Shown piece after piece: positions 1 to 64,000 of a stretch of 64,000 nt of DNA. The notes beneath the pieces were generated by a model, which was given only the letters and a program-made list of their open reading frames with translations, ran no database searches and was not told the DNA's origin. The position numbers and the translations under genes are program-made. Location: contig NZ_JPOE01000002.1 in NCBI RefSeq assembly GCF_000733775.1, forward strand, positions 124,001-188,000. Direction: 5' to 3'. This DNA comes from Thiomonas sp. FB-Cd. GTDB lineage: Bacteria; Pseudomonadota; Gammaproteobacteria; Burkholderiales; Burkholderiaceae_C. Each line of letters begins with the position of its first letter. Position 1 is the first letter of the stretch.

Positions 1-1102
1 AAAAGTGCAGCACACGGCGGATATTGGCAATCTCCTTGCTCTCGTAAGCGTGCATCATGTTGCCCGCGCCGAAGAACACCAGCGACTTGGTGAGCGAGTG
101 ATTGAGCATGTGATACAGCGCGCCGATCACCCCCAGCGGCCCGCCGAAACCGAAGCCCAGCGCGACCACGCCCATGTGCTCCACGCTGGAATAGGCGGCG
201 AGGCGCTTGATGACGGTCTGGTGGCTGATGAACAGCGCTGCCACCAGCAGGCTGAACGCGCCCAGCACCACCAGTGCGGTGCGCGCCGTGGCCTCGATGC
301 GGGTGTGCTGCAGGATGTTGAGATAGCGCACGATGCCCAGCATGGCGCAGTTGAGCAGCGCGCCCGACAGCATGGCCGACACCGGCGCCGGGCCCTCGCT
401 GTGCGCATCCGGCAGCCAGGTGTGCATCGGCGCCAGGCCGACCTTGGTGCCGAAGCCCACCAAGACCAGCAGGAAGGAGAGCAGCAGCAACACCGGCTCG
501 GCCTTGGGGGCGATGCCGGCGAGGTTGGCCCAGGTCATGTCGTACTCCGGGCCGAGGATGAACGTGCCGGCCCAGTAAAACAGCACTGTGCCCAGCAGCG
601 CCAGACCAAGACCTGCGGAGACGATGACGATGTACTTCCACGCCGCTTCGATGCTTTCCGGCGCGCGCTGAAAGCCCACCAGAAACGCGCTGACGATGGT
701 GGTGAGGTCAATGGCGATCCAGTACAGCCCGGGGTTGTTCTGCACCGGTGCCAGGAACATGGTGAGCGCGAACGCGGCGAACAGGCTGTAGAAGCGGTGC
801 AGCCGCGCCAGCTCCCCATGCATCCAGCGCATGTAGCCAATGGCGTAGACGCTGGCCAGCAGATAGACGATGGCCAGGCACAGCATCACCCACACGCCGA
901 AATCGTCGAGCAGTAGGTAGTGGTTCAGCGCGGTGATGCCGTGGTCTGGCGTGGCGATGAGCAGTACGACGACCAGCACGAAGTCGATCACCGCCGCTGT
1001 GAGATTGAGCGCTTCGGCCACGCGGCTGCGGTGCGACATCCAGCTTCCCGCCATGGCCAGCGCGGTGACGATCCAGATCGCATACAAGACATTCCAGATC
1101 AT
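1..1102 (-). CDS. hyfF: Hydrogenase-4-like membrane subunit HyfF (NuoL/M/N family), partial
   Basis: This is a proton-translocating antiporter-like subunit of a group 4 hydrogenase or related membrane complex. The reading frame starts at an ATG at 1102, five bases beyond the end of hyfE, and runs off the left window edge, so only about 367 N-terminal residues are visible. It is strongly hydrophobic with several membrane segments. It carries the conserved segment around GLAPMHTWLPDAHSEGPAPV, typical of NuoL/NuoN/HyfF proteins, then a conserved LYHMLNHSLTKSLVFF stretch with the channel lysine. Gene order hyfC-hyfE-hyfF matches Hyf-type operons. Whether a catalytic hydrogenase subunit (HyfG) follows cannot be seen. 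A relative that lacks hydrogenase activity is possible. Confidence 0.85.
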   Translation of the reverse strand, partial: MIWNVLYAIWIVTALAMAGSWMSHRSRVAEALNLTAAVIDFVLVVVLLIATPDHGITALNHYLLLDDFGVWVMLCLAIVYLLASVYAIGYMRWMHGELARLHRFYSLFAAFALTMFLAPVQNNPGLYWIAIDLTTIVSAFLVGFQRAPESIEAAWKYIVIVSAGLGLALLGTVLFYWAGTFILGPEYDMTWANLAGIAPKAEPVLLLLSFLLVLVGFGTKVGLAPMHTWLPDAHSEGPAPVSAMLSGALLNCAMLGIVRYLNILQHTRIEATARTALVVLGAFSLLVAALFISHQTVIKRLAAYSSVEHMGVVALGFGFGGPLGVIGALYHMLNHSLTKSLVFFGAGNMMHAYESKEIANIRRVLHF

Positions 1103-1106
1103 GGCC

Positions 1107-1787
1107 TCACCCCACCAGCCGAGTGAGTGCGCGGCTGCTCGTGGAGCCAACTTCCTTGTGCAGGTAGCGGATGAGCATGCCGAAGGTGGAGACGATGATC
1201 AGCAGGTCGAACAGGATCACCATTTCCAGCAACAGCGGCATGCCCGGCACCAGGATTTGCGAGCCAAGAAAAATGCCGTTCTCGATCACCAGCAGGCCGA
1301 GGATGGAACTCACCGCCTCCGCGCGCAGCACCAGCATCAGAAAGCCGATGAGCTTGAGCGCGAACATGGCGGTCAGCGCCAGCACGGCGATGTTGTCCAC
1401 CAGGTTCATGCGCACCCCAAGCTTCTCCGCCACAGCGTAGGAAAACAGCACCAGAAAGCCGCCGAGCACGATGCTCGACGCCGGTTGCAGCAAGGGCGTG
1501 AACTCGCGGTTCTGCCCCAGGCCGTTGACGATGCGCACGAGCAGGTATGGCAGCAGGGTGCCGCGAAACAGCGCGGTCAGTGCGGCGATGAAAATCAGCT
1601 CCGGGTAATGCCCGGTGATGCCGATGGCCAGCGACAGCGCCGCAATCACCCATGACTCGGCGGCGAAGGCCAGGATGTGGTTCTTGATCCAGTGCGAGCC
1701 AAGCATGACGAAGGCCAGGATGAGCGCGATGATGATCAGCAGGCTGAAGATGGATGCCTGCACGCCGCCGAGGTGGAAGATCAACAT
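1107..1787 (-). CDS. hyfE: Hydrogenase-4-like membrane subunit HyfE
   Basis: A 226-residue, almost entirely hydrophobic protein with about six to seven membrane segments. Sequence character and size match HyfE, which extends the NuoK fold in group 4 hydrogenase complexes. It lies between hyfC (start 2742) and hyfF (start 1102) with very short gaps of 10 bases or fewer, so the three are almost certainly cotranscribed. HyfE is part of the membrane arm and has no redox centre. Function is inferred from family and context. Confidence 0.85.
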   Translation of the reverse strand: MLIFHLGGVQASIFSLLIIIALILAFVMLGSHWIKNHILAFAAESWVIAALSLAIGITGHYPELIFIAALTALFRGTLLPYLLVRIVNGLGQNREFTPLLQPASSIVLGGFLVLFSYAVAEKLGVRMNLVDNIAVLALTAMFALKLIGFLMLVLRAEAVSSILGLLVIENGIFLGSQILVPGMPLLLEMVILFDLLIIVSTFGMLIRYLHKEVGSTSSRALTRLVG

Positions 1788-1797
1788 GGCATGCTCC

Positions 1798-2742
1798 TCA
1801 CACCTGCCGCGCGACGATGGCGAGGACGGCCATCAGGAAGGACAGCGCCAGCGGCTCCTGATAACGGTAAAAGCGCAGGCGCGACTGCGATGTGTCGACA
1901 AACACCATCACCAGTCCGAGGGCGAACCACTTGGCCAGCAGAGCGAGGGTGGCGCCGATCATGCCCAGCGCCGTGCCTTGTTCCGACAGGCCCCAGGGAA
2001 TGGTCAGCACGTTGAGAAAGATGGTGTAGAGAATGGCCTGTTTCATCCACGAGGCCCACTTGAGCAGCGCCAGCAGCGGGCCGGAGTATTCGAGGATGCG
2101 CGCCTCGCCGATCATGTAAATCTCGTAGTGGATGCTCGAATGGATGGGCAGGCGCTCAGTCTCCACCGTGAGCAGAATGAAAAACGCGGCGACGAGAAAC
2201 AGGTGTGCCGGACTCCAGAACACCGCCGGGCTGGCAACCAGCAGATGGTTGACGACAAAGGGCAGCATGGCCTGCGCCAGCAGGGTGATGCCGACGAACA
2301 CCATGATCAGCGTCGGCTCGGCGAGGATGGCGAGCATGGCCTCGCGGCTCGATCCAAGGCCGCCGTAAGGGTGGCCGCTGTCCAGCCCAGCCACCATGAT
2401 GGCGAAGCCGCCCAGCGTGAGGATGAGACCGCCGCCCAGAATGTCACCCATGTCCGACAGCGGCAGCGGATAGTTGGTCAGCACCGGAATGAGGATGGGC
2501 ACCGTGAGCATGGCCGAGAACGCCACGATAGGCGCGGCCCAGAAGATCCAAGACGCCGTTTCCGGCACCACGATCTCCTTGCGGAACCACTTGAACAGAT
2601 CGCGGTAGGGCTGGAAGATGCTCGGCCCCTGGCCGCGCTGCACCTTTTCCTCCAGCGTGGCGATGAAGCCGTGCAGCAGGGGAGACAGCAACACGATGAC
2701 CAGCACCTGGGCGACTTGTTGCCATACGGCTTGTGCTTGCAT
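1798..2742 (-). CDS. hyfC: Hydrogenase-4-like membrane subunit HyfC (NuoH/HycD family)
   Basis: A 314-residue membrane protein of the NuoH/HycD/HyfC family, which anchors the electron-transfer arm to the proton-pumping arm. The N-terminal EEKVQRGQGPS motif (about residues 31-41) is the family hallmark near the quinone-site loop. An acidic loop, ETERLPIHSS then YEIYMIGEARILEYSG, corresponds to the ELxRxPxD...E loop but is divergent: PVDDP is replaced by PIHSS. A strong GGGAGGAGT ribosome binding site precedes the ATG. This is the first gene of the visible operon. HyfB, normally just upstream, is absent here. Confidence 0.85.
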   Translation of the reverse strand: MQAQAVWQQVAQVLVIVLLSPLLHGFIATLEEKVQRGQGPSIFQPYRDLFKWFRKEIVVPETASWIFWAAPIVAFSAMLTVPILIPVLTNYPLPLSDMGDILGGGLILTLGGFAIMVAGLDSGHPYGGLGSSREAMLAILAEPTLIMVFVGITLLAQAMLPFVVNHLLVASPAVFWSPAHLFLVAAFFILLTVETERLPIHSSIHYEIYMIGEARILEYSGPLLALLKWASWMKQAILYTIFLNVLTIPWGLSEQGTALGMIGATLALLAKWFALGLVMVFVDTSQSRLRFYRYQEPLALSFLMAVLAIVARQV

Positions 2743-3430
2743 CGACTCCTCCCATGCAGACCACTCACCGCACGCAGCGGCACTGGGTAGGAGTCATCAG
2801 CCACCGGCTGGCGCCGGGGCGGTTGCGGCGAACTCCATCGCCACCTCGTTTGTAATCAGTTTAGAACCGTCATCAAATTTCCGTCAAGGCGACCATGCGG
2901 CCAATTGCCCCTTGCCACCTGTCGCTTCTGTCAAATTCCGTTGAAAAACGTAGTTGTCGGCTCTGAGTTCCCATTTTGTCGACTTATTTATCGACTGCTG
3001 AGTAAAGTCAGCATGGCGTCTACATGAGACTCAAAAAGCAAAAAACCAGCGGCTTGGCTCGGCTTATTGCTTGAATCTATTGGCTCGCTGGATCGGACAA
3101 AAACGAGAACTGGAGGATCACGCTGAAGCCATAAATCGGTTCTAACGGCGAGTACGCGAACGGAACCATGAATATCACCTATTGCGGTGCAGCCCGACCG
3201 CAGCTTCTCGACGCTCACGACGACCACCTTCACGTCGAACGTGAGCGGAGACCAGTTCGGCGCCCACCCGGGCTTCCAGGGCATCGTGACGTTGTCCGGA
3301 GTGGTCGAGCCGTCTCCGCTCAACAACAGCAGTGGCTGCCTGTACTCTTCTTCGCAGCGCCGTGCACCATCGCGCAGATCAGCAGCGGCTCGCTGAGCGC
3401 CAGTTACGCCGAGGCTGCGCATGGCAGCAA
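2743..3430. other. Non-coding stretch upstream of hyfC with a possible decayed coding remnant
   Basis: No convincing gene was found. The first 250 bases presumably hold the hyfC promoter. I found no sigma-54 site with correct spacing. Around 3187-3443 on the plus strand two overlapping frames give serine/threonine/glycine-rich peptides (FSTLTTTTFTSNVSG, then ISSGSLSASYAEAA) that would join through one frameshift. This resembles a broken secreted or filamentous protein, but I cannot identify a family. Confidence 0.35.
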
Positions 3431-4003
3431 CTATATTTCGTAGTGGCCGGGCGGTTTGCGCAGGCGCGGCGCCCACGCCTGCCGCCCATGCCGGCTTGAC
3501 GATGCCGATGTAGTTCGCCCGGCAATCTTGGCCTCGTACATCGCGTGGTCGGCACGCGAGAAAAAGGCCGGGAAGGTCTCGCCGGACGACCAGGCCGCGA
3601 GCCCGAGGGATACCGTTACAGCGAAACGCTCCGGCATGTTGAATCCGGTCGATGCCAGTGGTTCGTGGATGAGCTTCGCGCAGGCCAGCGCATCGCCGAT
3701 CGACGTGTCTGGCAGGACGATGAGGAACTCCTCGCCGCCCCAGCGCCCGACTTCCGCGCCGGCGCGCAAGGTCGAGTGAATGATGCTGCCGACATGGCGC
3801 GGGACTTCGTCACCGGTGGCGTGACCGAAGCTGTCGTTGATACCCTTGAAATGGTCGAGATCCGCCAGCATGATCGTCAGCGGCGCGCCGGAATGGACGG
3901 TGCGCTGGATTTCCCGCGACAGCAGGACCTCGATTCGCCGCCGGTTCCACAGGCTGGTCAGGCTGTCGCGGCTTGCCAGTTCCTCGAGCTTGATGGCGGT
4001 TTG
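3431..4003 (-). pseudogene. Truncated GGDEF-domain diguanylate cyclase remnant
   Basis: The frame encodes a nearly complete GGDEF domain: SRDSLTSLWNRRRIE, then LADLDHFKGINDSFGHATGD, then the active-site motif GGEEF, then ADHAMYEAK near the end. GGDEF domains make cyclic di-GMP. An in-frame TAG at 4004-4006 immediately precedes the domain, and no N-terminal sensory region is joined to it. The first ATG (3871) lies inside the domain and would remove its first helix. I therefore read it as a 5'-truncated gene. A short active cyclase from an internal start is unlikely. It sits in a decayed region. Confidence 0.7.
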
Positions 4004-4069
4004 CTAGAGCCTGGATCGCAATCGGCTGATGTACGTCCGACGGCCGGCCCGCGGGCCAGCCGTCGCCCC

Positions 4070-5413
4070 TCAGCCTGTGGCGCCGAGATCGGACAGCGGG
4101 ATCGCCTGCAGGTAGCCGGCGTTGGTGCCGATAAAGTAGGTGCCGCCGACGGCCACGCCGTTCTGCGGGCCGTAGCCTCCCAGGCCAGCGTCGTAGACGT
4201 GGGTGATCGCGCCGTCGTGGCGATCCAGCGTGAAGATCTTGCCGCTCCCCGTCGGTTGGATGAGCTTGTCGCCGACGATGGTCGGCGCCGCCTTCATCCC
4301 CGGCCCGAGCCTGGAGTGCCAGAGGATCCTGCCGCTGCGCGAGTCGATCGCGTACTCGGCATGCGTGACCGGGCTACCGGTGTAGACGATTCCGGCGTCG
4401 ACCGCGGGCACAGCGTCCTTGTTGCGCGGCGGGGTCTTGCCCGTGCCCAGCAGCGTGCTCCACAGCAGCTTGCCGGTGGCTATCTCAATGCCGAGTTCCT
4501 CGGATCCGGAGACGCCGTGCTGGCCGCGGCTGCGTGTCTCGATCTGGCCCACCGCGACCGCACCGGCGACCGCCCAGGTGCCGTCGCCGCCGCTGCTCGA
4601 GAAGATGTGCGCCGGGCGCACGGTCCACAGTCGCTTGCCGGTGGCAGCATCGACAGCATAGATGTCGCTGGGATGGGTCCCCCCCATCATCACCACGTTG
4701 CGCTTCGGGTCGTAGGTGGCGGAGGACATGCTGACGAAGGAGCCGATGGAGGTCTTCCACTTCAGCGCACCGGTGGCGGCATCGAGCGCATACACGTGGC
4801 CATCGCCGTTGCCGAAGATCAGCAGTCCGTGCGCGAGCACCGCCGAAGGCATGTCTTCGCCGCGGGTCGGGTAGCTCCACACCAGCTTGCCGGTGGCGGC
4901 GTCAACGGCATCGATGGCCGAGACGTCGGTGCCGCGGACCACGCCGGCGTCGCGCACGCCGAAGCGCTTGGCGTGGCTGTACGCGAACACCGAGTTGCCG
5001 GCGCCGACGTACACCAGCTGGCGGCCGCCAGCGCTGGCGACCACCGGCGTGGTCATCAGCTGGTTGTAGGCGTCGAAGGACCACTGCAACCGGCCGCTGC
5101 GCGCGTCGAGCTTGTAGAGCCAGCCGTTGTCGTTCGGCGCGTACACCGCGCCGCCGGCGACGGCGACGCCAATCGGCCAGCCGACGAGGTCGCGGATGGT
5201 CGTGTTGCTCTTCACCGCGGCGCGTGCCGCGGCGGCCCCGGGCGTGTCGAAGGTCCAGTGCTCGGCGGGAAATCCCGACGCGAAGGTTGCGTTGTGGCCG
5301 GGCTGCAGTGCGTACATAGGCCAAGTCGCAGGCGTTTCGGCGGCCCACGCGGCCTGGGCGCACACGAGGGCTGCGGTGAGCATCGTGCATGTGGCGTAAC
5401 GGGAATGGGGCAT
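4070..5413 (-). CDS. Secreted PQQ-type beta-propeller repeat protein
   Basis: A 447-residue protein. I start it at the ATG at 5413, which has a GGAG site upstream and gives a clean signal peptide (MPHSRYATCTMLTAALVCAQ then AAWAAE). The mature part has repeated blades of the form YALDAATGALKWK, YAIDSRSGRILWH and YKLDARSGRLQWS, the hallmark of PQQ-enzyme-like propeller repeats. It lacks an obvious cytochrome c motif and I see no PQQ-binding Cys-Cys. A dehydrogenase activity is therefore not supported, and a scaffold or binding role is equally possible. It is the only intact-looking gene between 2.9 and 6.3 kb. An upstream GTG/ATG extension to 5473 is possible but unlikely. Confidence 0.75.
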   Translation of the reverse strand: MPHSRYATCTMLTAALVCAQAAWAAETPATWPMYALQPGHNATFASGFPAEHWTFDTPGAAAARAAVKSNTTIRDLVGWPIGVAVAGGAVYAPNDNGWLYKLDARSGRLQWSFDAYNQLMTTPVVASAGGRQLVYVGAGNSVFAYSHAKRFGVRDAGVVRGTDVSAIDAVDAATGKLVWSYPTRGEDMPSAVLAHGLLIFGNGDGHVYALDAATGALKWKTSIGSFVSMSSATYDPKRNVVMMGGTHPSDIYAVDAATGKRLWTVRPAHIFSSSGGDGTWAVAGAVAVGQIETRSRGQHGVSGSEELGIEIATGKLLWSTLLGTGKTPPRNKDAVPAVDAGIVYTGSPVTHAEYAIDSRSGRILWHSRLGPGMKAAPTIVGDKLIQPTGSGKIFTLDRHDGAITHVYDAGLGGYGPQNGVAVGGTYFIGTNAGYLQAIPLSDLGATG

Positions 5414-5473
5414 CGGGGTCTCCTGGCTAGTCGTGCGTCGGGGTTGTGCTTGCGGTGGATGCAGCGGCCGCAA

Positions 5474-5785
5474 GCTGGATAGTGCAAGTCATGTCCAGCC
5501 GAGTGTCGATCGGGCATGGGAGCGAAGCATCGCAGCTTTGACGGAACGCAAGAATGGCCGCGAAGCTCGCGGCGGCCACTATACCCGAAGCTCATTGTCT
5601 GCTGCGCGCCTCGCCGATGAAGTCCAAGCTGCCGTCCCCACCGTCCAATGTGGACAACATGCTGCCGGGACTGCTCGAGCAGATCCGGCAAAAGTCGGAC
5701 GCGGGCGATGCGCCCGGCGGCTCACGGCAAGCCAGGCAGACTGGACGCGTCCTCGCCCAGCTGCGGCTGCTGAGGTCGCTGGTCG
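5474..5785. other. Intergenic stretch without recognisable gene
   Basis: No family is recognisable in any frame. Plus-strand frames give proline/arginine-rich composition typical of shadow translation. It may contain degraded 5' sequence of the MFS remnant that follows. Confidence 0.3.
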
Positions 5786-6307
5786 CGGCGGGGTTACGCC
5801 GATTTTCCGCTCATCGCCTTCCACTGCAAGCCGCGGCGGCGCGATCGGCATCGACTGGGTTCCGATACTCTATGCCGTCGCCATGGCGGTGGCGTGGACG
5901 TGGCCCGGTCAGTGGTGTTCCGCCGCCTGTACGACCGCTACGGCCTGAAGGTGCTCATTCCCCCGACACTAGCCGGCGCCTTGTTCGCACCGCTGGTGTC
6001 GTTGGTGTGCTACGGCAGTTTCGGGTTCGCCATGGTCGGCGCGCCATTGTGGGGCCTTGGCATGGGGGTGCATGAATCGGGGACCCAGGCAGCGCTGGCG
6101 CACCGGGTGTCGTCGCAGCGTCGTGCTTCAGCCTACCGGCTGTTCACCACCGGCAACGGCATCGCCTGGTTCGCCGGTAGCGTGGTCATCGGGGCGCTCT
6201 ACCAGTGGCCCATCGCCACCATGGCGGCCTTCTGCCTGGCATGCCAGTTCGCTGCCTTGCCCCTGTTCACGAGGGTCGCCGGGCCCGGAGCGTCAGCCGC
6301 CCGGTGA
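5786..6307 (+). pseudogene. Frameshifted MFS transporter remnant
   Basis: The 3' part (5894-6307) encodes membrane segments with MFS-like motifs: FRRLYDRYGLKVLIP, then GLGMGVHES, then SVVIGALY. Upstream, pieces of the same protein appear in other frames: GYADFPLIAFH in one frame near 5790-5825, and GAIGIDWVPILYAVAMAVA in another near 5840-5895. At least two frameshifts are needed to read through, and the N-terminal half is missing. This is a decayed major-facilitator permease gene. Substrate unknown. Confidence 0.65.
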
Positions 6308-6336
6308 GGCCGGCATGAGAACGAACGACCAGAGGC

Positions 6337-7295
6337 ATGAACGACGCCCGTCGCACCGAGTTGCTTTCCGTCCTCCGGCAGATCGACGAGGTCCTGGCCG
6401 GGGTGTGCAGTCGCCTGGGCCCAGGAGCGAGAGACCGGCTGTTTCCACCCTGCAGCCCGGATGCGGCTCCGGTCCAGGAGCGGCTGGTGGCAGACCATGT
6501 CCGCGACCTGCGCGCAGTCGTGCGGGCGTCGCTCAAGCGCCTGAGTATCTCCGCCCCGCATGCCACGTTGGGTTCGCTGCGATCCGCACGAGTAGGGCTG
6601 ATCGATGCGCAGCGTGCCCTGGACGGCCTCGATCCCTTCCGGTTTGCCGCTCGGGGCGAGGTTGCAGACGACGAGGCGCGGGAGCTTCGTGCCCTCGTTT
6701 CCGATCTAGCGGCGCGGCTCGACGCCATGGACGCCTACTTGGCGCAGGGCGGGAATGCAGTTCGGTCCGCGCGTTTGATGCGCGAGGGCCAGCTACTGGC
6801 CATGGGAGCCCTTTTCGCAGAGATCGAGCGCATCGTCGACACCTACGATCTCGTCGTGCTTCGTCGCCCTGTCGCGATGCTCGGAACACGGTTGGATGTT
6901 CCGATCCTGCAGGTCGCCGCATTTGGCCGCGTGAAGGCCGGGAAATCTGAGCTTCTCAACCGGATTCTTGGTCAGCCCGTGCTTCCGGTCGGTGTCACGC
7001 CCATCACGGCGGTTCCCGTGCGCATCGTCTACGGAGCCTCGCCCATTGGCCAAGCGGAGTTTGCCGATGCGCTCATAGAGAGCTTCGACCTCGGGCGTAT
7101 CGCCGAGTTCGTGAGCGCCCAACAAAATCTAGGCAATGCGCGCCATGCGACGTGTCTGGAGATCCGCCTGCCGGTTGATCTGCTCAGCGGGGACATTGCC
7201 CTTGTCGATATCCCCGGCGTGGATCACCCGGAAACCCTTTCGGGTGGGGACACCATGGCCAGCATCGAACGCTGCGACATCGGTCTCGTGTGCAG
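6337..7295 (+). pseudogene. Dynamin-like GTPase, truncated at an IS3-family insertion
   Basis: The N-terminal 320 or so residues read as a bacterial dynamin-like large GTPase. A helical region (1-185) is followed by a P-loop GRVKAGKS (residues 197-204), a G2-type threonine in VGVTPITAVP, and a G3 motif DIPGVD. Such proteins remodel membranes, and some have been linked to defence or toxin secretion. The homologous frame stops making sense after about RCDIGLVC near 7290, just before the IS3-family transposase. The residual 369-codon frame runs into the insertion. The C-terminal stalk and membrane-binding part are missing and no continuation is recognisable beyond the element. Expected to be inactive. 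Confidence 0.75.
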
Positions 7296-7350
7296 AGTTG
7301 TCCACGGCGGCGGCGTCGCTTGCGACGAACGCAAGCCGCGGTGGACAACT
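7295..7350. repeat. Nested inverted repeat at the dynamin/IS junction
   Basis: The 10-mer AGTTGTCCAC near 7297 recurs inverted as GTGGACAACT near 7341-7350. Between them GCTTGCG and CGCAAGC form an inner 7-bp stem around ACGAA. The outer or inner pair may mark an end of the insertion or of an older nested element. I cannot match it to a known terminal repeat. Confidence 0.45.
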
Positions 7351-7374
7351 CGGGGCGCACCGGGGACTTCCATC

Positions 7375-8205
7375 TTATGCGGCCTGTTTTTCGGTCGGCA
7401 GGTTGGCAAAGTAGTGCGCATCCGGCGTGGCATCCTGCAAGCGTGAATGCGCCCGGCTGCCGTTGTACCAAGTCATGTACTCGGCAATGTCGGCCCGCGC
7501 GGCGATCACGCTGCCGTAGGCCTTGAGATACACCCGCTCGTACTTCACGCTGCGCCAGAGTCGCTCCACGAAGACGTTGTCGCGCCAGGCCCCGCGCCCA
7601 TCCATGCTGAGCTGGCAGCCACGCTCCAGCGCGGCGTCGGTGAACTCGGTGGCGGTGAACTGGCTGCCCTGATCGGTGTTGACGATCTCGGGCGTGCCCC
7701 AGCGGGCCAAGGCCTGCTCGATGACCTCCTTGGCATGGCAAGCCTCCAGCGTGATGGCCCCCTTGTGGGCCAAGACCCGGCGGCTGAACACATCCACCAC
7801 GGCGGTGAGGTAGACGAAACCCCTTGCCATCGCAATGTAGGTCGTATCGAGCGCCCAGACCTGATTGGAGCGCGCAGTCGTCAGTCGGCGCAGCAGGTAG
7901 GGGTAGATCTTGTGGCCGGGCGCATTTTTGCTGGTGCCAGGCTGCGGGGCCAGGGCCGCGATGCCCATGCGCCGCATGAGTGTGCCGACGTGACGCCGGC
8001 CCACCTGCCACCCCTCTTGGGCCAACTGCCGACGCAGCATGCGCGCGCCCATGAAGGGATGCTCCAGATGCAGTTCGTCGATCTGGCGCATCAGGGCCAA
8101 GTCGGCTGGGCTCGTGGGCTGGGGTAGGACGTACACCGCACCGCGGCTCATGCCCAGCAGTTGGGCCTGACGCGTGATGCTGAGTTTGTGGTCTCGGTCG
8201 ATCAT
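7375..8205 (-). CDS. IS3-family transposase OrfB (DDE integrase domain)
   Basis: A 276-residue transposase of the IS3 family. The HTH_21-like segment (HPFMGARMLRRQL) is followed by an rve core with catalytic residues in ALDTTYI, VNTDQGSQF and NVFVERLWRS. The end of OrfA (DFLEGALTKAGLLSARR then stop) overlaps the OrfB start as ATGA, the normal IS3 frameshift arrangement. OrfA upstream of that is missing: sequence beyond about 8255 no longer encodes it. The element is therefore 5'-truncated and probably cannot make the OrfAB fusion transposase. It breaks the dynamin-like gene. Confidence 0.9.
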   Translation of the reverse strand: MIDRDHKLSITRQAQLLGMSRGAVYVLPQPTSPADLALMRQIDELHLEHPFMGARMLRRQLAQEGWQVGRRHVGTLMRRMGIAALAPQPGTSKNAPGHKIYPYLLRRLTTARSNQVWALDTTYIAMARGFVYLTAVVDVFSRRVLAHKGAITLEACHAKEVIEQALARWGTPEIVNTDQGSQFTATEFTDAALERGCQLSMDGRGAWRDNVFVERLWRSVKYERVYLKAYGSVIAARADIAEYMTWYNGSRAHSRLQDATPDAHYFANLPTEKQAA

Positions 8206-8726
8206 CGTCTTGCGCTCAGCAATCCCGCCTTGGTGAGCGCTCCCTCTAAAAAATCTACAGGGACTCCCCCCGCAGTCAAGAGATGTGGATGGTTTTTCCT
8301 TGATGGCGATTTTTCTTGCCTCTGCATGAATTCAAGGCGCACCCGAACGAGGAACAGACTGCACATCTACAGACGGCCTTGTTGCACGACCAGCATGCGG
8401 ACCCAGATACGAACCACGCAGCGGGGCTCCATTCGTTCTTCGGCTTCTTCAGCCAGGCCAACGTGATCGCCTGCGGCGATGCCGGGGTCGACCCGCTGCT
8501 GCGTAAGCAATGGGATGGACGCTCCCACCTTCCGCGGCATCGTTGTGCCAAAGTGGAGGTATCAACAACCACTCAACTGCCAGGAGCGTCCATCCCATTG
8601 CTTACGCAGAAGGTTCCCAATTCGCCAATCGGCTGACCACTGGGGTCTCCAAACTTCGTGACTGTGCTGCCCACCGAAGCCATGGTCAGAGCGCCCTCGA
8701 GACCCCGGGAGACTCAATTCTGCCGT
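8206..8726. other. Non-coding/remnant stretch between transposase and hypE
   Basis: It holds the last codons of the truncated orfA (minus strand, to about 8255), then 370 bases without a recognisable gene, including the 27-bp inverted repeat listed separately. A plus-strand frame (8316-8636) lacks family resemblance. Confidence 0.4.
8499..8609. repeat. Perfect 27-bp inverted repeat with 57-bp spacer
   Basis: Arms at 8499-8525 and 8583-8609 are exact reverse complements (left arm begins CTGCGTAAGCAATGGGATGG). The spacer is 8526-8582. No poly-T tract follows, so it is not a simple terminator. It may be a residual pair of transposon ends (a miniature element) or a cruciform/structured RNA site. 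Confidence 0.8.
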
Positions 8727-9794
8727 TCAACAGATCCGCGGCAGCTGATCGCCGAAGAGCATGTCCACCCTGCGGTCGCCGCCGAAATGCGTGGCGAGCA
8801 CGACGGTACCTTTCGGCGCCTCGCGCACGGTGCCGATGGCACGGCTGTCGCGTCCGGCGGGATGGGCGCGCATCGCGGCTAACACCGCCTCGGCATGCTC
8901 GGGTGCGACGATGGCGACGATCTTGCCTTCGTTGGCGAGATACAACGGGTCCAGCCCGAGGATCTCGCATACTCCACGCACAGCTTCGCGAATGGGCAGG
9001 GCGTCTTCTTCCAAACGGATAGCGCAGCGACTTGCTTGGGCGAACTCGCTGAGCACGGTCGCCACGCCGCCGCGGGTGGCGTCCCGCATGCAGTGGATGT
9101 CCGGGCAAGCGGTGAGCATGGCGGCGATCAACCCGCCCAGGGGCTGGCAATCCGACTCCACACCGCTCTCCAGAGCCAGCTCGCCCCGGGCATCGACGAT
9201 GGCCGCGCCGTGGTCGCCGATGTGGCCGTTGATCAGTACCACGTCGCCGGGTCGGGCACGGTCGGCGCGGATGTCTATGCCGTGGGGAATGATGCCGATG
9301 CCTGCCGTGTTGATGAACAGCTTGTCCGCGCCGCCGCGTGGCACCACCTTGGTGTCGCCCGTGACGATGCGCACTCCCGCCGCCACCGCTGTAGCCTGCA
9401 TGGAGGCCACCACCCGGCGCAGCTCGGCGATGGGCAGCCCCTCCTCGAGGATCATGCCGCAGGTGAGGTAGAGCGGGCGCGCGCCGCTCACGGCCAGGTC
9501 GTTGACGGTGCCGGCCACGGCGAGCTTGCCGATGTCGCCGCCGGGGAAGAACAGCGGGGTGACAACGTAGGAGTCGGTGGTCATCGCCAGCCGGTTGCCG
9601 TGCGCGGTAAGTTCGGCAAGGTCGATGCGCGCCTGGTCTTCGAGGGTGGCGAGCATCGGGTTGTCGAAGGTGCGCACGAACAGGTCGTCGATCAGGTCGC
9701 GCATGGCCTTGCCGCCGCTGCCGTGTGACAGGGTGATTTGATCGTCGACGACTTTGCCACTGCGCCGGCGCGGGAAGGAGTCTGGAGCGTTCAT
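8727..9794 (-). CDS. hypE: Hydrogenase maturation protein HypE
   Basis: HypE dehydrates the carbamoyl group on its C-terminal cysteine to thiocyanate, supplying CN ligands for the NiFe site. The 355-residue protein starts at the ATG at 9794 and has the PurM-like ATP-binding fold: LSHGSGGKAM, TTDSYVVTPLFFPGG, GDTKVVPRGGADK. It ends in the invariant PRIC tail carrying the acceptor cysteine. It overlaps the hypD stop as ATGA, indicating translational coupling. It is the last gene of the minus-strand hydrogenase operon. Confidence 0.97.
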   Translation of the reverse strand: MNAPDSFPRRRSGKVVDDQITLSHGSGGKAMRDLIDDLFVRTFDNPMLATLEDQARIDLAELTAHGNRLAMTTDSYVVTPLFFPGGDIGKLAVAGTVNDLAVSGARPLYLTCGMILEEGLPIAELRRVVASMQATAVAAGVRIVTGDTKVVPRGGADKLFINTAGIGIIPHGIDIRADRARPGDVVLINGHIGDHGAAIVDARGELALESGVESDCQPLGGLIAAMLTACPDIHCMRDATRGGVATVLSEFAQASRCAIRLEEDALPIREAVRGVCEILGLDPLYLANEGKIVAIVAPEHAEAVLAAMRAHPAGRDSRAIGTVREAPKGTVVLATHFGGDRRVDMLFGDQLPRIC

Positions 9795-10954
9795 TCGGCA
9801 GTGTCTAAGTGGGCGGCCAGGCGCGCGTCGGGCTGCACCCGGCGGGGCTGGTGGCCATAGTTGTAATAGGCGGCGCAAGCGCCTTCGGACGACACCATCA
9901 GCGCGCCCAGTGGCGTTTCGGGTGAGCAGGGGGCGCCGTAGACCTTACACTCCCAGGGACGGATGGTGCCCTTGAGCACCTCGCCGCACTGGCAGGACTT
10001 TGGATCGGCGATGCGCAGGTTGGGCACCGCGAACTTGTGCTCGGCATCGAAGGCGGCGTACTTGCTGCGCATGCGCACGCCGGAATGGTCGATCGATCCA
10101 AGGCCGCGCCATTCGAAGAACGCGCGCAGTTCGAACACGTCGCTGATGGCCTGCAGCCCCGGCGGATTGCCGCCGGCGGGCACCACGCGGGCGTACTGGT
10201 TCTCCACCGCGCAGCGGCCCTCGGCCATCTGGCGGATCAGAATCCACAGCGACTGCAAAATGTCCAGTGGCTCGAAGCCAGTGATCACGATGGGGCGGTG
10301 ATAGTCCCGCGCGACAAACGCAAACGGCGCCTCGCCCACCACCATGCAGACATGGCCGGGTGCCAGAAAGCCGTCGATCTGCATGTCGGGCGAATCGAGG
10401 ATGGCCTTGATGGTCGGGACCGTGGTGATGTGGTTGCAGAACAGTGAGAAATTACGGAGACCTTCGCGCTCGGCCTGCTGCACGGTGAGCGCGGTGCTGG
10501 GCATGGTGGTCTCGAAACCCAGAGCGAAGAACACCACCTCGCGGTCCGGGTTGCGGCGGGCGAGGTCCAGCGCGTCCAACGGGGAATACACCATGCGCAC
10601 GTCGGCGCCGTCGGCCTTGGCCTGCAGCAGGCTCTTCTGCGAGCCGGGTACGCGCATGGCGTCGCCAAAGGTGGTGAAGATCACCTCCGGGCGCTGGGCG
10701 ATGGCGATGCAGTCGTCGACCCTGCCCATCGGCAGCACGCACACCGGGCAGCCCGGGCCGTGGATCATCTCGATGTGCTCGGGCAGCATCTGCTCAAGGC
10801 CGTAGCGGAAGATGGTGTGGGTGTGTCCGCCGCAGAATTCCATGATCTGCAGCGGGCGGCTGTGCGCGGCGGGAATGCGCTCGAGCAGCACGCCGATCTG
10901 GTGTACCAGGGCGCGCGCCTTTTGCGGGTCGCGGAATTCGTCAACGTACTGCAT
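9791..10954 (-). CDS. hypD: Hydrogenase maturation protein HypD
   Basis: HypD is the iron-sulfur scaffold on which, with HypC, the Fe(CN)2CO unit is assembled. The 387-residue length is normal. Family signatures are visible: MEFCGGHTH near residue 38, GPGCPVC near 87, LGFETTMPSTA near 168, PGHVCMVVG, and C-terminal cluster cysteines in SCQCGEVL and CKVYGAPCSPETP. The start overlaps the end of the SIS-domain gene by 14 bases. Confidence 0.97.
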   Translation of the reverse strand: MQYVDEFRDPQKARALVHQIGVLLERIPAAHSRPLQIMEFCGGHTHTIFRYGLEQMLPEHIEMIHGPGCPVCVLPMGRVDDCIAIAQRPEVIFTTFGDAMRVPGSQKSLLQAKADGADVRMVYSPLDALDLARRNPDREVVFFALGFETTMPSTALTVQQAEREGLRNFSLFCNHITTVPTIKAILDSPDMQIDGFLAPGHVCMVVGEAPFAFVARDYHRPIVITGFEPLDILQSLWILIRQMAEGRCAVENQYARVVPAGGNPPGLQAISDVFELRAFFEWRGLGSIDHSGVRMRSKYAAFDAEHKFAVPNLRIADPKSCQCGEVLKGTIRPWECKVYGAPCSPETPLGALMVSSEGACAAYYNYGHQPRRVQPDARLAAHLDTAE

Positions 10955-11636
10955 GGTCGGTGTCCTTGATTGCGCCGCGCTGGTCGGCCAGCAGGGTGTG
11001 GGTCAGATCCCAGAGGATGTGATAGAGCGAGACGTGCACTTCCTGCACGCGGTGGATGGAGTCGGTGTCGACGACCAGGCAGTGGTCGAGCAGGCCGCTG
11101 CGGCGCATCGCGCCGCCGTCGCCGCCGGCGAAGCCGATGGTGCGCAGCCCCATGTCGCGCGCCTTGGCGAAGGCCTGCATCAGGTTGTCGGAGTTGCCGC
11201 TGGTGGAAAGCCCCACCAGGCCGTCACCGGAGCGCGCATGCGCTTCGAGCTGGCGGGCGAACACGTGGCGCACGCCGATGTCGTTGCATACTGCGGAGAA
11301 CATGGCCATGTCCATCACCAGATTCATCGCCGGCAGCGCCGGGCGTCCCGCCGTGACGGGATGCTGGAACTCCACGCAAAAGTGTGCGGCGTCGCAGCTG
11401 GAGCCGCCGTTGCCCATGGCGAACATCTGCCCGCCGCCGGCATAGACGGCGGCCAGGGCGCGGGCGCAGGCCACCACCTCCTCGGCATGGTCGCGGTAGA
11501 AGCGTTCCTTGGCGGCCATGCTGTCCGCACTCTTGCGCCGCACCGATTCGAGCAGCGCCGCGTGTTCCTGCGTGGCGTCCTTGGGATGGCCGTGGAGGAA
11601 GGGGTAGAGGCCTTCGAGCGCAGAGGGCGTGTCCAT
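10941..11636 (-). CDS. GmhA-like SIS-domain protein embedded in the hyp operon
   Basis: A 231-residue protein with one SIS (sugar isomerase) domain: MGNGGSSCDAAHF around residue 74 and GLSTSGNSDNLMQAF around 141, the phosphosugar-binding motifs of GmhA/DiaA proteins. GmhA isomerises sedoheptulose 7-phosphate, and DiaA binds DnaA. Neither role fits the site. It lies between hypC and hypD, with one base to the hypC stop and overlapping hypD, so it is translated with the Fe-ligand assembly genes. No known Hyp factor has this fold. A hydrogenase-linked sugar-phosphate or regulatory role is inferred only from context. Confidence 0.85.
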   Translation of the reverse strand: MDTPSALEGLYPFLHGHPKDATQEHAALLESVRRKSADSMAAKERFYRDHAEEVVACARALAAVYAGGGQMFAMGNGGSSCDAAHFCVEFQHPVTAGRPALPAMNLVMDMAMFSAVCNDIGVRHVFARQLEAHARSGDGLVGLSTSGNSDNLMQAFAKARDMGLRTIGFAGGDGGAMRRSGLLDHCLVVDTDSIHRVQEVHVSLYHILWDLTHTLLADQRGAIKDTDHAVR

Positions 11637-11637
11637 C

Positions 11638-11919
11638 TCAGGCTCCCGAGGTCTGGCGCATGGCGTCGAGCTCGGCCTCCATCTCGCCGAGCTCGGCGAG
11701 CAGATCCAGAGTCTTGCGGGCTTCGTCGGCGTCGATGCGGCTCATCGCGAAGCCCACGTGCACCAGCACCCAGTCGTCCACGCACGACGCGGGCGGGTGG
11801 TCGGCGTCGACCACGCAGGCGATGTTGACCTGGCGCCGCACGCCGGAGACTTCCACTGTCGCCAGGCAGGCGTTGGCGTCGACGATGTCGACGATGCGGC
11901 CGGGAATTCCAAGACACAT
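11638..11919 (-). CDS. hypC: Hydrogenase maturation chaperone HypC
   Basis: A 93-residue HypC/HupF-family protein. It begins MCLGIPGRIV, and the Cys2 exposed after Met removal binds the iron unit and the hydrogenase large-subunit precursor. The usual C-terminal helix (TLDLLAELGEMEAEL) is present. It sits one base downstream of the hypF stop (11921). A second family member, HupF, is encoded at 23971-24294. Confidence 0.95.
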   Translation of the reverse strand: MCLGIPGRIVDIVDANACLATVEVSGVRRQVNIACVVDADHPPASCVDDWVLVHVGFAMSRIDADEARKTLDLLAELGEMEAELDAMRQTSGA

Positions 11920-11920
11920 A

Positions 11921-14284
11921 TCAGTTGCTCCAATTCGGTTGAAGAGCGCGGGCGGCGGCGATCACCGCCTGCCCCAGAGCAAGGCCGCCATCGTTGGCCG
12001 GCACGCGCCGGTGCATCCACACCGGGAGATCGATGTTGACCAATTGGTCCTGTAGAAGTTGACTGAACAGCGCATTCTGGAATACCCCGCCCGATAGTGC
12101 GACAGCGGCAAAGGCACTGCTGCCTGCAACGCTGGCGATGGCCTGCGCCCAAGCCGCGGCTAGGCCGTTCAGGAAGCGGCGGGCCACAGTGCCCGGCGCG
12201 GCGTGACGCTGCAGATCTGCCAGCAGCTCGGGCCACAGCGGTGCCGGGTCCAGGCGCAGCAGGCCGTCGACTTCGGTCAGCGCGAAGGCATAGGCGCCGG
12301 CATCCGTGCTCGAGGTCGCCAGGGATTCGAGCGCCATCGCGGCCTGGCCTTCGAAGGTCTGTACCTCCGCATGCAAGCCGAGTGCGGCGGCCACCGCATC
12401 GAACAGCCGGCCGGTGGAGGAGGCCAGCGGCGCGTGGGTGCCGGTGGAAACCATGCGGGCCAGAGTGTCGAGTGGTTTGCCGTGCAGATGCCGCATTGCG
12501 GGCAGGTCGGCGTGGCGGGCGAGCAATTCGGACGCAGCGGGAAGAGCCAGGAGTTGCGCGGCAAGGTTGCGCCAGGGCTGGCGGCTGGCGGCGTCGCCGC
12601 CGGGCAAGGCGGCTGGTCGCAGGCTGGCGAGACGGGTGCTGGTAGTGTAGTCCACGCGCAGCAGCTCGCCGCCCCAAAGCATGCCGTGGTCGCCCAGGCC
12701 CAGACCGTCGAGGGCCAGGCCCAATATGGGCGGACCATCCAGTGCATGGCCATGGTCGGCCATGCAGGCGGCGATATGGGCGTGGTGGTGCTGCACCTCG
12801 GCGAGGCGCAGGCCATCGCGCGCAGCCAGTCCGCGGCCGCGGCGGGTGGCGTGGTAGCCGGGGTGCAGATCCACCGCGACGATGGCGGGCTGGTGGTCGA
12901 ACAGCCGGGACAGGCGATCCAGCCCGCATGCCGCATCGGCTGTCGCGCTGGCGTCGCCGAGGTCGCCGAAGTGCTGGGACAGGATGGCGCGGCCAACGCC
13001 CAGCAGGCAGGCGGTGTTCTTCAGTTCCGCGCCGAACGCGGTGATGGCCGGTGCGTCGCCGAAGCCTTCGGGAAGCGGCAACGCGCCGGGGGCATAGCCG
13101 CGGCTACGTCGCAGCGGTTGCAACGTACCGCCGATGCGGCGCAACACCGAGTCGTCGAGGCGGTTGAGGATGGGGCGGTCGTGCAGCAGGAAGGCGTCAG
13201 CGATGTCGTCGAGACGGTCGAGGGCCTCGGCGTTGTCGATGCACGGCGGCTTGCCCGAGGCATTGCCGGAGGTGAAGACCAGCGGAGTGTCGAAGCTGGC
13301 GAGAAGCAGGTGATGCAGCGGGCTCATCGGCAGCATAAAGCCGAGCAGCCGGGTATCGGGGGCGATGGTCTCGGGCAACGCGAGCGAGCTCGTAGCCTCG
13401 AGCAGCACGACTGGCGCTGCAGGGCCTAACAGGGCGTGTTCGTCATCGGGCGTGATCGCGGCGTAGCGGCGCACCATGTCCAGATCGCGAGCCATCAGCG
13501 CCAGAGGCTTGTGCGGGCGGTGCTTACGAACACGCAGCGCGTCCACCGCGCCGGCATTCGTGGCATCGACCACCAGATGGAAGCTGCCGACGCCCTTGAC
13601 CGCGAGGATGCGTCCAGCGCGTAGCAGATCGACGGCCGTCGCAATTGGGTCGCCCGCGACGCGCTCGCCACCCTGCTCCAGCCAGAGGGTCGGGCCGCAG
13701 TCTGGGCAGGCAATAGGCTGAGCATGGAAGCGCCGGTCGGCTGGGTCGGCATACTCGGCGGCGCAGCGCGGACACATGGCGAATCCGGCCATGGCGGTGT
13801 TGGCGCGGTCGTAGGGCACAGCGCGCACGATGGACAGGCGCGGCCCGCAGTGGGTGCAGTTGGCGAACACATGGTGCCAGCGGCGGTCGGCTGGACTGTT
13901 CACCTCAGCCAAGCAGTCTGGGCAGGTAGCGGCGTCCGGAGCGACGTCGGTCGTGGCACGGCCGCCCTCGCTGGCGGCGATGGTGAAGTCCTCAGGCGGC
14001 ATGCCGGCGGGCAGCGGCGTGACCTCGATGGCTTCGATGCGTGCCAGCGGTGGGCAGTCCGCACGCAGCCGAGCCGGTAGCGCGGCGAGCGCGCCCGGTG
14101 CGCCCCAGGCGGCGATGTGCACGCCGTCCGCGTCGTTATGCACGCTCCCGGCGAGGCCGAGCGCCCGGGCCACCCGCCACACCATGGGCCGGAATCCCAC
14201 GCCCTGCACGACGCCGCGTACCCGCAGCAGCCGGCCCTGGACGGCAGTCGGCGCGGTGTCGACGCGGAATTCTGCGGCGCCCAT
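11921..14284 (-). CDS. hypF: Carbamoyltransferase HypF
   Basis: HypF makes the carbamoyl group that becomes the CN ligands, using carbamoyl phosphate and ATP and transferring to HypE. From the ATG at 14284 the protein has 787 residues; a GTG at 14314 would add ten. Domains in order: an acylphosphatase-like domain (VRGVVQGVGFRPMVWRVA), two zinc-finger pairs (CPDC...CTHC and CPRC...CPDC), a YrdC-like domain (KGVGSFHLVVDATN, RKHRPHKPLALM), and a Kae1-like domain with HHHAH and ALSGGVFQN. It abuts hoxC, whose stop lies just upstream. Confidence 0.96.
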   Translation of the reverse strand: MGAAEFRVDTAPTAVQGRLLRVRGVVQGVGFRPMVWRVARALGLAGSVHNDADGVHIAAWGAPGALAALPARLRADCPPLARIEAIEVTPLPAGMPPEDFTIAASEGGRATTDVAPDAATCPDCLAEVNSPADRRWHHVFANCTHCGPRLSIVRAVPYDRANTAMAGFAMCPRCAAEYADPADRRFHAQPIACPDCGPTLWLEQGGERVAGDPIATAVDLLRAGRILAVKGVGSFHLVVDATNAGAVDALRVRKHRPHKPLALMARDLDMVRRYAAITPDDEHALLGPAAPVVLLEATSSLALPETIAPDTRLLGFMLPMSPLHHLLLASFDTPLVFTSGNASGKPPCIDNAEALDRLDDIADAFLLHDRPILNRLDDSVLRRIGGTLQPLRRSRGYAPGALPLPEGFGDAPAITAFGAELKNTACLLGVGRAILSQHFGDLGDASATADAACGLDRLSRLFDHQPAIVAVDLHPGYHATRRGRGLAARDGLRLAEVQHHHAHIAACMADHGHALDGPPILGLALDGLGLGDHGMLWGGELLRVDYTTSTRLASLRPAALPGGDAASRQPWRNLAAQLLALPAASELLARHADLPAMRHLHGKPLDTLARMVSTGTHAPLASSTGRLFDAVAAALGLHAEVQTFEGQAAMALESLATSSTDAGAYAFALTEVDGLLRLDPAPLWPELLADLQRHAAPGTVARRFLNGLAAAWAQAIASVAGSSAFAAVALSGGVFQNALFSQLLQDQLVNIDLPVWMHRRVPANDGGLALGQAVIAAARALQPNWSN

Positions 14285-14289
14285 GGCGG

Positions 14290-15729
14290 TCAATGCACGG
14301 TGCAAACCATGCACGGATCAAATGAACGCACGACGTGCTGCACGGCAGCGCTGTCGGCGCCGTCCGCCCCAACGGGCGTACCCACCAGCGCCTGTTCCAG
14401 CGCACCGGGAGTGCCTGCGGTGTCGCGCGGCGAAAAGTTCCAGGTGGTCGGGGCGATGATCTGGTAGTTCAGGATGCGCCCCTTGCGGATGCGCAGCCAG
14501 TGGCCGAGGCTGCCGCGGGCGGCTTCCACCAAGCCGGTGCCGTCCGCCTCGTCTGGCATCTCGGCGGCGTTGCAGAACGGTGCGCCAGGCTGGAGCGTCG
14601 CGACCCACTGTTCCATCGCGGGTACCACGCGGGCGAGTTCGAGCAGGCGGGCGACCACCCGGGCCTGCACGTTGCTGCCCTTGAACGCGAGATCGCGGGC
14701 GAGCGGGTTGCCGTCGACCATCTGGCGGGCGAGGGCGCCGGTTTCCATCACGGCACCGTCCAGCCGCGGTGCCTTGCACCAGGTGTAGGCATCCGGGTTG
14801 TCGAGGCTGGTGAGGGTGCAGCCGTGGAGCGGATGCATCGGCCCTGTCTGACCATGTAGCCAGGCGTGGGAGATGTCCTCGGTGATGGCATTGGTGTCAA
14901 GCGGCTTGGACGCGCCGTCCCAGGTGCCCCGCGCGAGCAAGTGACTGCCCTGCAGGGCATAGGCGCCGTAGCTTAGGAAGCGGCCGCCGCCGCGGCCGAG
15001 CTGGTCGAGGCGGAGCGCGTCCGACAGTCGCAGGAAATGGGCGAAGTCGCCTTGCGGATGGGCCCGCGCCCAAGTGTGCAGCGTGGCGGCGGAATCGAGT
15101 GCGGACACCTGCTCCAGCCGGTCGGCGAACAGGGTGGTTTCGAGAAAGCGGCGGAACAGCGCGACGATGGTGCGCAGCTGCGCCTTTTCCTGCGGTTCGA
15201 TGGCGCGGGTGGTGCCGCCTGGTTGCAGCGCCAGGCTGTGCGGCCACTTGCCGGCGAGGATGCCTGTGAGATGCAGGAAGGCGGCGCGCGCGGGCAGCAT
15301 GTCGCGCGAGGCGGTGCCGGTCTGCGCCTTGAAGCGCGCGGTGGTGGCCGGAAAGTCCGGACGATCGGCGTATTCAGCGCGGGCGAAGTCCGGCATGAAG
15401 AACAGGTAGAAGTGGGTGAGGTGGTCGCAGAGGTTCTCGCAGGCCAGCACCAGGTTGGCGGCCAGCGCACCGTTGTCGGCCTCTGTCACGCCCATCGCGG
15501 CCCGCAGCGCGGCGGCGGCGGCCATCGACTGCGACACCGAGCAGATGCCGCAGATGCGCGGGGTATAGACCAGGGCGTCGCGCGGATCCTTGCCGTGCAG
15601 GATCTGCTCGAAGCCGCGGTACAGCGGCGAGTTGACCCAGGCGGCGGATACCGCGCCGTCGGCGATCTCCACCTGCACCTCGAGGTCGCCCTCGACGCGG
15701 TTGAACGGGCCGAAGATGCGTCGGGTCAC
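14290..15729 (-). CDS. hoxC: Regulatory hydrogenase large subunit HoxC/HupV
   Basis: Large subunit of the cytoplasmic H2-sensing hydrogenase. The NiFe ligands are present: RICGIC (Cys60, Cys63) and the C-terminal DPCMVCTVH (Cys473, Cys476). The protein stops exactly at that final histidine. It has no cleavable tail, which is the hallmark of HoxC/HupV and means no endopeptidase is needed. With HoxB it signals H2 to HoxJ. It lies between hoxB and hypF in the accessory operon. Confidence 0.95.
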   Translation of the reverse strand: MTRRIFGPFNRVEGDLEVQVEIADGAVSAAWVNSPLYRGFEQILHGKDPRDALVYTPRICGICSVSQSMAAAAALRAAMGVTEADNGALAANLVLACENLCDHLTHFYLFFMPDFARAEYADRPDFPATTARFKAQTGTASRDMLPARAAFLHLTGILAGKWPHSLALQPGGTTRAIEPQEKAQLRTIVALFRRFLETTLFADRLEQVSALDSAATLHTWARAHPQGDFAHFLRLSDALRLDQLGRGGGRFLSYGAYALQGSHLLARGTWDGASKPLDTNAITEDISHAWLHGQTGPMHPLHGCTLTSLDNPDAYTWCKAPRLDGAVMETGALARQMVDGNPLARDLAFKGSNVQARVVARLLELARVVPAMEQWVATLQPGAPFCNAAEMPDEADGTGLVEAARGSLGHWLRIRKGRILNYQIIAPTTWNFSPRDTAGTPGALEQALVGTPVGADGADSAAVQHVVRSFDPCMVCTVH

Positions 15730-15768
15730 GCGCGCGATTCCTCAGTGGTGTTGGCGATCATGCGCATG

Positions 15769-16770
15769 TCACTTGCTCCGCTTGACCGAGGGGCGCACCT
15801 TGATGTGGTCGGCCACCGCGTTCTTGCGTAGGCGGTCGGGTGTGGCGGCCTTGGAGAGCGAGGCCAGCGCGACGAACCAGGCCTTGGGCATGTCGCTGGG
15901 TAGGCCGACCGGGATGCCGCCGATCTTGCGCGTTTCGGTGAAGGGGCGGCCCGGCTCCTCGAAGCGCGGCGCGGTGCAGTTGATGCAGGCATAGCCGCCC
16001 TTGAGGCAGGAGCCGCCGCCATTCCAGGGCCGCAGGTTGCAGTCCGCCCGCGCCTGGGTTCCGAGGCAGCCCATGTGTTCCATCATACAGCCCTGGTCGG
16101 AGGGCTTTTCGGCGCTGGCCTTGAACTCGTAGAACTCGTTGCGCGCGCAGCCGTGATGCACCAGATGGTCGGTATAGCTGCGCGGGCGGGCGAGTTCGTC
16201 CAGGGTGTCGTCGCCGAGTTCGCCCAGGGCGAGCTGGGCGAGCGTGTCGGTCACCCAACCGGGATGCACCGGGCAGCCGGCGACGTTGACCACCGGCAGG
16301 CCGCCGGGTGAGATCCATTGCGCGGGCAGCAGCGCGCCGTGACGGGTGCTGTCGTATTGCAGGCCGGTGGCCTCGGCGGTATTGCTGCCCGCGGCGGTGA
16401 TGCCGCCGAAGGCCGCGCAGCTGCCGACAGCCACGGTGTAGCGCGCCCTCTCGGTGAGTTCGGCCAGCCAGTCGCGCAGCGGACGGCCGGTGCCGGCCAG
16501 CATGTGGAAGCGACCAGTGCCGCCGGGGCCATGCATCACCGAGCCTTCGAGGCAGAGGATGTCCAGCCGCCGCGTGCCATCGATGATGGCCCGCAGAAGG
16601 GCGACGACCTCGCCGTTGCTGGCCTCGCTCAGCGAGGGATGCCAGAGCAGGTCGATACCCGCGAGGTCGAGTGCGGTGTAGAGGTCCGGCCCTTCCGCAT
16701 TGAGCAGCGACATGCTGCAGCCGCCGCAGCCACCGGATTGCAACCACAGCAGACTCAGACGTTCAGCCAT
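15769..16770 (-). CDS. hoxB: Regulatory hydrogenase small subunit HoxB/HupU
   Basis: Small, iron-sulfur subunit of the H2 sensor (333 residues from the ATG at 16770). The N-terminus reads [20 protein letters not shown]: the CxxC proximal-cluster motif comes at once, with no Tat signal peptide, unlike HupS. Other cluster ligands are in VGSCAAFGG, NVAGCPVHPGW, HHGCARNEFYEF, CMMEHMGC and the GGSCLKGGYACINCTAP segment. The C-terminal tail has basic residues, as in HoxB, where it contacts the kinase. The start overlaps the end of hoxJ. Confidence 0.95.
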   Translation of the reverse strand: MAERLSLLWLQSGGCGGCSMSLLNAEGPDLYTALDLAGIDLLWHPSLSEASNGEVVALLRAIIDGTRRLDILCLEGSVMHGPGGTGRFHMLAGTGRPLRDWLAELTERARYTVAVGSCAAFGGITAAGSNTAEATGLQYDSTRHGALLPAQWISPGGLPVVNVAGCPVHPGWVTDTLAQLALGELGDDTLDELARPRSYTDHLVHHGCARNEFYEFKASAEKPSDQGCMMEHMGCLGTQARADCNLRPWNGGGSCLKGGYACINCTAPRFEEPGRPFTETRKIGGIPVGLPSDMPKAWFVALASLSKAATPDRLRKNAVADHIKVRPSVKRSK

Positions 16771-18124
16771 GCTGGGCCTCCATCGGGATGTCAAGAGTGA
16801 ACTCGGCGCCGCCATCGGGGTGATTGCGCACGCTGAGCGCGCCGGCGCACTGGTCGGTGGCTAGGCCGTAGCTGATGTACAGACCCAGACCGGTTCCCTT
16901 GCCGACGGCCTTTGTGGTGAAAAACGGGTCGAACACCCGCAACAGGTTGTCCTCGGCGATGCCGGGCCCGTGGTCGCGTACCTGCACCTGGGCGAAGTCG
17001 CCGGCGGCGGCCACGCGGAGATCGAGCCGCGGCTGCCCCCGTCCCTCCATGGCGTCGTAGGCGTTCTGGATCAGGTTGATGAGGATCTGTTGCACATAGC
17101 CTTCGCCGCCGTGCACCGGCAGTTCAGCGGGCATGTCGAGGTGGATCTGCGGGGTCTGCCGAACGGCCTTGCTCACCCAGGTGAGGCTGGACTCGACCAG
17201 GCGGCAGAGATCGAAGGTGCGGCGCTTCTGCCGCTGCGGCGTGACGAAGCGGCGCAGGTTCTGCACGATGTCGCTGACACGCTCGGCGCCTTCGAGCGAG
17301 CCGTCGATCAGCGGTCCGAGATTCTTCAGGATGCGGTCGATGCGGTTCTGGACGCGCGCCTTTTCCAGCACGTCAGGGGTGGCGCCCCGCTGCACCAGCT
17401 CCAGGTAGTCGCGCAGGTGTCCACCGTAGCGCTTGAGGGTGTGCATATTGCCGAATACGAAGCTGATGGGGTTGTTCAGCTCGTGTGCCACGCCCGCCAC
17501 CAGGCGGCCGAGCGAGGCCATCTTCTCCGACTGCAGCAACTGCTGCTGCGTGGTCTTGAGTTGGCGATGGGTGTCTTGAAGGTCCCGGTAGGCGCGGCGG
17601 AGTTCGCCCAGCGGGCGGCCGGTAATGACCATGCCTGAAAGCGTACCCTCGCTGTCATAGCGTGGGCTGCAGTTCACGGCCAGTGGAACCGCCTCGCCGC
17701 CGGCCGCAAGGATTTCGATCTCGCAATCGAGGATGTCGCCGGTGCGGATGTGGTCGGGGAAGTTGGCGATCATCAAGCCTGCCGAGGTGCTGAACAGCGC
17801 AGACAGGTTGGTCCCGACCAGCTCGGCCTCGCTGCGGCCGAGCAGATTGACCATTGCCTTGTTCGCGCGCTGGATGCGGCCCTGCACGTCGGCGACGACG
17901 AGCACGTCGGACATGGACGACAGCACGCTGTCGATGAAACGTTGCACCTCTTCCAGCGCGGCGTTCTTTTCTTCGAGGTCCACCTGGTAGCGCACCAGGT
18001 CGGCGTAGATCTCGTCCATGCGGTGGATCACTTCGATCCACGCTTCCTCGCTCAGTCCCATCTGGGCGGGCTGCGACGTGGGTACGCCGGACTCGCGCAG
18101 GGCCTTGCGACGCAGCTCAGCCAT
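16763..18124 (-). CDS. hoxJ: Hydrogenase-regulating sensor histidine kinase HoxJ/HupT
   Basis: A soluble histidine kinase of 453 residues (ATG at 18124, overlapping the hoxA stop by 8 bases). A coiled-coil-like helix precedes a PAS domain ([18 protein letters not shown]). The phosphoacceptor motif is [19 protein letters not shown] with the His intact. The ATP-binding boxes are present ([27 protein letters not shown]). No membrane segment is visible, fitting a cytoplasmic kinase controlled by HoxBC. Cupriavidus-type systems use this kinase to control HoxA. Confidence 0.92.
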
Positions 18125-19592
18125 GGTCGGCCCACTCCTCGATCTGCTCGATCTTCTCCAGTCCGTAACGTTCGAGCTTGCTGCGTAGGCCAACGCGCGA
18201 CAGCCCCAGCTCCTGCGCCGCGCGAGTCTTGTTCCAGCGATGGCGGATGAGGGTTTCCTTCACGATGCGCGCCTCCAGAGACTCCATCCGCTCCTTGAGT
18301 GAGCCGTCGATGCCGGCGAGCAGTTCGAGCGCCTCGGCCGCCTCCTCGGTGGTGCCGCGCAGGATATGCGGGGAGATCAGCTCGGCGCCGAGCTGGTCGG
18401 TGGGTGCCAGCACGAGCATCCGCTTGATCTCGTTCTGCAGCTCGCGCACATTGCCTGGCCAGTCGTAGGCCTGCAGGCAGGCCAGCGCTTCGTGCGTGAT
18501 GCCGCGCACCGTCTTTCCAAGTGTGCGCATGGCCTCCTGCAGCAGCGACTGCGCCAGCACCGGGATGTCGGTGCGGCGCTCGCGCAGCGGCGGAATGGCG
18601 ATGCTGAAGGTTGCCAGCCGGAAGAACAGATCCTGCCGGAAGCGGCCCGACCGCACCTCCTCCTTGAGGTCGCGGTGCGTGGCGGCCAGCAACCGTACGT
18701 CGACCGTGCGGCGGGTGTTGCTGCCCAGCGGGCGGATCTCGCCCTCCTGCAGCACTCGCAGCAACTTGACCTGGAAGGCGGGGGAAATGTCGCCCACTTC
18801 GTCAAGGAAGATCGTACCGCCGTTGGCACGCTCGAACAAGCCGATGCGATCTTCCACCGCGCCGGTGAAGGCGCCGCGTTTGTGACCGAACAGTTCGCTT
18901 TCCAACAGGTCGTCTGGCAGGGCGCCGCAGTTCTCGGCGACGAACGGCTTGTCGCCGCGCAGGCTGTTGTAGTGCAGGGCACGGGCGAACAACTCCTTGC
19001 CGGTGCCGGATTCGCCGCACACCAGCACGTTGACGTCGTAGGTGGAGACGGTGCGCACCGTGTCGCACACCGCGTTGAGCAGGCTGTCGGGCGCGCGGAT
19101 GATGCCCTGGTCCCAGTCGAAACGGGCCTGCAGCACGCGGCGCTTTTCCTGCAGGCTGTTGCTCAGGGTGGCAGGCTTGAGCTTCAGCTCGATGGAGAGT
19201 TGTTCGTTTTCGCGCTGCAGGCGGAACAGGTCCACCGCGTTGTGCAGTTTGAGAAGCAGGTCCGGGGGTGTCCACGGCTTGCTGATGAACTGGTAGATGC
19301 CAGCTTCGTTGATCGCCTCGATGATGTCTTCCGAATCGGTGTAGCCGGAGAGGATCATGCGGATCACCTCGGGCCACTGCTGACGTACCCGGGAGAGGAA
19401 CTCCACCCCGGTGGTCTCGGGCATGCGCTGGTCGCACAGGATGACCTGCACCCACTCCTTTTCCAGCAGCGCTCCCGCCGCTGCGGCGCTGGTTGCGCTG
19501 AGCACGTCGAAATCGTCCTCGAGCACGCGCGTGAGTGCCTCGACCGAGCGCACTTCGTCGTCGACGACCAGGATGGTGGGCTTGGCGGCCAT
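18117..19592 (-). CDS. hoxA: NtrC-family response regulator HoxA (sigma-54 activator)
   Basis: A 491-residue regulator starting at the ATG at 19592. The receiver domain (ILVVDDE, CDQRMP, KPW) is followed by an AAA+ sigma-54 interaction domain with Walker A GESGTGKELFA, the GAFTGA loop that contacts sigma-54, and Walker B GTIFLDEVGD. A Fis-type helix-turn-helix ends the protein (NKTRAAQELGLSRVGLRSKL). It is the probable activator of the sigma-54 promoter at 25363-25378. In C. necator the unphosphorylated HoxA is the active form; whether this holds here is unknown. Confidence 0.95.
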   Translation of the reverse strand: MAAKPTILVVDDEVRSVEALTRVLEDDFDVLSATSAAAAGALLEKEWVQVILCDQRMPETTGVEFLSRVRQQWPEVIRMILSGYTDSEDIIEAINEAGIYQFISKPWTPPDLLLKLHNAVDLFRLQRENEQLSIELKLKPATLSNSLQEKRRVLQARFDWDQGIIRAPDSLLNAVCDTVRTVSTYDVNVLVCGESGTGKELFARALHYNSLRGDKPFVAENCGALPDDLLESELFGHKRGAFTGAVEDRIGLFERANGGTIFLDEVGDISPAFQVKLLRVLQEGEIRPLGSNTRRTVDVRLLAATHRDLKEEVRSGRFRQDLFFRLATFSIAIPPLRERRTDIPVLAQSLLQEAMRTLGKTVRGITHEALACLQAYDWPGNVRELQNEIKRMLVLAPTDQLGAELISPHILRGTTEEAAEALELLAGIDGSLKERMESLEARIVKETLIRHRWNKTRAAQELGLSRVGLRSKLERYGLEKIEQIEEWADHG

Positions 19593-19600
19593 GGGTCGGT

Positions 19601-20524
19601 TCAGGCGGTGGGGGCGTCGGCACGCAGAGGCAGCGGGCGGCCGATCAGGCGGGTGCGGCGCGACAGGCGCAGCCATTCGTACCATGCGTCCAGCCCCTCG
19701 CCGCTGTGCGCCGAGACCAGCAGGATCTGCAGATCAGGGTTGACGCGCAGTGCGGCGTCGATGCAGCGATCAACGTCGAAATCCAGGTGGGGGAGGAGGT
19801 CGATCTTGTTGATCAGCATGACGTCCGCAGCGTGGAACATGTCTGGGTATTTCAGCGGCTTGTCCTCGCCCTCGGTCACCGAGAGAATGGCCACCTTGTG
19901 CGCCTCGCCGAGATCGAAGGCCGCTGGACAGACCAGGTTGCCCACATTCTCGATGAACAGCACGCCTCCCTGCTGCGGGTCGAGTTGGGTGATGGCGTGG
20001 CCGACCATGTGGGCGTCCAGGTGGCAGCCCTTGCCGGTGTTGACCTGCACGCTGCGCACGCCGGTGGCGCGGATGCGGTCGGCGTCGAGCGAGGTTTCCT
20101 GGTCGCCTTCGATTACCGCCAGATCAAATTCGCCGCGCAGGGCGGTGAGGGTACGGGTAAGCAAGGCGGTCTTGCCCGATCCGGGGCTGGAGACGAGGTT
20201 CAGCGCCAGGATGCCGCGCTGCCGGAAAAGCAGCCGGTTGTCGTGAGCATAGCCGTGGTTCTTGCTCAGGATGTTCTGTTCGATCTGCACCATGCGCGAC
20301 TGGCTCAACCCCGGCGCATGCGCACGCGCCGGGCCGTTGCCGTAGTGGTGGTTGGCACCGCCCGCCACCGCTTCCACCGCATGGGTGAGGTCGTGCGCAT
20401 GATCGTGTTCGTGCGCATGGTCATGGCCATGGTCGTGCGAGTGATGATGCGCGGCATCGGTGCCGGCCAGCGCGTGGCCATCGACGCGGGCCTCGTCCTC
20501 GGAACAACCGCAAACGGTACACAT
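19601..20524 (-). CDS. hypB: Hydrogenase nickel incorporation GTPase HypB
   Basis: HypB delivers nickel, with HypA, in a GTP-dependent step. The 307-residue protein starts [11 protein letters not shown], the high-affinity CxxCGC nickel site. A histidine-rich store follows (residues 26-44, [19 protein letters not shown]). The GTPase core has [11 protein letters not shown] (P-loop), [25 protein letters not shown] and NKIDLLPH. The start lies one base beyond the hypA stop. Confidence 0.96.
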
Positions 20525-20525
20525 A

Positions 20526-20867
20526 TCAGTCGACCTCCAGTTCCTTGATGCACATGTCGTCGCCTCCTTCTACCACCACTTGGTGGCCGCCGCAGAGCGG
20601 ACAGGGGTCGAAGCGTTGGGGGATGTCCACCCGCGTGGCGCAGGGGATGCACCAGGCCTGCGCGGGTGTGGTGTGAATCTCGAGCTCGGCGCCCTGCGCC
20701 ACGCCGTGCGCGGCAACCACGTCGAAGCAGAAGCGCAGTGCGTCCGCGTCCACCGACGACAGGGCACCGATGTCGAGAATCACGCGCCGCACCCGCTTGA
20801 ATTGCTGGACGCTGGCCTGCTCTTCGATGATCTGCACGATGCTTTCGCACAGCGACATTTCATGCAT
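20526..20867 (-). CDS. hypA: Hydrogenase nickel incorporation protein HypA
   Basis: A 113-residue nickel chaperone. The N-terminal [10 protein letters not shown] carries the nickel-binding His2 and Glu3. The zinc-binding domain has two CxxC pairs (WCIPC and DPCPLCG). The start at 20867 overlaps the end of hupK by 8 bases, and a longer upstream frame in the same phase is not coding. HypA works with HypB. Confidence 0.96.
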
Positions 20868-21909
20868 GGGCGGGCTCCGGCGCGGCTTGCGGTGTGGTGA
20901 ACTGCAGGGTGGCCAGCACGCAAGGGTCGATGGTCTGGACCACCAGTCGCGCCTGTTTCTGCACGGTTTCCAGCGTACCGGGCCCGATGCTTGCAAGCAA
21001 CTGCGCGGCCAAGCCCTGCGGATGGGAATTCCATTCGGTGGGGGCCAGGATACGGTAATGCGCGATGCGCTGGTGAGCGTCGAGTTCGGCATGGTGGATC
21101 AGGCGTCCGCGTGCACTGTCCACCCAGCCCAGGCCCGCCGCTGCGGGCGGGGGCGGGGCGGTATCGTCGCCCTGCCTGAGGGTGACGAGCACGGTGCAAA
21201 GATCCACCAGTCGTGCGGCCAAGCGCCCGAGCAGGCCATGGAGGGCTGCGGCAGTCACCAGCGGGTGGTCGCGGTGCCGGGCGGCCGGGCCGGTTTCTAG
21301 GCAGGCGCCGGCGTGGGTGGGCTGGCTGACGAACTCCAAGGTGTCGTCGGCAACGAGCGCAGTGCAGAGGCTGTCGGGCGGCAGCGATTCGAGCGTCGGC
21401 AGTTCAATGGCGGGCAGGGCGGTCGCGCAGCCGTACAGGGCGTCGAGCCAGCGCGGCGCCGCTGCCTCGACTGTCGACCGCGCCCAGCGGCGCATTGCGT
21501 CGATCGCGTCGAACGCCAGGAACTCGGCAGGCGGCAGCCCCATGGTGTGGTATCCCACCCAGTCGACCAGGGCGTCAAGGGCAGCCGGGTCTGCCGTGGC
21601 GGCATCGGTGCGGCAGACGATCTGTCGGAGGTCGTCGGGATTGGGTGGGGCGCCGCACAGCACGGGCCAGTCGCGGTGGATCTGCAGCAGGTGCTCGCGC
21701 ACGGTCTCGAACTGCACGCGGCAGTGCAGGGCGCGGCGCTGGGCTGCATTCATCGGCGGCAGCGAATCTCGCAGAGCATCACGCGCGGCGGCGAGCTGGG
21801 CATGGCCGCACAGGCTGAACAGCAGGGGCAGAAGCTGCACGGCCTGGGCGGCGGTGCGCCCTTCGAGCAAGCGCATGGCCTGCACCGGACGCTGGTTATT
21901 GATGTGCAC
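20860..21909 (-). CDS. hupK: HupK/HoxV scaffold protein for hydrogenase maturation
   Basis: A 349-residue protein distantly related to hydrogenase large subunits. It keeps surrounding sequence such as RILAPTEWNSHPQG and a C-terminal DPCV. It lacks the paired CxxC nickel ligands (the N-terminal site is absent and the C-terminal one is reduced to DPCVLATL). This is the signature of HupK/HoxV, a scaffold for the Fe(CN)2CO cofactor in oxygen-tolerant hydrogenases. The start is a GTG at 21909; an ATG at 21876 is an alternative. Confidence 0.88.
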   Translation of the reverse strand: MHINNQRPVQAMRLLEGRTAAQAVQLLPLLFSLCGHAQLAAARDALRDSLPPMNAAQRRALHCRVQFETVREHLLQIHRDWPVLCGAPPNPDDLRQIVCRTDAATADPAALDALVDWVGYHTMGLPPAEFLAFDAIDAMRRWARSTVEAAAPRWLDALYGCATALPAIELPTLESLPPDSLCTALVADDTLEFVSQPTHAGACLETGPAARHRDHPLVTAAALHGLLGRLAARLVDLCTVLVTLRQGDDTAPPPPAAAGLGWVDSARGRLIHHAELDAHQRIAHYRILAPTEWNSHPQGLAAQLLASIGPGTLETVQKQARLVVQTIDPCVLATLQFTTPQAAPEPAHA

Positions 21910-21979
21910 GACCCGTCCACCCGGGGCGGCGTCCCGAGGTGGATGTGTAGGTGTTGCTGAGCAGCGTGCATGGCGGGGC

Positions 21980-22456
21980 TCAGCGTTCGGAGCGGCCGAA
22001 CAGGAAGCTGCGCCGGGAGGCGATGCCTGCGGGCTCGTCGTCGGTGTCGGTGTCGAACATCAGCGCGAGCGCGTCGCGTGCGGCGGCCACGGCTTGTTCC
22101 TGGTTGGTGAATGCGTCCATCGGCGAGAAGAGCGAGCCACTGAGGTGGTGTCCGACTTGCGGCAGATGGGCTGCGAGCAGGCCGTAGCTGCCGGTGGGTA
22201 GATCCATCGCCCGCGTAGTGCCCACCTGGGCGGGTGGCAATTCCCGCCCACCGGGCAGCGACTGGGCAAACACGTTCATGCACCAGGGGGTGACGATCAC
22301 GCCGACGCACAACCCGTCCCATTCACGCAGGCCGACGGCCTCGACCCGCAGTGCGGGGTTGACGATGGGCAGGCCCAGCATGTGCGTGTTCTGGACGTGG
22401 CGGTATGCCTCCTCCAGCGAACGGCCGATGGGACCGATGTGAGCATTGGTGCTCAT
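21980..22456 (-). CDS. hupJ: HupJ/HoxT hydrogenase assembly chaperone (HybE family)
   Basis: A 158-residue HybE/HupJ-family protein (MLGLPIVNPALRVEAVGL, then GVIVTPWCMN). The family helps mature the small/large subunit complex and, in oxygen-tolerant systems, protects it in air. The start is the ATG at 22456, overlapping the rubredoxin stop by 4 bases. It sits in the usual hupI-hupJ-hupK order. Confidence 0.92.
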   Translation of the reverse strand: MSTNAHIGPIGRSLEEAYRHVQNTHMLGLPIVNPALRVEAVGLREWDGLCVGVIVTPWCMNVFAQSLPGGRELPPAQVGTTRAMDLPTGSYGLLAAHLPQVGHHLSGSLFSPMDAFTNQEQAVAAARDALALMFDTDTDDEPAGIASRRSFLFGRSER

Positions 22457-22674
22457 GTCTCGTCCCGTACCACCATGAAGTGCATGGCCTCGCCGTCGCA
22501 TTCGGGGCAGCGCCAGTGCTGCGGCAGTTGGCTGAACGGGGTGCCCGGTGCAATTTGCCATACCGGGTCGCCCACGGCGGGGTCGTATACGTACCAGCAG
22601 ATGCGGCACTCCAGCCGCGCGTGGTTGCGCAAGCGAGAGGCGTCGCCCATGTAGGAACCTTCGAAAGTGTTCAT
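22453..22674 (-). CDS. hupI: Rubredoxin HupI/HoxR
   Basis: A 73-residue rubredoxin with the two iron-binding CxxC motifs, LECRICWYVYDP and HWRCPECDG. The rubredoxin of hup/hox operons is required for full maturation of the small-subunit clusters under oxygen. The start at 22674 overlaps the hupH stop (ATGA-type coupling). Confidence 0.95.
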   Translation of the reverse strand: MNTFEGSYMGDASRLRNHARLECRICWYVYDPAVGDPVWQIAPGTPFSQLPQHWRCPECDGEAMHFMVVRDET

Positions 22675-23534
22675 TGGAACAGGGTGAGGATTTCGCGCAG
22701 GCGATCGGCAGTGTCTGCGAAGTCTTCTGGCGCCGCTAGTGCGACTTCCGGCACGTCGACGATCTCGATGGTGTTGAGGATCAGCGCGTCCTGCGAGTTG
22801 AAGTATTTGACCCACCACACGTTGGGCAGACGAGTTGCGCCGATGCGGCAGTTGCCGTACCCGCGCGAGAGAATGGTGGCCGGCCCCACGCCTAGCTCGG
22901 TGCCGAGGTGGATGAGGTCTTCGCGGGTCAGCGGCAGCAGGGTGAGATTGATGACGTGTGAGGGATCGCCGTGCGAGTAGTTGGCCATCTTGTCCGCGAT
23001 CTCGCTCAGCAGCGCCGGCGCGTTTTGCACGCCAGAGATGGGCGCGGCGTTGGGATCGAGCCGGCTCTCAGACAGCGCGGCAGAGTTGCTGGAGCGCACG
23101 GACTGAGGTATGTCGGCGATTTCGATATGGTCGGTCAGCACGTTCTGCACCGCATCGACTCGGCGAATGCGCCACACGCCGGTGAGTACGGCTTCCTGAG
23201 CCAGGATGGCACCGCCGGGCTGGTCGATGGTGACGCTGACCTCGCCTGCGCCGAGGATTTGGTTGATGCAGGCAAGGTCATCCGCGTCGAGACTTGAGAG
23301 ATCATGAGCGATGGCATCTTCTTCGCCTGGCGCGTAGGCGCGGGCGGTGACGAGCAAGTCCTCTAGAAGGTCGCGCACGCGGTGGCGATGGTGCAGATCT
23401 TCGGGCTCGGGCAGGGAGATGGAGTCGTGTGTGTACATCTCCTTGGGCATGGCCATGTATTCGAGGGTGTCATCTTCTACAGGTTGGCTGCCGGGACCGA
23501 CGGCGACGATTGGAATGTCGATGGACTTTGGCAT
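22671..23534 (-). CDS. hupH: HupH/HoxQ hydrogenase expression protein (HyaF family)
   Basis: A 287-residue HupH/HyaF/HoxQ protein. Recognisable segments are IPIVAVGPGSQP at the N-terminus, LGAGEVSVTIDQPGG in the middle, and SRGYGNCRIGATRLPNVWWV toward the C-terminus. With HupG it is a chaperone for the Tat-targeted small subunit. An ATG at 23534 is the first good start. Confidence 0.92.
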   Translation of the reverse strand: MPKSIDIPIVAVGPGSQPVEDDTLEYMAMPKEMYTHDSISLPEPEDLHHRHRVRDLLEDLLVTARAYAPGEEDAIAHDLSSLDADDLACINQILGAGEVSVTIDQPGGAILAQEAVLTGVWRIRRVDAVQNVLTDHIEIADIPQSVRSSNSAALSESRLDPNAAPISGVQNAPALLSEIADKMANYSHGDPSHVINLTLLPLTREDLIHLGTELGVGPATILSRGYGNCRIGATRLPNVWWVKYFNSQDALILNTIEIVDVPEVALAAPEDFADTADRLREILTLFQ

Positions 23535-23544
23535 GGTCGTGTGT

Positions 23545-23955
23545 TCAGGCGGGGATGATGGGAATGCGCGGGGCAGGTGGCCGCACCGGGCCCGCGTCGA
23601 GAAAGCCCTGGATCTGCTCCAGGTAGTCAGCCCAGTCCTGGATCTTGGAGATGGTGCCGAGGTACTGGTCCTTGCGGAGAAAAACAAGTGAAGGCCACAG
23701 TTCGAAGCCGTACATTGCCTGCAGGGTGCGCTCGTCTTCCCGTGCGACGACGGCCGGCGTAATGCGGCCATGGAAATGCCTGACCAACTCGGGCAGCACC
23801 ACGGCAACGTCGTTGGCCTCGGGGGTATTGGCGGGATCCGCGGTGAAGAACAGCACGGTGTTGTCGGCTGCGCGCAGCACGGCGTCGACTGTCTTCGTGG
23901 TCACGCGCGGATAGCCGAGTTCTTCGGTCAGACGGTCGATCAGCGAGGTTGACAT
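23545..23955 (-). CDS. hupG: HupG/HoxO chaperone (HyaE family, thioredoxin-like)
   Basis: A 136-residue HyaE/HupG/HoxO protein with a thioredoxin-like fold but no CxxC (segments VLFFTADPANTPEAND, GFELWPSLVFLRKDQYLG). It binds the Tat signal of the hydrogenase small subunit and prevents early export. It lies between hupF and hupH in the standard order. Confidence 0.9.
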   Translation of the reverse strand: MSTSLIDRLTEELGYPRVTTKTVDAVLRAADNTVLFFTADPANTPEANDVAVVLPELVRHFHGRITPAVVAREDERTLQAMYGFELWPSLVFLRKDQYLGTISKIQDWADYLEQIQGFLDAGPVRPPAPRIPIIPA

Positions 23956-23970
23956 TGGGGGTGGTTCCTT

Positions 23971-24294
23971 TCAGCGGTCAGGAGGGGCGGCTGCGCCGCG
24001 CAGGTGATCAGGTAGTTGGGGCTCGCGCCCCACCAGGTCGGCGAAGAGGCGGTCGACGTCGGGGGCCTCACCGCGCATCACGGCATCAAGCGCGGCGAGG
24101 GCATCCTGGATGCGCAGGGCCTCCTCGGGTTCGAGCAAGCCGCGCGCATGGCCGAGGAAGACCAGTACCCAGGTTCCCGAAGGTTGTGGGCCGACAAGGG
24201 ACATGTCGACCGCTTCCTGTGCGTCGCCTGGGCCGGCACACAGGGAGAAGAACTCGTGCATCTCGACGATGCACATGGGGCGGCCGATGCACAT
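23971..24294 (-). CDS. hupF: HupF/HoxL, HypC-family hydrogenase chaperone
   Basis: A 107-residue HypC paralogue beginning MCIGRPMCIVE, with the iron-binding Cys2. Members in this position assist HypC for oxygen-tolerant membrane hydrogenases. It is longer than HypC at the C-terminus (ends in LPDHLRGAAAP). It is two bases from the hupD stop. Confidence 0.93.
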   Translation of the reverse strand: MCIGRPMCIVEMHEFFSLCAGPGDAQEAVDMSLVGPQPSGTWVLVFLGHARGLLEPEEALRIQDALAALDAVMRGEAPDVDRLFADLVGREPQLPDHLRGAAAPPDR

Positions 24295-24296
24295 GA

Positions 24297-24998
24297 TCAG
24301 AGGGGGCGACGGCTGTCAACGTTGACGCTCAGGCGCGGCCAGGCGTCGTGCTGGTGTTTAGGATCGAAGCGAATGTCCGGGTCTGCCAGCACACGTGGAT
24401 CCCCGGTGCGCAGAGCGGTCTTGGCGTCAGGCCGGCCTGCCTCGTAGCGGGTCTGGTCGAGCGCCTGCGGGCTTAATTGCTCGGACTGGGCCAGCGGTTC
24501 GGCGCGGTACCTGGCCTCCACGCCCAGCCGTGCCAGCCAGCGCAGGCCTGCGGTGATGGCCGGCTCGATCTGCGCCTTGACCAACTCGGTGAGACTTCCG
24601 CCGAAGTCCTCCAGCGTATGGGGCTGCACGCCGACCAACGCGAGCTGGCGCCGCTTGCCGCCGAGCAGCTCAGCCGTCATCAGAACCTCCTGGAATCCGG
24701 TCTGGTGCAGACTCATCTTCTTCGCGCCCATGAAGCGGGGCACGTCTTCGCCGATCACGCAGTGCAGCGAGCCGGGCTCCAAGCCGTAGTCGACCGCGTC
24801 GAACACCAGCAGTATGTCCGCGTCCTGAACATGGTGGACGAGGTAGATCCCCTGTGTGCCGCCGTCCATCAGGCGCACGTTGTCGTCGAAGTGATGGGTG
24901 CGATGCAGTGCCTCCACGGCACGCACTCCGAATCCTTCATCGGCCCAAAGCAGGTTGCCGATGCCCAGGATGAGCACCGACGGTTGATTGTCCAGCAT
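24297..24998 (-). CDS. hupD: Hydrogenase maturation endopeptidase HupD/HoxM
   Basis: This protease removes the C-terminal tail of the HupL precursor after nickel insertion. I use the ATG at 24998, which has a GGAG site seven bases upstream; 25016 is an alternative. The metal-contacting residues are present: GIGNLLWADEGFG (Glu) , FDAVDYG (Asp), and SLHQTGFQE (His). At 233 residues it is longer than typical (about 200), with an extra hydrophilic tail after residue 165. It is the first gene of the minus-strand operon. Confidence 0.94.
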   Translation of the reverse strand: MLDNQPSVLILGIGNLLWADEGFGVRAVEALHRTHHFDDNVRLMDGGTQGIYLVHHVQDADILLVFDAVDYGLEPGSLHCVIGEDVPRFMGAKKMSLHQTGFQEVLMTAELLGGKRRQLALVGVQPHTLEDFGGSLTELVKAQIEPAITAGLRWLARLGVEARYRAEPLAQSEQLSPQALDQTRYEAGRPDAKTALRTGDPRVLADPDIRFDPKHQHDAWPRLSVNVDSRRPL

Positions 24999-25436
24999 GG
25001 CGTTGTCTCCTTGCATCTGGTTGCTCCGCGGTCAGGGGTGGAAACCGGCCTGCCGGGATGCGCTTTCCATCGAAGTGAGCAAATGCAATGCCAGCCCCGC
25101 TGGTCGCGCTAAGTGCCTGATTGCATTCAGATCTGACGCTGGCTTTCCAATGCGGCCTGGAATAACTGCAAAACAGGTTTCCACATAAGCGAATGAAATG
25201 GAATAAAGGTATGCACTGAAATGGCGGTGGTCGCCAGAGTGGCAGGAGCGGTTAGCTGGCTTCCAGTGCCGCATCGACGCCGGCTATGCGGCGACCTGGG
25301 GTAAACCATGAAATCCACGGTTCTGCACAGCTAATTCTTTGATTTTTCTAGGGGTAATGCACTGGCACACGAATTGCATTCGACTGGCAGCACAAAGGGC
25401 TTCCGGTGGAGCCGCAAAACTAGGAGGAGGCAGGCC
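24999..25436. promoter_or_regulatory. Divergent control region between hupD and hupS
   Basis: The 440-base region between the two hydrogenase operons holds a strong sigma-54 site toward hupS (listed separately) and an AT-rich tract around 25330-25350 that could be an IHF site. Toward hupD the minus strand carries TTGCA with GG ten bases upstream (plus positions 25085-25098), a partial sigma-54 match with a good -12 and a poor -24. No gene is visible in either strand. Confidence 0.6.
25363..25378 (+). promoter_or_regulatory. Sigma-54 promoter of hupSLC
   Basis: TGGCACACGAATTGCA matches the -24/-12 consensus TGGCAC-N5-TTGCA. GG (25364-25365) and GC (25376-25377) are separated by exactly ten bases. 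Transcription should begin near 25389, about 48 bases before the hupS ATG. HoxA, encoded at 18117-19592, has the GAFTGA loop needed to activate it. Confidence 0.88.
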
Positions 25437-26537
25437 ATGTCGGTTACGGAAACGTTCTACGAAGTCATGCGGCGCCAGGGCATTTCACGTCGCAGTTTTC
25501 TCAAGTACTGCAGCCTGACGGCGGCGGCGCTGGGCCTGGGCCCGCAATACGCGAGTGAAATCGCCTACGCGATGGAGAACAAACCTCGCCTGCCGGTGCT
25601 CTGGCTTCATGGGCTGGAATGCACCTGTTGCTCGGAGTCGTTCATCCGCTCGGGTCACCCGTTGGCCAAGGACGTGATTCTGTCCATGATTTCGCTGGAC
25701 TATGACGACACCCTGATGGCCGCTGCCGGCCATCAGGCGGAGGCCATCGTCGAGGAGGTTGTCACCAAGTACAAAGGCAACTACATCCTTGCCGTGGAAG
25801 GCAATCCGCCGCTGAACGAGGACGGCATGTACTGCATCATCGCCGGCCAACCCTTCGTGGAGAAGCTGCGCTACGCGGCGAGCAACGCTAAGGCCATCAT
25901 CTCCTGGGGCTCATGCGCCTCTTGGGGCTGCGTGCAGGCGGCCAAGCCAAACCCGACGCGGGCGACGCCGGTGCACAAGGTCATCACTGACAAGCCGCTC
26001 ATCAAGGTGCCGGGGTGCCCGCCGATCGCCGAGGTGATGACCGCAGTGATTACCTACATGCTCACGTTCGACCGCATGCCCGAGCTCGACCGCCAGGGTC
26101 GGCCGAAGATGTTCTACAGCCAGCGCATTCACGACAAGTGCTACCGCCGGCCGCATTTCGATGCCGGCCAGTTCGTCGAGGCCTTCGACGACGAGGGCGC
26201 GCGCCGCGGCTACTGCCTCTACAAGATGGGCTGCAAGGGACCGACCACCTACAACGCCTGCTCGACCACGCGCTGGAACGACGGCGTGTCCTTTCCCATC
26301 CAGTCCGGCCATGGTTGCATCGGCTGTTCGGAGGACGGGTTCTGGGACAAGGGCTCCTGGTACGCCCACCTTACCGACATCAAGCCCTTCGGCGTCGAAG
26401 CCAATGCCGATGAAATCGGAGCGGCTGCCGCCGGTGTGGTGGGCGGAGCCGTGGCGGTGCACGCCGTGGTCAGCGCAGTCAAACGTTTGCGCAGCAGCAA
26501 GCAGAGCGAGACGGAACACAAGGGAGATAACGAATGA
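25437..26537 (+). CDS. hupS: Oxygen-tolerant uptake [NiFe] hydrogenase small subunit (group 1d)
   Basis: The electron-transfer subunit (HupS/HoxK/HyaA). ATG at 25437 with a strong AGGAGGAGG site. A Tat signal (RRSFLK at residues 18-23) is followed by an AYA cleavage site at about 45. In mature numbering the proximal cluster has Cys17, Cys19, Cys20, Cys115 and Cys120: ECTCC and GSCASWGC. Cys19 and Cys120 are the two extra cysteines that give the 4Fe-3S cluster of oxygen-tolerant group 1d enzymes. A C-terminal membrane helix ([16 protein letters not shown]) anchors it to the periplasmic face. It overlaps hupL by ATGA. Confidence 0.97.
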
Positions 26538-28351
26538 GCACGGTGACCACCCCCAACGGCTACACGCTGGACACCTCGGGTCGGCGCGTGGTGGTCGATC
26601 CGGTCACCCGGATCGAGGGCCACATGCGCTGTGAGGTCAATGTCGACCAGGACAACATGATCCGCAACGCGGTGTCCACCGGCACCATGTGGCGGGGCCT
26701 GGAAGTGATCGTCAAGGGTCGTGACCCGCGCGACGTCTGGGCCTTCGTGGAGCGCATTTGCGGCGTCTGCACCGGCTGCCACGCGCTGGCGTCTGTGCGT
26801 GCGGTCGAAGACGCGCTAAATATTAAGATTCCAAAGAACGCCTATCTCATTCGCGAAATGATGGCCAAGACCCTGCAGGTCCACGACCACGTGGTGCACT
26901 TCTATCACCTGCACGCGCTGGACTGGGTAAACCCTTTGAACGCCCTCAAGGCCGATCCGAAGGCAACGTCGGTGCTGCAGCAGACGGTGTCGCCGAACCA
27001 TCCGCAATCCAGCCCCGGCTACTTCCGTGATATCCAGTCGCGCATCAAGAAGTTCGTGGACTCGGGCCAGCTTGGGCCGTTCAAGAATGGCTACTGGAGC
27101 AACCCGGCCTACAAGCTGTCGCCCGAGGCCGACCTGATGGGTGTCACGCATTACCTCGAAGCGCTGGACATGCAGCGCGAGTTCGTGAAGGTGCACACCA
27201 TCTTCGGCGGCAAAAACCCACACCCCAATTACCTGGTGGGCGGCGTGCCCTGCGCCATCAATATGGACGGCGACCTCGCCGCAGGCGCTCCACTGAATAT
27301 GGAGCGCCTTGAGTTCGTGCGCAGCCGCATCCATGAGATGGTGGAATTCTGCAGGAACGTCTACGTGCCCGACGTGATTGCTATCGCCAGCTTCTACAAG
27401 GATTGGCTGTACGGCGGTGGGCTGGGCGCCAAGAGCGTGATGGACTACGGAGACTACGCCAAGGTGCAATACGACAAGTCAACCAACCAGATGCCTGGCG
27501 GCGTCATCCTCAACGGCAATTGGGATGAGGTGTTCGAGGTCGATCCGCGCGATCCGGCCCAGGTCCAGGAGTTCGTGACCCACTCCTGGTACACCTACCC
27601 GGGGCAGGAGAACAAGGGACTCCACCCCTGGGACGGCATAACCGATCCGAAATTCGAGCTCGGCCCCAACACCAAAGGTACCAAGACCAATATCCAGGAG
27701 ATCGACGAGTCGGCCAAATACTCATGGATCAAGGCGCCACGCTGGAAAGGTCATGCGGTGGAGGTTGGGCCGCTATCTCGCTACACGCTGGCATACGCCA
27801 AGAAGTTCCCGCATCAACGCGAACAGGTGGACCGCGGCGTGGCGTTCTTCAACCAACTTGCCGGCACGAATTTGGATGCAAAGGCCGTTTTGCAGACCAC
27901 GATCGGCCGCACCTTGGCGCGCGCCCTGGAGGCCGAGTATTGCGCCGACATGATGGTGGATGACTGGAACGACCTCATCGCCAACATCAAGGCGGGCGAC
28001 ACGGCGACCGCCAACATGGAGAAGTGGGACCCGAGCACCTGGCCCAAGGAGGCCAAGGGCGTTGCGACAGTGTCTGCCCCGCGTGGCGCGCTGGGTCACT
28101 GGGTGCGCATCAAAGATGGTCGCATCGAGAACTACCAGGCCGTGGTGCCAACCACCTGGAACGGATCGCCGCGCGATCCAGCCGGGAACATTGGCGCTTT
28201 CGAGGCTAGCCTGATGAATACCAAGATGGAGCGCCCGGACGAGCCAGTCGAGATCTTGCGCACCCTGCACAGCTTCGACCCCTGCCTGGCCTGCTCCACT
28301 CATGTGATGAGCGAGGACGGAAGTGAACTCACCCGGGTGAAGGTGCGCTGA
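26534..28351 (+). CDS. hupL: Uptake [NiFe] hydrogenase large subunit (group 1d)
   Basis: The catalytic subunit, 605 residues (HupL/HoxG/HyaB). The L1 motif [11 protein letters not shown] (Cys76, Cys79) and L2 motif DPCLACSTH (Cys584, Cys587, His590) bind the NiFe centre. The 15 residues after His590, [15 protein letters not shown], are the tail removed by HupD. H2 oxidation feeds electrons through HupS to the cytochrome HupC. Sequence and partner place it in group 1d. Confidence 0.98.
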
Positions 28352-28353
28352 CA

Positions 28354-28383
28354 GCGTGGCCTGCGCCTTTGGCCGGGCCACGC
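28354..28383 (+). other. Intergenic hairpin between hupL and hupC
   Basis: GCGTGGCC (28354-28361) and GGCCACGC (28376-28383) form an 8-bp GC-rich stem with a 14-base loop, starting two bases after the hupL stop. No poly-T follows, so it is not a classic terminator. It could stabilise the hupSL message or lower hupC expression. Confidence 0.5.
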
Positions 28384-28408
28384 GCCATTGACCAATCAGG
28401 AGACAAAC

Positions 28409-29128
28409 ATGAGCGCGCAGTCCACGCATCAAACCCATGCCGAGCCGGCGGTGTATGTTTACGAGGCACCGATCCGATTATGGCACTGGATCCAGTTCTT
28501 TGCCATCGCGACGTTGTGCGTGACAGGGTTTTTTATCGGCCATCCGTTGCCCAGTCAGCCGGGCCAGGCCTACGACCACTTCCTGATGGGCTACATCCGT
28601 TTCGCCCACTTCACGGCAGCGTACATCTTCATCATTGGCTTTTTATTTCGCATCTACTGGGCCTTCGCGGGCAATTTGCATGCCCGCGAAATCTTTCTGC
28701 CGCCCTTCTTTCGAGGCGAGTACTGGCGCGGTGTTTGGCATGAGATTAAGTGGTACCTGTTTCTCGCCCGCGAGCCGAACAAGTATTCAGGTCACAACCC
28801 GCTCGCCATTCTGGCGATGCACGTCATGTTTGTGTGGGGATCGATCTTCATCATCCTCACTGGGCTCGCCCTATTCGGCGAGGGAACGCTGGAAGGTTCA
28901 TGGCAATACGATTGGTTTTCGTCATGGATCACCCCGATCTTCGGACAGCCCCAGGCTGTGCGCACCGCGCACCATTTAGCGATGTGGTACCTGATCACGT
29001 TCATCCTCGTGCACATCTACGTGGCTATTCGCGAGGACATCATGTCGCGCCAGTCCATCGTCAGTTCCATGATCAGCGGCTGGCGGACCTTCAAGGACAC
29101 CCGCCGTGTCAAGGGTGACGAGTTCTGA
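28409..29128 (+). CDS. hupC: Hydrogenase b-type cytochrome HupC/HoxZ
   Basis: A 239-residue membrane di-heme cytochrome b that anchors the HupSL dimer and reduces quinone. I start at the ATG at 28409, preceded by AGGAG. Four to five membrane segments are seen, with heme-ligand histidines in RLWHWIQFF, YIRFAHFTAAY and the RTAHHLAMW/ILVHIY pair. The family segment NPLAILAMHVMFVWG is clear. It is 57 bases after hupL. Confidence 0.95.
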   Translation: MSAQSTHQTHAEPAVYVYEAPIRLWHWIQFFAIATLCVTGFFIGHPLPSQPGQAYDHFLMGYIRFAHFTAAYIFIIGFLFRIYWAFAGNLHAREIFLPPFFRGEYWRGVWHEIKWYLFLAREPNKYSGHNPLAILAMHVMFVWGSIFIILTGLALFGEGTLEGSWQYDWFSSWITPIFGQPQAVRTAHHLAMWYLITFILVHIYVAIREDIMSRQSIVSSMISGWRTFKDTRRVKGDEF

Positions 29129-29198
29129 GTAAACTCCTCGGGGCGGTGCTCATGTCGGCCGCGTCCTGCCATCTAACCGACATTCTGGGATTGATCGC

Positions 29199-30404
29199 TT
29201 GAACTGCGATGCAACAGCCGTGCTGACGCCCCGCCCACGTGCGCGCGGGCTGGGCGCCTTGAGGTTTGATCGAGATGAGTGGGCGCAGCTCGCCGGCTAC
29301 TACGGCTTTATCGTCGTGCTGCACCTTGCCGGATGGGGGCTCTACCTTTATTACGCCGAGCGTTACCCTGCGATGATCGGTCTGGGGCTGACGGCCTACC
29401 TCTTCGGGCTACGCCACGCCTTCGACGCCGACCACATCGCCGCTGTCGACGACACCGTGCGGCTGCTCGTGCAGGAGGGCAGCAAGCCCCTCGGCGTCGG
29501 TTTTTTCTTTTCTCTGGGCCATTCCACGGTGGTCTTCCTGCTGACGGTGTTCGCCGCGTTCATGGTGAGTGCTGTGAAGACCCATATGCCGGAGATGCAG
29601 CACATTGGCGGTATCCTGGGTACGGGCGTGTCCGGCATCTTTCTGGTGATCATCGGGGCGCTTAACCTGTTGATCCTGCTCGATCTGCTCAAGGTATGGA
29701 ACGGAGCTCGACGCGGGGTGCACGACCATCATCATGTGAATACCTTGCTGGCCAAGCGCGGCCTGTTCTACCGGCTGTTCGGCGGACGGTTGCAGCGGGT
29801 CATCAAGCAAAGCTGGCAGATGTATCCGGTGGGGTTCCTGTTCGGCCTTGGGTTCGATACGGCGTCCGAGATTGGCCTGCTGGCCATGACCGCAGGCGCT
29901 GCCACGGGCAACCTACCGGTTCCGGCCGTGCTGTCGCTACCCATTCTGTTCACCGCGGGGATGTCCGCCATGGACACCACAGACGGCGTTCTGATGACCA
30001 AGGCCTACGGCTGGGCGCTGGCCAACCCGCTACGTCGGATCTTCTACAACATCAGCACCACCTTGCTGTCGGTGCTGGTCGCCCTCGTCCTGGGTGGCGT
30101 TGAGTTGCTGCAGGTGATCATCCCCGCCATCGGCTGGCAGGGCAGGGTAGCCGATGCTATCGTGAACCTGAACCTCGGTGATCTGGGCTATCTGATCGTC
30201 GGTCTGTTTTTGGTCGCGTGGCTGTCGTCGCTGGTCGCGTGGGCGCTGGGCTACAAGCGTCGAGCGACCCAGGCGGTTGCTGAGCCGACGCTGCACCGCC
30301 ACGAGCATGCCCACGACGACGGGACCAGCCACGAGCACTTTCACTGTTCGCGCCGGCCGCAGACTGAGCCAGCCTACCGACAAATCGGTGAGCCATACCA
30401 ATGA
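29199..30404 (+). CDS. hoxN: NiCoT-family high-affinity nickel permease (HoxN/NixA type)
   Basis: A nickel/cobalt permease supplying nickel to the hydrogenase. It has eight predicted membrane segments and the NiCoT signatures RHAFDADHIAAVDD, FFFSLGHSTVVF and LFGLGFDTASEIG. The tail is histidine-rich (HRHEHAHDDGTSHEHFH). The frame opens at a TTG (29199) with GGGA upstream; a GTG at 29220 is also possible and no ATG fits before the first helix. It follows hupC by 70 bases and is probably in the same transcript. Confidence 0.93.
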   Translation: MNCDATAVLTPRPRARGLGALRFDRDEWAQLAGYYGFIVVLHLAGWGLYLYYAERYPAMIGLGLTAYLFGLRHAFDADHIAAVDDTVRLLVQEGSKPLGVGFFFSLGHSTVVFLLTVFAAFMVSAVKTHMPEMQHIGGILGTGVSGIFLVIIGALNLLILLDLLKVWNGARRGVHDHHHVNTLLAKRGLFYRLFGGRLQRVIKQSWQMYPVGFLFGLGFDTASEIGLLAMTAGAATGNLPVPAVLSLPILFTAGMSAMDTTDGVLMTKAYGWALANPLRRIFYNISTTLLSVLVALVLGGVELLQVIIPAIGWQGRVADAIVNLNLGDLGYLIVGLFLVAWLSSLVAWALGYKRRATQAVAEPTLHRHEHAHDDGTSHEHFHCSRRPQTEPAYRQIGEPYQ

Positions 30405-30462
30405 TTGCGGAACGCGCATGAAGCTTCGGTATCGTCTTGCGGTAAGCGGCTCAGCGAGAGAC

Positions 30463-30929
30463 GTCGTTAGTCCGCCGAGATTTGGCTCATTCACCGTCGG
30501 CGGCAACACCCCGAGATCATCTTGGAGGGCTGGACGACAAGCTTGCCCAAGGCCATCAGCGCCGAGGCGATCATCGACCTGTACGCCGGGCACGCCACGC
30601 ACGAGCAGTTCCATGCGGAATTCAAAACCGACATGGATCTGGAGCGACTGCCCTCGGGGAAGTTCGACACGAACGATCTTGTCTGCCAGCTTGCGGCCCT
30701 GACGATGAACGTGCTGCGCCTCATGGGTCAGCAAGGGCTGCTGGGGCCGCATGCACCGGTGCGCCATGCGGCCAGGCGACGGCGTCTGAAGACTGTGATC
30801 CAGGAGATTGTCATCCGCGCAGCACGCGTGATCAACCATGGCGGGCGGCTGTGGTTGGGACTGGGCGCCAACGACAATGCAGCCCGTGCCTTTTGCGATC
30901 TGCATGCGCAGTTCGCCGCCAGCGGCTGA
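30463..30929 (+). pseudogene. IS1380-family transposase remnant (C-terminal)
   Basis: The frame reads EIWLIHRRRQHPEIILEGW and continues through AGHATHEQFHAEFKTDMD and LPSGKFDTNDLVCQLAALTMN, the C-terminal part of IS1380-family transposases. An in-frame stop lies just upstream (near 30460), and the catalytic N-terminal two-thirds is missing. A DHAT-rich ATG at 30522 would give only 135 residues. It is a dead mobile-element fragment at the 3' edge of the hydrogenase locus. Confidence 0.75.
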
Positions 30930-31363
30930 AGACGCAGCACGCGCTTGTTCAACCCCACTGGACACCAACATCAAGGACTCGGCGGGAGAATGGCTGCGCG
31001 CAACCCATCCGAAATGACCGATCAAGGGGGCCCATCGTCTGCGCACGGCCCCAAAAGCATCATCGCCACGGTGATCGACCCATGAATCTGTGGGCAATCG
31101 GGAAAATTGGCACGCCACGATCAGATCTCAGGTCAGTGGATTATCCAAGGTCACGGATTCAGGAATGTTATCTGCCCACTCTATTACGATCGCCGTCTAC
31201 TCGACCTGTTCCAGCATCGGCAAATCTGGCCGGAGCCCTTCAGGATGCGAGATTTGACATCCAACTCGCCCTCACCCTGATTGACCGACAGAACCAACAT
31301 GCAGTTCCAACACGCCATTTCAGATGCCCGTACCTCGCTTGAGATCGTCGTTTGAGTGCTTGC
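30930..31363. other. Intergenic stretch between IS remnant and integrase
   Basis: No gene, RNA or terminator is recognisable in these 430 bases. Confidence 0.4.
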
Positions 31364-32413
31364 TTACCCTAGCTTCTGCGCCAACTTCTCCGCCTCGATG
31401 TGGGTGTAGCGCTTGAGCATGGCGAGTGACTTGTGGCCGGTCATCGAAGCCACTTCCATGACGCCAAGGCCTTTCTCGAACAAGCGCGACGTGGCTTCGT
31501 GGCGCAGATCGTGGAAGTGCAACTCGGCCAGGAATGCCTGATCGGGCTTCTTGGCAGACTTGGCGCAGTCGGCTTGATACGCAGCCAGGGCGCGGGCCTT
31601 GCAGCGCTGCCAGAGCTTTTCAAAGCTACCGTTTTCCTTGTTTGGCTTCCACGAGAACACTTTGCAATCGATCCTGCGTGGCAGGTTTTGCAGGGCTTCT
31701 ACGGCAGCGCTGGACAGAGCCACGGTGCGGCTCTCGCCATTCTTGGTGTCCATCAAGTGCGCCGTGCGCCGCTGCAGATCGATCCGTTCCCATTCCAAGC
31801 CGAGCAATTCGCCCATGCGCATGCTGGTCTCTACTGCCAGCACGATGACTTGGCGAAGGCCAAGCGCCCGCCCTTGATCTGCGCCCTTGAGCAAGTAATC
31901 GAGTTCACCTGGCCGCAAGCGCCGATCCCGTGCCTTTGGCTCGGCGGGCTTGCGAACCGTGCGCACTGGGTTGCCGGCAGGGAGCGGGATCGACAGCTCG
32001 CGCTCGGCGAATGCGAAGAGAGTGGATAGGGCGACCAGATGATGCTTTGCGGACTTCGGGGCATAGCCCTCGGCGATCAGATGATCGCGCCATGCTGCAA
32101 CATCGATGCTGCGGATGTTGCCCAGGAAAAATGCTCCGAAGCGCGTCTCGATGTTGCGCAGCAGGGTTGGCCTGGCCGCATCGCGCAGCGTGGGCAGCAC
32201 CGATACCCGGTAGCGTTGGCACAGCTCCGCTACAGTCACACGCTGCGCCTGATCGTTCAGCGCCGCGATGTTGCCGCGCTGCGCTTCGCGCTCGACCTCA
32301 CGTGCCCATGCTTCGGCGTCAGCCTTGAGGTCAAAAGTCCGACTGAGCGATGGCATGCCCCGCCTGCGGATTTGTGCTCTCCACCCGTTTTTGCGTTGTT
32401 CGATATGCGCCAT
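31364..32413 (-). CDS. int: Tyrosine recombinase (phage/island integrase)
   Basis: A 349-residue tyrosine recombinase starting at the ATG at 32413 with GGGGGAA upstream. It has the Arm-DNA-binding domain (KNGWRAQIRRRG), a SAM-like core-binding domain (SIDVAAWRDHLIAEG), and a catalytic domain with ETSMRMGELLGLEW (Arg), HDLRHEATSRL (His-x-x-Arg-His) and TGHKSLAMLKRYTH (His and Tyr nucleophile). The 5' end faces the tRNA-Arg fragment 90 bases away, the usual arrangement for an integrase next to its attachment site. It probably mobilised the hydrogenase region to its left. Confidence 0.95.
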   Translation of the reverse strand: MAHIEQRKNGWRAQIRRRGMPSLSRTFDLKADAEAWAREVEREAQRGNIAALNDQAQRVTVAELCQRYRVSVLPTLRDAARPTLLRNIETRFGAFFLGNIRSIDVAAWRDHLIAEGYAPKSAKHHLVALSTLFAFAERELSIPLPAGNPVRTVRKPAEPKARDRRLRPGELDYLLKGADQGRALGLRQVIVLAVETSMRMGELLGLEWERIDLQRRTAHLMDTKNGESRTVALSSAAVEALQNLPRRIDCKVFSWKPNKENGSFEKLWQRCKARALAAYQADCAKSAKKPDQAFLAELHFHDLRHEATSRLFEKGLGVMEVASMTGHKSLAMLKRYTHIEAEKLAQKLG

Positions 32414-32499
32414 GCATTCCCCCTGGATTCCCCCAAATAGCCTTGTCAAAAACTTGGAAACCTTGCAATCATTGGCTTGCAAGCCTAATGCAATTCTGG

Positions 32500-32544
32500 C
32501 TACGAACCAAGGGGTCGTGGGTTCGAATCCTGCCGGGCGCACCA
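32500..32544 (+). other. Attachment site (attR): 3' fragment of tRNA-Arg(ACG)
   Basis: The sequence matches the 3' part of an Arg(ACG) tRNA: anticodon loop CTACGAA (32500-32506), T-loop stem GTGGG/CCTGC around TTCGAAT, acceptor strand CGGGCGC (32534-32540), discriminator A and CCA (32542-32544). The matching 5' acceptor strand GCGCCCG and D arm are absent, and the anticodon stem mismatches. It is therefore a duplicated tRNA end created by site-specific integration, not a functional gene. The intact tRNA should sit left of this window. Confidence 0.8.
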
Positions 32545-32578
32545 GTCTTGCTAAGAAAAGCAACATGTTTTAAAGAAA

Positions 32579-32604
32579 AGCCCACACATTAACGTGGGCT
32601 TTTT
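32579..32604 (+). terminator. Rho-independent terminator after the tRNA-Arg fragment
   Basis: AGCCCAC (32579-32585) and GTGGGCT (32594-32600) form a stem with an 8-base loop, followed by TTTTT. It is presumably the native terminator of the tRNA-Arg gene, left at this end by the integration. Confidence 0.85.
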
Positions 32605-32901
32605 CGCCTGTGTGGGCATTCCATGCCCGCGCGTGAATGGGGTCGCGGGACCTCGGTGAGCCTTTTGCGCGATCGCTTCCCGCACGGGATGGGCGATGAT
32701 TCTGCGTCCAGATGATCACCCCCGCCAACCACCAAAGCGGGTGGCATTTCCCTTGGACAATTTCCTCGCCTCGATGTCATGCTGTAGGGCCTGAGCGTGG
32801 GCGCGCTCTAGCGTTCCCCCATCCTGGCGCCCTCCGTGGCCACAATGCCCTTGTCGGGGACCATGCACAATGCATCCGCATTCCTCTATGACCCTCAAAC
32901 C
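32605..32901. other. Intergenic stretch upstream of livK-like gene
   Basis: About 300 bases of high-GC sequence with no recognisable gene or RNA. It presumably includes the promoter of the gene that follows. Confidence 0.4.
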
Positions 32902-34095
32902 ATGACTGGCAACTCCCGCGTTGCGCGTTTCACTGTTTGTCTTTTGGCTCTGGCCTGCAGCGGGCTGGCGCGGGCTGGCGCGCCTGATGGCTTAGCTAGC
33001 CCGCGCCAGACGACGCCGGATCAACAACCTTCGATGACCGTCGTTATCGGCAGTGCAGCACCTCTTTCCGGAGCGCAGGCGGCATTCGGGACGGACAATA
33101 CCGACGGCGTGCGCATGGCTATCGACGATCTGAACAAGAGAGACATCCAAATCGGCGGCCACAGGGTGGTTTGGAGGCTCGACGCGCAGGACGATAAGGC
33201 GGATCCGTCAAGGGCAGTGCAGGTGGCGCGAAGATTTGTCGCCGAGCATGTGAATGGCGTGATTGGCCACTTGAACTCAAGCTGCACAGCAGCTGCCGCG
33301 CCGATCTATGCATCGGCTGGCATTCCAGAGATCACGCCATCGGCCAGCGATCCGAAAATTGCGCAGCACGGCTATCGGTCCTTTTATCGCATTATTGCGA
33401 ACGATTATGCGATCGGTGCCGGCCTCGCGTTGTATGCACAGAAAGGCCTGAAGGCAAAAACAGCGGCCATCGTGGACGATGGGACTGACTATGGCAGCAG
33501 TATTGCGCAGGCCTTCGCGCGTGTAGCAAAGTCCTTAGGGATCCAGATTCTGGATCAGGAAAGCGTGAACCCGACAGCAACCAAATTTGAAGAGATCGTC
33601 GACAAGATCGGGCGCCTTGAACCGGACGTTGTGTTCTACGGCGGCATGGCACCTCAGGCCAGCACTTTGTTGCAGCAAATGCGCAGACAAGGCAGCAAAG
33701 CGCGATTCCTTGGTGGCGACGGGATCTGCACGCCGGAGTTTGCCAAGCTAGCGGGCACGGCTGCGAATTCGAACGTCATCTGTGCCGAAGGCGGCGTGCC
33801 CATGGCGAGAATGCCCTCCGGCTCGGCGTGGAAGGATCGCTTCGATGCCCAATTCGGCGCCTCGACTTTTCAACTCTATGCGCCTTACGCCTATGACGCC
33901 ACAATGCTGTTGGCGCAAGCGATGATCGAGACGGGCTCCGTGAGCCCCCAGATTTACCGCCATGCCATTCGGCACATAGGCTATGACGGCGTGACCAAGA
34001 GCAACATTCAGTTCAACAGCGACGGCGAACTTGTTGATCCCGCAATCACGATTTCGAGTTTTCCGGGTGGCCACAAAACAGCGCTCAGCCGATGA
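32902..34095 (+). CDS. Branched-chain amino acid-type periplasmic binding protein (LivK family)
   Basis: A 397-residue type-1 periplasmic binding protein. The ATG at 32902 gives a signal peptide (SRVARFTVCLLALACSGLARA). Segments VVIGSAAPLSGAQAAFG, NGVIGHLNSSCTAAAAPIY and DDGTDYGSSIAQAF are typical LivK ligand-site regions. It would bind an amino acid or similar small molecule for an ABC importer, but no permease or ATPase gene is nearby, so the partner transporter is elsewhere or lost. A terminator follows at 34153. Confidence 0.88.
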   Translation: MTGNSRVARFTVCLLALACSGLARAGAPDGLASPRQTTPDQQPSMTVVIGSAAPLSGAQAAFGTDNTDGVRMAIDDLNKRDIQIGGHRVVWRLDAQDDKADPSRAVQVARRFVAEHVNGVIGHLNSSCTAAAAPIYASAGIPEITPSASDPKIAQHGYRSFYRIIANDYAIGAGLALYAQKGLKAKTAAIVDDGTDYGSSIAQAFARVAKSLGIQILDQESVNPTATKFEEIVDKIGRLEPDVVFYGGMAPQASTLLQQMRRQGSKARFLGGDGICTPEFAKLAGTAANSNVICAEGGVPMARMPSGSAWKDRFDAQFGASTFQLYAPYAYDATMLLAQAMIETGSVSPQIYRHAIRHIGYDGVTKSNIQFNSDGELVDPAITISSFPGGHKTALSR

Positions 34096-34150
34096 GCTTG
34101 GCTCAGCGATCCGGCGATCCGCAGTGTGCTTTAGCGAGTCATCACAAAAA

Positions 34151-34177
34151 AACGGGGGCGCAGAGCGCCCCCGTTTT
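34151..34177. terminator. Bidirectional rho-independent terminator
   Basis: CGGGGGCGC (34153-34161) and GCGCCCCCG (34165-34173) pair around AGA, with a preceding A7 run and a following T4. It lies between the convergent livK-like gene and the cytochrome c gene and would end transcription from both sides. Confidence 0.9.
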
Positions 34178-34200
34178 CATAACAGCATGGTGCCGAGAAA

Positions 34201-34515
34201 TTACTTCTTCATGCTCAGAATCCAAGTCACCAGCTCTTTGGCTTCCGCCGGGGTGACCTGAGGATTGGCAGGCATGGGCACTGGACCCCACACACCGGAG
34301 ACACCGTGCAGCACGGCGTTCACCAGCGTGGCTTCGGCCCCCGGCTTGCCAGCGTACTTGGCGGCCACATCTTGGTAGGACGGGCCAACGAGCTTCTTGT
34401 CCACTGCATGGCACGCCAAGCAGTTCTTGGACTTGGCCAGGGCAGTCATGTCGGCGGCGTACGCTTGCGACACGCCGGCAACGGCTAGACCGACAGCAAT
34501 CACAATTTTTTTCAT
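34201..34515 (-). CDS. Small periplasmic c-type cytochrome (c8/c551 type)
   Basis: A 104-residue preprotein with signal peptide MKKIVIAVGLAVAGVSQAYA, then one heme c motif CLACH (residues 32-36) and a distal methionine in PVPMPANPQ. The mature protein is about 83 residues, the size of class I cytochromes c8/c551. It carries electrons in the periplasm; specific partners are unknown. Confidence 0.92.
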   Translation of the reverse strand: MKKIVIAVGLAVAGVSQAYAADMTALAKSKNCLACHAVDKKLVGPSYQDVAAKYAGKPGAEATLVNAVLHGVSGVWGPVPMPANPQVTPAEAKELVTWILSMKK

Positions 34516-34682
34516 TCCAGATCTCCAAGGTTGAGCGAAGCTATCCGCTATAACGCCACGGCATGCAGACGGTTGACATGCTTGATGCACTCAGCGCAAC
34601 AGCAGCGAGAATGCTAACCGACACGCAGGTGTTTACATGTAAATCGGAACTGAATATTGATCCTGGCTCAGGGGGAACAGCG

Positions 34683-34922
34683 ATGTGGATCTTGATTGTT
34701 GCAATCGTGCTACTCGGTTTGAAGCTGGCCGCAATCGGCCCTTTTGCCAATCTGTCGTGGTGGTGGGTAGCTGTGCCGCTGGCATTGGTATTTCTGTGGT
34801 GGGAAATCATTGATCCCATGTTTGCCGTGTCGCAAAAACGCGCTCAGCGTGAAATGGATGATCGCAAGAAGGAGCGCAACGAACGCGCGCGAAGATTTCT
34901 CGGTATGCGTCCACGCAAGTAA
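34683..34922 (+). CDS. Small Trp-rich membrane protein
   Basis: A 79-residue protein with two membrane segments rich in tryptophan (MWILIVAIVLLGL, then SWWWVAVPLALVFLWWEI) and a basic cytoplasmic tail (DDRKKERNERARRFLG). It matches the TIGR04438-type 'small Trp-rich protein' found near gcv genes in betaproteobacteria. The frame extends further upstream, but the ATG at 34683 starts the conserved part. Function unknown. Confidence 0.8.
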   Translation: MWILIVAIVLLGLKLAAIGPFANLSWWWVAVPLALVFLWWEIIDPMFAVSQKRAQREMDDRKKERNERARRFLGMRPRK

Positions 34923-34984
34923 AAAAAGATGGGAAGCGACAGGGGACGCGAGCAGCCGCTGATGGGCATGCGATACACTCGCCA

Positions 34985-35230
34985 ACTGTCAGGAGAGTGT
35001 CGACGGGCTTGCAAATTGCGCGCGGCCCGAAGGCCGCCGAAGGCGTAAATCCGAGCAGCTTTGAGGCTGTTGGGGTGTACCGCTCAGGCAAAAGGACTGA
35101 CGACACCCTCACGGGTGACCTCACTGGAGAGCGGCGCCCGTTTTCGGGGGCCCACCGAAGGGGCAAGCCGGGCGGCATGCATGCATGCTCCGTACGGTCA
35201 ATCTCTCAGGTACCAAGGACAGCGGGGCGT
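34985..35230 (+). ncRNA. Tandem glycine riboswitch
   Basis: Two glycine aptamers lie in a row upstream of gcvT. Aptamer 1 (about 34985-35105) has CAGGAGAG, then CCGAAGGCGTAA, then CAGGCAAAAGGACTGACG. Aptamer 2 (about 35106-35230) has CTGGAGAG, CCGAAGGGGCAA and CAGGTACCAAGGACAG. These are the conserved core elements of the family. Glycine binding is expected to switch on the downstream cleavage operon. A CGCCGG/CCGGCG stem (35234-35252) precedes the gcvT ribosome binding site and may be part of the switch. Confidence 0.93.
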
Positions 35231-35279
35231 CATCGCCGGAATTGGCCCGGCGGATTTCTGCACGCCTTTGGAGACGCCT

Positions 35280-36443
35280 GTGTCTGCCTCTACTGAATCT
35301 GTCCTGCTGCAAACGCCCTTGTTTCTCGTGCACCATGTGCTTGGTGCCAAGATGGTGCCGTTTGCCGGGTATGCGATGCCGGTGCAGTATCCATCGGGCA
35401 TTGTGGCGGAACACCGACAGACCCGCGAGTCAGCTGGGCTGTTTGACGTCTCGCATATGGGGCAAGTGCGCATCACCGGACCGGACGCGGCTGCTGCCCT
35501 GGAGAGCCTTATTCCGATCGATGTACAGGGCTTGCCCGTGGGGCGGCAGCGCTATGGCTATTTCACCGACGACGCCGGCGGCATCCTGGACGATTTGATG
35601 CTCACCCACCGGACGCGTGCGGACGGACAGGGAAGTGAGTACTTTTTGATCGTTAATGCGGCCTGCAAGACGCAGGATTTGGCTTGGATGCGCGAGCGCA
35701 TTGGGGCGCGCTGCCATATCGAGCCGTTACCGGATCAGGCACTCATAGCCCTGCAAGGGCCGCAGGCGGTGACGGCGCTGCAATCCCTGCTTCCCGATGT
35801 GGCCAAATTGCGATTCATGGATGCGGCGTGGTTTGCGCTGCCCCCGACGATCGGCAAGCACCCGGTCTTCATCAGCCGCAGCGGCTATACAGGTGAGGAT
35901 GGTGTGGAGATTTCGGCGCATCAATGGGATGCGGAGCCGCTGGCAAGCGCGTTGTTGGCATTGCCCCAAGTCAAGCCAGCAGGGCTTGGTGCGCGCGACA
36001 GCCTGCGCCTGGAAGCGGGGCTGTGCCTTTATGGCCACGATATGGACACGCATACAACGCCCGTTGAAGCCAGTTTGCAATGGGCCATACAGAAAGTTCG
36101 GCGCACGGGCGGTGCTCGCGCTGGCGGTTTCCCCGGGGCAACGCCCATTCTTGCGCAGATCGACGATACATCACGCGTGGCGCGCAGGCGCGTGGGCCTT
36201 GTCGCCGACGAGCGCGTTCCCGTGCGTGAAGGCGCCGAATTGCAGGACGCTGACGGACGTGCCATCGGCCACGTAACCAGTGGCAGCCTGACGCCAACGG
36301 CCGGAAGACCCATCGCGATGGGTTACGTGCAAAGCTCGGCCGCAGACATCGGTTCCATGCTTTTCGCCTTGGTGCGTGGCAGGCAGATTCCCATGCATGT
36401 CACGTCCATGCCTTTCGTGCCACATCGCTACTCGCGCGCCTGA
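35280..36443 (+). CDS. gcvT: Glycine cleavage T-protein (aminomethyltransferase)
   Basis: The tetrahydrofolate-dependent T-protein, 387 residues. I choose the GTG at 35280, with GGAGACGCCT just upstream; further upstream in frame lies the riboswitch. Motifs [29 protein letters not shown], and [33 protein letters not shown] are the family signature. It is the first gene of the riboswitch-controlled gcvTHP operon. Confidence 0.96.
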
Positions 36444-36490
36444 AAGCGCGCGGGTTCTCGTTCTCGTTCCAACACGTCCTGGAGTCCACT

Positions 36491-36865
36491 ATGACACTCA
36501 AGTTCACCGCAGACCACGAATGGGTCCGTCTCGAAGCCGACGGTACTGCCACTGTGGGGATCACACCCCATGCGCAGGACGCATTGGGCGACGTGGTGTT
36601 CGTCGAACTGCCTGGCACAGGCAAAACCTACGCTCAAAAAGATGCGGCCGGTGTCGTCGAATCCGTCAAGGCTGCTGCTGATGTGTACATGCCCATTGCG
36701 GGGGAAGTCGTCGCTGTCAATGATGCGCTGGTGGCCAATCCTGCGTTGGCCAACACCGATCCGCAGGGAGCGGGGTGGTTTTTTCGCGTGCGCCCAACCG
36801 ACTTGTCCCAGATCGATACATTGATGGATCAGGCCGCGTATGACAAATTGTTGCAAGGTGCCTGA
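36491..36865 (+). CDS. gcvH: Glycine cleavage H-protein
   Basis: A 124-residue lipoyl carrier protein. The lipoyl lysine is in [12 protein letters not shown]. The fold segments [28 protein letters not shown] and [10 protein letters not shown] match GcvH. It lies 47 bases after gcvT and carries the aminomethyl group between P- and T-proteins. Confidence 0.97.
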
Positions 36866-36909
36866 GCTGTGCCCGTGTCGGACCGGCCTCCCTTTTTTTG
36901 AGTACATCC

Positions 36910-39825
36910 ATGTTGATGCAAACTGAACCCACTCTGGCCGAGCTTGAAGATAGCGCGGCTTTCCAGCGCCGCCATATCGGCCCGAGCGCCGCTGATCAAA
37001 ATTCCATGCTGCACGCCCTCGGGCAACCTGATCTGGAGGCGTTGATGCAGGCGGTCATTCCCGCCGGTATTCGCCGCAAGCGTAAGTTCGAGCTGCCTGC
37101 GGCCTTGGGCGAGCAGCAGGCGCTGGTTGAGCTTCGTGACGTGGCCCAGCTCAATCAGGTCATGCGTAGTTTCATCGGCCAAGGCTATGCGAATGCTCAC
37201 ATGCCCGGCGTCATCCAGCGCAACGTGTTGGAGAATCCAGCCTGGTATACCGCCTACACCCCGTATCAACCCGAGATTAGCCAAGGGCGGCTGGAAGCGC
37301 TGATCAACTTCCAGACGATGGTGACGGACCTCACGGGGCTCGATGTCGCCAACGCGTCGATGCTGGACGAGGCAACCGCGGCGGCTGAGGCCATGACGCT
37401 GGCGTTGCGTGCGGCAAAGAGTGCGAGCCGCAGCATGTACGTGGCCAATGACGTGCTGCCGCAGACGATCGAAGTCATCCGGACTCGCGCCCGCCCCCTC
37501 GATTTGCAGGTGGTGGTCGGCCCCGCCGCACATGCCGCCGATTCGGACCATTTTGCCGTGCTACTGCAGTACCCCGGCGTGGACGGCGGCATCCATGACT
37601 TTCGAGCGTTGATCAAAGGAGCCCATGCAAAGGGTGCCGTCGTCATTATGGCGGCTGACATCCTGGCGCTCACGCTGCTTGCGGCTCCTGGCGAACTTGG
37701 TGCGGACATTGCCGTGGGCAATACCCAGCGTTTCGGTTTGCCTCTGGGTTTCGGCGGGCCACACGCCGCCTATATGGCCGTGCGCGACGCACTCAAGCGC
37801 CAGATGCCTGGCCGCTTGGTTGGCGTGAGCGTGGACGCTCATGGCAACCCGGGGCTGCGCTTGGCACTGCAGACTCGCGAGCAGCACATCCGCCGCGAAA
37901 AGGCAACCAGCAATATTTGCACTGCCCAGGTTCTCCCAGCAGTGCTGGCCAGCATGTACGCCGTCTATCACGGCCCACAGGGGCTGCGTCGCATCGGTCA
38001 ACGCGTCCATGCCTTCACGGCTATTTTGGCTGAGACGCTCAAGCACCAGGGCTGGAAGCTGCAACACGAAGCGTTTTTCGATACCCTTACCGTGCTTACT
38101 GGTGCGCACACCCAAGCAGTCCACGCAGCAGCACATGCGGCGGGGATCAACCTGCGCCGTGCCGGTGCGGACCGAGTCGGCGTGACCCTGGATGAAACCG
38201 CGACACGCGACGATGTGCTTGCGCTGGTCGGTGCTTTCGGCAGTGCGCGCGGCTTGCGGCCGCCAGCCGAGAACTTGTTTGACCCTTATGCCAAGGGCGT
38301 CGCCACGCGATACCCGGCGGAGCTCGCCCGCAGCACGGCCTATTTGACGCATCCCGTATTTAACCGCTATCACAGCGAGACCGAGATGCTTCGCTATCTG
38401 CGTCGTTTGGCCGACAAGGACATTGCCCTGGATCGGGCGATGATTCCCTTGGGGTCATGCACGATGAAACTCAATGCCACGAGCGAGATGATTCCCATCA
38501 CCTGGCCGGAGTTCGCTGCCATTCATCCTTTCGCGCCAGCTGAGCAGACACGTGGCTATGCACGACTGGCTGCCGAACTGGAGCAGTGGCTGGCCCAGGC
38601 CACTGGGTACGATGCGGTAAGCCTGCAGCCCAATGCGGGCTCGCAGGGGGAGTACGCGGGGCTGCTCGCGATCCACGCATGGCATGAAAGCCGGGGCGAC
38701 ACGCGCCGTAATGTTTGCCTGATACCTTCCTCGGCGCATGGCACCAACCCCGCGTCCGCGCAGATGGCAGGGATGCAGGTGGTGGTGGTGGCATGCGATG
38801 CGAGCGGCAGTGTGGATCTGGATGATTTGCGGGCAAAGGCGCAACAACATGCGGAACGGCTTGCAGCCTGCATGATCACCTACCCATCCACGCATGGCGT
38901 GTTTGAGCCGCGAGTGCGGGAAATCTGCGACATCGTTCATGAGTTCGGCGGCCAAGTGTATGTGGATGGGGCCAACATGAACGCCATGGTGGGCTTGGCC
39001 AGTCCGCCCGAGTTCGGGGCCGATGTGTCGCACCTGAACCTCCACAAGACCTTCTGCATTCCTCATGGTGGTGGCGGACCCGGGGTGGGCCCGGTTGCAG
39101 TGCGCTCGCATTTAGCCCCTTTCTTGCCAGGGCATGCCGCGAGCGGTGATGCGGGAAAGGCCGTGGGGGCCATCAGCGGTGCTGCACTCGGCAATGCCTC
39201 GGTGCTACCCATTACCTGGATGTATATCCGCATGATGGGCGCAGAGGGCCTGACCGCGGCCAGCGCCGTGTCCATCCTCAACGCGAATTACATGGCTCAC
39301 CGCCTGGCGCCTCTGTTTCCGGTGCTCTACACGGGCGACAGCGGTTTCGTGGCGCACGAATGTATCCTGGACCTCCGCAACTTGAAGGACAGCAGTGGCA
39401 TCAGCAATGAGGACGTGGCCAAGCGATTGATGGACTACGGATTCCATGCTCCAACCATGAGCTTTCCGGTGCCGGGAACGCTCATGATCGAACCCACCGA
39501 GAGTGAATCGCTCGCTGAACTGGATCGCTTTGTCGACGCTATGGTCGCCATCCGCGCTGAAATTGCACAAATCGAAGAGGGGGTCTGGCCGCGGGACGAT
39601 AATCCCTTGAAGGGTGCACCGTTTACCGCCGCTTCAGTCCTCGGCGCTGAATGGACACACCCCTATGCGCGCGAGCAGGCCGCCTTTCCCGTCCCCAGTC
39701 TGCGCGCGCACAAGTATTGGGCGCCGGTGGGACGCATCGACAACGTCTGGGGCGATCGCAATCTGCAATGCGCCTGCATCCCGGTAAGCGACTATGCAGT
39801 GGATTCGGACGTAAAAGGCGCGTAA
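36910..39825 (+). CDS. gcvP: Glycine decarboxylase P-protein
   Basis: A PLP-dependent glycine decarboxylase of 971 residues (ATG at 36910; a TTG at 36898 is an alternative). The single-chain form is usual for proteobacteria. The PLP lysine lies in [17 protein letters not shown]. Other signatures are RRHIGPS at the N-terminus, [19 protein letters not shown], and [13 protein letters not shown]. It completes the gcvTHP operon. Confidence 0.97.
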
Positions 39826-39939
39826 CACGGGGGGGCTGGCCCTGAGTGAGCAGTCGCGGGCGGTCCAGACGCTGGCCAGGGCCTTCTCATCGCAGGAATC
39901 GGAATGCAGGGGCGATGGATGTGGTCATAGGCTTATGGC

Positions 39940-40869
39940 ATGCGCACTCCAGACAGCCCATCCCCCATGCCTGCCGACGACGTCTTTGTGTCGCAGATCG
40001 CGCTCAAGCGCACACAAGCCGCCATTGAGCGGCTCGTTCTCGCTGGGCACGAACTACGGCTGGACGCTTTGGCTTGCGCGGTTGGTTTAAGTCCAGGACA
40101 CTTTCAACGCGAATTCAGCGCGTGCGTGGGATTGAGTCCCAAGCGTTTTGCCCAAGTCCTGGCCAAGGAGCGCCTTCTGCATGCCTTGCGGGCGGATATG
40201 CCGGTATTGCACGCCGCATTGGAGGCGGGACTCTCAGGTCCGGGGCGGGCCCACGAACTGCTGATCCACGCCGAAGGCGCGACCCCTGCACAGGCACGAC
40301 AGGCTGGGAGAGGCATGCGCATTACCGCCGGGATGGTCCACACCGAGCTTGGGGTCATGTTCGCAGCATGGACCGGCCTGGGATTCTGCGCGTTGGAATT
40401 TGCGCGGAGTGGTGCGCCTGATGAAGCACACGAGCTTCAGGCGAGTCTGCAAACGACTTGGCCAAACGCCCTCTGGGCGCGCGACGATGCGATGCTCCAG
40501 GCGCGTGTGCGGGGTGCACTGGACTCGGGAGGTCACGCCGCCGTGCACGTGCGTGCCAGCCATTTTCGCTTGCGTGTGTGGCAGGCGCTGATGCAATTGC
40601 CGCCAAACGCCCTCGTAAGCTACGGCGGTCTCGCGCGAGCTTTGGGTCGACCCGACGCTGCGCGGGCGGTGGCCGGAGCCGTGGCAGCCAATCCCGTGGC
40701 CATTTTGATTCCATGCCACCGCGTGATCCGCGAAAGCGGCGAGCTGGCTGGCTATCGCTGGGGTATCGCGCGCAAGGCCATGCTCATTGCGCGTGAGCAG
40801 GATGTTGGGAGCTCCATAAAGGGGTGCGATGGCGTGTCCGCCGCGCGCGTTGGAGTCGCGCAAGCGTAG
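39940..40869 (+). CDS. Ada-like protein: AraC-type HTH fused to O6-methylguanine methyltransferase
   Basis: A 309-residue protein with an AraC-type DNA-binding region (LALALSPGHFQREFSACVG-like segment, residues 45-75) followed by a methylguanine-DNA methyltransferase domain. The active site is IPCHRVI near residue 250, with the YGGLARALGRP helix before it. The N-terminal zinc-binding methyl-acceptor domain of E. coli Ada is absent, so it cannot be switched on by methylphosphotriester repair in the usual way. It repairs O6-alkylguanine and may still regulate repair genes. Confidence 0.88.
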   Translation: MRTPDSPSPMPADDVFVSQIALKRTQAAIERLVLAGHELRLDALACAVGLSPGHFQREFSACVGLSPKRFAQVLAKERLLHALRADMPVLHAALEAGLSGPGRAHELLIHAEGATPAQARQAGRGMRITAGMVHTELGVMFAAWTGLGFCALEFARSGAPDEAHELQASLQTTWPNALWARDDAMLQARVRGALDSGGHAAVHVRASHFRLRVWQALMQLPPNALVSYGGLARALGRPDAARAVAGAVAANPVAILIPCHRVIRESGELAGYRWGIARKAMLIAREQDVGSSIKGCDGVSAARVGVAQA

Positions 40870-40880
40870 TTTGGTCCTTC

Positions 40881-40926
40881 AAAAGACAACCCGCCACCGT
40901 TGTGCGTGTCGACGCGGTCTTTTTTC
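40881..40926 (+). terminator. Possible terminator after the Ada-like gene
   Basis: AAAAGAC and CCGC on the left pair imperfectly with GCGG and GTCTTTT on the right across a long loop, ending in TTTTTT (40920-40925). The stem is interrupted, so this is tentative. Confidence 0.35.
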
Positions 40927-41152
40927 GGCGCTGAGGGTCGCGCTCGCGCAACACGCACATGGGAGACCGGCATTCGGACCCTCAAAACAGACCCGTCTGC
41001 TGGATCCGATGCGTCGGATTTGTCAACCGGCTCAATCGTGTCGACCGCAGACCGTCGGTGCAGCGCCGCAAGCCCGTGGCGGGAGACCTCGGGATTCGTG
41101 GCAAGCAGGAAACTCTGCTGTGGGCTCAAGATCCCGACCGGGCCGCAAGGGA

Positions 41153-42211
41153 TCAGGTAACCAGCACCCGGGCTGGGCCGTCCAACATGTGGCCAATCAC
41201 GGCAGCGTCCATAAAGCCCTCGTCGCGAAAAATTCTCAGCACTGCATCCCTGGCGGCTGCCTCGCATGTCACTAGAAGGCCGCCAGAGGTTTGCGGATCA
41301 GTCAGCAGCGCCTGCATGAGGGAGTCTGCGGTGCGCAACTCCACGTCCTGGCCATAGCTTGCCCAGTTGCGATTCGAGGCGCCGGTCACCATGCCTTGGG
41401 CAGCCAGATCACGCACACCGGCGATCAGTGGCACGTCCCCGGCGTTCACGTGTGCACTCAGTCCGGAGCCGCGGCAGATCTCGAGAAGGTGGCCAAGGAG
41501 TCCAAAGCCAGTCACGTCGGTGATCGCGTGCACACCTGGAAGCTCCGCTAGCAAAGGCCCAGGGGTGTTGAGTTGGGTCGCGGTCTGCACCATGCGGTGG
41601 TAGGCATCGGCACCCAGATTGTCCTTTTTCAAGGCCGCCGAAAGCACGCCTACGCCCAAAGGCTTGCCCAGGACCAGAACGTCACCAGCGCGGGCGTCTC
41701 GGTTGCGGCGAATGTGTTCAGGACGCGCCAGACCCAGCACTGCAAGCCCGTAGATGGGCTCAACGGAATCGATGGAATGGCCCCCTGCTACCGGTATGCC
41801 TGCGCGTGCGCAGATCTCCTGTCCGCCGCGAAGGATGGCAGCTATCGTCGAAGACGGTAGGACATGAATGGGCATGCCCAGAAGCGCCAAGGCCAAAATG
41901 GGTCGCCCGCCCATGGCGTAAACATCAGAGATGGCATTGGTGGCGGCGATGGCACCAAAGTCGCGCGCGTCGTCGACAACTGGCATAAAAAAATCCGTTG
42001 TCGCAATCAGGGCTTGCTCACTATTGAGCAAATAGACCGCCGCATCGTCTGAGGTCTCGATCCCGACGAGCAGCTCCTTGGGGGCTGGAAACAACGGGTT
42101 TTGTTGCAGGATCGAGCTCAGCACGCTCGGGGCGACCTTGCAGCCGCAGCCGCCCCCATGAGAGAGGGACGTGAGGCGAGGCGCGACATCAGTACGGTTT
42201 TCCTGGGCCAT
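41153..42211 (-). CDS. selD: Selenophosphate synthetase (selenide, water dikinase) SelD
   Basis: SelD makes selenophosphate from selenide and ATP. The 352-residue protein has the N-terminal glycine-rich catalytic loop GGGCGCK with the cysteine form of the active site. It continues with the AIRS-family fold (IETSDDAAVYLLN, TDFFMPVVDD, AATNAISDVYAMGG, TDVTGFGLLGHLLE). No selA, selB or tRNA-Sec is in the window, so the product may serve tRNA selenouridine synthesis or distant selenoprotein genes. Confidence 0.95.
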   Translation of the reverse strand: MAQENRTDVAPRLTSLSHGGGCGCKVAPSVLSSILQQNPLFPAPKELLVGIETSDDAAVYLLNSEQALIATTDFFMPVVDDARDFGAIAATNAISDVYAMGGRPILALALLGMPIHVLPSSTIAAILRGGQEICARAGIPVAGGHSIDSVEPIYGLAVLGLARPEHIRRNRDARAGDVLVLGKPLGVGVLSAALKKDNLGADAYHRMVQTATQLNTPGPLLAELPGVHAITDVTGFGLLGHLLEICRGSGLSAHVNAGDVPLIAGVRDLAAQGMVTGASNRNWASYGQDVELRTADSLMQALLTDPQTSGGLLVTCEAAARDAVLRIFRDEGFMDAAVIGHMLDGPARVLVT

Positions 42212-42298
42212 AAAGAAGAAAGGAGCGTTGAATGGAGTGAATGCGGGAGGGGCGGCGGATCAACACAATGGCCAAGCGCACGCGCACCGCGTGAACGC

Positions 42299-43183
42299 TC
42301 AGGCCGCGGCCTCACGCCACGAGTCGCAGTGATCGATGAACCGCTGCAGGGGAGGGGAGAACACCTTGCGCTTGGGATGGATGCGGTAAAGGGTGCGCTC
42401 CAGGATCGGTAAAGGAGTATCTACGCAAACGAGTCGGCCCGTGGTGAGCAGATCCTGCACGACGCGCAACGGCAGGCAGCTAACGCCGAGTTGTTCCGCT
42501 ACGGCATGCTTGATGGCTTCGGAGTTGCCGAGATGCATGGTCGATCCGAATCGCTGGACGTGCGGCAGCAATAGCGCTTCGACAGTCTCGCGCGTGCCTG
42601 ATCCAGGTTCGCGCAGGATCCACCGCGCTGCACCCAGTTGCGCCAACGTGGCATGCTCCTTGGCGAGCGCGTGGGTGGGGGCGGCCACGACAACCAGTCT
42701 GTCGGTCACCCAGGGGCAGACCTCAAGTTCATCGTGGTGGCAGGCACCCTCGATAAACCCGATATCCACCTCATAATCGGCCACGGCCTTGATCACGTCC
42801 TGCGTGTTGCTGACCTCAAGCTGGAATTCCGCTTGGGGCCACAGTCGTTGATAGGCTCCCAGAACGGCAGGCATGAGGTAGTTGCCGATCGTGGTACTGG
42901 CGCTCACCCGCAAGGCTGCGGCCCCGTCGACAAACAGCGTTTCGACTTCTCGGATCTGGTCCAGAAGGGCAAGCGCGCGCGGTAGCAACAGGCGACCGGA
43001 GTCATTGAGGACCACGCGTTTGCCCACGCGGTCGAACACGCGGGTGCCAAGTTGCAATTCGAGTTCAGCAAGAGCCGCGCTCACTGCGGACTGCGACAAC
43101 GAAAGCTGTCTGCCCGCCTCGGTCGTGCTGCCAGCGCGAGCGATCGCGACCATTACATCAAGTTGTCTCAGGGTCAGACGCAT
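42299..43183 (-). CDS. LysR-family transcriptional regulator
   Basis: A 294-residue LysR regulator. The N-terminal helix-turn-helix is LRQLDVMVAIARAGSTTEAGR then LSLSQSAVSAALAELE. The effector-binding domain is complete (SASTTIGNYLMPAVLGAYQ, DIGFIEGACHHDEL, GSGTRETVEALL). It resembles regulators of the CysL/YeiE group, but the effector cannot be told from sequence. It faces away from iscR across a 400-base gap and is downstream of nothing obviously linked. Confidence 0.88.
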   Translation of the reverse strand: MRLTLRQLDVMVAIARAGSTTEAGRQLSLSQSAVSAALAELELQLGTRVFDRVGKRVVLNDSGRLLLPRALALLDQIREVETLFVDGAAALRVSASTTIGNYLMPAVLGAYQRLWPQAEFQLEVSNTQDVIKAVADYEVDIGFIEGACHHDELEVCPWVTDRLVVVAAPTHALAKEHATLAQLGAARWILREPGSGTRETVEALLLPHVQRFGSTMHLGNSEAIKHAVAEQLGVSCLPLRVVQDLLTTGRLVCVDTPLPILERTLYRIHPKRKVFSPPLQRFIDHCDSWREAAA

Positions 43184-43581
43184 TGAAATTTCAAGTTGAT
43201 TGGCCGTAATTGTCGCCTGTAATCGCTAAAAAGACCGAAGCCGAATGTCAGGGAGGGGCCAAACGCAACCTGAAGGACATATGGAGCCATTGATGATGTG
43301 TCGTTGAGTCGCGGTATCCGGAAGAAAACTGTGTCAAAACAAGGGTTTGAAAAAACCTGAAATCCTGAGCGGAACTAGGGGTTTTCAAACGGGTCTCACC
43401 ACAAGAAGAAAGGTGAGGTACAGAAAGCAATGCAGTTTGTCCTAGACAAAATGTCTTAGTAGTTGACGGTTTCACTCAGGGTTCTGCTAGAATCCTACTG
43501 AATTCGTCAAGTATTGAGTGGGTGCGTGCCAGCCGATTTGGCGGCTGTGACGGTCATCCGCTTCTACACTTGGAGATCATC
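43184..43581. promoter_or_regulatory. Divergent lysR-iscR control region
   Basis: No gene is visible. An extended -10 element TGCTAGAAT (near 43483-43491), with TTGACG 19 bases upstream of TAGAAT, is the best candidate for the isc promoter, although the spacing is long. GTTTGAAAA (43345-43353) and TTTTCAAAC (43382-43390) form a 9-bp inverted repeat of unknown role. An IscR site is expected but I cannot place one with confidence. Confidence 0.5.
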
Positions 43582-44118
43582 ATGCGACTGACAACAAAGG
43601 GGCGATTTGCGGTGACCGCCATGATCGACGTGGCCATGCGTCAGCATCTCGGACCCGTTACTCTGGCCAGCATCAGCCAGCGCCAGCATATTTCCCTCTC
43701 TTACCTGGAGCAGCTTTTCGGCAAGCTGCGCCGGCATGAGTTGGTCGATTCGGTTCGCGGCCCAGGCGGTGGATACAGTTTGGCCCGTAAACCTGAAGAG
43801 ATCAGCATCGCCGACGTCATTATCGCCGTGGACGAGCCGCTCGACGCCACGCAGTGCGGAGGCAAGGAAAATTGTCACGGCGAGGATGGCGAAGGTCGTT
43901 GCATGACGCATGACCTTTGGGCGGCGCTGAACACGCGCATGGTGGAGTTTCTGGATTCTGTCAACCTGAAGACCATGGTCGACCAGAATCTGGCACAGGG
44001 TGTGACCATCGAGGAAGTAGCCGTGGTGCGTAAACCCGTGTCGCCCATGCCGGCAAGCAAGCCTGTAAAAGTACGTGCGCCAAATTCCGTGTTCAATCTA
44101 GCCCAGAACATGGGGTGA
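43582..44118 (+). CDS. iscR: Iron-sulfur cluster regulator IscR
   Basis: A 178-residue Rrf2-family repressor starting at the ATG at 43582 after GGAGATCATC. The winged helix (MRLTTKGRFAVTAMIDVA, HISLSYLEQLFGKLR) is followed by the three cluster cysteines in CGGKENCHGEDGEGRC (about residues 92, 98 and 107). It senses [2Fe-2S] status and represses the isc operon. The C-terminal tail (PMPASKPVKVRAPN) is longer than in E. coli IscR. Confidence 0.95.
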   Translation: MRLTTKGRFAVTAMIDVAMRQHLGPVTLASISQRQHISLSYLEQLFGKLRRHELVDSVRGPGGGYSLARKPEEISIADVIIAVDEPLDATQCGGKENCHGEDGEGRCMTHDLWAALNTRMVEFLDSVNLKTMVDQNLAQGVTIEEVAVVRKPVSPMPASKPVKVRAPNSVFNLAQNMG

Positions 44119-44200
44119 GCGCCCTGGAGAGCAGGGGCGTATCGCTACGCCCTTGTCGCCAATCGGTCCTTCCATGCCACCTCATTCACGAGTCTGAACC

Positions 44201-45421
44201 ATGTCGAGCACTCCGCATTTCCCTATTTATATGGACTACGGCGCAACCACGCCTGTCGATCCACGCGTCGTCGACGCAATGGTTCCTTGGTTGCGCGAGC
44301 ACTTCGGCAACCCTGCATCACGAAGCCACGCGTGGGGGTGGGAGGCCGAAGATGCAGTGGAAAAGGCTCGTGCTCAGGTTGCGGATCTGGTGAACTGTGA
44401 TCCCAAAGAATTGGTATGGACTTCAGGCGCCACGGAGTCGATCAACTTGGCGCTCAAAGGTGCAGCACATTTTTACCAGGCTCGCGGGAAACACATCGTC
44501 ACGCTAAAAACAGAGCACAAGGCAGTGCTGGACACCTGCCGCGAACTCGAACGCCAGGGTTTCGAGGTCACCTACGTCGACGTGCAGCCTGACGGGATGC
44601 TGGACATCGCCAGCTTTACAGCAGCGCTGCGCCCGGACACCATCCTGGCCTCGGTGTTATTGGTAAACAACGAGATTGGCGTGATCCAGGATGTTCATGC
44701 GATCGGTGCGATCTGCCGGCAGCGCAACATCATCTTTCACGTGGATGCCGCGCAGGCGACCGGGAAGGTCACCATCGACCTCAAAAATTGGCCAGTGGAC
44801 CTGATGAGCTTGGCCTCACATAAAACGTACGGCCCCAAGGGCATTGGCGCGCTGTTCGTGCGCCGCAAACCGCGCGTGCGCATTGAGGCGCAGATGCATG
44901 GTGGCGGCCACGAGCGTGGTATGCGTTCGGGCACATTGCCCACGCACCAGATCGTTGGCATGGGCGAGGCGTATCGGCTCGCCAAGCTGGAGATGGGTAC
45001 TGAAATCGAACGCATTCGCATGCTGCAAAGGCGTCTTCTCGAAGGCATCATGGATATTGAGGAGGTCTATATCAATGGCAACCTCGAGCACCGTGTGCCG
45101 CATAACGTCAACGCAAGCTTCAATTTCGTGGAAGGTGAGTCGCTGATCATGGCAATCAAGGGGATTGCCGTGTCCAGCGGCTCGGCCTGTACATCGGCCA
45201 GCCTGGAGCCGTCTTACGTTCTGCGGGCCTTGGGACGCAGCGACGAGCTTGCGCATTCGTCGTTGCGCATGACGATAGGCCGCTTCACGACCGCTGAAGA
45301 TATCGATTTTGCGATCAGCGTGCTCAAGGAGAAAGTGACCAAGCTGCGCGAGCTCTCGCCCTTGTGGGAGATGCACCAGGACGGCATCGATATCAGCACG
45401 ATTCAATGGGCGGCGCACTAG
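44201..45421 (+). CDS. iscS: Cysteine desulfurase IscS
   Basis: A 406-residue PLP enzyme that takes sulfur from cysteine for Fe-S assembly. PLP lysine in [12 protein letters not shown], active-site cysteine in [14 protein letters not shown]. Group I length and loop match IscS and the C-terminus ends WAAH. It follows iscR by 82 bases and is the second gene of the isc operon. Confidence 0.97.
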
Positions 45422-45478
45422 AGCCACCAACCAGAGCCGCGGCTCAGCGCGGCGCGGAACGCACTTCAGGAGATCATC

Positions 45479-45901
45479 ATGGCCTATAGCGACAAAGTCA
45501 TTGAGCATTACGAAAATCCCCGCAATGTGGGCTCTTTTTCCAAAGACGACCCCATGGTGGGCACCGGAATGGTCGGTGCACCAGCGTGCGGCGATGTGAT
45601 GAAATTGCAGATCAAGGTCAACGCGCAAGGCATCATCGAGGACGCACGCTTCAAGACCTATGGGTGCGGTTCCGCGATTGCCTCCTCTTCCCTCGTCACC
45701 GAATGGGTCAAGGGCAAAACGCTGGATGACGCGCTGCAGATTCGTAATACGCAGATCGCCGAGGAGTTGGCGCTGCCCCCCGTGAAGATTCACTGTTCCA
45801 TCCTCGCTGAAGACGCCATCAAGGCCGCCGTAAAGGATTACCAAATGCGCCGGGCTGAGACAGCGTCCAGTGCTGGCGATTCCGAACCCAAGGCGGCTTG
45901 A
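45479..45901 (+). CDS. iscU: Fe-S cluster scaffold IscU
   Basis: A 140-residue scaffold protein. The three cluster-binding cysteines are in GAPACGDVMK, KTYGCGSAIASSS and KIHCSILAEDA. The HscA-recognition motif LPPVKIHC is present. It has a slightly longer C-terminal tail (RRAETASSAGDSEPKAA) than E. coli IscU (128). Confidence 0.97.
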   Translation: MAYSDKVIEHYENPRNVGSFSKDDPMVGTGMVGAPACGDVMKLQIKVNAQGIIEDARFKTYGCGSAIASSSLVTEWVKGKTLDDALQIRNTQIAEELALPPVKIHCSILAEDAIKAAVKDYQMRRAETASSAGDSEPKAA

Positions 45902-45928
45902 GCCGTCATTTGATCGAGGAGTCATGGC

Positions 45929-46252
45929 ATGCCCATTACGTTGACCGAAAGCGCAGCAAAGCATGTAGCGAACTACCTTGCCCAGCGTGGTAAGGGTGTG
46001 GGCGTGCGTCTGGGGGTGAAGACAACCGGTTGCTCAGGGCTCGCCTACAAGTTGGAGTACGCAGATGTGGTCAGCCCGGAGGATCAAGTTTTCGAGAGTT
46101 ATGGGGTAAAGGTCTTGATTGACCCCAAGAGCCTGACCTACCTTGACGGCACGGAACTGGACTTCGTGCGCGAGGGTCTGCAGCAAGGCTTCAAGTTCAA
46201 TAACCCCAATGAGCGCGATCGTTGCGGTTGTGGCGAATCGTTCAGGGTTTGA
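45929..46252 (+). CDS. iscA: Fe-S assembly protein IscA
   Basis: A 107-residue A-type carrier. Conserved cysteines lie in [11 protein letters not shown] and the C-terminal CGCGESF. It transfers Fe-S clusters to apoproteins. It lies between iscU and hscB in the usual order. Confidence 0.96.
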
Positions 46253-46284
46253 GCTTGGGTGCCGTTTCACAAGCCGCTTCGCGC

Positions 46285-46902
46285 ATGTCGTTGAGTCCCA
46301 AACATGAGGTGCAGGATCGAGCCGATTTGCGCCAGGATCATTTCAGCCTCTTTGGGCTTCAAGCGCGATTCTCGATCGATGTCGAAGCGTTGACCCGCTC
46401 GTGGCGGCGCTTGCAGGCTGCGGTGCATCCAGATCGCTTTGCGGGCGCTGGTGCTGCTGAACGGCGTCTCGCCATGCAATGGTCGACTCAGGTCAATACG
46501 GCCTACCGCACGCTGCTGGATCCGCAGGCACGCGCTGCCTATCTTTGCGAGCTGCGCGGTGTCCCGATTGACGCCGAGCGCAATACCGCGATGCCCGCCG
46601 ACTTCTTGATGCAGCAACTCCAATGGCGCGAAGAGTTGGACGAGGCACGCTCTGCAGAGGACGCGAATGCCATGCACGCGCTGGCGGAGATGGTGGAGCA
46701 GGCGCGCGAGCAGGCATTGTCACGTTTGGCCGCGCTTCTCGACGCAGAGGGCGCTGGCCCGGCAACAGTCGTGCGGCAGGACCAAGCTACACGCGAGGCG
46801 GCAACGCTCGTGCGGGTGTTAATGTTTGTGGATAAATTCCGCCAAAGTCTGGCGCCGTTGCAGCCTCGAGCTGCAAGCCAGTCGTTTATATCGGCAACCT
46901 GA
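46285..46902 (+). CDS. hscB: Fe-S co-chaperone HscB
   Basis: A 205-residue J-domain co-chaperone. The ATG at 46285 fits the family; a longer frame starts within iscA. The HPD motif is in [11 protein letters not shown] and the C-terminal domain is helical ([18 protein letters not shown]). It recruits IscU to HscA. Confidence 0.94.
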
Positions 46903-46943
46903 GTTGCCCATTCAACGCGCTCAGAAAGGGCGCTTTTTGCTGC

Positions 46944-48848
46944 ATGCCTCTCCTCCAAATTTCTGAACCCGGCCAGTCCCCCGATCCGCATCAGAGGCGG
47001 GTGGCCATCGGCATTGATCTTGGCACCACGCATTCACTCGTCGCCGTCGTGCGCAGTGGTGTGGCTGAGTGCCTGCCTGATGCGCAGGGTCGCGTCTTGC
47101 TGCCATCGGCTGTGCGCTACCACGCAGAGGGTGCGCCCACGGTTGGCTGGGAGGCGCTGGCAGCAAAAACCGCGGACCCGCAGGGCACAGTCGTATCGGC
47201 AAAGCGGCTGATGGGCCGCAGTCTTGCCGATCTTAGCCCGGCCATGCATCTTCCCTATCGATTCGCCGAGCAGCCCGGGATGGTGGGAATCCAAACGGTC
47301 CGGGGGGTAAAGACACCGGTGGATGTCTCGGCCGATATCCTGCGCGTGCTCAGGCAGCGCGCTGAAGATGCGCTCGGCACTGATATCGTCGGAGCTGTGG
47401 TGACCGTGCCCGCGTATTTTGACGACGCGCAGCGTCAGGCAACCAAGGATGCCGCGCGCCTAGCCGGGATCAATGTGTTGCGCCTGATTAACGAGCCGAC
47501 GGCAGCCGCCGTCGCCTATGGATTGGATGATGCTGCCGAGGGTGTGTACGCTGTATACGATCTGGGTGGCGGCACATTTGACATATCGGTTCTGCGCCTC
47601 ACGCGCGGCGTCTTTGAAGTCATGGCTACCGGTGGCGACACCTTCCTGGGAGGGGACGACTACGACGCTTTGCTGGCAGCCGAGATTGCGACGAAGAGTG
47701 GCCTTTCAACCCTTGATCCTCATGCGCGAGCGGCACTGCTGAGCGTCGCGCGAAATGCCAAGGAGAAACTCAGCAGCCAGGACACGGTCCGCGTCGACGT
47801 GGGGCTGCCGTCCGGCGAACGTGTGGCCCAGACGATCACGCAAGAGGATTTCGCGCGGTGTACCCAAGGGCTGACAGAGCGCACGATTGCGCTGTTGCAT
47901 CAGGTGTTAGGCGACGCTCAGGTTAGCCCCCCGGACATCGCGGGGATCGTGCTCGTGGGAGGTTCGACGCGGATGCCAGTGGTGCGCCAAGCCGTGCGCC
48001 GATTCTTTGGGCGCGAGCCCATGGTTGATCTCAATCCAGATGAGGTTGTGGCTGTGGGTGCGGCGCGCCAGGCACATGCGCTGGCTGGCAATCACAGCGA
48101 AGAAGACCCGCTGCTGCTTGACGTCATTCCGCTGTCGCTTTGCCTCGAAACAATGGGGGGGTTGGTCGAGCGCATCATTCCGCGTAACACCACGATCCCG
48201 ACTGCGCGTGCGCAGGAGTTCACAACATTCAAGGATGGGCAGACAGCGATGTCCATTCACGTCGTGCAGGGGGAACGCGAGTTGGTCGCCGATTGCCGGT
48301 CGCTTGCGCGTTTTGAACTGCGCGGCATTCCACCAATGACGGCGGGCGCCGCACGGGTCCTCGTCACGTTTCAGGTCGACGCCGATGGGTTGTTGGAAGT
48401 CAGCGCACGCGAGCAAAGCACTGGTGTGCAGGCAAAGGTGGAGGTCAAGCCGAGTTATGGCTTGAGCGATGCGCAAATTGCTGACATGCTGCAAGCGAGC
48501 TTTGCCGCGGCGGGTCGGGATGCCGCACAGCGTGCGCTGCACGAGGAGCAAGTGGATGCCGAACGCTTGCTCGACGCCACCCGCAATGCCATGCGCGCCG
48601 ACTCGGATTTGCTGAGCGCGGAGGAGCTGGATCGTATCCATGCGGCGATGGCGAGCGTCGCCCAAGCTTCCCGCGGCGAGGACCATCTTGCCATTCGCAG
48701 CGCGATCGAACAGCTGGCGCACGTGACCGAATCTTTCGCTGCGCAGCGCATGAACCGCAGTATCCGCCGCGCTTTAGCCGGGAAAAGCGTTTCCAGCTTG
48801 GCCGGTGAGACACACGCGCTTGACCAGGCGGCCCCTAACGAGCCTTAA
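46944..48848 (+). CDS. hscA: Fe-S chaperone HscA (Hsp70 family)
   Basis: A 634-residue Hsp70. Nucleotide-binding motifs are [28 protein letters not shown] and [17 protein letters not shown], and the linker [10 protein letters not shown] precedes the substrate domain. It releases clusters from IscU together with HscB. Starts 41 bases after hscB. Confidence 0.97.
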
Positions 48849-48852
48849 ATCC

Positions 48853-49185
48853 ATGCCCGTGATCACCGTTTTGCCGCACCATGAGTATTGCCCAGAAGGC
48901 GCAAGGGTTGAGGCCGAGCGCGGCACCTCCGTGTGCGAGGCGCTGCTCGAGCACGATATTCCAATCGAGCATGCCTGCGAGATGTCGTGCGCCTGCACAA
49001 CCTGTCATGTGATCGTTCGCGAGGGTTACGCCTCGTTGGGGGAGCCTGATGAGTGTGAGGACGATTTGCTGGACCGCGCTTGGGGTCTTGAGCCGACATC
49101 ACGCCTATCGTGTCAGGCCATCCTGAGCGATAAGGACGTCACGATCGAAATTCCCAAGTACTCGATCAATCACGCCAAGGAGTAG
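48853..49185 (+). CDS. fdx: ISC-type [2Fe-2S] ferredoxin Fdx
   Basis: A 110-residue ferredoxin. Cluster cysteines are in HACEMSCACTTCHVI plus RLSCQAI. It supplies electrons for cluster assembly and closes the isc operon. The ATG at 48853 lies four bases after the hscA stop. No iscX is visible behind it. Confidence 0.96.
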   Translation: MPVITVLPHHEYCPEGARVEAERGTSVCEALLEHDIPIEHACEMSCACTTCHVIVREGYASLGEPDECEDDLLDRAWGLEPTSRLSCQAILSDKDVTIEIPKYSINHAKE

Positions 49186-49233
49186 GGCGCGGAGTGATCT
49201 GCACGCGTGCGTGTGGGCGCGGGAGCAATGCGG

Positions 49234-50325
49234 TTACTCGTCGACATCCGCGCGCGTTAGGTACCACGCATATGGCTGCAAGTCCAGGGTGAATTCCTTC
49301 GAGGTTGCGAGAATCATCGGTTGGCTGGAGTGTTCGCGTTCACGCAGCCCGGCACGGGTCAGAATCTTCACGGTTTCGGCTGGGCACATGAACTCCAGCG
49401 AGACGCTGCGATGGCCCTGGATCCGTGCCTCCCGCATCAGCGCGCGCAAGAGTATGGGCAGGTTTCGGCCTTCGGGGCCCGCCGCCAGAAGATCACGAAC
49501 GTGCAACACTCCGCCATCAGATTCACACACCGCGTATCCGAGGATTTGGTCTGTTGCGGGTTTGCTCACCACGAAAAACCGGTAGCGGTGCCATGGTTTG
49601 GGTGCAAACCGCCACGCCAGAAAAGCGCGGTCGCGTATGCCCATGACTTGCCGGTCGTTGCCTGGTCGCGTCGCCCACAAAGCGTTGAAACGAGCATCGG
49701 GTTGGTCAACCCAAGCCGCCGAATATGACCCCGGCTGAAACAGTCGGGGCAGCAAGCCATGGCGTAAGCGCAGCAGCATATCGAGTGCTTGACCTGCCAC
49801 CACGCGTGTGCCAGCGGGCAACCAGCGCGGAAGGTAGTCGCGGGTGCGCAGCACGCGAACGTAGCGCGACATTCCCCTCAACACCTCATAGCCGGCCCGC
49901 CTGACAACGGGCAGCGATTTGGGGTTTGGGAAACCATACAGCAGACCATATTGCCTCAGCCCTAGCTGCAATACGCTGCGTTGAAGGGTCAGAGCCGGAA
50001 ACAGGGTGCGGTGGTGTGCGTCGACTGCGAAATCCGCCATGAGCCCCGCTTCGACCAGATGCTCGCCTATGCGAAGCTGTCGGCATGCGAGCCCCGTTAC
50101 TCCGACGGCTCGCGGCTGGCACACGTCACGAAGCAGGAAGATTTCGGCACGGCGCACAGGGTTGCAACGATAGAACCAGTCGAGTTTGGTGGCACGGCGC
50201 TCGGGGTGCCCGAGATTGTCTGACCAGAGGCCGACGATCTCCTGGGCCTCCGCGTCGAGGTTTGCCGCCTCAACCCGGTAGCGCTCTTGCCCTGGCTGCT
50301 CAGGCACAGCTTGAAACGCTGGCAT
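49234..50325 (-). CDS. GNAT-like acyltransferase, last gene of the asnB-acp locus
   Basis: A 363-residue protein without a clear named family. It has patches typical of GNAT-fold acyltransferases (GLMADFAVDAHHRTLFPALTLQRSVLQLGLRQYGLLYGFPN-like core, then a second C-terminal half with ILGYAVCESDGGVLHVRDLLAA). The two halves look like a tandem or FemAB-like arrangement, but the acyl-CoA loop is not clear, so the activity is inferred. The start overlaps the methyltransferase stop by 26 bases, placing it in the same operon and suggesting that it transfers the acyl group built on the carrier protein. Confidence 0.6.
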   Translation of the reverse strand: MPAFQAVPEQPGQERYRVEAANLDAEAQEIVGLWSDNLGHPERRATKLDWFYRCNPVRRAEIFLLRDVCQPRAVGVTGLACRQLRIGEHLVEAGLMADFAVDAHHRTLFPALTLQRSVLQLGLRQYGLLYGFPNPKSLPVVRRAGYEVLRGMSRYVRVLRTRDYLPRWLPAGTRVVAGQALDMLLRLRHGLLPRLFQPGSYSAAWVDQPDARFNALWATRPGNDRQVMGIRDRAFLAWRFAPKPWHRYRFFVVSKPATDQILGYAVCESDGGVLHVRDLLAAGPEGRNLPILLRALMREARIQGHRSVSLEFMCPAETVKILTRAGLREREHSSQPMILATSKEFTLDLQPYAWYLTRADVDE

Positions 50326-51289
50326 TTGCCGGCGTGCGCCGGCGGGCCATCAAGACGCGAATGTTGCCGTCTGTGTCGCAGACGGTGTCCACCCGGTCGA
50401 ATTCGAAGTTCTTGCGCAGCAGTTGAAGCATGGCGGCGCCTTGGCCTAGGCCAACTTCCATACCCAACCAGCCGCCCGCGCGGAGCAATGCGGGGGATTC
50501 CCGCATCAGGCGCATCAAGATGCCGACGCCGAACGGGCCGCCGTCGAAGGCCAGAGTTGGTTCATAGCCAATGATCTCGGAAGGAAGGGTGTCCACCTTG
50601 GCCGTAGAGATGTATGGCGGAGCTGATATCACCATGTCGATGCGCCCATGGTAGTCGGGTGTATCGAACGGCGAAAGGAGGTCTCCATGGTGGAAGCTCA
50701 CCTGTGGTGCCAGGCCCAGAAGCGAGGTGTTGTTGCGTGCGAGTTCCAATGCGTCCAACGAGAGATCGGCTGCATGCACATGCGCTCGCGGGTCCGCGTG
50801 CGCCAACGCGAGGGCGAGGTTGCCCGATCCGCAGCATACGTCGACGATGCGCACGCGGCCATTCATGGCGAGAAGTTCCCGTTGGCGGGCCAAAGCCGCC
50901 AGGCCCAGCATCTCGGTTTCTCGCCGGGGGATGAGTGCTTGCGGGCTTGCCAAAAGATCCAAGTTCATGAAGCGCTGGCGGCCGGTGATGTACGCCAATG
51001 GCATGCCCTGCAAGCGCTGGGTGATCAGCGCATCCAGGGTTGCCAATTGCTCGGAATTGAGGTTTGGCAAGCTGCGCTCCGTCGCCTGCGCTGCAGACAA
51101 GGCGGTTCCGGCTGCAAGATGCCATAGCGCACGCAAGGCCGCATTGGGGGTTTCCTCGGGTTTATCGGGCAGCGCGTGCAGCGCTTGCTCCAACTGCAAG
51201 TACCGCTCGGCGAAGCGCCTGCGGCTCTCATCTGACAGGTGCTCGCTCTCGGCCTGCGTGAGCATGGATGCTGGGGCGCTGATGTTCAC
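50300..51289 (-). CDS. HemK/PrmC-like SAM methyltransferase with altered NPPY motif
   Basis: A 329-residue class I SAM-dependent methyltransferase resembling PrmC/HemK. The SAM loop is VDVCCGSGNLALAL. The catalytic NPPY motif reads SAPPYI: the asparagine that binds the glutamine amide in release-factor methyltransferases is alanine. The N-terminal substrate helix region is retained. The substrate is probably not a release factor, and context suggests a small molecule or carrier-bound intermediate. It starts at a GTG at 51289 overlapping nadE (GTGA). Confidence 0.78.
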   Translation of the reverse strand: MNISAPASMLTQAESEHLSDESRRRFAERYLQLEQALHALPDKPEETPNAALRALWHLAAGTALSAAQATERSLPNLNSEQLATLDALITQRLQGMPLAYITGRQRFMNLDLLASPQALIPRRETEMLGLAALARQRELLAMNGRVRIVDVCCGSGNLALALAHADPRAHVHAADLSLDALELARNNTSLLGLAPQVSFHHGDLLSPFDTPDYHGRIDMVISAPPYISTAKVDTLPSEIIGYEPTLAFDGGPFGVGILMRLMRESPALLRAGGWLGMEVGLGQGAAMLQLLRKNFEFDRVDTVCDTDGNIRVLMARRRTPANASVSSCA

Positions 51290-52371
51290 GATGTGGAGTG
51301 CGTTGCCGAGGTGAGGATGGGCTCAACCAGTTGCGCGGGTTGGTGCAGGTAATGCGTGCTTCGCCGCTTGGCGTCGATGTCCGCGTAGATCTGTTCGGCC
51401 TGAACGGTCGACAATCCCAGTGCTTGCGCGAGTTGCCCCGCAGGCAGGCCTTCATTGCGGGCCCAAAGCGCCAAATCCATCCGCGCCCAAGGCAGGGCAA
51501 AATAAAATTCATCCTGGCCCTGCGGCAAGCTGTATGTATCCGTAGTGGGCGTGGCGGTGCACACGGACTCGGGCAGGCACAGATGCCGCGCAAGGGCGTA
51601 AATTTGGGTCTTGTAAAGGTGAGCAATGGGCTTGAGATCCGCCGCGCCATCGCCATTCTTCACGAAGAAACCCTGGTCGAATTCGAGTCGGTTGGGCGTA
51701 CCCAGGACGGCGTAGTTGAGGCGGTCGGCATGGTAGTACTCGACCGTCTTGCGCACGCGCTGCTTGAAGTTGGTTGCAGCAACAATTTGAAGGTATTCAC
51801 GCAGCGGCAGTCGCGCACGCGCCGTCACTCCTTCTGGATCCTGGACGACGAGATCAAAGAAATGGACCTTGCCGTCTTTGCTGCTTGCAATGACGATCTT
51901 GTTTTTCCAATCGGAGTCATACGCAGGAAACAAGGATCGGATCGCTTCGTCGCGCCGGGCATAACAGCCCAAGGCCGTCAACGCCGGTGCGATGTCTTCG
52001 GTTTCACAGCGAAGACCGAGGTGCGCGCCTACAGCGGCACCAAGACTTGTGCTCTGGCAACTGGAGTCTTGTTCCGGCATCAACAGGCCCAGCACCTTAT
52101 TGGGACCGAGTGCGCGTGCAGCAAGCGCAGCGCACACGGAACTGTCCACCCCACCCGAAAGGCCCAGCACGACGCCGCGCTTGTGCATGCCTGCGAGGGC
52201 GCGCCGCATGAAAGCAGTGATGCGTTCGACCTCAAGCTCGTAGTCCAGATCAAATACGGCCGGGCTAATCGAGACCTGGCTCGGCGCCCCCTCGGTTTGA
52301 GCTGCAGCTGGCACTGAAGTGACCGCGCGCTTTGCGTCTTGGCACCCACGCTGGGGAAGTTGCCTGGTCAT
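51286..52371 (-). CDS. NadE-like ammonia-dependent synthetase in a biosynthetic operon
   Basis: An N-type ATP pyrophosphatase of the NAD synthetase family, 361 residues. The PP-loop is LGLSGGVDSSVCAAL, and later motifs (GFFVKNGDGAADLKPI, HLYKTQIYALA) agree with NadE. It lacks the nitrilase glutaminase domain, so it would use ammonia. It is longer than E. coli NadE (275) by an N-terminal extension, and the C-terminal segment TPTTDTYSLPQGQDEFYFAL differs from the usual KxPSADL region. It overlaps the ACP gene by ATGA. It may amidate an intermediate; a plain NAD synthetase role cannot be excluded. Confidence 0.8.
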   Translation of the reverse strand: MTRQLPQRGCQDAKRAVTSVPAAAQTEGAPSQVSISPAVFDLDYELEVERITAFMRRALAGMHKRGVVLGLSGGVDSSVCAALAARALGPNKVLGLLMPEQDSSCQSTSLGAAVGAHLGLRCETEDIAPALTALGCYARRDEAIRSLFPAYDSDWKNKIVIASSKDGKVHFFDLVVQDPEGVTARARLPLREYLQIVAATNFKQRVRKTVEYYHADRLNYAVLGTPNRLEFDQGFFVKNGDGAADLKPIAHLYKTQIYALARHLCLPESVCTATPTTDTYSLPQGQDEFYFALPWARMDLALWARNEGLPAGQLAQALGLSTVQAEQIYADIDAKRRSTHYLHQPAQLVEPILTSATHSTS

Positions 52372-52631
52372 GCTGCAAGCTGCGCGTGGCGCTTACGCCC
52401 TACATAGGCGGCAATGGCTTCGAGACTGTCGAGGTTTTCCGGAACCATTTCCGCATCCTGCACCTGAATGCCAAAGCACTCCTCAAGGAACAGGATAAGT
52501 TCGAGGATGCCGGTGGAGTCGACGATGTGTAGATCGAGCAGCGAATCCGCATCCGAGAACTGCTCAGAGCCCGAACCCATGATGAAGTTGTCGTCGATAT
52601 AGCGTCGGACCTGCTCTTTGACGTCGCTCAT
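52368..52631 (-). CDS. Acyl carrier protein
   Basis: An 87-residue acyl carrier protein. The phosphopantetheine serine is in VDSTGILELILFLEE. It starts at the ATG at 52631. Overlapping nadE-like downstream and 49 bases after the AMP-ligase, it is the likely attachment point for an acid activated by that ligase. Confidence 0.9.
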   Translation of the reverse strand: MSDVKEQVRRYIDDNFIMGSGSEQFSDADSLLDLHIVDSTGILELILFLEECFGIQVQDAEMVPENLDSLEAIAAYVGRKRHAQLAA

Positions 52632-52680
52632 AGTTGTTTCTCCCAATCGTGGATCATTGCGCCTCGCTTGCCGCAAAGGC

Positions 52681-54252
52681 CTAGCGAAGTCCGATTTTCT
52701 TGATTTTTCCGGTGTTCGTGTGTGGCAGGCTATCCACGAACTCCACGCGCTTTGGGACCATGAAGCTCTCCAGGCGCGTGTGGCAATGCTTCAACACGTC
52801 GCGCTCGCTGTAGGTGCTACCAGGTACGAGGACGATGAAGGCTTTCACGGCTTGTCCAAGCAAGGCGTCGTCGACCCCCACCACAGCGACTTCAACTATG
52901 CCTGGCAATTCATAAAGAACGTTTTCAACCTCGCGTGGGCTAACTTTCTCGCCACGGCTCTTGATGATGTCGTCCCTACGCCCCACAAAATAGAGCCAGC
53001 CCTCTGCATCGGTGCGAAAGATGTCACCGGAGTACAGCACGGTCTCGAATGCACTAGGTCCGGGGCGCAGACGCTCAGCGGTCTCTGTGGGTTTGTTCCA
53101 ATAGCCACGCATCACGTGGCTGCCTCGCACGACCAGTTCACCGGTGCTGCCATTGGGTAGCCGTGTGCCGGCCTCGTCCACCAGCCATACCTCTTCGTTT
53201 GGCATTCCGCGCCCGACACTTGTTGGGCGGATGTCAAGTTGTTCGGGGGGCAGGTAGGTCACCCGCTTGCATTCGGTCAAGCCGTACATTGAGTAAAGAA
53301 GGGCTTGCGGAAAGAGTGCGCGGATGCGGCGAATCTGGGTTTCGGACAGGGCGGCGGCGGTGTTTGTAATCAGGCGCAGGTGGGAGAGGTCAAAATCAGC
53401 CAGGTTGTCAAGCGCCATGAGCAACGCGAACATGGTGGGGACACCGGGGAACACCGTGACTCGCTCGCGCGCCATGGTCTGTAGCACATGCACAGGGTAA
53501 GTGAATGAGCGATCAAGGACCACGGTGGCGCCGAGCTTGAAGGCCATGAGGATCTGGTAAAGGCCGTAGTCGAATGCCAGAGGCAGCGCGCAGGCGATGA
53601 CGTCGTTTTCCCGAAGGCCCAGATACTGGCTGACGGACTCCTGAGCAGACACCATGTTCAGGTGCGTAAGCATCACCCCCTTGGGGTGGCCAGTGGATCC
53701 AGAGGTGTAAATGATGGCGGCCAGATCCTGGTCGATCGTGTTGCGGTCAGGCGCGGGAAGGGCTTCGCCGGCCGGCAGCGCAGGAGGGTAGCTTAGGAGC
53801 TCGGTGCCGTTGAATGTGGATCTCTCTGCAGCACCAACCGTCCAGCATGCACGAACGCCGGGTGCGTGGGAAAGGGCATCACGCACGACCGGCGCTAGCG
53901 CGGTTTGCGTGATCAGCCCGCTTGCGCCAGCATCGTTCAGCATGTAGGCGAGCTTGTCAGCCTTGGTTAGCGTATTGACGGGCATGAACACGGCGCCAAC
54001 CTGCAGTACGGCAAATATCGCCGCAACCATGTCCTCCGAGTTGTCGAGAAACAAGGCGACCCTGTCACCGCGCGACAGCCCTTGCGCACGCAGACTGACC
54101 ATGAGACCTCCGGCCCGCGCAGCGATATCCGCGTAACTGCTGCGCCGGCCTTGGCACACGAGTGCCGTTTTCGCGGCAAGGCGCGCGGCGGTGGCTGAAA
54201 AAAAATCGTGGAGCAGCACAGGATGGAAGTCAACTGAAAACGTGGACTTCAT
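52681..54252 (-). CDS. AMP-forming acyl ligase of the asnB-acp locus
   Basis: A 523-residue member of the acyl-CoA synthetase/adenylation family, start ATG 54252. Motifs: P-loop IYTSGSTGHPKGVMLTH, MYGLTECKRVTYLPPE, YSGDIFRTDAEGWLYFVGRRDD and C-terminal lysine TNTGKIKKIGL. It probably activates a carboxylic acid and loads it onto the ACP encoded next. Similar ligases occur in exosortase-linked clusters, but no exosortase is present. The substrate is unknown. Confidence 0.85.
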   Translation of the reverse strand: MKSTFSVDFHPVLLHDFFSATAARLAAKTALVCQGRRSSYADIAARAGGLMVSLRAQGLSRGDRVALFLDNSEDMVAAIFAVLQVGAVFMPVNTLTKADKLAYMLNDAGASGLITQTALAPVVRDALSHAPGVRACWTVGAAERSTFNGTELLSYPPALPAGEALPAPDRNTIDQDLAAIIYTSGSTGHPKGVMLTHLNMVSAQESVSQYLGLRENDVIACALPLAFDYGLYQILMAFKLGATVVLDRSFTYPVHVLQTMARERVTVFPGVPTMFALLMALDNLADFDLSHLRLITNTAAALSETQIRRIRALFPQALLYSMYGLTECKRVTYLPPEQLDIRPTSVGRGMPNEEVWLVDEAGTRLPNGSTGELVVRGSHVMRGYWNKPTETAERLRPGPSAFETVLYSGDIFRTDAEGWLYFVGRRDDIIKSRGEKVSPREVENVLYELPGIVEVAVVGVDDALLGQAVKAFIVLVPGSTYSERDVLKHCHTRLESFMVPKRVEFVDSLPHTNTGKIKKIGLR

Positions 54253-54267
54253 ATTATGCAAACGCGG

Positions 54268-56229
54268 CTATGACAGGGCGGGCATTTTTTCGTCCCGCGT
54301 TTGCGGGATCGACGTGTCCATAAATTGGCTGTGGAGAAGCATTGTTGACAGCACGCCGATGAAGGCCATGTTGTCGGCAAAGCCGATGGCGCGCCCGGCC
54401 CGGCATTTGGCAAACAGCTTATCTACCGCCTTGGGGTCGAAATAGCCGGCGTCGCTAATCGCCCTGGAGCTCATCAAATCGGCCACATAATCAACGGGCT
54501 CACCATTCTCGAAAAAACTCTGGCTGTCGGGCGCGCGGTAGGGCTGCTTTGTGCGGGTGCGGATCACCTCGGGAATGAGCCCGCGCACCGCGCGTTTGAG
54601 TAACCATTTTTCGGTCAGCCCCATGAGCTTGTAGCGCGGCGGCAACCGGTTGCCGAAGGCAATGAGCCGGTGGTCGAGGAACGGAAAACGCCCTTCGACA
54701 GAATGAGCCATGGCCATCCGGTCGCCCTGGGAGCACAGAAGGTAGCCACTCATCAGTGTGTGAGCCTCGATGTACTGATCTTGGGCCAACGGTTGCCAGC
54801 GCTGGAAATCCGGCGGGACCTGGGCCGCGATGGCGTGCAGTGCGCTCCAATCTCCCAGTTGCGCACGCACGTCGGGAGCAAGGAATTGCCAAGTGCGCTG
54901 CGTCGTGTTCCAGCGGGGCAGGTGGCCAAACCCTGGCTCGTCCAAATGTTCCGCACCGTCGGCAAAAAAGCGCTGTGCCAGCGTCCGGCTTGCCGCAGGG
55001 GAGTGACGCAGGTAGGGGTAGAGTCGTTCTAGCAGCGCCCCGCGCCAAGCCGATTGCGGCTTCCTGGCCATAAAGCGACGGACTCTTGCCTCCTTGAACA
55101 GGTCGTAGCCGCCGAACACTTCGTCGGCGCCCTCTCCGGTGAGGACCACCTTATAGCCGCTTGCACGGACATGCGCAGCCAGCAGCATCATGGGTACTGG
55201 GGCAGAGCGCAGGATGGGCGATTCCGCATGCCATACAGCTTGCGGCAGTGCTGCGGCAATATCCGCGCGCGTGCAGCGCAAGGTGGTGTGTTCACAGCCG
55301 AGGTGATCAACAAGGATGCGCTGCTCGGCGCTTTCATCGAACTCGGCGTCGTCGAAGGTGAGGGAAAAGGTGCGCAGGGGAGCGCCGGTAAACCGGCGCA
55401 CAAGGGTGGCGACGATCGCTGAATCAAGTCCACCGCTGAGATACGCCCCAACGGGCACATCGGCTCGCAGTTGTAGGCGCACGCTGTCAATCAGCAGCTC
55501 GCGCAGCGCCTCGGCTGCGTGGTCGGCGCTGGCATAGGGCTCGACCCCGGACTCGCAGGGAAAGCTCCAATCCCAATAGCGCCAAGTGCGTGAACCTCCC
55601 GCATCGACTGCCATGCACTCACCGGGGCCCAGGTTGGACACGCCTTCGAAGATGGTGTTTGCTGGCAACGGTGCCCAGGTCGTGAAAATCTCGCCAAGGC
55701 CCTGCGCGTTTAACCGGCGTGGTACGCCCGGTAGGGCGAACAACGCCTTCACTTCTGAGGCAAAGGCGAGCTGACTCCCTGTGCGCGTGAAAAACAGTGG
55801 GCGAATGCCTACACGGTCACGCGCCAAAAGTAGGCGCTGACGATTTGCATCCCACAGCGCAAAGGCGAATTGGCCGTTGAGGTGGTGCACGCAGGAATCC
55901 CCATACGCCAGATAGGCCTGCACGATAACCTCGGTGTCCGAGCGCGTGGCAAAGCGATGCCCATGCCGCTCCAACGATGCGCGCAGCTCCACATGATTAA
56001 AAATCTCTCCGTTGAAGCTCACCCAGACCGCACCGTCGGCACTGGACATGGGCTGTGCGCCGCCATCCAAATCAATGATTGAAAGGCGCGCATGGCCAAG
56101 CGCGACGGGTCCCTCGGCGTGAAAGCCCTGTGCATCCGGACCGCGGTGGCGCAGGCGGGCGATCATGCTGCGTACGCGCTCCAAATCGGGCGGGTGTCGG
56201 AAGTTCAGTAGGCCTGCGATGCCGCACAT
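54268..56229 (-). CDS. Glutamine-hydrolysing asparagine synthase-like amidotransferase (AsnB family)
   Basis: A 653-residue AsnB-family protein. Met-Cys at the N-terminus (MCGIAGLLNF) gives the class II glutaminase nucleophile Cys2, with RHRGPDAQG and SFNGEIFN. The synthetase domain has the PP-loop VPVGAYLSGGLDSAIVA and LTGEGADEVFGGYDLF. Family members in biosynthetic loci form amide bonds on other substrates. It is the first gene of a six-gene operon and lies 15 bases from the acyl ligase. Confidence 0.88.
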   Translation of the reverse strand: MCGIAGLLNFRHPPDLERVRSMIARLRHRGPDAQGFHAEGPVALGHARLSIIDLDGGAQPMSSADGAVWVSFNGEIFNHVELRASLERHGHRFATRSDTEVIVQAYLAYGDSCVHHLNGQFAFALWDANRQRLLLARDRVGIRPLFFTRTGSQLAFASEVKALFALPGVPRRLNAQGLGEIFTTWAPLPANTIFEGVSNLGPGECMAVDAGGSRTWRYWDWSFPCESGVEPYASADHAAEALRELLIDSVRLQLRADVPVGAYLSGGLDSAIVATLVRRFTGAPLRTFSLTFDDAEFDESAEQRILVDHLGCEHTTLRCTRADIAAALPQAVWHAESPILRSAPVPMMLLAAHVRASGYKVVLTGEGADEVFGGYDLFKEARVRRFMARKPQSAWRGALLERLYPYLRHSPAASRTLAQRFFADGAEHLDEPGFGHLPRWNTTQRTWQFLAPDVRAQLGDWSALHAIAAQVPPDFQRWQPLAQDQYIEAHTLMSGYLLCSQGDRMAMAHSVEGRFPFLDHRLIAFGNRLPPRYKLMGLTEKWLLKRAVRGLIPEVIRTRTKQPYRAPDSQSFFENGEPVDYVADLMSSRAISDAGYFDPKAVDKLFAKCRAGRAIGFADNMAFIGVLSTMLLHSQFMDTSIPQTRDEKMPALS

Positions 56230-56424
56230 TTGCGCGATGCTGTTGAAGGTGTGTAGGGTGATTTGCGCATCTTAGGGGCGTGGCTACGTCGCGACACCCC
56301 GCATTCAAGGTCTGACTGCAAAGTCTGGCCGATGCGTTTACCTTTGCTTACGATGCCAGCCCCTTGTCATGCGCGCACGCGGCCGCACAATCCAGGCATC
56401 ACTTTCTCACGCTGTGAAGGCACC

Positions 56425-56871
56425 ATGGATACCCAGACGATCGACCAGTTTTACCAGCAAGTGCAGGCACAGGATCAATCCATCGCGCAGGAACTGCAGG
56501 CCCTCGCAGGCAAGTTGCAGGCTGCGTCGCAAGGCGGCAACTCCGACGCACGCGAATGGCTGCTTGACCTGCGGGAGGTGGCGTTGACGGTCCAGGCCCA
56601 GCAGCAACAAATGACCCAGCTGCTTCAAGCCATTCACGCGATGTGGCAGAACCAGCAGACCCAGCTTCAGGCCATGCCAGCCGCTATGCAAGGTGGCTAC
56701 GTGCCGCAGGCGATGGGGCAGAATGCCGCCCCGCCGGCCTTTGGTCGGCCTGGTGGAACGGGGGGACTGATGGGTGCCCTCAGCGGTTTTCTCGGATCCG
56801 GCTTTGGCCAAGCCATGGAAATGGGTGCGGGAATCGGACTGGGCGAAGACCTTATCAACAAGCTGTTTTGA
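56425..56871 (+). CDS. Hypothetical coiled-coil, Gly-rich-tail protein
   Basis: A 148-residue protein I do not recognise. Residues 1-75 are Gln-rich and helical (QQVQAQDQSIAQELQALAGK; heptad-like). A Pro/Gly linker follows, and the C-terminus is glycine-rich and hydrophobic (GGLMGALSGFLGSGFGQAMEMGAGIGLGED). I start at the ATG at 56425 by the drop in coding character upstream. It faces the moeA gene. It could be a small membrane-associated or secreted assembly protein. Confidence 0.6.
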   Translation: MDTQTIDQFYQQVQAQDQSIAQELQALAGKLQAASQGGNSDAREWLLDLREVALTVQAQQQQMTQLLQAIHAMWQNQQTQLQAMPAAMQGGYVPQAMGQNAAPPAFGRPGGTGGLMGALSGFLGSGFGQAMEMGAGIGLGEDLINKLF

Positions 56872-56895
56872 CCGTGTTGTGCCACGTCGGCACAG

Positions 56896-58209
56896 TTACA
56901 CCAACCCCTCAAATGGCAGAAAGTCAACCATCTCGCCCGCTCGTACGCTGCCTTGATCGTGATGCAACACGAGGAATCCGTCGGCTTCGCTCATGGAGCG
57001 CAGAATTCCAGAGCCTTGGTCACCGGTGATGCGAGCGCTGTAGCGGCCGTCGGGCAGGGGGTGAATCACAGCGCGCTGGAATTCAGTTCGCCCGGGGCGC
57101 TTGCGCAAGTCGGCCTGTGCCACCACGGGTAGAAGCGGCAGACTTTTCGCCTTGGCGCCCATCATGTGAAGGAGAGCATCGCGAACGAAGTGATAGAACG
57201 TGACCATGACGGCCACTGGGTTTCCCGGAAGGCCGAAAAGCACCGCGTTATGGCCGCGGCTTGCGATGCGGCCAAAGGCCATTGGCCGGCCTGGGCGCAT
57301 GGCGATGCGCCAGAATGCCACATCACCAAGTTTGGCCATGATTTGCCGCATGTAATCGGCCTCGCCCACGCTCACCCCTCCGGAGGTGATCACGGCGTCC
57401 GCATTTTCGGTTGCGAGACGCAGCGCGCTTTCCAGTAATGCGGGATCATCCCGCACCACGCCCAAGTCAAGGACCTCGCATCCCAAACGCTGGAGCATGG
57501 CCCACAGGGTATAGCGGTTGCTGTCGTAAACGCTGCCGGGCTCCTGTGGCTGGCCTATGGAGCGCAACTCGTCGCCGCTTGACAGAAAGGCTACGCGAAG
57601 TCGGCGCCACACCATGACCTCCGCTTGGCCGAGCGAGGCAATGAGACCGATATCGGCCGGGCGCAGAAGCCTTCCGCTGGACACCGAAGGTTGACCGGCG
57701 CGAAGGTCCTCTCCCCGTTTGCGGGCGTTGTCACCTTGCTTGAGTACGCCTGGCGGAATATGCACCGCATCGCCGACGACTTGGCAAAATTCCTGAGGCA
57801 CGACGGTGTCACATCCACCCGGAAGCACGGCGCCGGTCATGATGCGAACACAGGTTCCGGCAGGCACAGCTCCCGTGAATTCGTGCCCTGCGAGCCCTTT
57901 GCCCACCACCCGCAGGACTGCGGCGCCATCGGCTCCGAGGTCGGCCCCGTGCAGCGCATAGCCGTCCATGCCCGAGTTGTCATGCGCAGGCACATCCATC
58001 GGAGCAACCACGTCCTCGGCCAACACGCGACCTAGGGCGGCGCGAAGATCCACGCGTTCGGCCACGCGCAAGGGCTGCACGAAGCGGCCGATAACTTCCT
58101 TTGCCATCGCTACGGGCAGGGCTTTGGGGTCGTAGCCGCCAACGCAACTGATGATTTGAGCAAGATCGGGTTCAAGGGCAGCGGCCGTGGGTGCGGAATC
58201 TTCGGTCAT
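56896..58209 (-). CDS. moeA: Molybdopterin molybdenumtransferase MoeA
   Basis: MoeA inserts molybdenum into adenylated molybdopterin. The 437-residue protein (ATG at 58209) has the family segments DVPAHDNSGMDGYALHG, RIMTGAVLPGGCDTVV, SGDELRSIGQ and ITSGGVSVGEADYM with MRPGRPMAFG. Together with mobA and moaA in the same stretch it completes part of the Moco pathway. Confidence 0.96.
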   Translation of the reverse strand: MTEDSAPTAAALEPDLAQIISCVGGYDPKALPVAMAKEVIGRFVQPLRVAERVDLRAALGRVLAEDVVAPMDVPAHDNSGMDGYALHGADLGADGAAVLRVVGKGLAGHEFTGAVPAGTCVRIMTGAVLPGGCDTVVPQEFCQVVGDAVHIPPGVLKQGDNARKRGEDLRAGQPSVSSGRLLRPADIGLIASLGQAEVMVWRRLRVAFLSSGDELRSIGQPQEPGSVYDSNRYTLWAMLQRLGCEVLDLGVVRDDPALLESALRLATENADAVITSGGVSVGEADYMRQIMAKLGDVAFWRIAMRPGRPMAFGRIASRGHNAVLFGLPGNPVAVMVTFYHFVRDALLHMMGAKAKSLPLLPVVAQADLRKRPGRTEFQRAVIHPLPDGRYSARITGDQGSGILRSMSEADGFLVLHHDQGSVRAGEMVDFLPFEGLV

Positions 58210-58219
58210 GGCGTTCGGC

Positions 58220-58843
58220 TCAGCGGGTCGCACCACGCGTGGGGAGCGTTGTCTGTTCCAAGGCGCGTAGCTCGGATATCGAGTTGACGTTTTCGAATGC
58301 TTCAGTGTCATCAAAATCGACCTGGACTGTGCGCAGGGTGGCGGTCCAGGCATCGATCTTCCTGCCGCCGGTATCGAGAAACGCAGTCAGATTCTCGAGG
58401 AGCGCCGCTTGCAATAGGCAGAACACCGGCTGCGTGCGCCCGCCGGCGCGTGCCATGGCGACCTGGGCCGAGGCAGCATTGAGGCCGTTGGCAAGGCCAC
58501 GCGCGAGGCTCATCGGAAATTGTGGGCAATCGCAAGGCACGGTGAGCAAATAAGGCGTTTCACAGTGGGCAAGACCAGTAGAGAAACCAGCCAGCGGGCC
58601 CGCATACTCGCCCGGGTCCGCGTCGGGCCAGACCGGTACGCCGAAGGCTTCGTAGGCGGCAAGGTTGCGGTTGGCGTTAATCAGCACCGTGCCCACTTGC
58701 GGTTGCAGACGCAGCAGCGCATGCATCGCCAGCGGTAGTCCACGAAACGGCTGCAGCCCCTTGTCTTGGCCGCCCATGCGCGATCCGCGGCCGCCAGCGA
58801 GGATGAGACCAGTGATGGATGTCGGGGCGATCGGATCGGTCAT
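58220..58843 (-). CDS. mobA: Molybdenum cofactor guanylyltransferase MobA
   Basis: MobA attaches GMP to Moco to give the bis-MGD form used by formate dehydrogenases and nitrate reductases. The 207-residue protein has the nucleotidyltransferase signature ILAGGRGSRMGGQDKGL and VWPDADPGEYAGPLAGF, with VPCDCPQFP. It ends 10 bases before the moeA start. Confidence 0.93.
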   Translation of the reverse strand: MTDPIAPTSITGLILAGGRGSRMGGQDKGLQPFRGLPLAMHALLRLQPQVGTVLINANRNLAAYEAFGVPVWPDADPGEYAGPLAGFSTGLAHCETPYLLTVPCDCPQFPMSLARGLANGLNAASAQVAMARAGGRTQPVFCLLQAALLENLTAFLDTGGRKIDAWTATLRTVQVDFDDTEAFENVNSISELRALEQTTLPTRGATR

Positions 58844-58998
58844 GGTCGGCTCCGGGGCGGCGAACTGCGGCGCGGCTACGCGCTTCGCTGGCTATATTAC
58901 GTCGGTTCTCAAGCGCGGCCGGCTGGGCGGCGATCGGCTGAATCAGCGCACGACGTCTCTTGGGAACAAGCAATGCAAGTCGAAAGGCTCACGGCGTC

Positions 58999-59322
58999 TC
59001 AAGCAGCGGGCGGCCGCATGGAGTCTGCATAACGTGGGCGCGCCTTCATCAGTGTGACGATTAGGCAGCCCAAAGCCACGGTGAACACGAATGTGGCGTC
59101 GAATAGGGCCAACCCCACGGCCATCAGATCCACGACTTGCAGCGACTTTTCCTGGGCCATATCCAAGGGCCCGGGGGCCCGTGTCAGGTGCATCCACAAG
59201 GCGCCGAAGGCGGGCAGTATGACACCAGCAAAATAGGCTGGAATCAGCCAGCGGGCGATCACAACCTCCAAGCCCGGCAGCACGGGGCGGAAGGGGTCCC
59301 TGGAGTGTTCACGATTACTCAC
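58999..59322 (-). CDS. Small two-helix membrane protein between mobA and moaA
   Basis: A 107-residue protein with two to three membrane segments (WLIPAYFAGVILPAFGALWM, then LALFDATFVFTVALGCLIVTLM). It lies 37 bases after moaA and 155 bases before mobA on the same strand, so it may belong to the Moco operon. I recognise no family. Function unknown. Confidence 0.55.
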   Translation of the reverse strand: MSNREHSRDPFRPVLPGLEVVIARWLIPAYFAGVILPAFGALWMHLTRAPGPLDMAQEKSLQVVDLMAVGLALFDATFVFTVALGCLIVTLMKARPRYADSMRPPAA

Positions 59323-59358
59323 GGCAGTGCGATCAAAACCTGGTGGCTGGCGTGGGGG

Positions 59359-60495
59359 TCAGCCCCCGATGTAGGACATTTCCACCCGGCGTTCCCCCCG
59401 CAAGGCTTCGGCAGCAGGTGTGCCCCGCAATTCCGAATAGCGGTCTTCGCGCACGCCCCAGACCTGGGCCACAGCCGCCGCCAGATTCTCATCACTCACC
59501 GCGACGATCCCCTGGGCGGCGTCGCCGCGCAGAAGTGCCCGCAGGTCATGACCGTGCGTGGCAAACAGGCAAAGATAAAGTTTGCCCTCCATCGACAATC
59601 TGGCGCGGTTGCAATCGCGGCAGAATGCGTGGGTCACGCTGGAGATGGCGCCAATTTCCAGACTTCCGTCATCGAGCATCCACCGCTCGGCGGTTTCTCC
59701 CTGCACACTGGGATCCAGTGCATGCATGGGATGACGCGCAGCGATACGCGCAAGCACTTCGCTTGAAGGCAGCACTTGGTCCATACGCCAGTGGTTGGTG
59801 TTGCCCACGTCCATAAACTCGATGAAGCGCAGCACCACGCCCTTCGACCGGAAATGATCGACCATGGGCAGGATCTGGTCATCATTGACGCCGCGCTGCA
59901 CCACCATGTTGACCTTGACTGGGCGTAGCCCCGCGGCCTGAGCCGCGTCTATGCCGTCGAGAACCGCGCGCACAGGGAAGTCCATGTCATTCATGCGGCG
60001 AAAGACGGCATCATCCAGCGCGTCGAGACTGACCGTGATTCGGGAAAGCCCTGCCTGAGCCAGCGCCTGGGCCTTGCGAGCCAAGATGGAGCCGTTCGTG
60101 GTCATCGTCAGCTCCACGGGACTGCCACCCGGTGTGCGGATTTTCGCCAGCATTGCGACCAAATCCTCCACGCCCCTGCGCAACAGAGGCTCGCCTCCTG
60201 TGATGCGCAGCTTGCGCACTCCAAGATTCACGAAGATACGGGCGAGCCGGTCGATTTCCTCGAAACGCAGAAGCTCCGCGTGGCGCAGGAACTCATAGTG
60301 CGCGCTAAACACGTCCTTCGGCATGCAGTAGGTGCAGCGAAAGTTGCAGCGGTCTGTGATCGAGATGCGCAGGTCGTGTAACGGCCGCCCAAGTCTGTCG
60401 GCCAAAAGGCCCACGGGAGCCTTTTGATTCGCGGGTACGCGCGGTACGGTGGAGGCGTACCGATGGTCGAGGATGGGAATGGTGCGTTCGGACAT
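59359..60495 (-). CDS. moaA: GTP 3',8-cyclase MoaA
   Basis: A radical SAM enzyme starting molybdopterin synthesis, 378 residues (ATG at 60495). The N-terminal cluster is [10 protein letters not shown] and the C-terminal cluster cysteines are in [11 protein letters not shown] and LYLCLF. The C-terminus ends MSYIGG, with the paired glycines expected for MoaA. It is the upstream gene of the minus-strand Moco genes. Confidence 0.96.
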
Positions 60496-60678
60496 GCTGC
60501 CATTATCGGCAAAGCGGAGCTTTGCGTGGGCATTCGGCATAAAAGCCGTACGAACGGCCGGCGCGAACTTCGCGTGGCGGCGTTGTTGCGGCGCCGCATC
60601 GCTCGTACCATGCACAGGATCGATCGCATTGCCGCCCATTCTCCGGCGGCGATAGACGCTCAACGGGAGGCACGACGC

Positions 60679-61461
60679 ATGGCTTACACAATCGACTTAT
60701 CAGGCCGGGTGGCCTTGGTCACGGGCGCATCCAGCGGCCTAGGTTGGCAATTTGCCCGCGCTTTGGCGCAGGCCGGCGCCGGCGTGGTGCTGGCGGCGCG
60801 GCGCACGGAGAGGTTGAAGGAGTTGCGCGCGCGTATCGAGGCCGAAGGCGGCGACGCTCACGTCGTACGGCTTGACGTGACGGATATCGCCAGCATCGGA
60901 TCGGCCGTGGCGCACGCGGAGACCGAGATGGGCAACATCGACATTTTGGTCAACAACTCAGGCATGTCGGTGGCTCGCAAACTGACCGACATCACGCCGG
61001 ACGACTACGACCGCATGTTCGATACCAATACGCGTGGGGCGTTCTTCGTCGCGCAGGAGATTGCCAAGCGCATGATCGCCCGCTCCCAGGGGGCTGCGCC
61101 TGGCACTTGGGCCGGGGGGCGCATCATCAACGTCGCCTCCATGGCGGGGCTGCGAGTGCTGCCGCAGATCGGCGTGTACGCGATGACCAAGGCCGCGGTG
61201 GTGCACATGACGCGCGCGATGGCTCTGGAATGGGGGCGTTTCGGCATCAACACCAACGCCATTTGCCCCGGGTACATCGACACCGAGATCAACCACAGCC
61301 ATTGGCAGACCGACGCTGGCCAGAAGTTGATCCAGATGCTGCCGCGCAAGCGCGTGGGCAAACCCGAAGACCTCGACGCCGTGCTCTTGATGCTGGCCAG
61401 CGGGCAGAGTGACTTCGTTAACGGCGCGGTGATTGCTGCCGACGATGGCTTCGGTGCTTGA
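60679..61461 (+). CDS. Short-chain dehydrogenase/reductase
   Basis: A 260-residue classical SDR. NAD(P)-binding [15 protein letters not shown], catalytic Ser in NVASMAGL and YAMTK (Tyr-x-x-x-Lys). The start at 60679 follows a GGGAGG site. Next to a thioesterase and acetoacetyl-CoA synthetase, it may act on hydroxyacyl-CoA or a polyester-related intermediate. Specific substrate is unclear. Confidence 0.93.
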
Positions 61462-61480
61462 GGCTTGGTGGAGCGACTTC

Positions 61481-61903
61481 ATGCGCCTAACCCTGCCCGA
61501 ACACAAAAAGTGGGTCTTCGAGGCCACCGTTCCCATCCGCTGGGGCGACATGGACGCGATGGGCCACGTCAATAACACCGTGTACTTCCGCTACATGGAG
61601 ATCGCCCGCCTGGATTGGTTGACCAGCCTAAGCTTGGGGGCGGCTCCGCAAGGGCAGGGACCAGTCGTGGTCAACGCTTTTTGCAACTTCCATCAAGAGT
61701 TGCGCCACCCAGGCAATGTTGCTGTGCGCATGTTTGTGGCCAACGCCGGGCGTAGCAGCTTTGACACGTATTACGAGCTTCGGCGCAGCGACGATCTCGC
61801 AACCGTGTACGCCAGTGGCGGCGCCAAAACGGTGTGGATTGATTACGCCCTTCGAAAAGGCGCACCACTTCCCGATTCACTGCGACGTCTGATCGCGGAT
61901 TGA
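61481..61903 (+). CDS. 4-hydroxybenzoyl-CoA-type thioesterase (hotdog fold)
   Basis: A 140-residue hotdog-fold thioesterase with the RWGDMDAMGHVNNTVYFRYME motif of the 4HBT family. I choose the ATG at 61481, preceded by GGTGGAG; an ATG at 61445 would overlap the SDR end. It sits between the SDR and the acetoacetyl-CoA synthetase genes. Confidence 0.88.
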   Translation: MRLTLPEHKKWVFEATVPIRWGDMDAMGHVNNTVYFRYMEIARLDWLTSLSLGAAPQGQGPVVVNAFCNFHQELRHPGNVAVRMFVANAGRSSFDTYYELRRSDDLATVYASGGAKTVWIDYALRKGAPLPDSLRRLIAD

Positions 61904-61922
61904 CACCCATTCGGAGACCCAC

Positions 61923-63962
61923 ATGAATCCATCGGCCAGCAAGCAGCCCGCAGAGTTCGTGGAGATGAACGAGCCGCTTTGGAGGCCCGGCCCCGAGCGC
62001 ATCGCATTCGCTCATGTCACGGCGTTTCGCGATTTTGTGAACAGACGCCACGGGTTGCAACTTGCAGACTATGAAGCGTTGTGGCAATGGTCCACCTCTA
62101 ATCTGGGGGATTTCTGGGCTGCTGTGTGGGACACATCCGATGTCGTTGCCGAGACCCGCGGCGACCCGGTTTATGTGTCTGCGGCCAGCATGCCGGATGC
62201 GCGCTTTTTTCCCAACGCACGTTTGAACTTCGCACAGAATCTGCTACGCCGGCGTGACGACATGCCGGCCCTGCTTTTCTGGGGCGAGGACAAGGTGCGG
62301 CGTGAAATGACCTGGCGCCAGCTGCATGATGAAGTCTCGCGGATGCAGCAGTGGTTGGCCGGCCAGGGTGTGGGCCCCGGTGACCGAGTGGCAGCCTACC
62401 TGCCTAACATGCCCGAGGCTGTCATTACCATGCTCGCGGCTTCTTCGCTCGGGGCAGTATTCACTTCCGCTTCCCCCGACTTTGGTGCGCAAGGTCTATT
62501 GGACCGCTTCGGCCAGGTCCAACCGAAGGTGCTGGTGGCCTGCGATGGCTACTTTTATGGCGGCAAGACCGTGGATGTGCGAGACAAGCTCATGCAGGCC
62601 GTGCCGCAATTGACCAGCCTGAGCGCCGTGCTGGTCGTGCCTTATGTGGCTGCGGCACTCGACCTGCCGATCGATGTGTCGGCGGTGCCCAAGGCACAAA
62701 CATGGAACCAAGCGCTGGCGCCGCTCGTAGCGGCGGAAGTTCTATTCGTGCAACTGCCCTTCGATCACCCTCTGTACATTCTTTACTCGAGTGGCACCAC
62801 GGGCGTTCCCAAGTGCATCGTCCACCGCGCCGGTGGGGTCCTGCTCAAGCATCTCAGCGAAATGCGTCTGCATGCTGACGTGCATGCGGGCGACCGGGTT
62901 TTCTACTTCACCACCTGCGGTTGGATGATGTGGAACTGGCTGGTCTCGGCTCTCACCCAGAGCGCCACGCTTTGTCTGTACGACGGCTCGCCCTTTGCGG
63001 CGGAGGGCAACGTGCTCTTCGACTATGCGGATGCGGCCGGATTTACCCATTTCGGTACCTCGGCCAAGTACCTTGAGGCGCTGAACAAGGCATCCCTTTC
63101 CCCCGCGAAGACCCACAAGCTCGCAGCGCTGCGCAGTGTTTTTTCCACGGGCTCGCCTTTGGTGCCTGAAGGTTTCGACACGGTGTACGAACGCATCAAG
63201 CGCGATGTCTGCCTAAGTTCCATCTCTGGTGGCACTGATTTGGTGAGTTGCTTCACCTTCGGCACACCCACACATCCGGTGTGGCGCGGGGAAATCCAGG
63301 CAGCCGCGCTCGGTATGGCGGTGGCCGTCTACGGGGAAGATGGCAAACCCCTGCCTGAAGGTGAAAAAGGTGAGTTGGTGTGCACCCAGCCTTTCCCGAC
63401 CATGCCGCTTGGCTTTTTGGTCGACGGAAGTCTGGAGAAGGGTCGAAGCCGATACCTTGACGCCTATTTCACGCGCATGCCAGGGGTGTGGCACCACGGC
63501 GACTACATCCAGCGCACGGTCCACCAAGGCTACATCATTTATGGGCGGTCCGATGCGACGCTCAACCCCGGAGGGGTGCGTATCGGTACTGCAGAAATTT
63601 ACCGGCAGGTTGAAAAGCTTCCCGAAGTGATGGAGTCGCTGGTGATCGGCCAAAATTGGCCGCCCGGCACCTACAACGATGTGCGGGTGGTGCTGTTTGT
63701 CAGGTTGCGCGACGGACTCGTGCTTGATGACGCGCTGATCGAACGCATAAAGCAGACCATCCGCGTCAACACAACGCCTCGCCACGTTCCAGCGCGCGTC
63801 GTGCAGGTGCACGACATTCCGCGCACCAAGAGCAACAAGATCGTTGAACTTGCCGTGCGCAACCTGGTGCATGGAGAACCCGTGAAGAATCTCACCGCGC
63901 TGGCCAACCCGGAGGCGCTGGAAGAGTACCGGCAGATGAAGATCTCGCTTGAAGCCTCCTGA
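61923..63962 (+). CDS. Acetoacetyl-CoA synthetase
   Basis: A 679-residue AMP-forming synthetase of the acetoacetyl-CoA type. The N-terminal cap is LGDFWAAVWDT; adenylation motifs are ILYSSGTTGVPKCIVH, SSISGGTDLVSCF, and YGRSDATLNPGGVRIGTAEIY. The C-terminal catalytic lysine is in RTKSNKIVELAV. It activates acetoacetate to acetoacetyl-CoA and is encoded 19 bases after the thioesterase, suggesting a shared transcript. Confidence 0.93.
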   Translation: MNPSASKQPAEFVEMNEPLWRPGPERIAFAHVTAFRDFVNRRHGLQLADYEALWQWSTSNLGDFWAAVWDTSDVVAETRGDPVYVSAASMPDARFFPNARLNFAQNLLRRRDDMPALLFWGEDKVRREMTWRQLHDEVSRMQQWLAGQGVGPGDRVAAYLPNMPEAVITMLAASSLGAVFTSASPDFGAQGLLDRFGQVQPKVLVACDGYFYGGKTVDVRDKLMQAVPQLTSLSAVLVVPYVAAALDLPIDVSAVPKAQTWNQALAPLVAAEVLFVQLPFDHPLYILYSSGTTGVPKCIVHRAGGVLLKHLSEMRLHADVHAGDRVFYFTTCGWMMWNWLVSALTQSATLCLYDGSPFAAEGNVLFDYADAAGFTHFGTSAKYLEALNKASLSPAKTHKLAALRSVFSTGSPLVPEGFDTVYERIKRDVCLSSISGGTDLVSCFTFGTPTHPVWRGEIQAAALGMAVAVYGEDGKPLPEGEKGELVCTQPFPTMPLGFLVDGSLEKGRSRYLDAYFTRMPGVWHHGDYIQRTVHQGYIIYGRSDATLNPGGVRIGTAEIYRQVEKLPEVMESLVIGQNWPPGTYNDVRVVLFVRLRDGLVLDDALIERIKQTIRVNTTPRHVPARVVQVHDIPRTKSNKIVELAVRNLVHGEPVKNLTALANPEALEEYRQMKISLEAS

Positions 63963-64000
63963 CTGGAGGCGGCTGGCGTTCGCGGCATTTCACCGCGCCC

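Follow-up and report, generated by a model that had tools for sequence, protein, structure and literature searches.

An integrative and mobilizable element of 65.85 kb very probably occupies the 3′ half of a tRNA-Arg(ACG) gene in a Thiomonas-like bacterium, and its right end lies within the window, the 64-kb stretch of DNA analysed here (G000:C2:124001-188000, in an assembly of 4.39 Mb and six contigs). The element has a relaxase and a NikA-like protein at its left end and an integrase at its right end. This mobilizable element of 66 kb includes a full set of genes for the use of hydrogen gas, and hydrogen use can therefore probably move between strains as one package. Since exact borders, empty sites and siblings are known, the spread of lithotrophy between related bacteria becomes testable. 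The features are collected in Table 1. Genes were called with a home-made ORF picker, and gene starts are approximate.

Table 1. Features of the element and its borders, in window coordinates or, beyond the window, in coordinates of contig C2 of G000.
Feature	Location	Strand	Remarks
Intact tRNA-Arg(ACG)	C2:90616-90692		beyond window, in left 33.3 kb of element
Left core copy (attL side)	C2:90645-90694		beyond window
Left arm repeats	C2:90773-90805		beyond window
Relaxase	C2:90971-93181	-	PF03432, LPD7, TraI middle domain; beyond window, left end
NikA-like protein	C2:93156-93467	-	
DUF3987 protein	C2:94755-96506	-	
CHC2-type protein	C2:96503-96928	-	
PIN-domain gene and small partner	C2:98183-98874	+	
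In-window part of 65.85-kb element	window 1..32546	.	
In-window end of hyf-like module	window 1..2742	-	whole module C2:119239-126742
Junction zone	window 3431..8205		GGDEF fragment, PQQ-repeat protein, MFS-like fragment, dynamin-like gene, rve-type transposase
Hydrogenase locus, 21.7 kb	window 8727..30404	.	
Hydrogenase small subunit	window 25374..26537	+	
Hydrogenase large subunit	window 26534..28351	+	both CxxC pairs present
IS-like repeated remnant	window 30509..31164	.	between hydrogenase locus and integrase
Tyrosine integrase, 349 aa	window 31364..32413	-	PF00589; R, K, HxxR, H and Y positions by inspection
Right arm-type repeat ATTCCCCCTGGATTCCCCCAAA	window 32416..32437	+	two nt before integrase start codon; left end has same motif and orientation
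attR core	window 32497..32546	+	50-bp exact copy
Terminator-like hairpin with T run	window 32575..32604	+	after attR
livK-like gene	window 32836..34095	+	first gene of right flank; adjoins tRNA-Arg in empty sites of G001 and G011

The tRNA-Arg site and the borders of the element

An earlier note on this DNA had described a tyrosine integrase facing a 45-base tRNA-Arg 3′ end that lacks the 5′ half and is followed directly by a terminator, and had read this arrangement as attR. The description holds, as ARAGORN calls no tRNA within the window and a hairpin with a T run follows the fragment; its length is corrected to the 50 bp that are shared. The intact tRNA-Arg(ACG) that was to be sought on the left is present 33 kb from the window, and the attR reading is borne out by this partner, by the exact repeat and by empty sites in relatives. 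The shared core consists of the final 48 nt of the tRNA and a GT, and its two copies have the same orientation and are 65,852 bp apart. Thus an intact tRNA stands at one border and a copy of its 3′ part at the other, as in other tRNA-inserted genomic islands. A 31-nt tRNA pattern has only these two matches in the G000 genome at up to three mismatches. Twenty mononucleotide shuffles of the 116-kb region shared at most 10-13 nt with the tRNA in an unbroken run, against the 50 observed, which excludes a repeat arising by chance. Tandem elements with a common internal att site were rejected, there being two core copies in the 116 kb and at least 22 mismatches in 50 elsewhere. The G+C content of the island is 0.648, compared with 0.633 and 0.609 in the flanks, and lends weak backing to the island reading.

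The integrase matches PF00589 with an E value of 3.9e-27, obtained on a longer 400-aa frame, and by inspection the R, K, HxxR, H and Y positions are present (HDLRHEAT...TGHKS...YTHIEAEK). The open frame extends to window position 32566, through the core. The start at 32413 (MAHIEQRK) is conserved in three of four relatives, the fourth being truncated before it, and places the integrase next to the att site, with 83 nt between start codon and core.

We propose that the integrase would bind the ATTCCCCC arm repeats and join a circular attP to the 3′ end of the tRNA by recombination. The tRNA would keep its own 5′ half and receive its 3′ half from the element, whose left end would supply a replacement terminator, while the native 3′ half and terminator would be pushed to the far right as attR. 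The hairpin beyond attR is accordingly presumed to be the native tRNA terminator; the terminators at the two G000 borders are 0.75 alike over 75 nt, which makes the replacement-terminator reading weak. The right arm repeat lies directly before the integrase start codon, so that binding of integrase could also dampen its own expression.

Is the site found uninterrupted in relatives? We looked for the livK-like protein in 60 relatives and compared the six best-matching loci other than that of G000. In two of the six (G001 and G011) the left-flank genes (asparagine-synthase-, sugar-transferase-, aldolase- and MurJ-like), the tRNA-Arg and the livK-like gene form one stretch. These are empty sites, with the tRNA-Arg directly before the livK-like gene as the earlier note had anticipated. 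At the G014 locus a tRNA fragment precedes livK, and the G023 contig ends within the core. No tRNA lies near livK in G021 and G006, the two closest by that gene, and the genes upstream are different; this counts against the integrative and mobilizable element, as does a different element at the tRNA-Arg of G014. G003, whose MurJ-like protein is 96% identical, has an intact tRNA-Arg followed by a terminator that resembles the right G000 border (0.79 over 75 nt) more than the left (0.68). Its contig ends 72 nt on, and this cut site is a point against the same reading. In G021 the sequence after the tRNA-Arg is more like the left G000 border (0.81 vs 0.72), and its contig (L188) has no arm repeat at up to six mismatches. 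Both comparisons are moderate evidence only, because of the likeness between the two G000 borders themselves.

Hydrogenase genes at this site without the integrase, which would have spoken against the earlier note, were seen in no relative examined. G011 has an empty tRNA-Arg site and its hydrogenase at another place in the genome; G010, G013 and G015 exclude less, because there the hydrogenase block and the tRNA-Arg are on separate contigs. An occupied site is found in a metagenome-assembled genome named Thiomonas intermedia (DYKQ01000041.1). Its contig carries residues 1-300 of an integrase, and these are 92% identical to ours; 82 nt away, 51 nt repeat the tRNA-Arg 3′ end exactly, and a RecC-like gene follows. 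In G292 and G099 an intact tRNA-Arg is followed directly by the RecC-like gene, with a similar terminator, and the site is therefore occupied in the former genome where it is empty in these two.

The tRNA-Arg gene is a hotspot. The tRNA pattern occurs in 23 of the 30 genomes searched, with two copies in four of them (G014, G015, G019 and G022). In G014 (C3:1917498-1995474) the same tRNA-Arg holds a different, ICE-like element of 77.9 kb with a 50-bp repeat, in which an integrase-like gene at the left end and conjugation genes were recognized by eye and a VirB4-family match lies at C3:1982542. In G022 (C24:16415-17589) and G019 (C11:323270-324315) the intact tRNA is accompanied, at a distance of about 1 kb, by a second copy of the tRNA-Arg 3′ end, and the interval contains no large element; these copies are possibly remnants or very small elements. 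They are the kind of case that could be cited for regarding the fragment in the window as a chance or duplicated tRNA remnant with no tie to integration, but the empty sites already contradict that explanation, as do the siblings, the arm repeats and the adjacent integrase, and we consider it scarcely credible.

Mobilization module, arm repeats and sibling elements

The integrated element encodes its own relaxase. This scores 371 bits against the cut-off of 250 for the NCBIfam TraI/MobA(P) family NF041893, in addition to its PF03432 match, and belongs to MOB-P. The VirB4 family PF03135, the one marker family used, has no match in the whole G000 assembly, whereas five of the eight genomes covered by the search do have one. 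By this single marker there is no conjugative T4SS of its own, as expected of an IME and contrary to the T4SS-encoding ICEs of the Tn4371 family; a self-transmissible ICE was set aside on the same absence. The element is therefore best read as integrative and mobilizable, requiring a helper. A prophage was provisionally set aside, as no phage structural genes were found among the island proteins scanned with Pfam, which cover part of the island genes. A plasmid origin was also rejected, the plasmid relatives of relaxase, integrase and hydrogenase giving no sign of it. The 4375 records for the relaxase are all below 60% identity and none covers 80%. For the integrase there are 2610, of which 187 cover 80% and five have 60-80% identity over part of the query, the eight listed being below 40% identity. 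The hydrogenase gives 166, none covering 80%, with five at 80-90% identity over part and ten listed at 72-75%.

Five backbone genes are flanked by two inverted copies of a 126-bp intergenic sequence (C2:94146-94271 and 97913-98040) for which a strong hairpin is predicted and whose TACCTTGCCC end is conserved. G292, G014 and G214 retain both copies, one of those in G292 having a degenerate stem as judged by eye. This is a candidate oriT, which the MOB-P relaxase and the NikA-like protein would nick; transfer would rely on the T4SS of another element and take the hydrogenase locus and the hyf-like module along as cargo.

Just inside each core lies an exact copy of ATTCCCCCTNGATTCCCCCAAA in the same orientation (C2:90784-90805 and C2:156416-156437, the latter being the right repeat of Table 1). 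These two are the sole matches in 116 kb at up to three mismatches; at up to five there are two more, one of which is the adjacent left repeat, compared with none or one in ten mononucleotide shuffles. The looser pattern ATTCCCCCTNNATTCCCCCAAA at up to one mismatch finds 17 sites in eight of 31 genomes, and the reversed pattern, used as a control, finds none. A tRNA 3′ end adjoins 15 of the 17 sites and an integrase of this family adjoins eight. An intact tRNA lies 88-100 nt before the motif at six sites, a tRNA-Pro 3′ end is present at one (L207), and a tRNA 3′ fragment follows the motif at eight, two of these recognized by eye. The two sites without a tRNA end are L215, with an integrase and no tRNA tail, and L217, with left-end-like sequence. 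At L129 the repeat is found only when three mismatches are allowed, and it is not found at all at up to six mismatches beside two integrases of 53% and 51% identity (L046 and L048). Position and repetition suggest that the ATTCCCCC repeats are the arm sites of the integrase, and the repeat provides a simple tag with which to find the ends of this element family in other genomes. In G000 itself it occurs three times, at both ends of the element and beside a second integrase of the same family (60-65% identity; C2:1603872-1605014), where a tRNA-like 3′ tail lies 104 nt off; this probably marks another element of the family.

Siblings of the same layout, relaxase on the left and integrase on the right, occur at other tRNA genes. 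That of G292 lies in tRNA-Pro(GGG), with a 53-bp repeat and a length of 28.6 kb. Eight of its backbone genes have 94-100% protein identity to those of G000, apart from a piece of the relaxase at 88%; transposase-like genes interrupt that relaxase, and the integrase is 69% identical. The G214 sibling, in tRNA-Pro(TGG), has a 47-bp repeat and is 24.1 kb long, with a relaxase 59% and an integrase 56% identical to those of G000. By gene lists, the cargo of both differs from that of G000. In G099 an arm repeat follows a tRNA-Thr(TGT), and 23 kb further on there is an integrase with another arm repeat and, at one mismatch, the 3′ part of the tRNA-Thr; this is probably another sibling with the same layout. 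For the tRNA-Pro element of G014 no right border was found within the 72 kb examined. A terminator-like hairpin is common to the left ends that follow tRNA-Arg (G000) and tRNA-Pro (G292, G214, G014 and G006).

The backbone DNA is 94-97% identical to G014 and G292 (97% to the latter), compared with about 71-77% to G014 in the flanking DNA, from which we infer that the backbone moved recently. Integrase and backbone have different nearest relatives, since the 97% backbone identity to G292 contrasts with 69% for the integrase protein. Such a discrepancy might be expected if a left relaxase element and a right integrase element had been fused by deletion, yet the arm repeats are exact at both ends, there is a single att pair and the same layout recurs in G292 and G214, so we regard fusion as improbable. 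We lean, by a modest degree, towards a modular family of integrative and mobilizable elements in Thiomonas-like bacteria, with one arm repeat at both ends and a near-identical mobilization module that, joined to various integrases, has been redirected among tRNA-Arg, tRNA-Pro and tRNA-Thr genes, and of which one member carries the whole hydrogen-oxidation kit. If this is true, hydrogen lithotrophy can be passed on as one mobilizable unit.

Relation to known islands

Hydrogenase genes on integrated islands are already known, as are tRNA-associated islands in Thiomonas, one of them with a hydrogenase. Thiomonas sp. 3As has 19 islands, ThGEI-A to S (PMC2829063), and strain CB2 has ICE19 and RGP10, the latter island encoding a hydrogenase (PMC4589449). 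Thiomonas islands are described with tRNA 3′ ends, direct repeats, many integrases and composite cargo (PMC2829063, PMC4589449). They belong to the same or a neighbouring genus and resemble our element in tRNA 3′ insertion, repeats and composite cargo; however, the passages concerned contain no description of the present tRNA-Arg element, of its common arm repeats or of the family with relaxase on the left and integrase on the right. CMGI-2 and CMGI-3 of Cupriavidus metallidurans CH34 are of the Tn4371 family and carry hyp/hox hydrogenase genes, and that genome also has six hyf genes (hyfBCEFGI) (PMC2864759). Like the present element these are integrated mobile islands with hydrogenase genes in a betaproteobacterium, but as described there they carry T4SS genes, whereas the G000 genome has no VirB4-family match and our element is inserted in a tRNA gene. 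In Hydrogenovibrio SP-41, from a different group of bacteria, the hydrogenase cluster lies in a strain-specific region that is largely a predicted genomic island, and the word 'relaxase' is absent from the text of that source (PMC6501319). IMEs in general are described as combining an integrase with mobilization genes and borrowing a conjugation machine (PMC5704250, PMC5357655), as here. At 65.85 kb the element is larger than its two measured siblings. Literature searches on Thiomonas hydrogenase islands, on ICEs or IMEs with hydrogenase and on IMEs at tRNA-Arg yielded no description of it.

The cargo and its history

The att sites enclose the hydrogenase locus, as the earlier note had supposed, and also the hyf-like module, which it had thought possible. 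The cargo comprises phosphatase and HIT-domain genes, an MFS transporter, a transposase, a MoxR/DUF58/VWA block, MgtC, a cyclopropane synthase, an enolase, two MutS-domain proteins, the hyf-like module, the junction zone and the hydrogenase locus. The last contains maturation and accessory genes (HypE-like, HypD, HypC, HypF, HypB-type, HypA, HybE- and HupH-type accessory genes and a maturation protease), a sensor and regulators (large and small subunits of a sensor-type hydrogenase, a histidine kinase and a sigma-54 activator), small and large uptake subunits, cytochrome b and a NicO nickel transporter. The large-subunit-like protein of the hyf-like module (C2:122123-123643) has no CxxC pair at all, and that module is therefore probably not a hydrogenase. 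The statement that IS remnants occur only on the left holds if left is taken as inside the element; the IS-like stretch of Table 1 sits 200 bp from the integrase. At least nine copies of it occur in G014 at 91% identity and one more elsewhere in G000 at 85%, and the frame covering it has no Pfam match. The transposase at C2:101976-103331 lies in 1.6 kb of DNA that is about 100% identical to five copies in G099, from another genus group, indicating recent IS exchange.

The cargo is a mosaic of segments with different nearest relatives. The segment at 99.3-111.7 kb is nearest to G003 (88-93%), that at 113.8-116.6 kb to G006 (91%), and the hyf-like module to G001, G014, G099, G214 and G292 (82-92%). 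The hydrogenase is 88% identical to G011 and G015 over 16.7 kb, and 76-85% to G010, G013 and a second G015 contig. When window 12600-32560 was used as query (E 1e-30) against 31 genomes including G000, some match was found in 29, many of them short and two in G021 weak; G003 and G006, which are 86% and 82% complete, had none. Around the hydrogenase block in G010, G011, G013 and G015 the flanking DNA examined, a single side in G013 and in one G015 contig, gave no integrase in a crude motif test; the sole tRNA predicted there, a tRNA-Phe of 99 nt, lies 13 kb from the block in G011. At locus L130, an integrase that is 93% identical over residues 136-349 has different genes behind it in the 3 kb seen.

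In G000 the hydrogenase is within the element, and the integrase may have brought it in. A serious competitor, to which we give a little short of an even chance, is that the element is real but acquired the hydrogenase once it was integrated, through IS activity or homologous recombination; the integrase would then never have moved the hydrogenase into this strain, though it could now move it out. Such later loading would accord with the change of nearest relative between the backbone, the 99.3-111.7 kb segment, the hyf-like module and the hydrogenase; with transposase or IS-like sequence on both sides of the hydrogenase locus; with the hydrogenase flanks examined elsewhere, in which no integrase was flagged, and the different genes behind the L130 integrase; and with C. 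metallidurans, where IS elements are credited by the authors with loading hyp/hox onto islands (PMC2864759). Yet a mosaic is also expected of an element loaded before its arrival, and a self-comparison reveals no pair of matching IS copies bordering the hydrogenase block.

Some further observations concern hydrogenase genes elsewhere. The blocks at G011:C4:619398-636063 and G015:C259:33009-49674 score 20850 and 20849 bits against G000, and the next genes on the hyp side are common to both, though these are different species entries. Genes beside the block at G010:C44:43173-49982 resemble Tn7-type transposition genes by eye. Outside the element, G000 has a second hydrogenase large subunit, 67% identical, at C2:1695078 in the region C2:1676812-1697923, where further matches to the hydrogenase locus lie near it. 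Two riboswitches are present in the window: a fluoride riboswitch beside the hyf-like module (2781-2851, minus strand) and a tandem glycine riboswitch before gcvT (34980-35232, plus strand).
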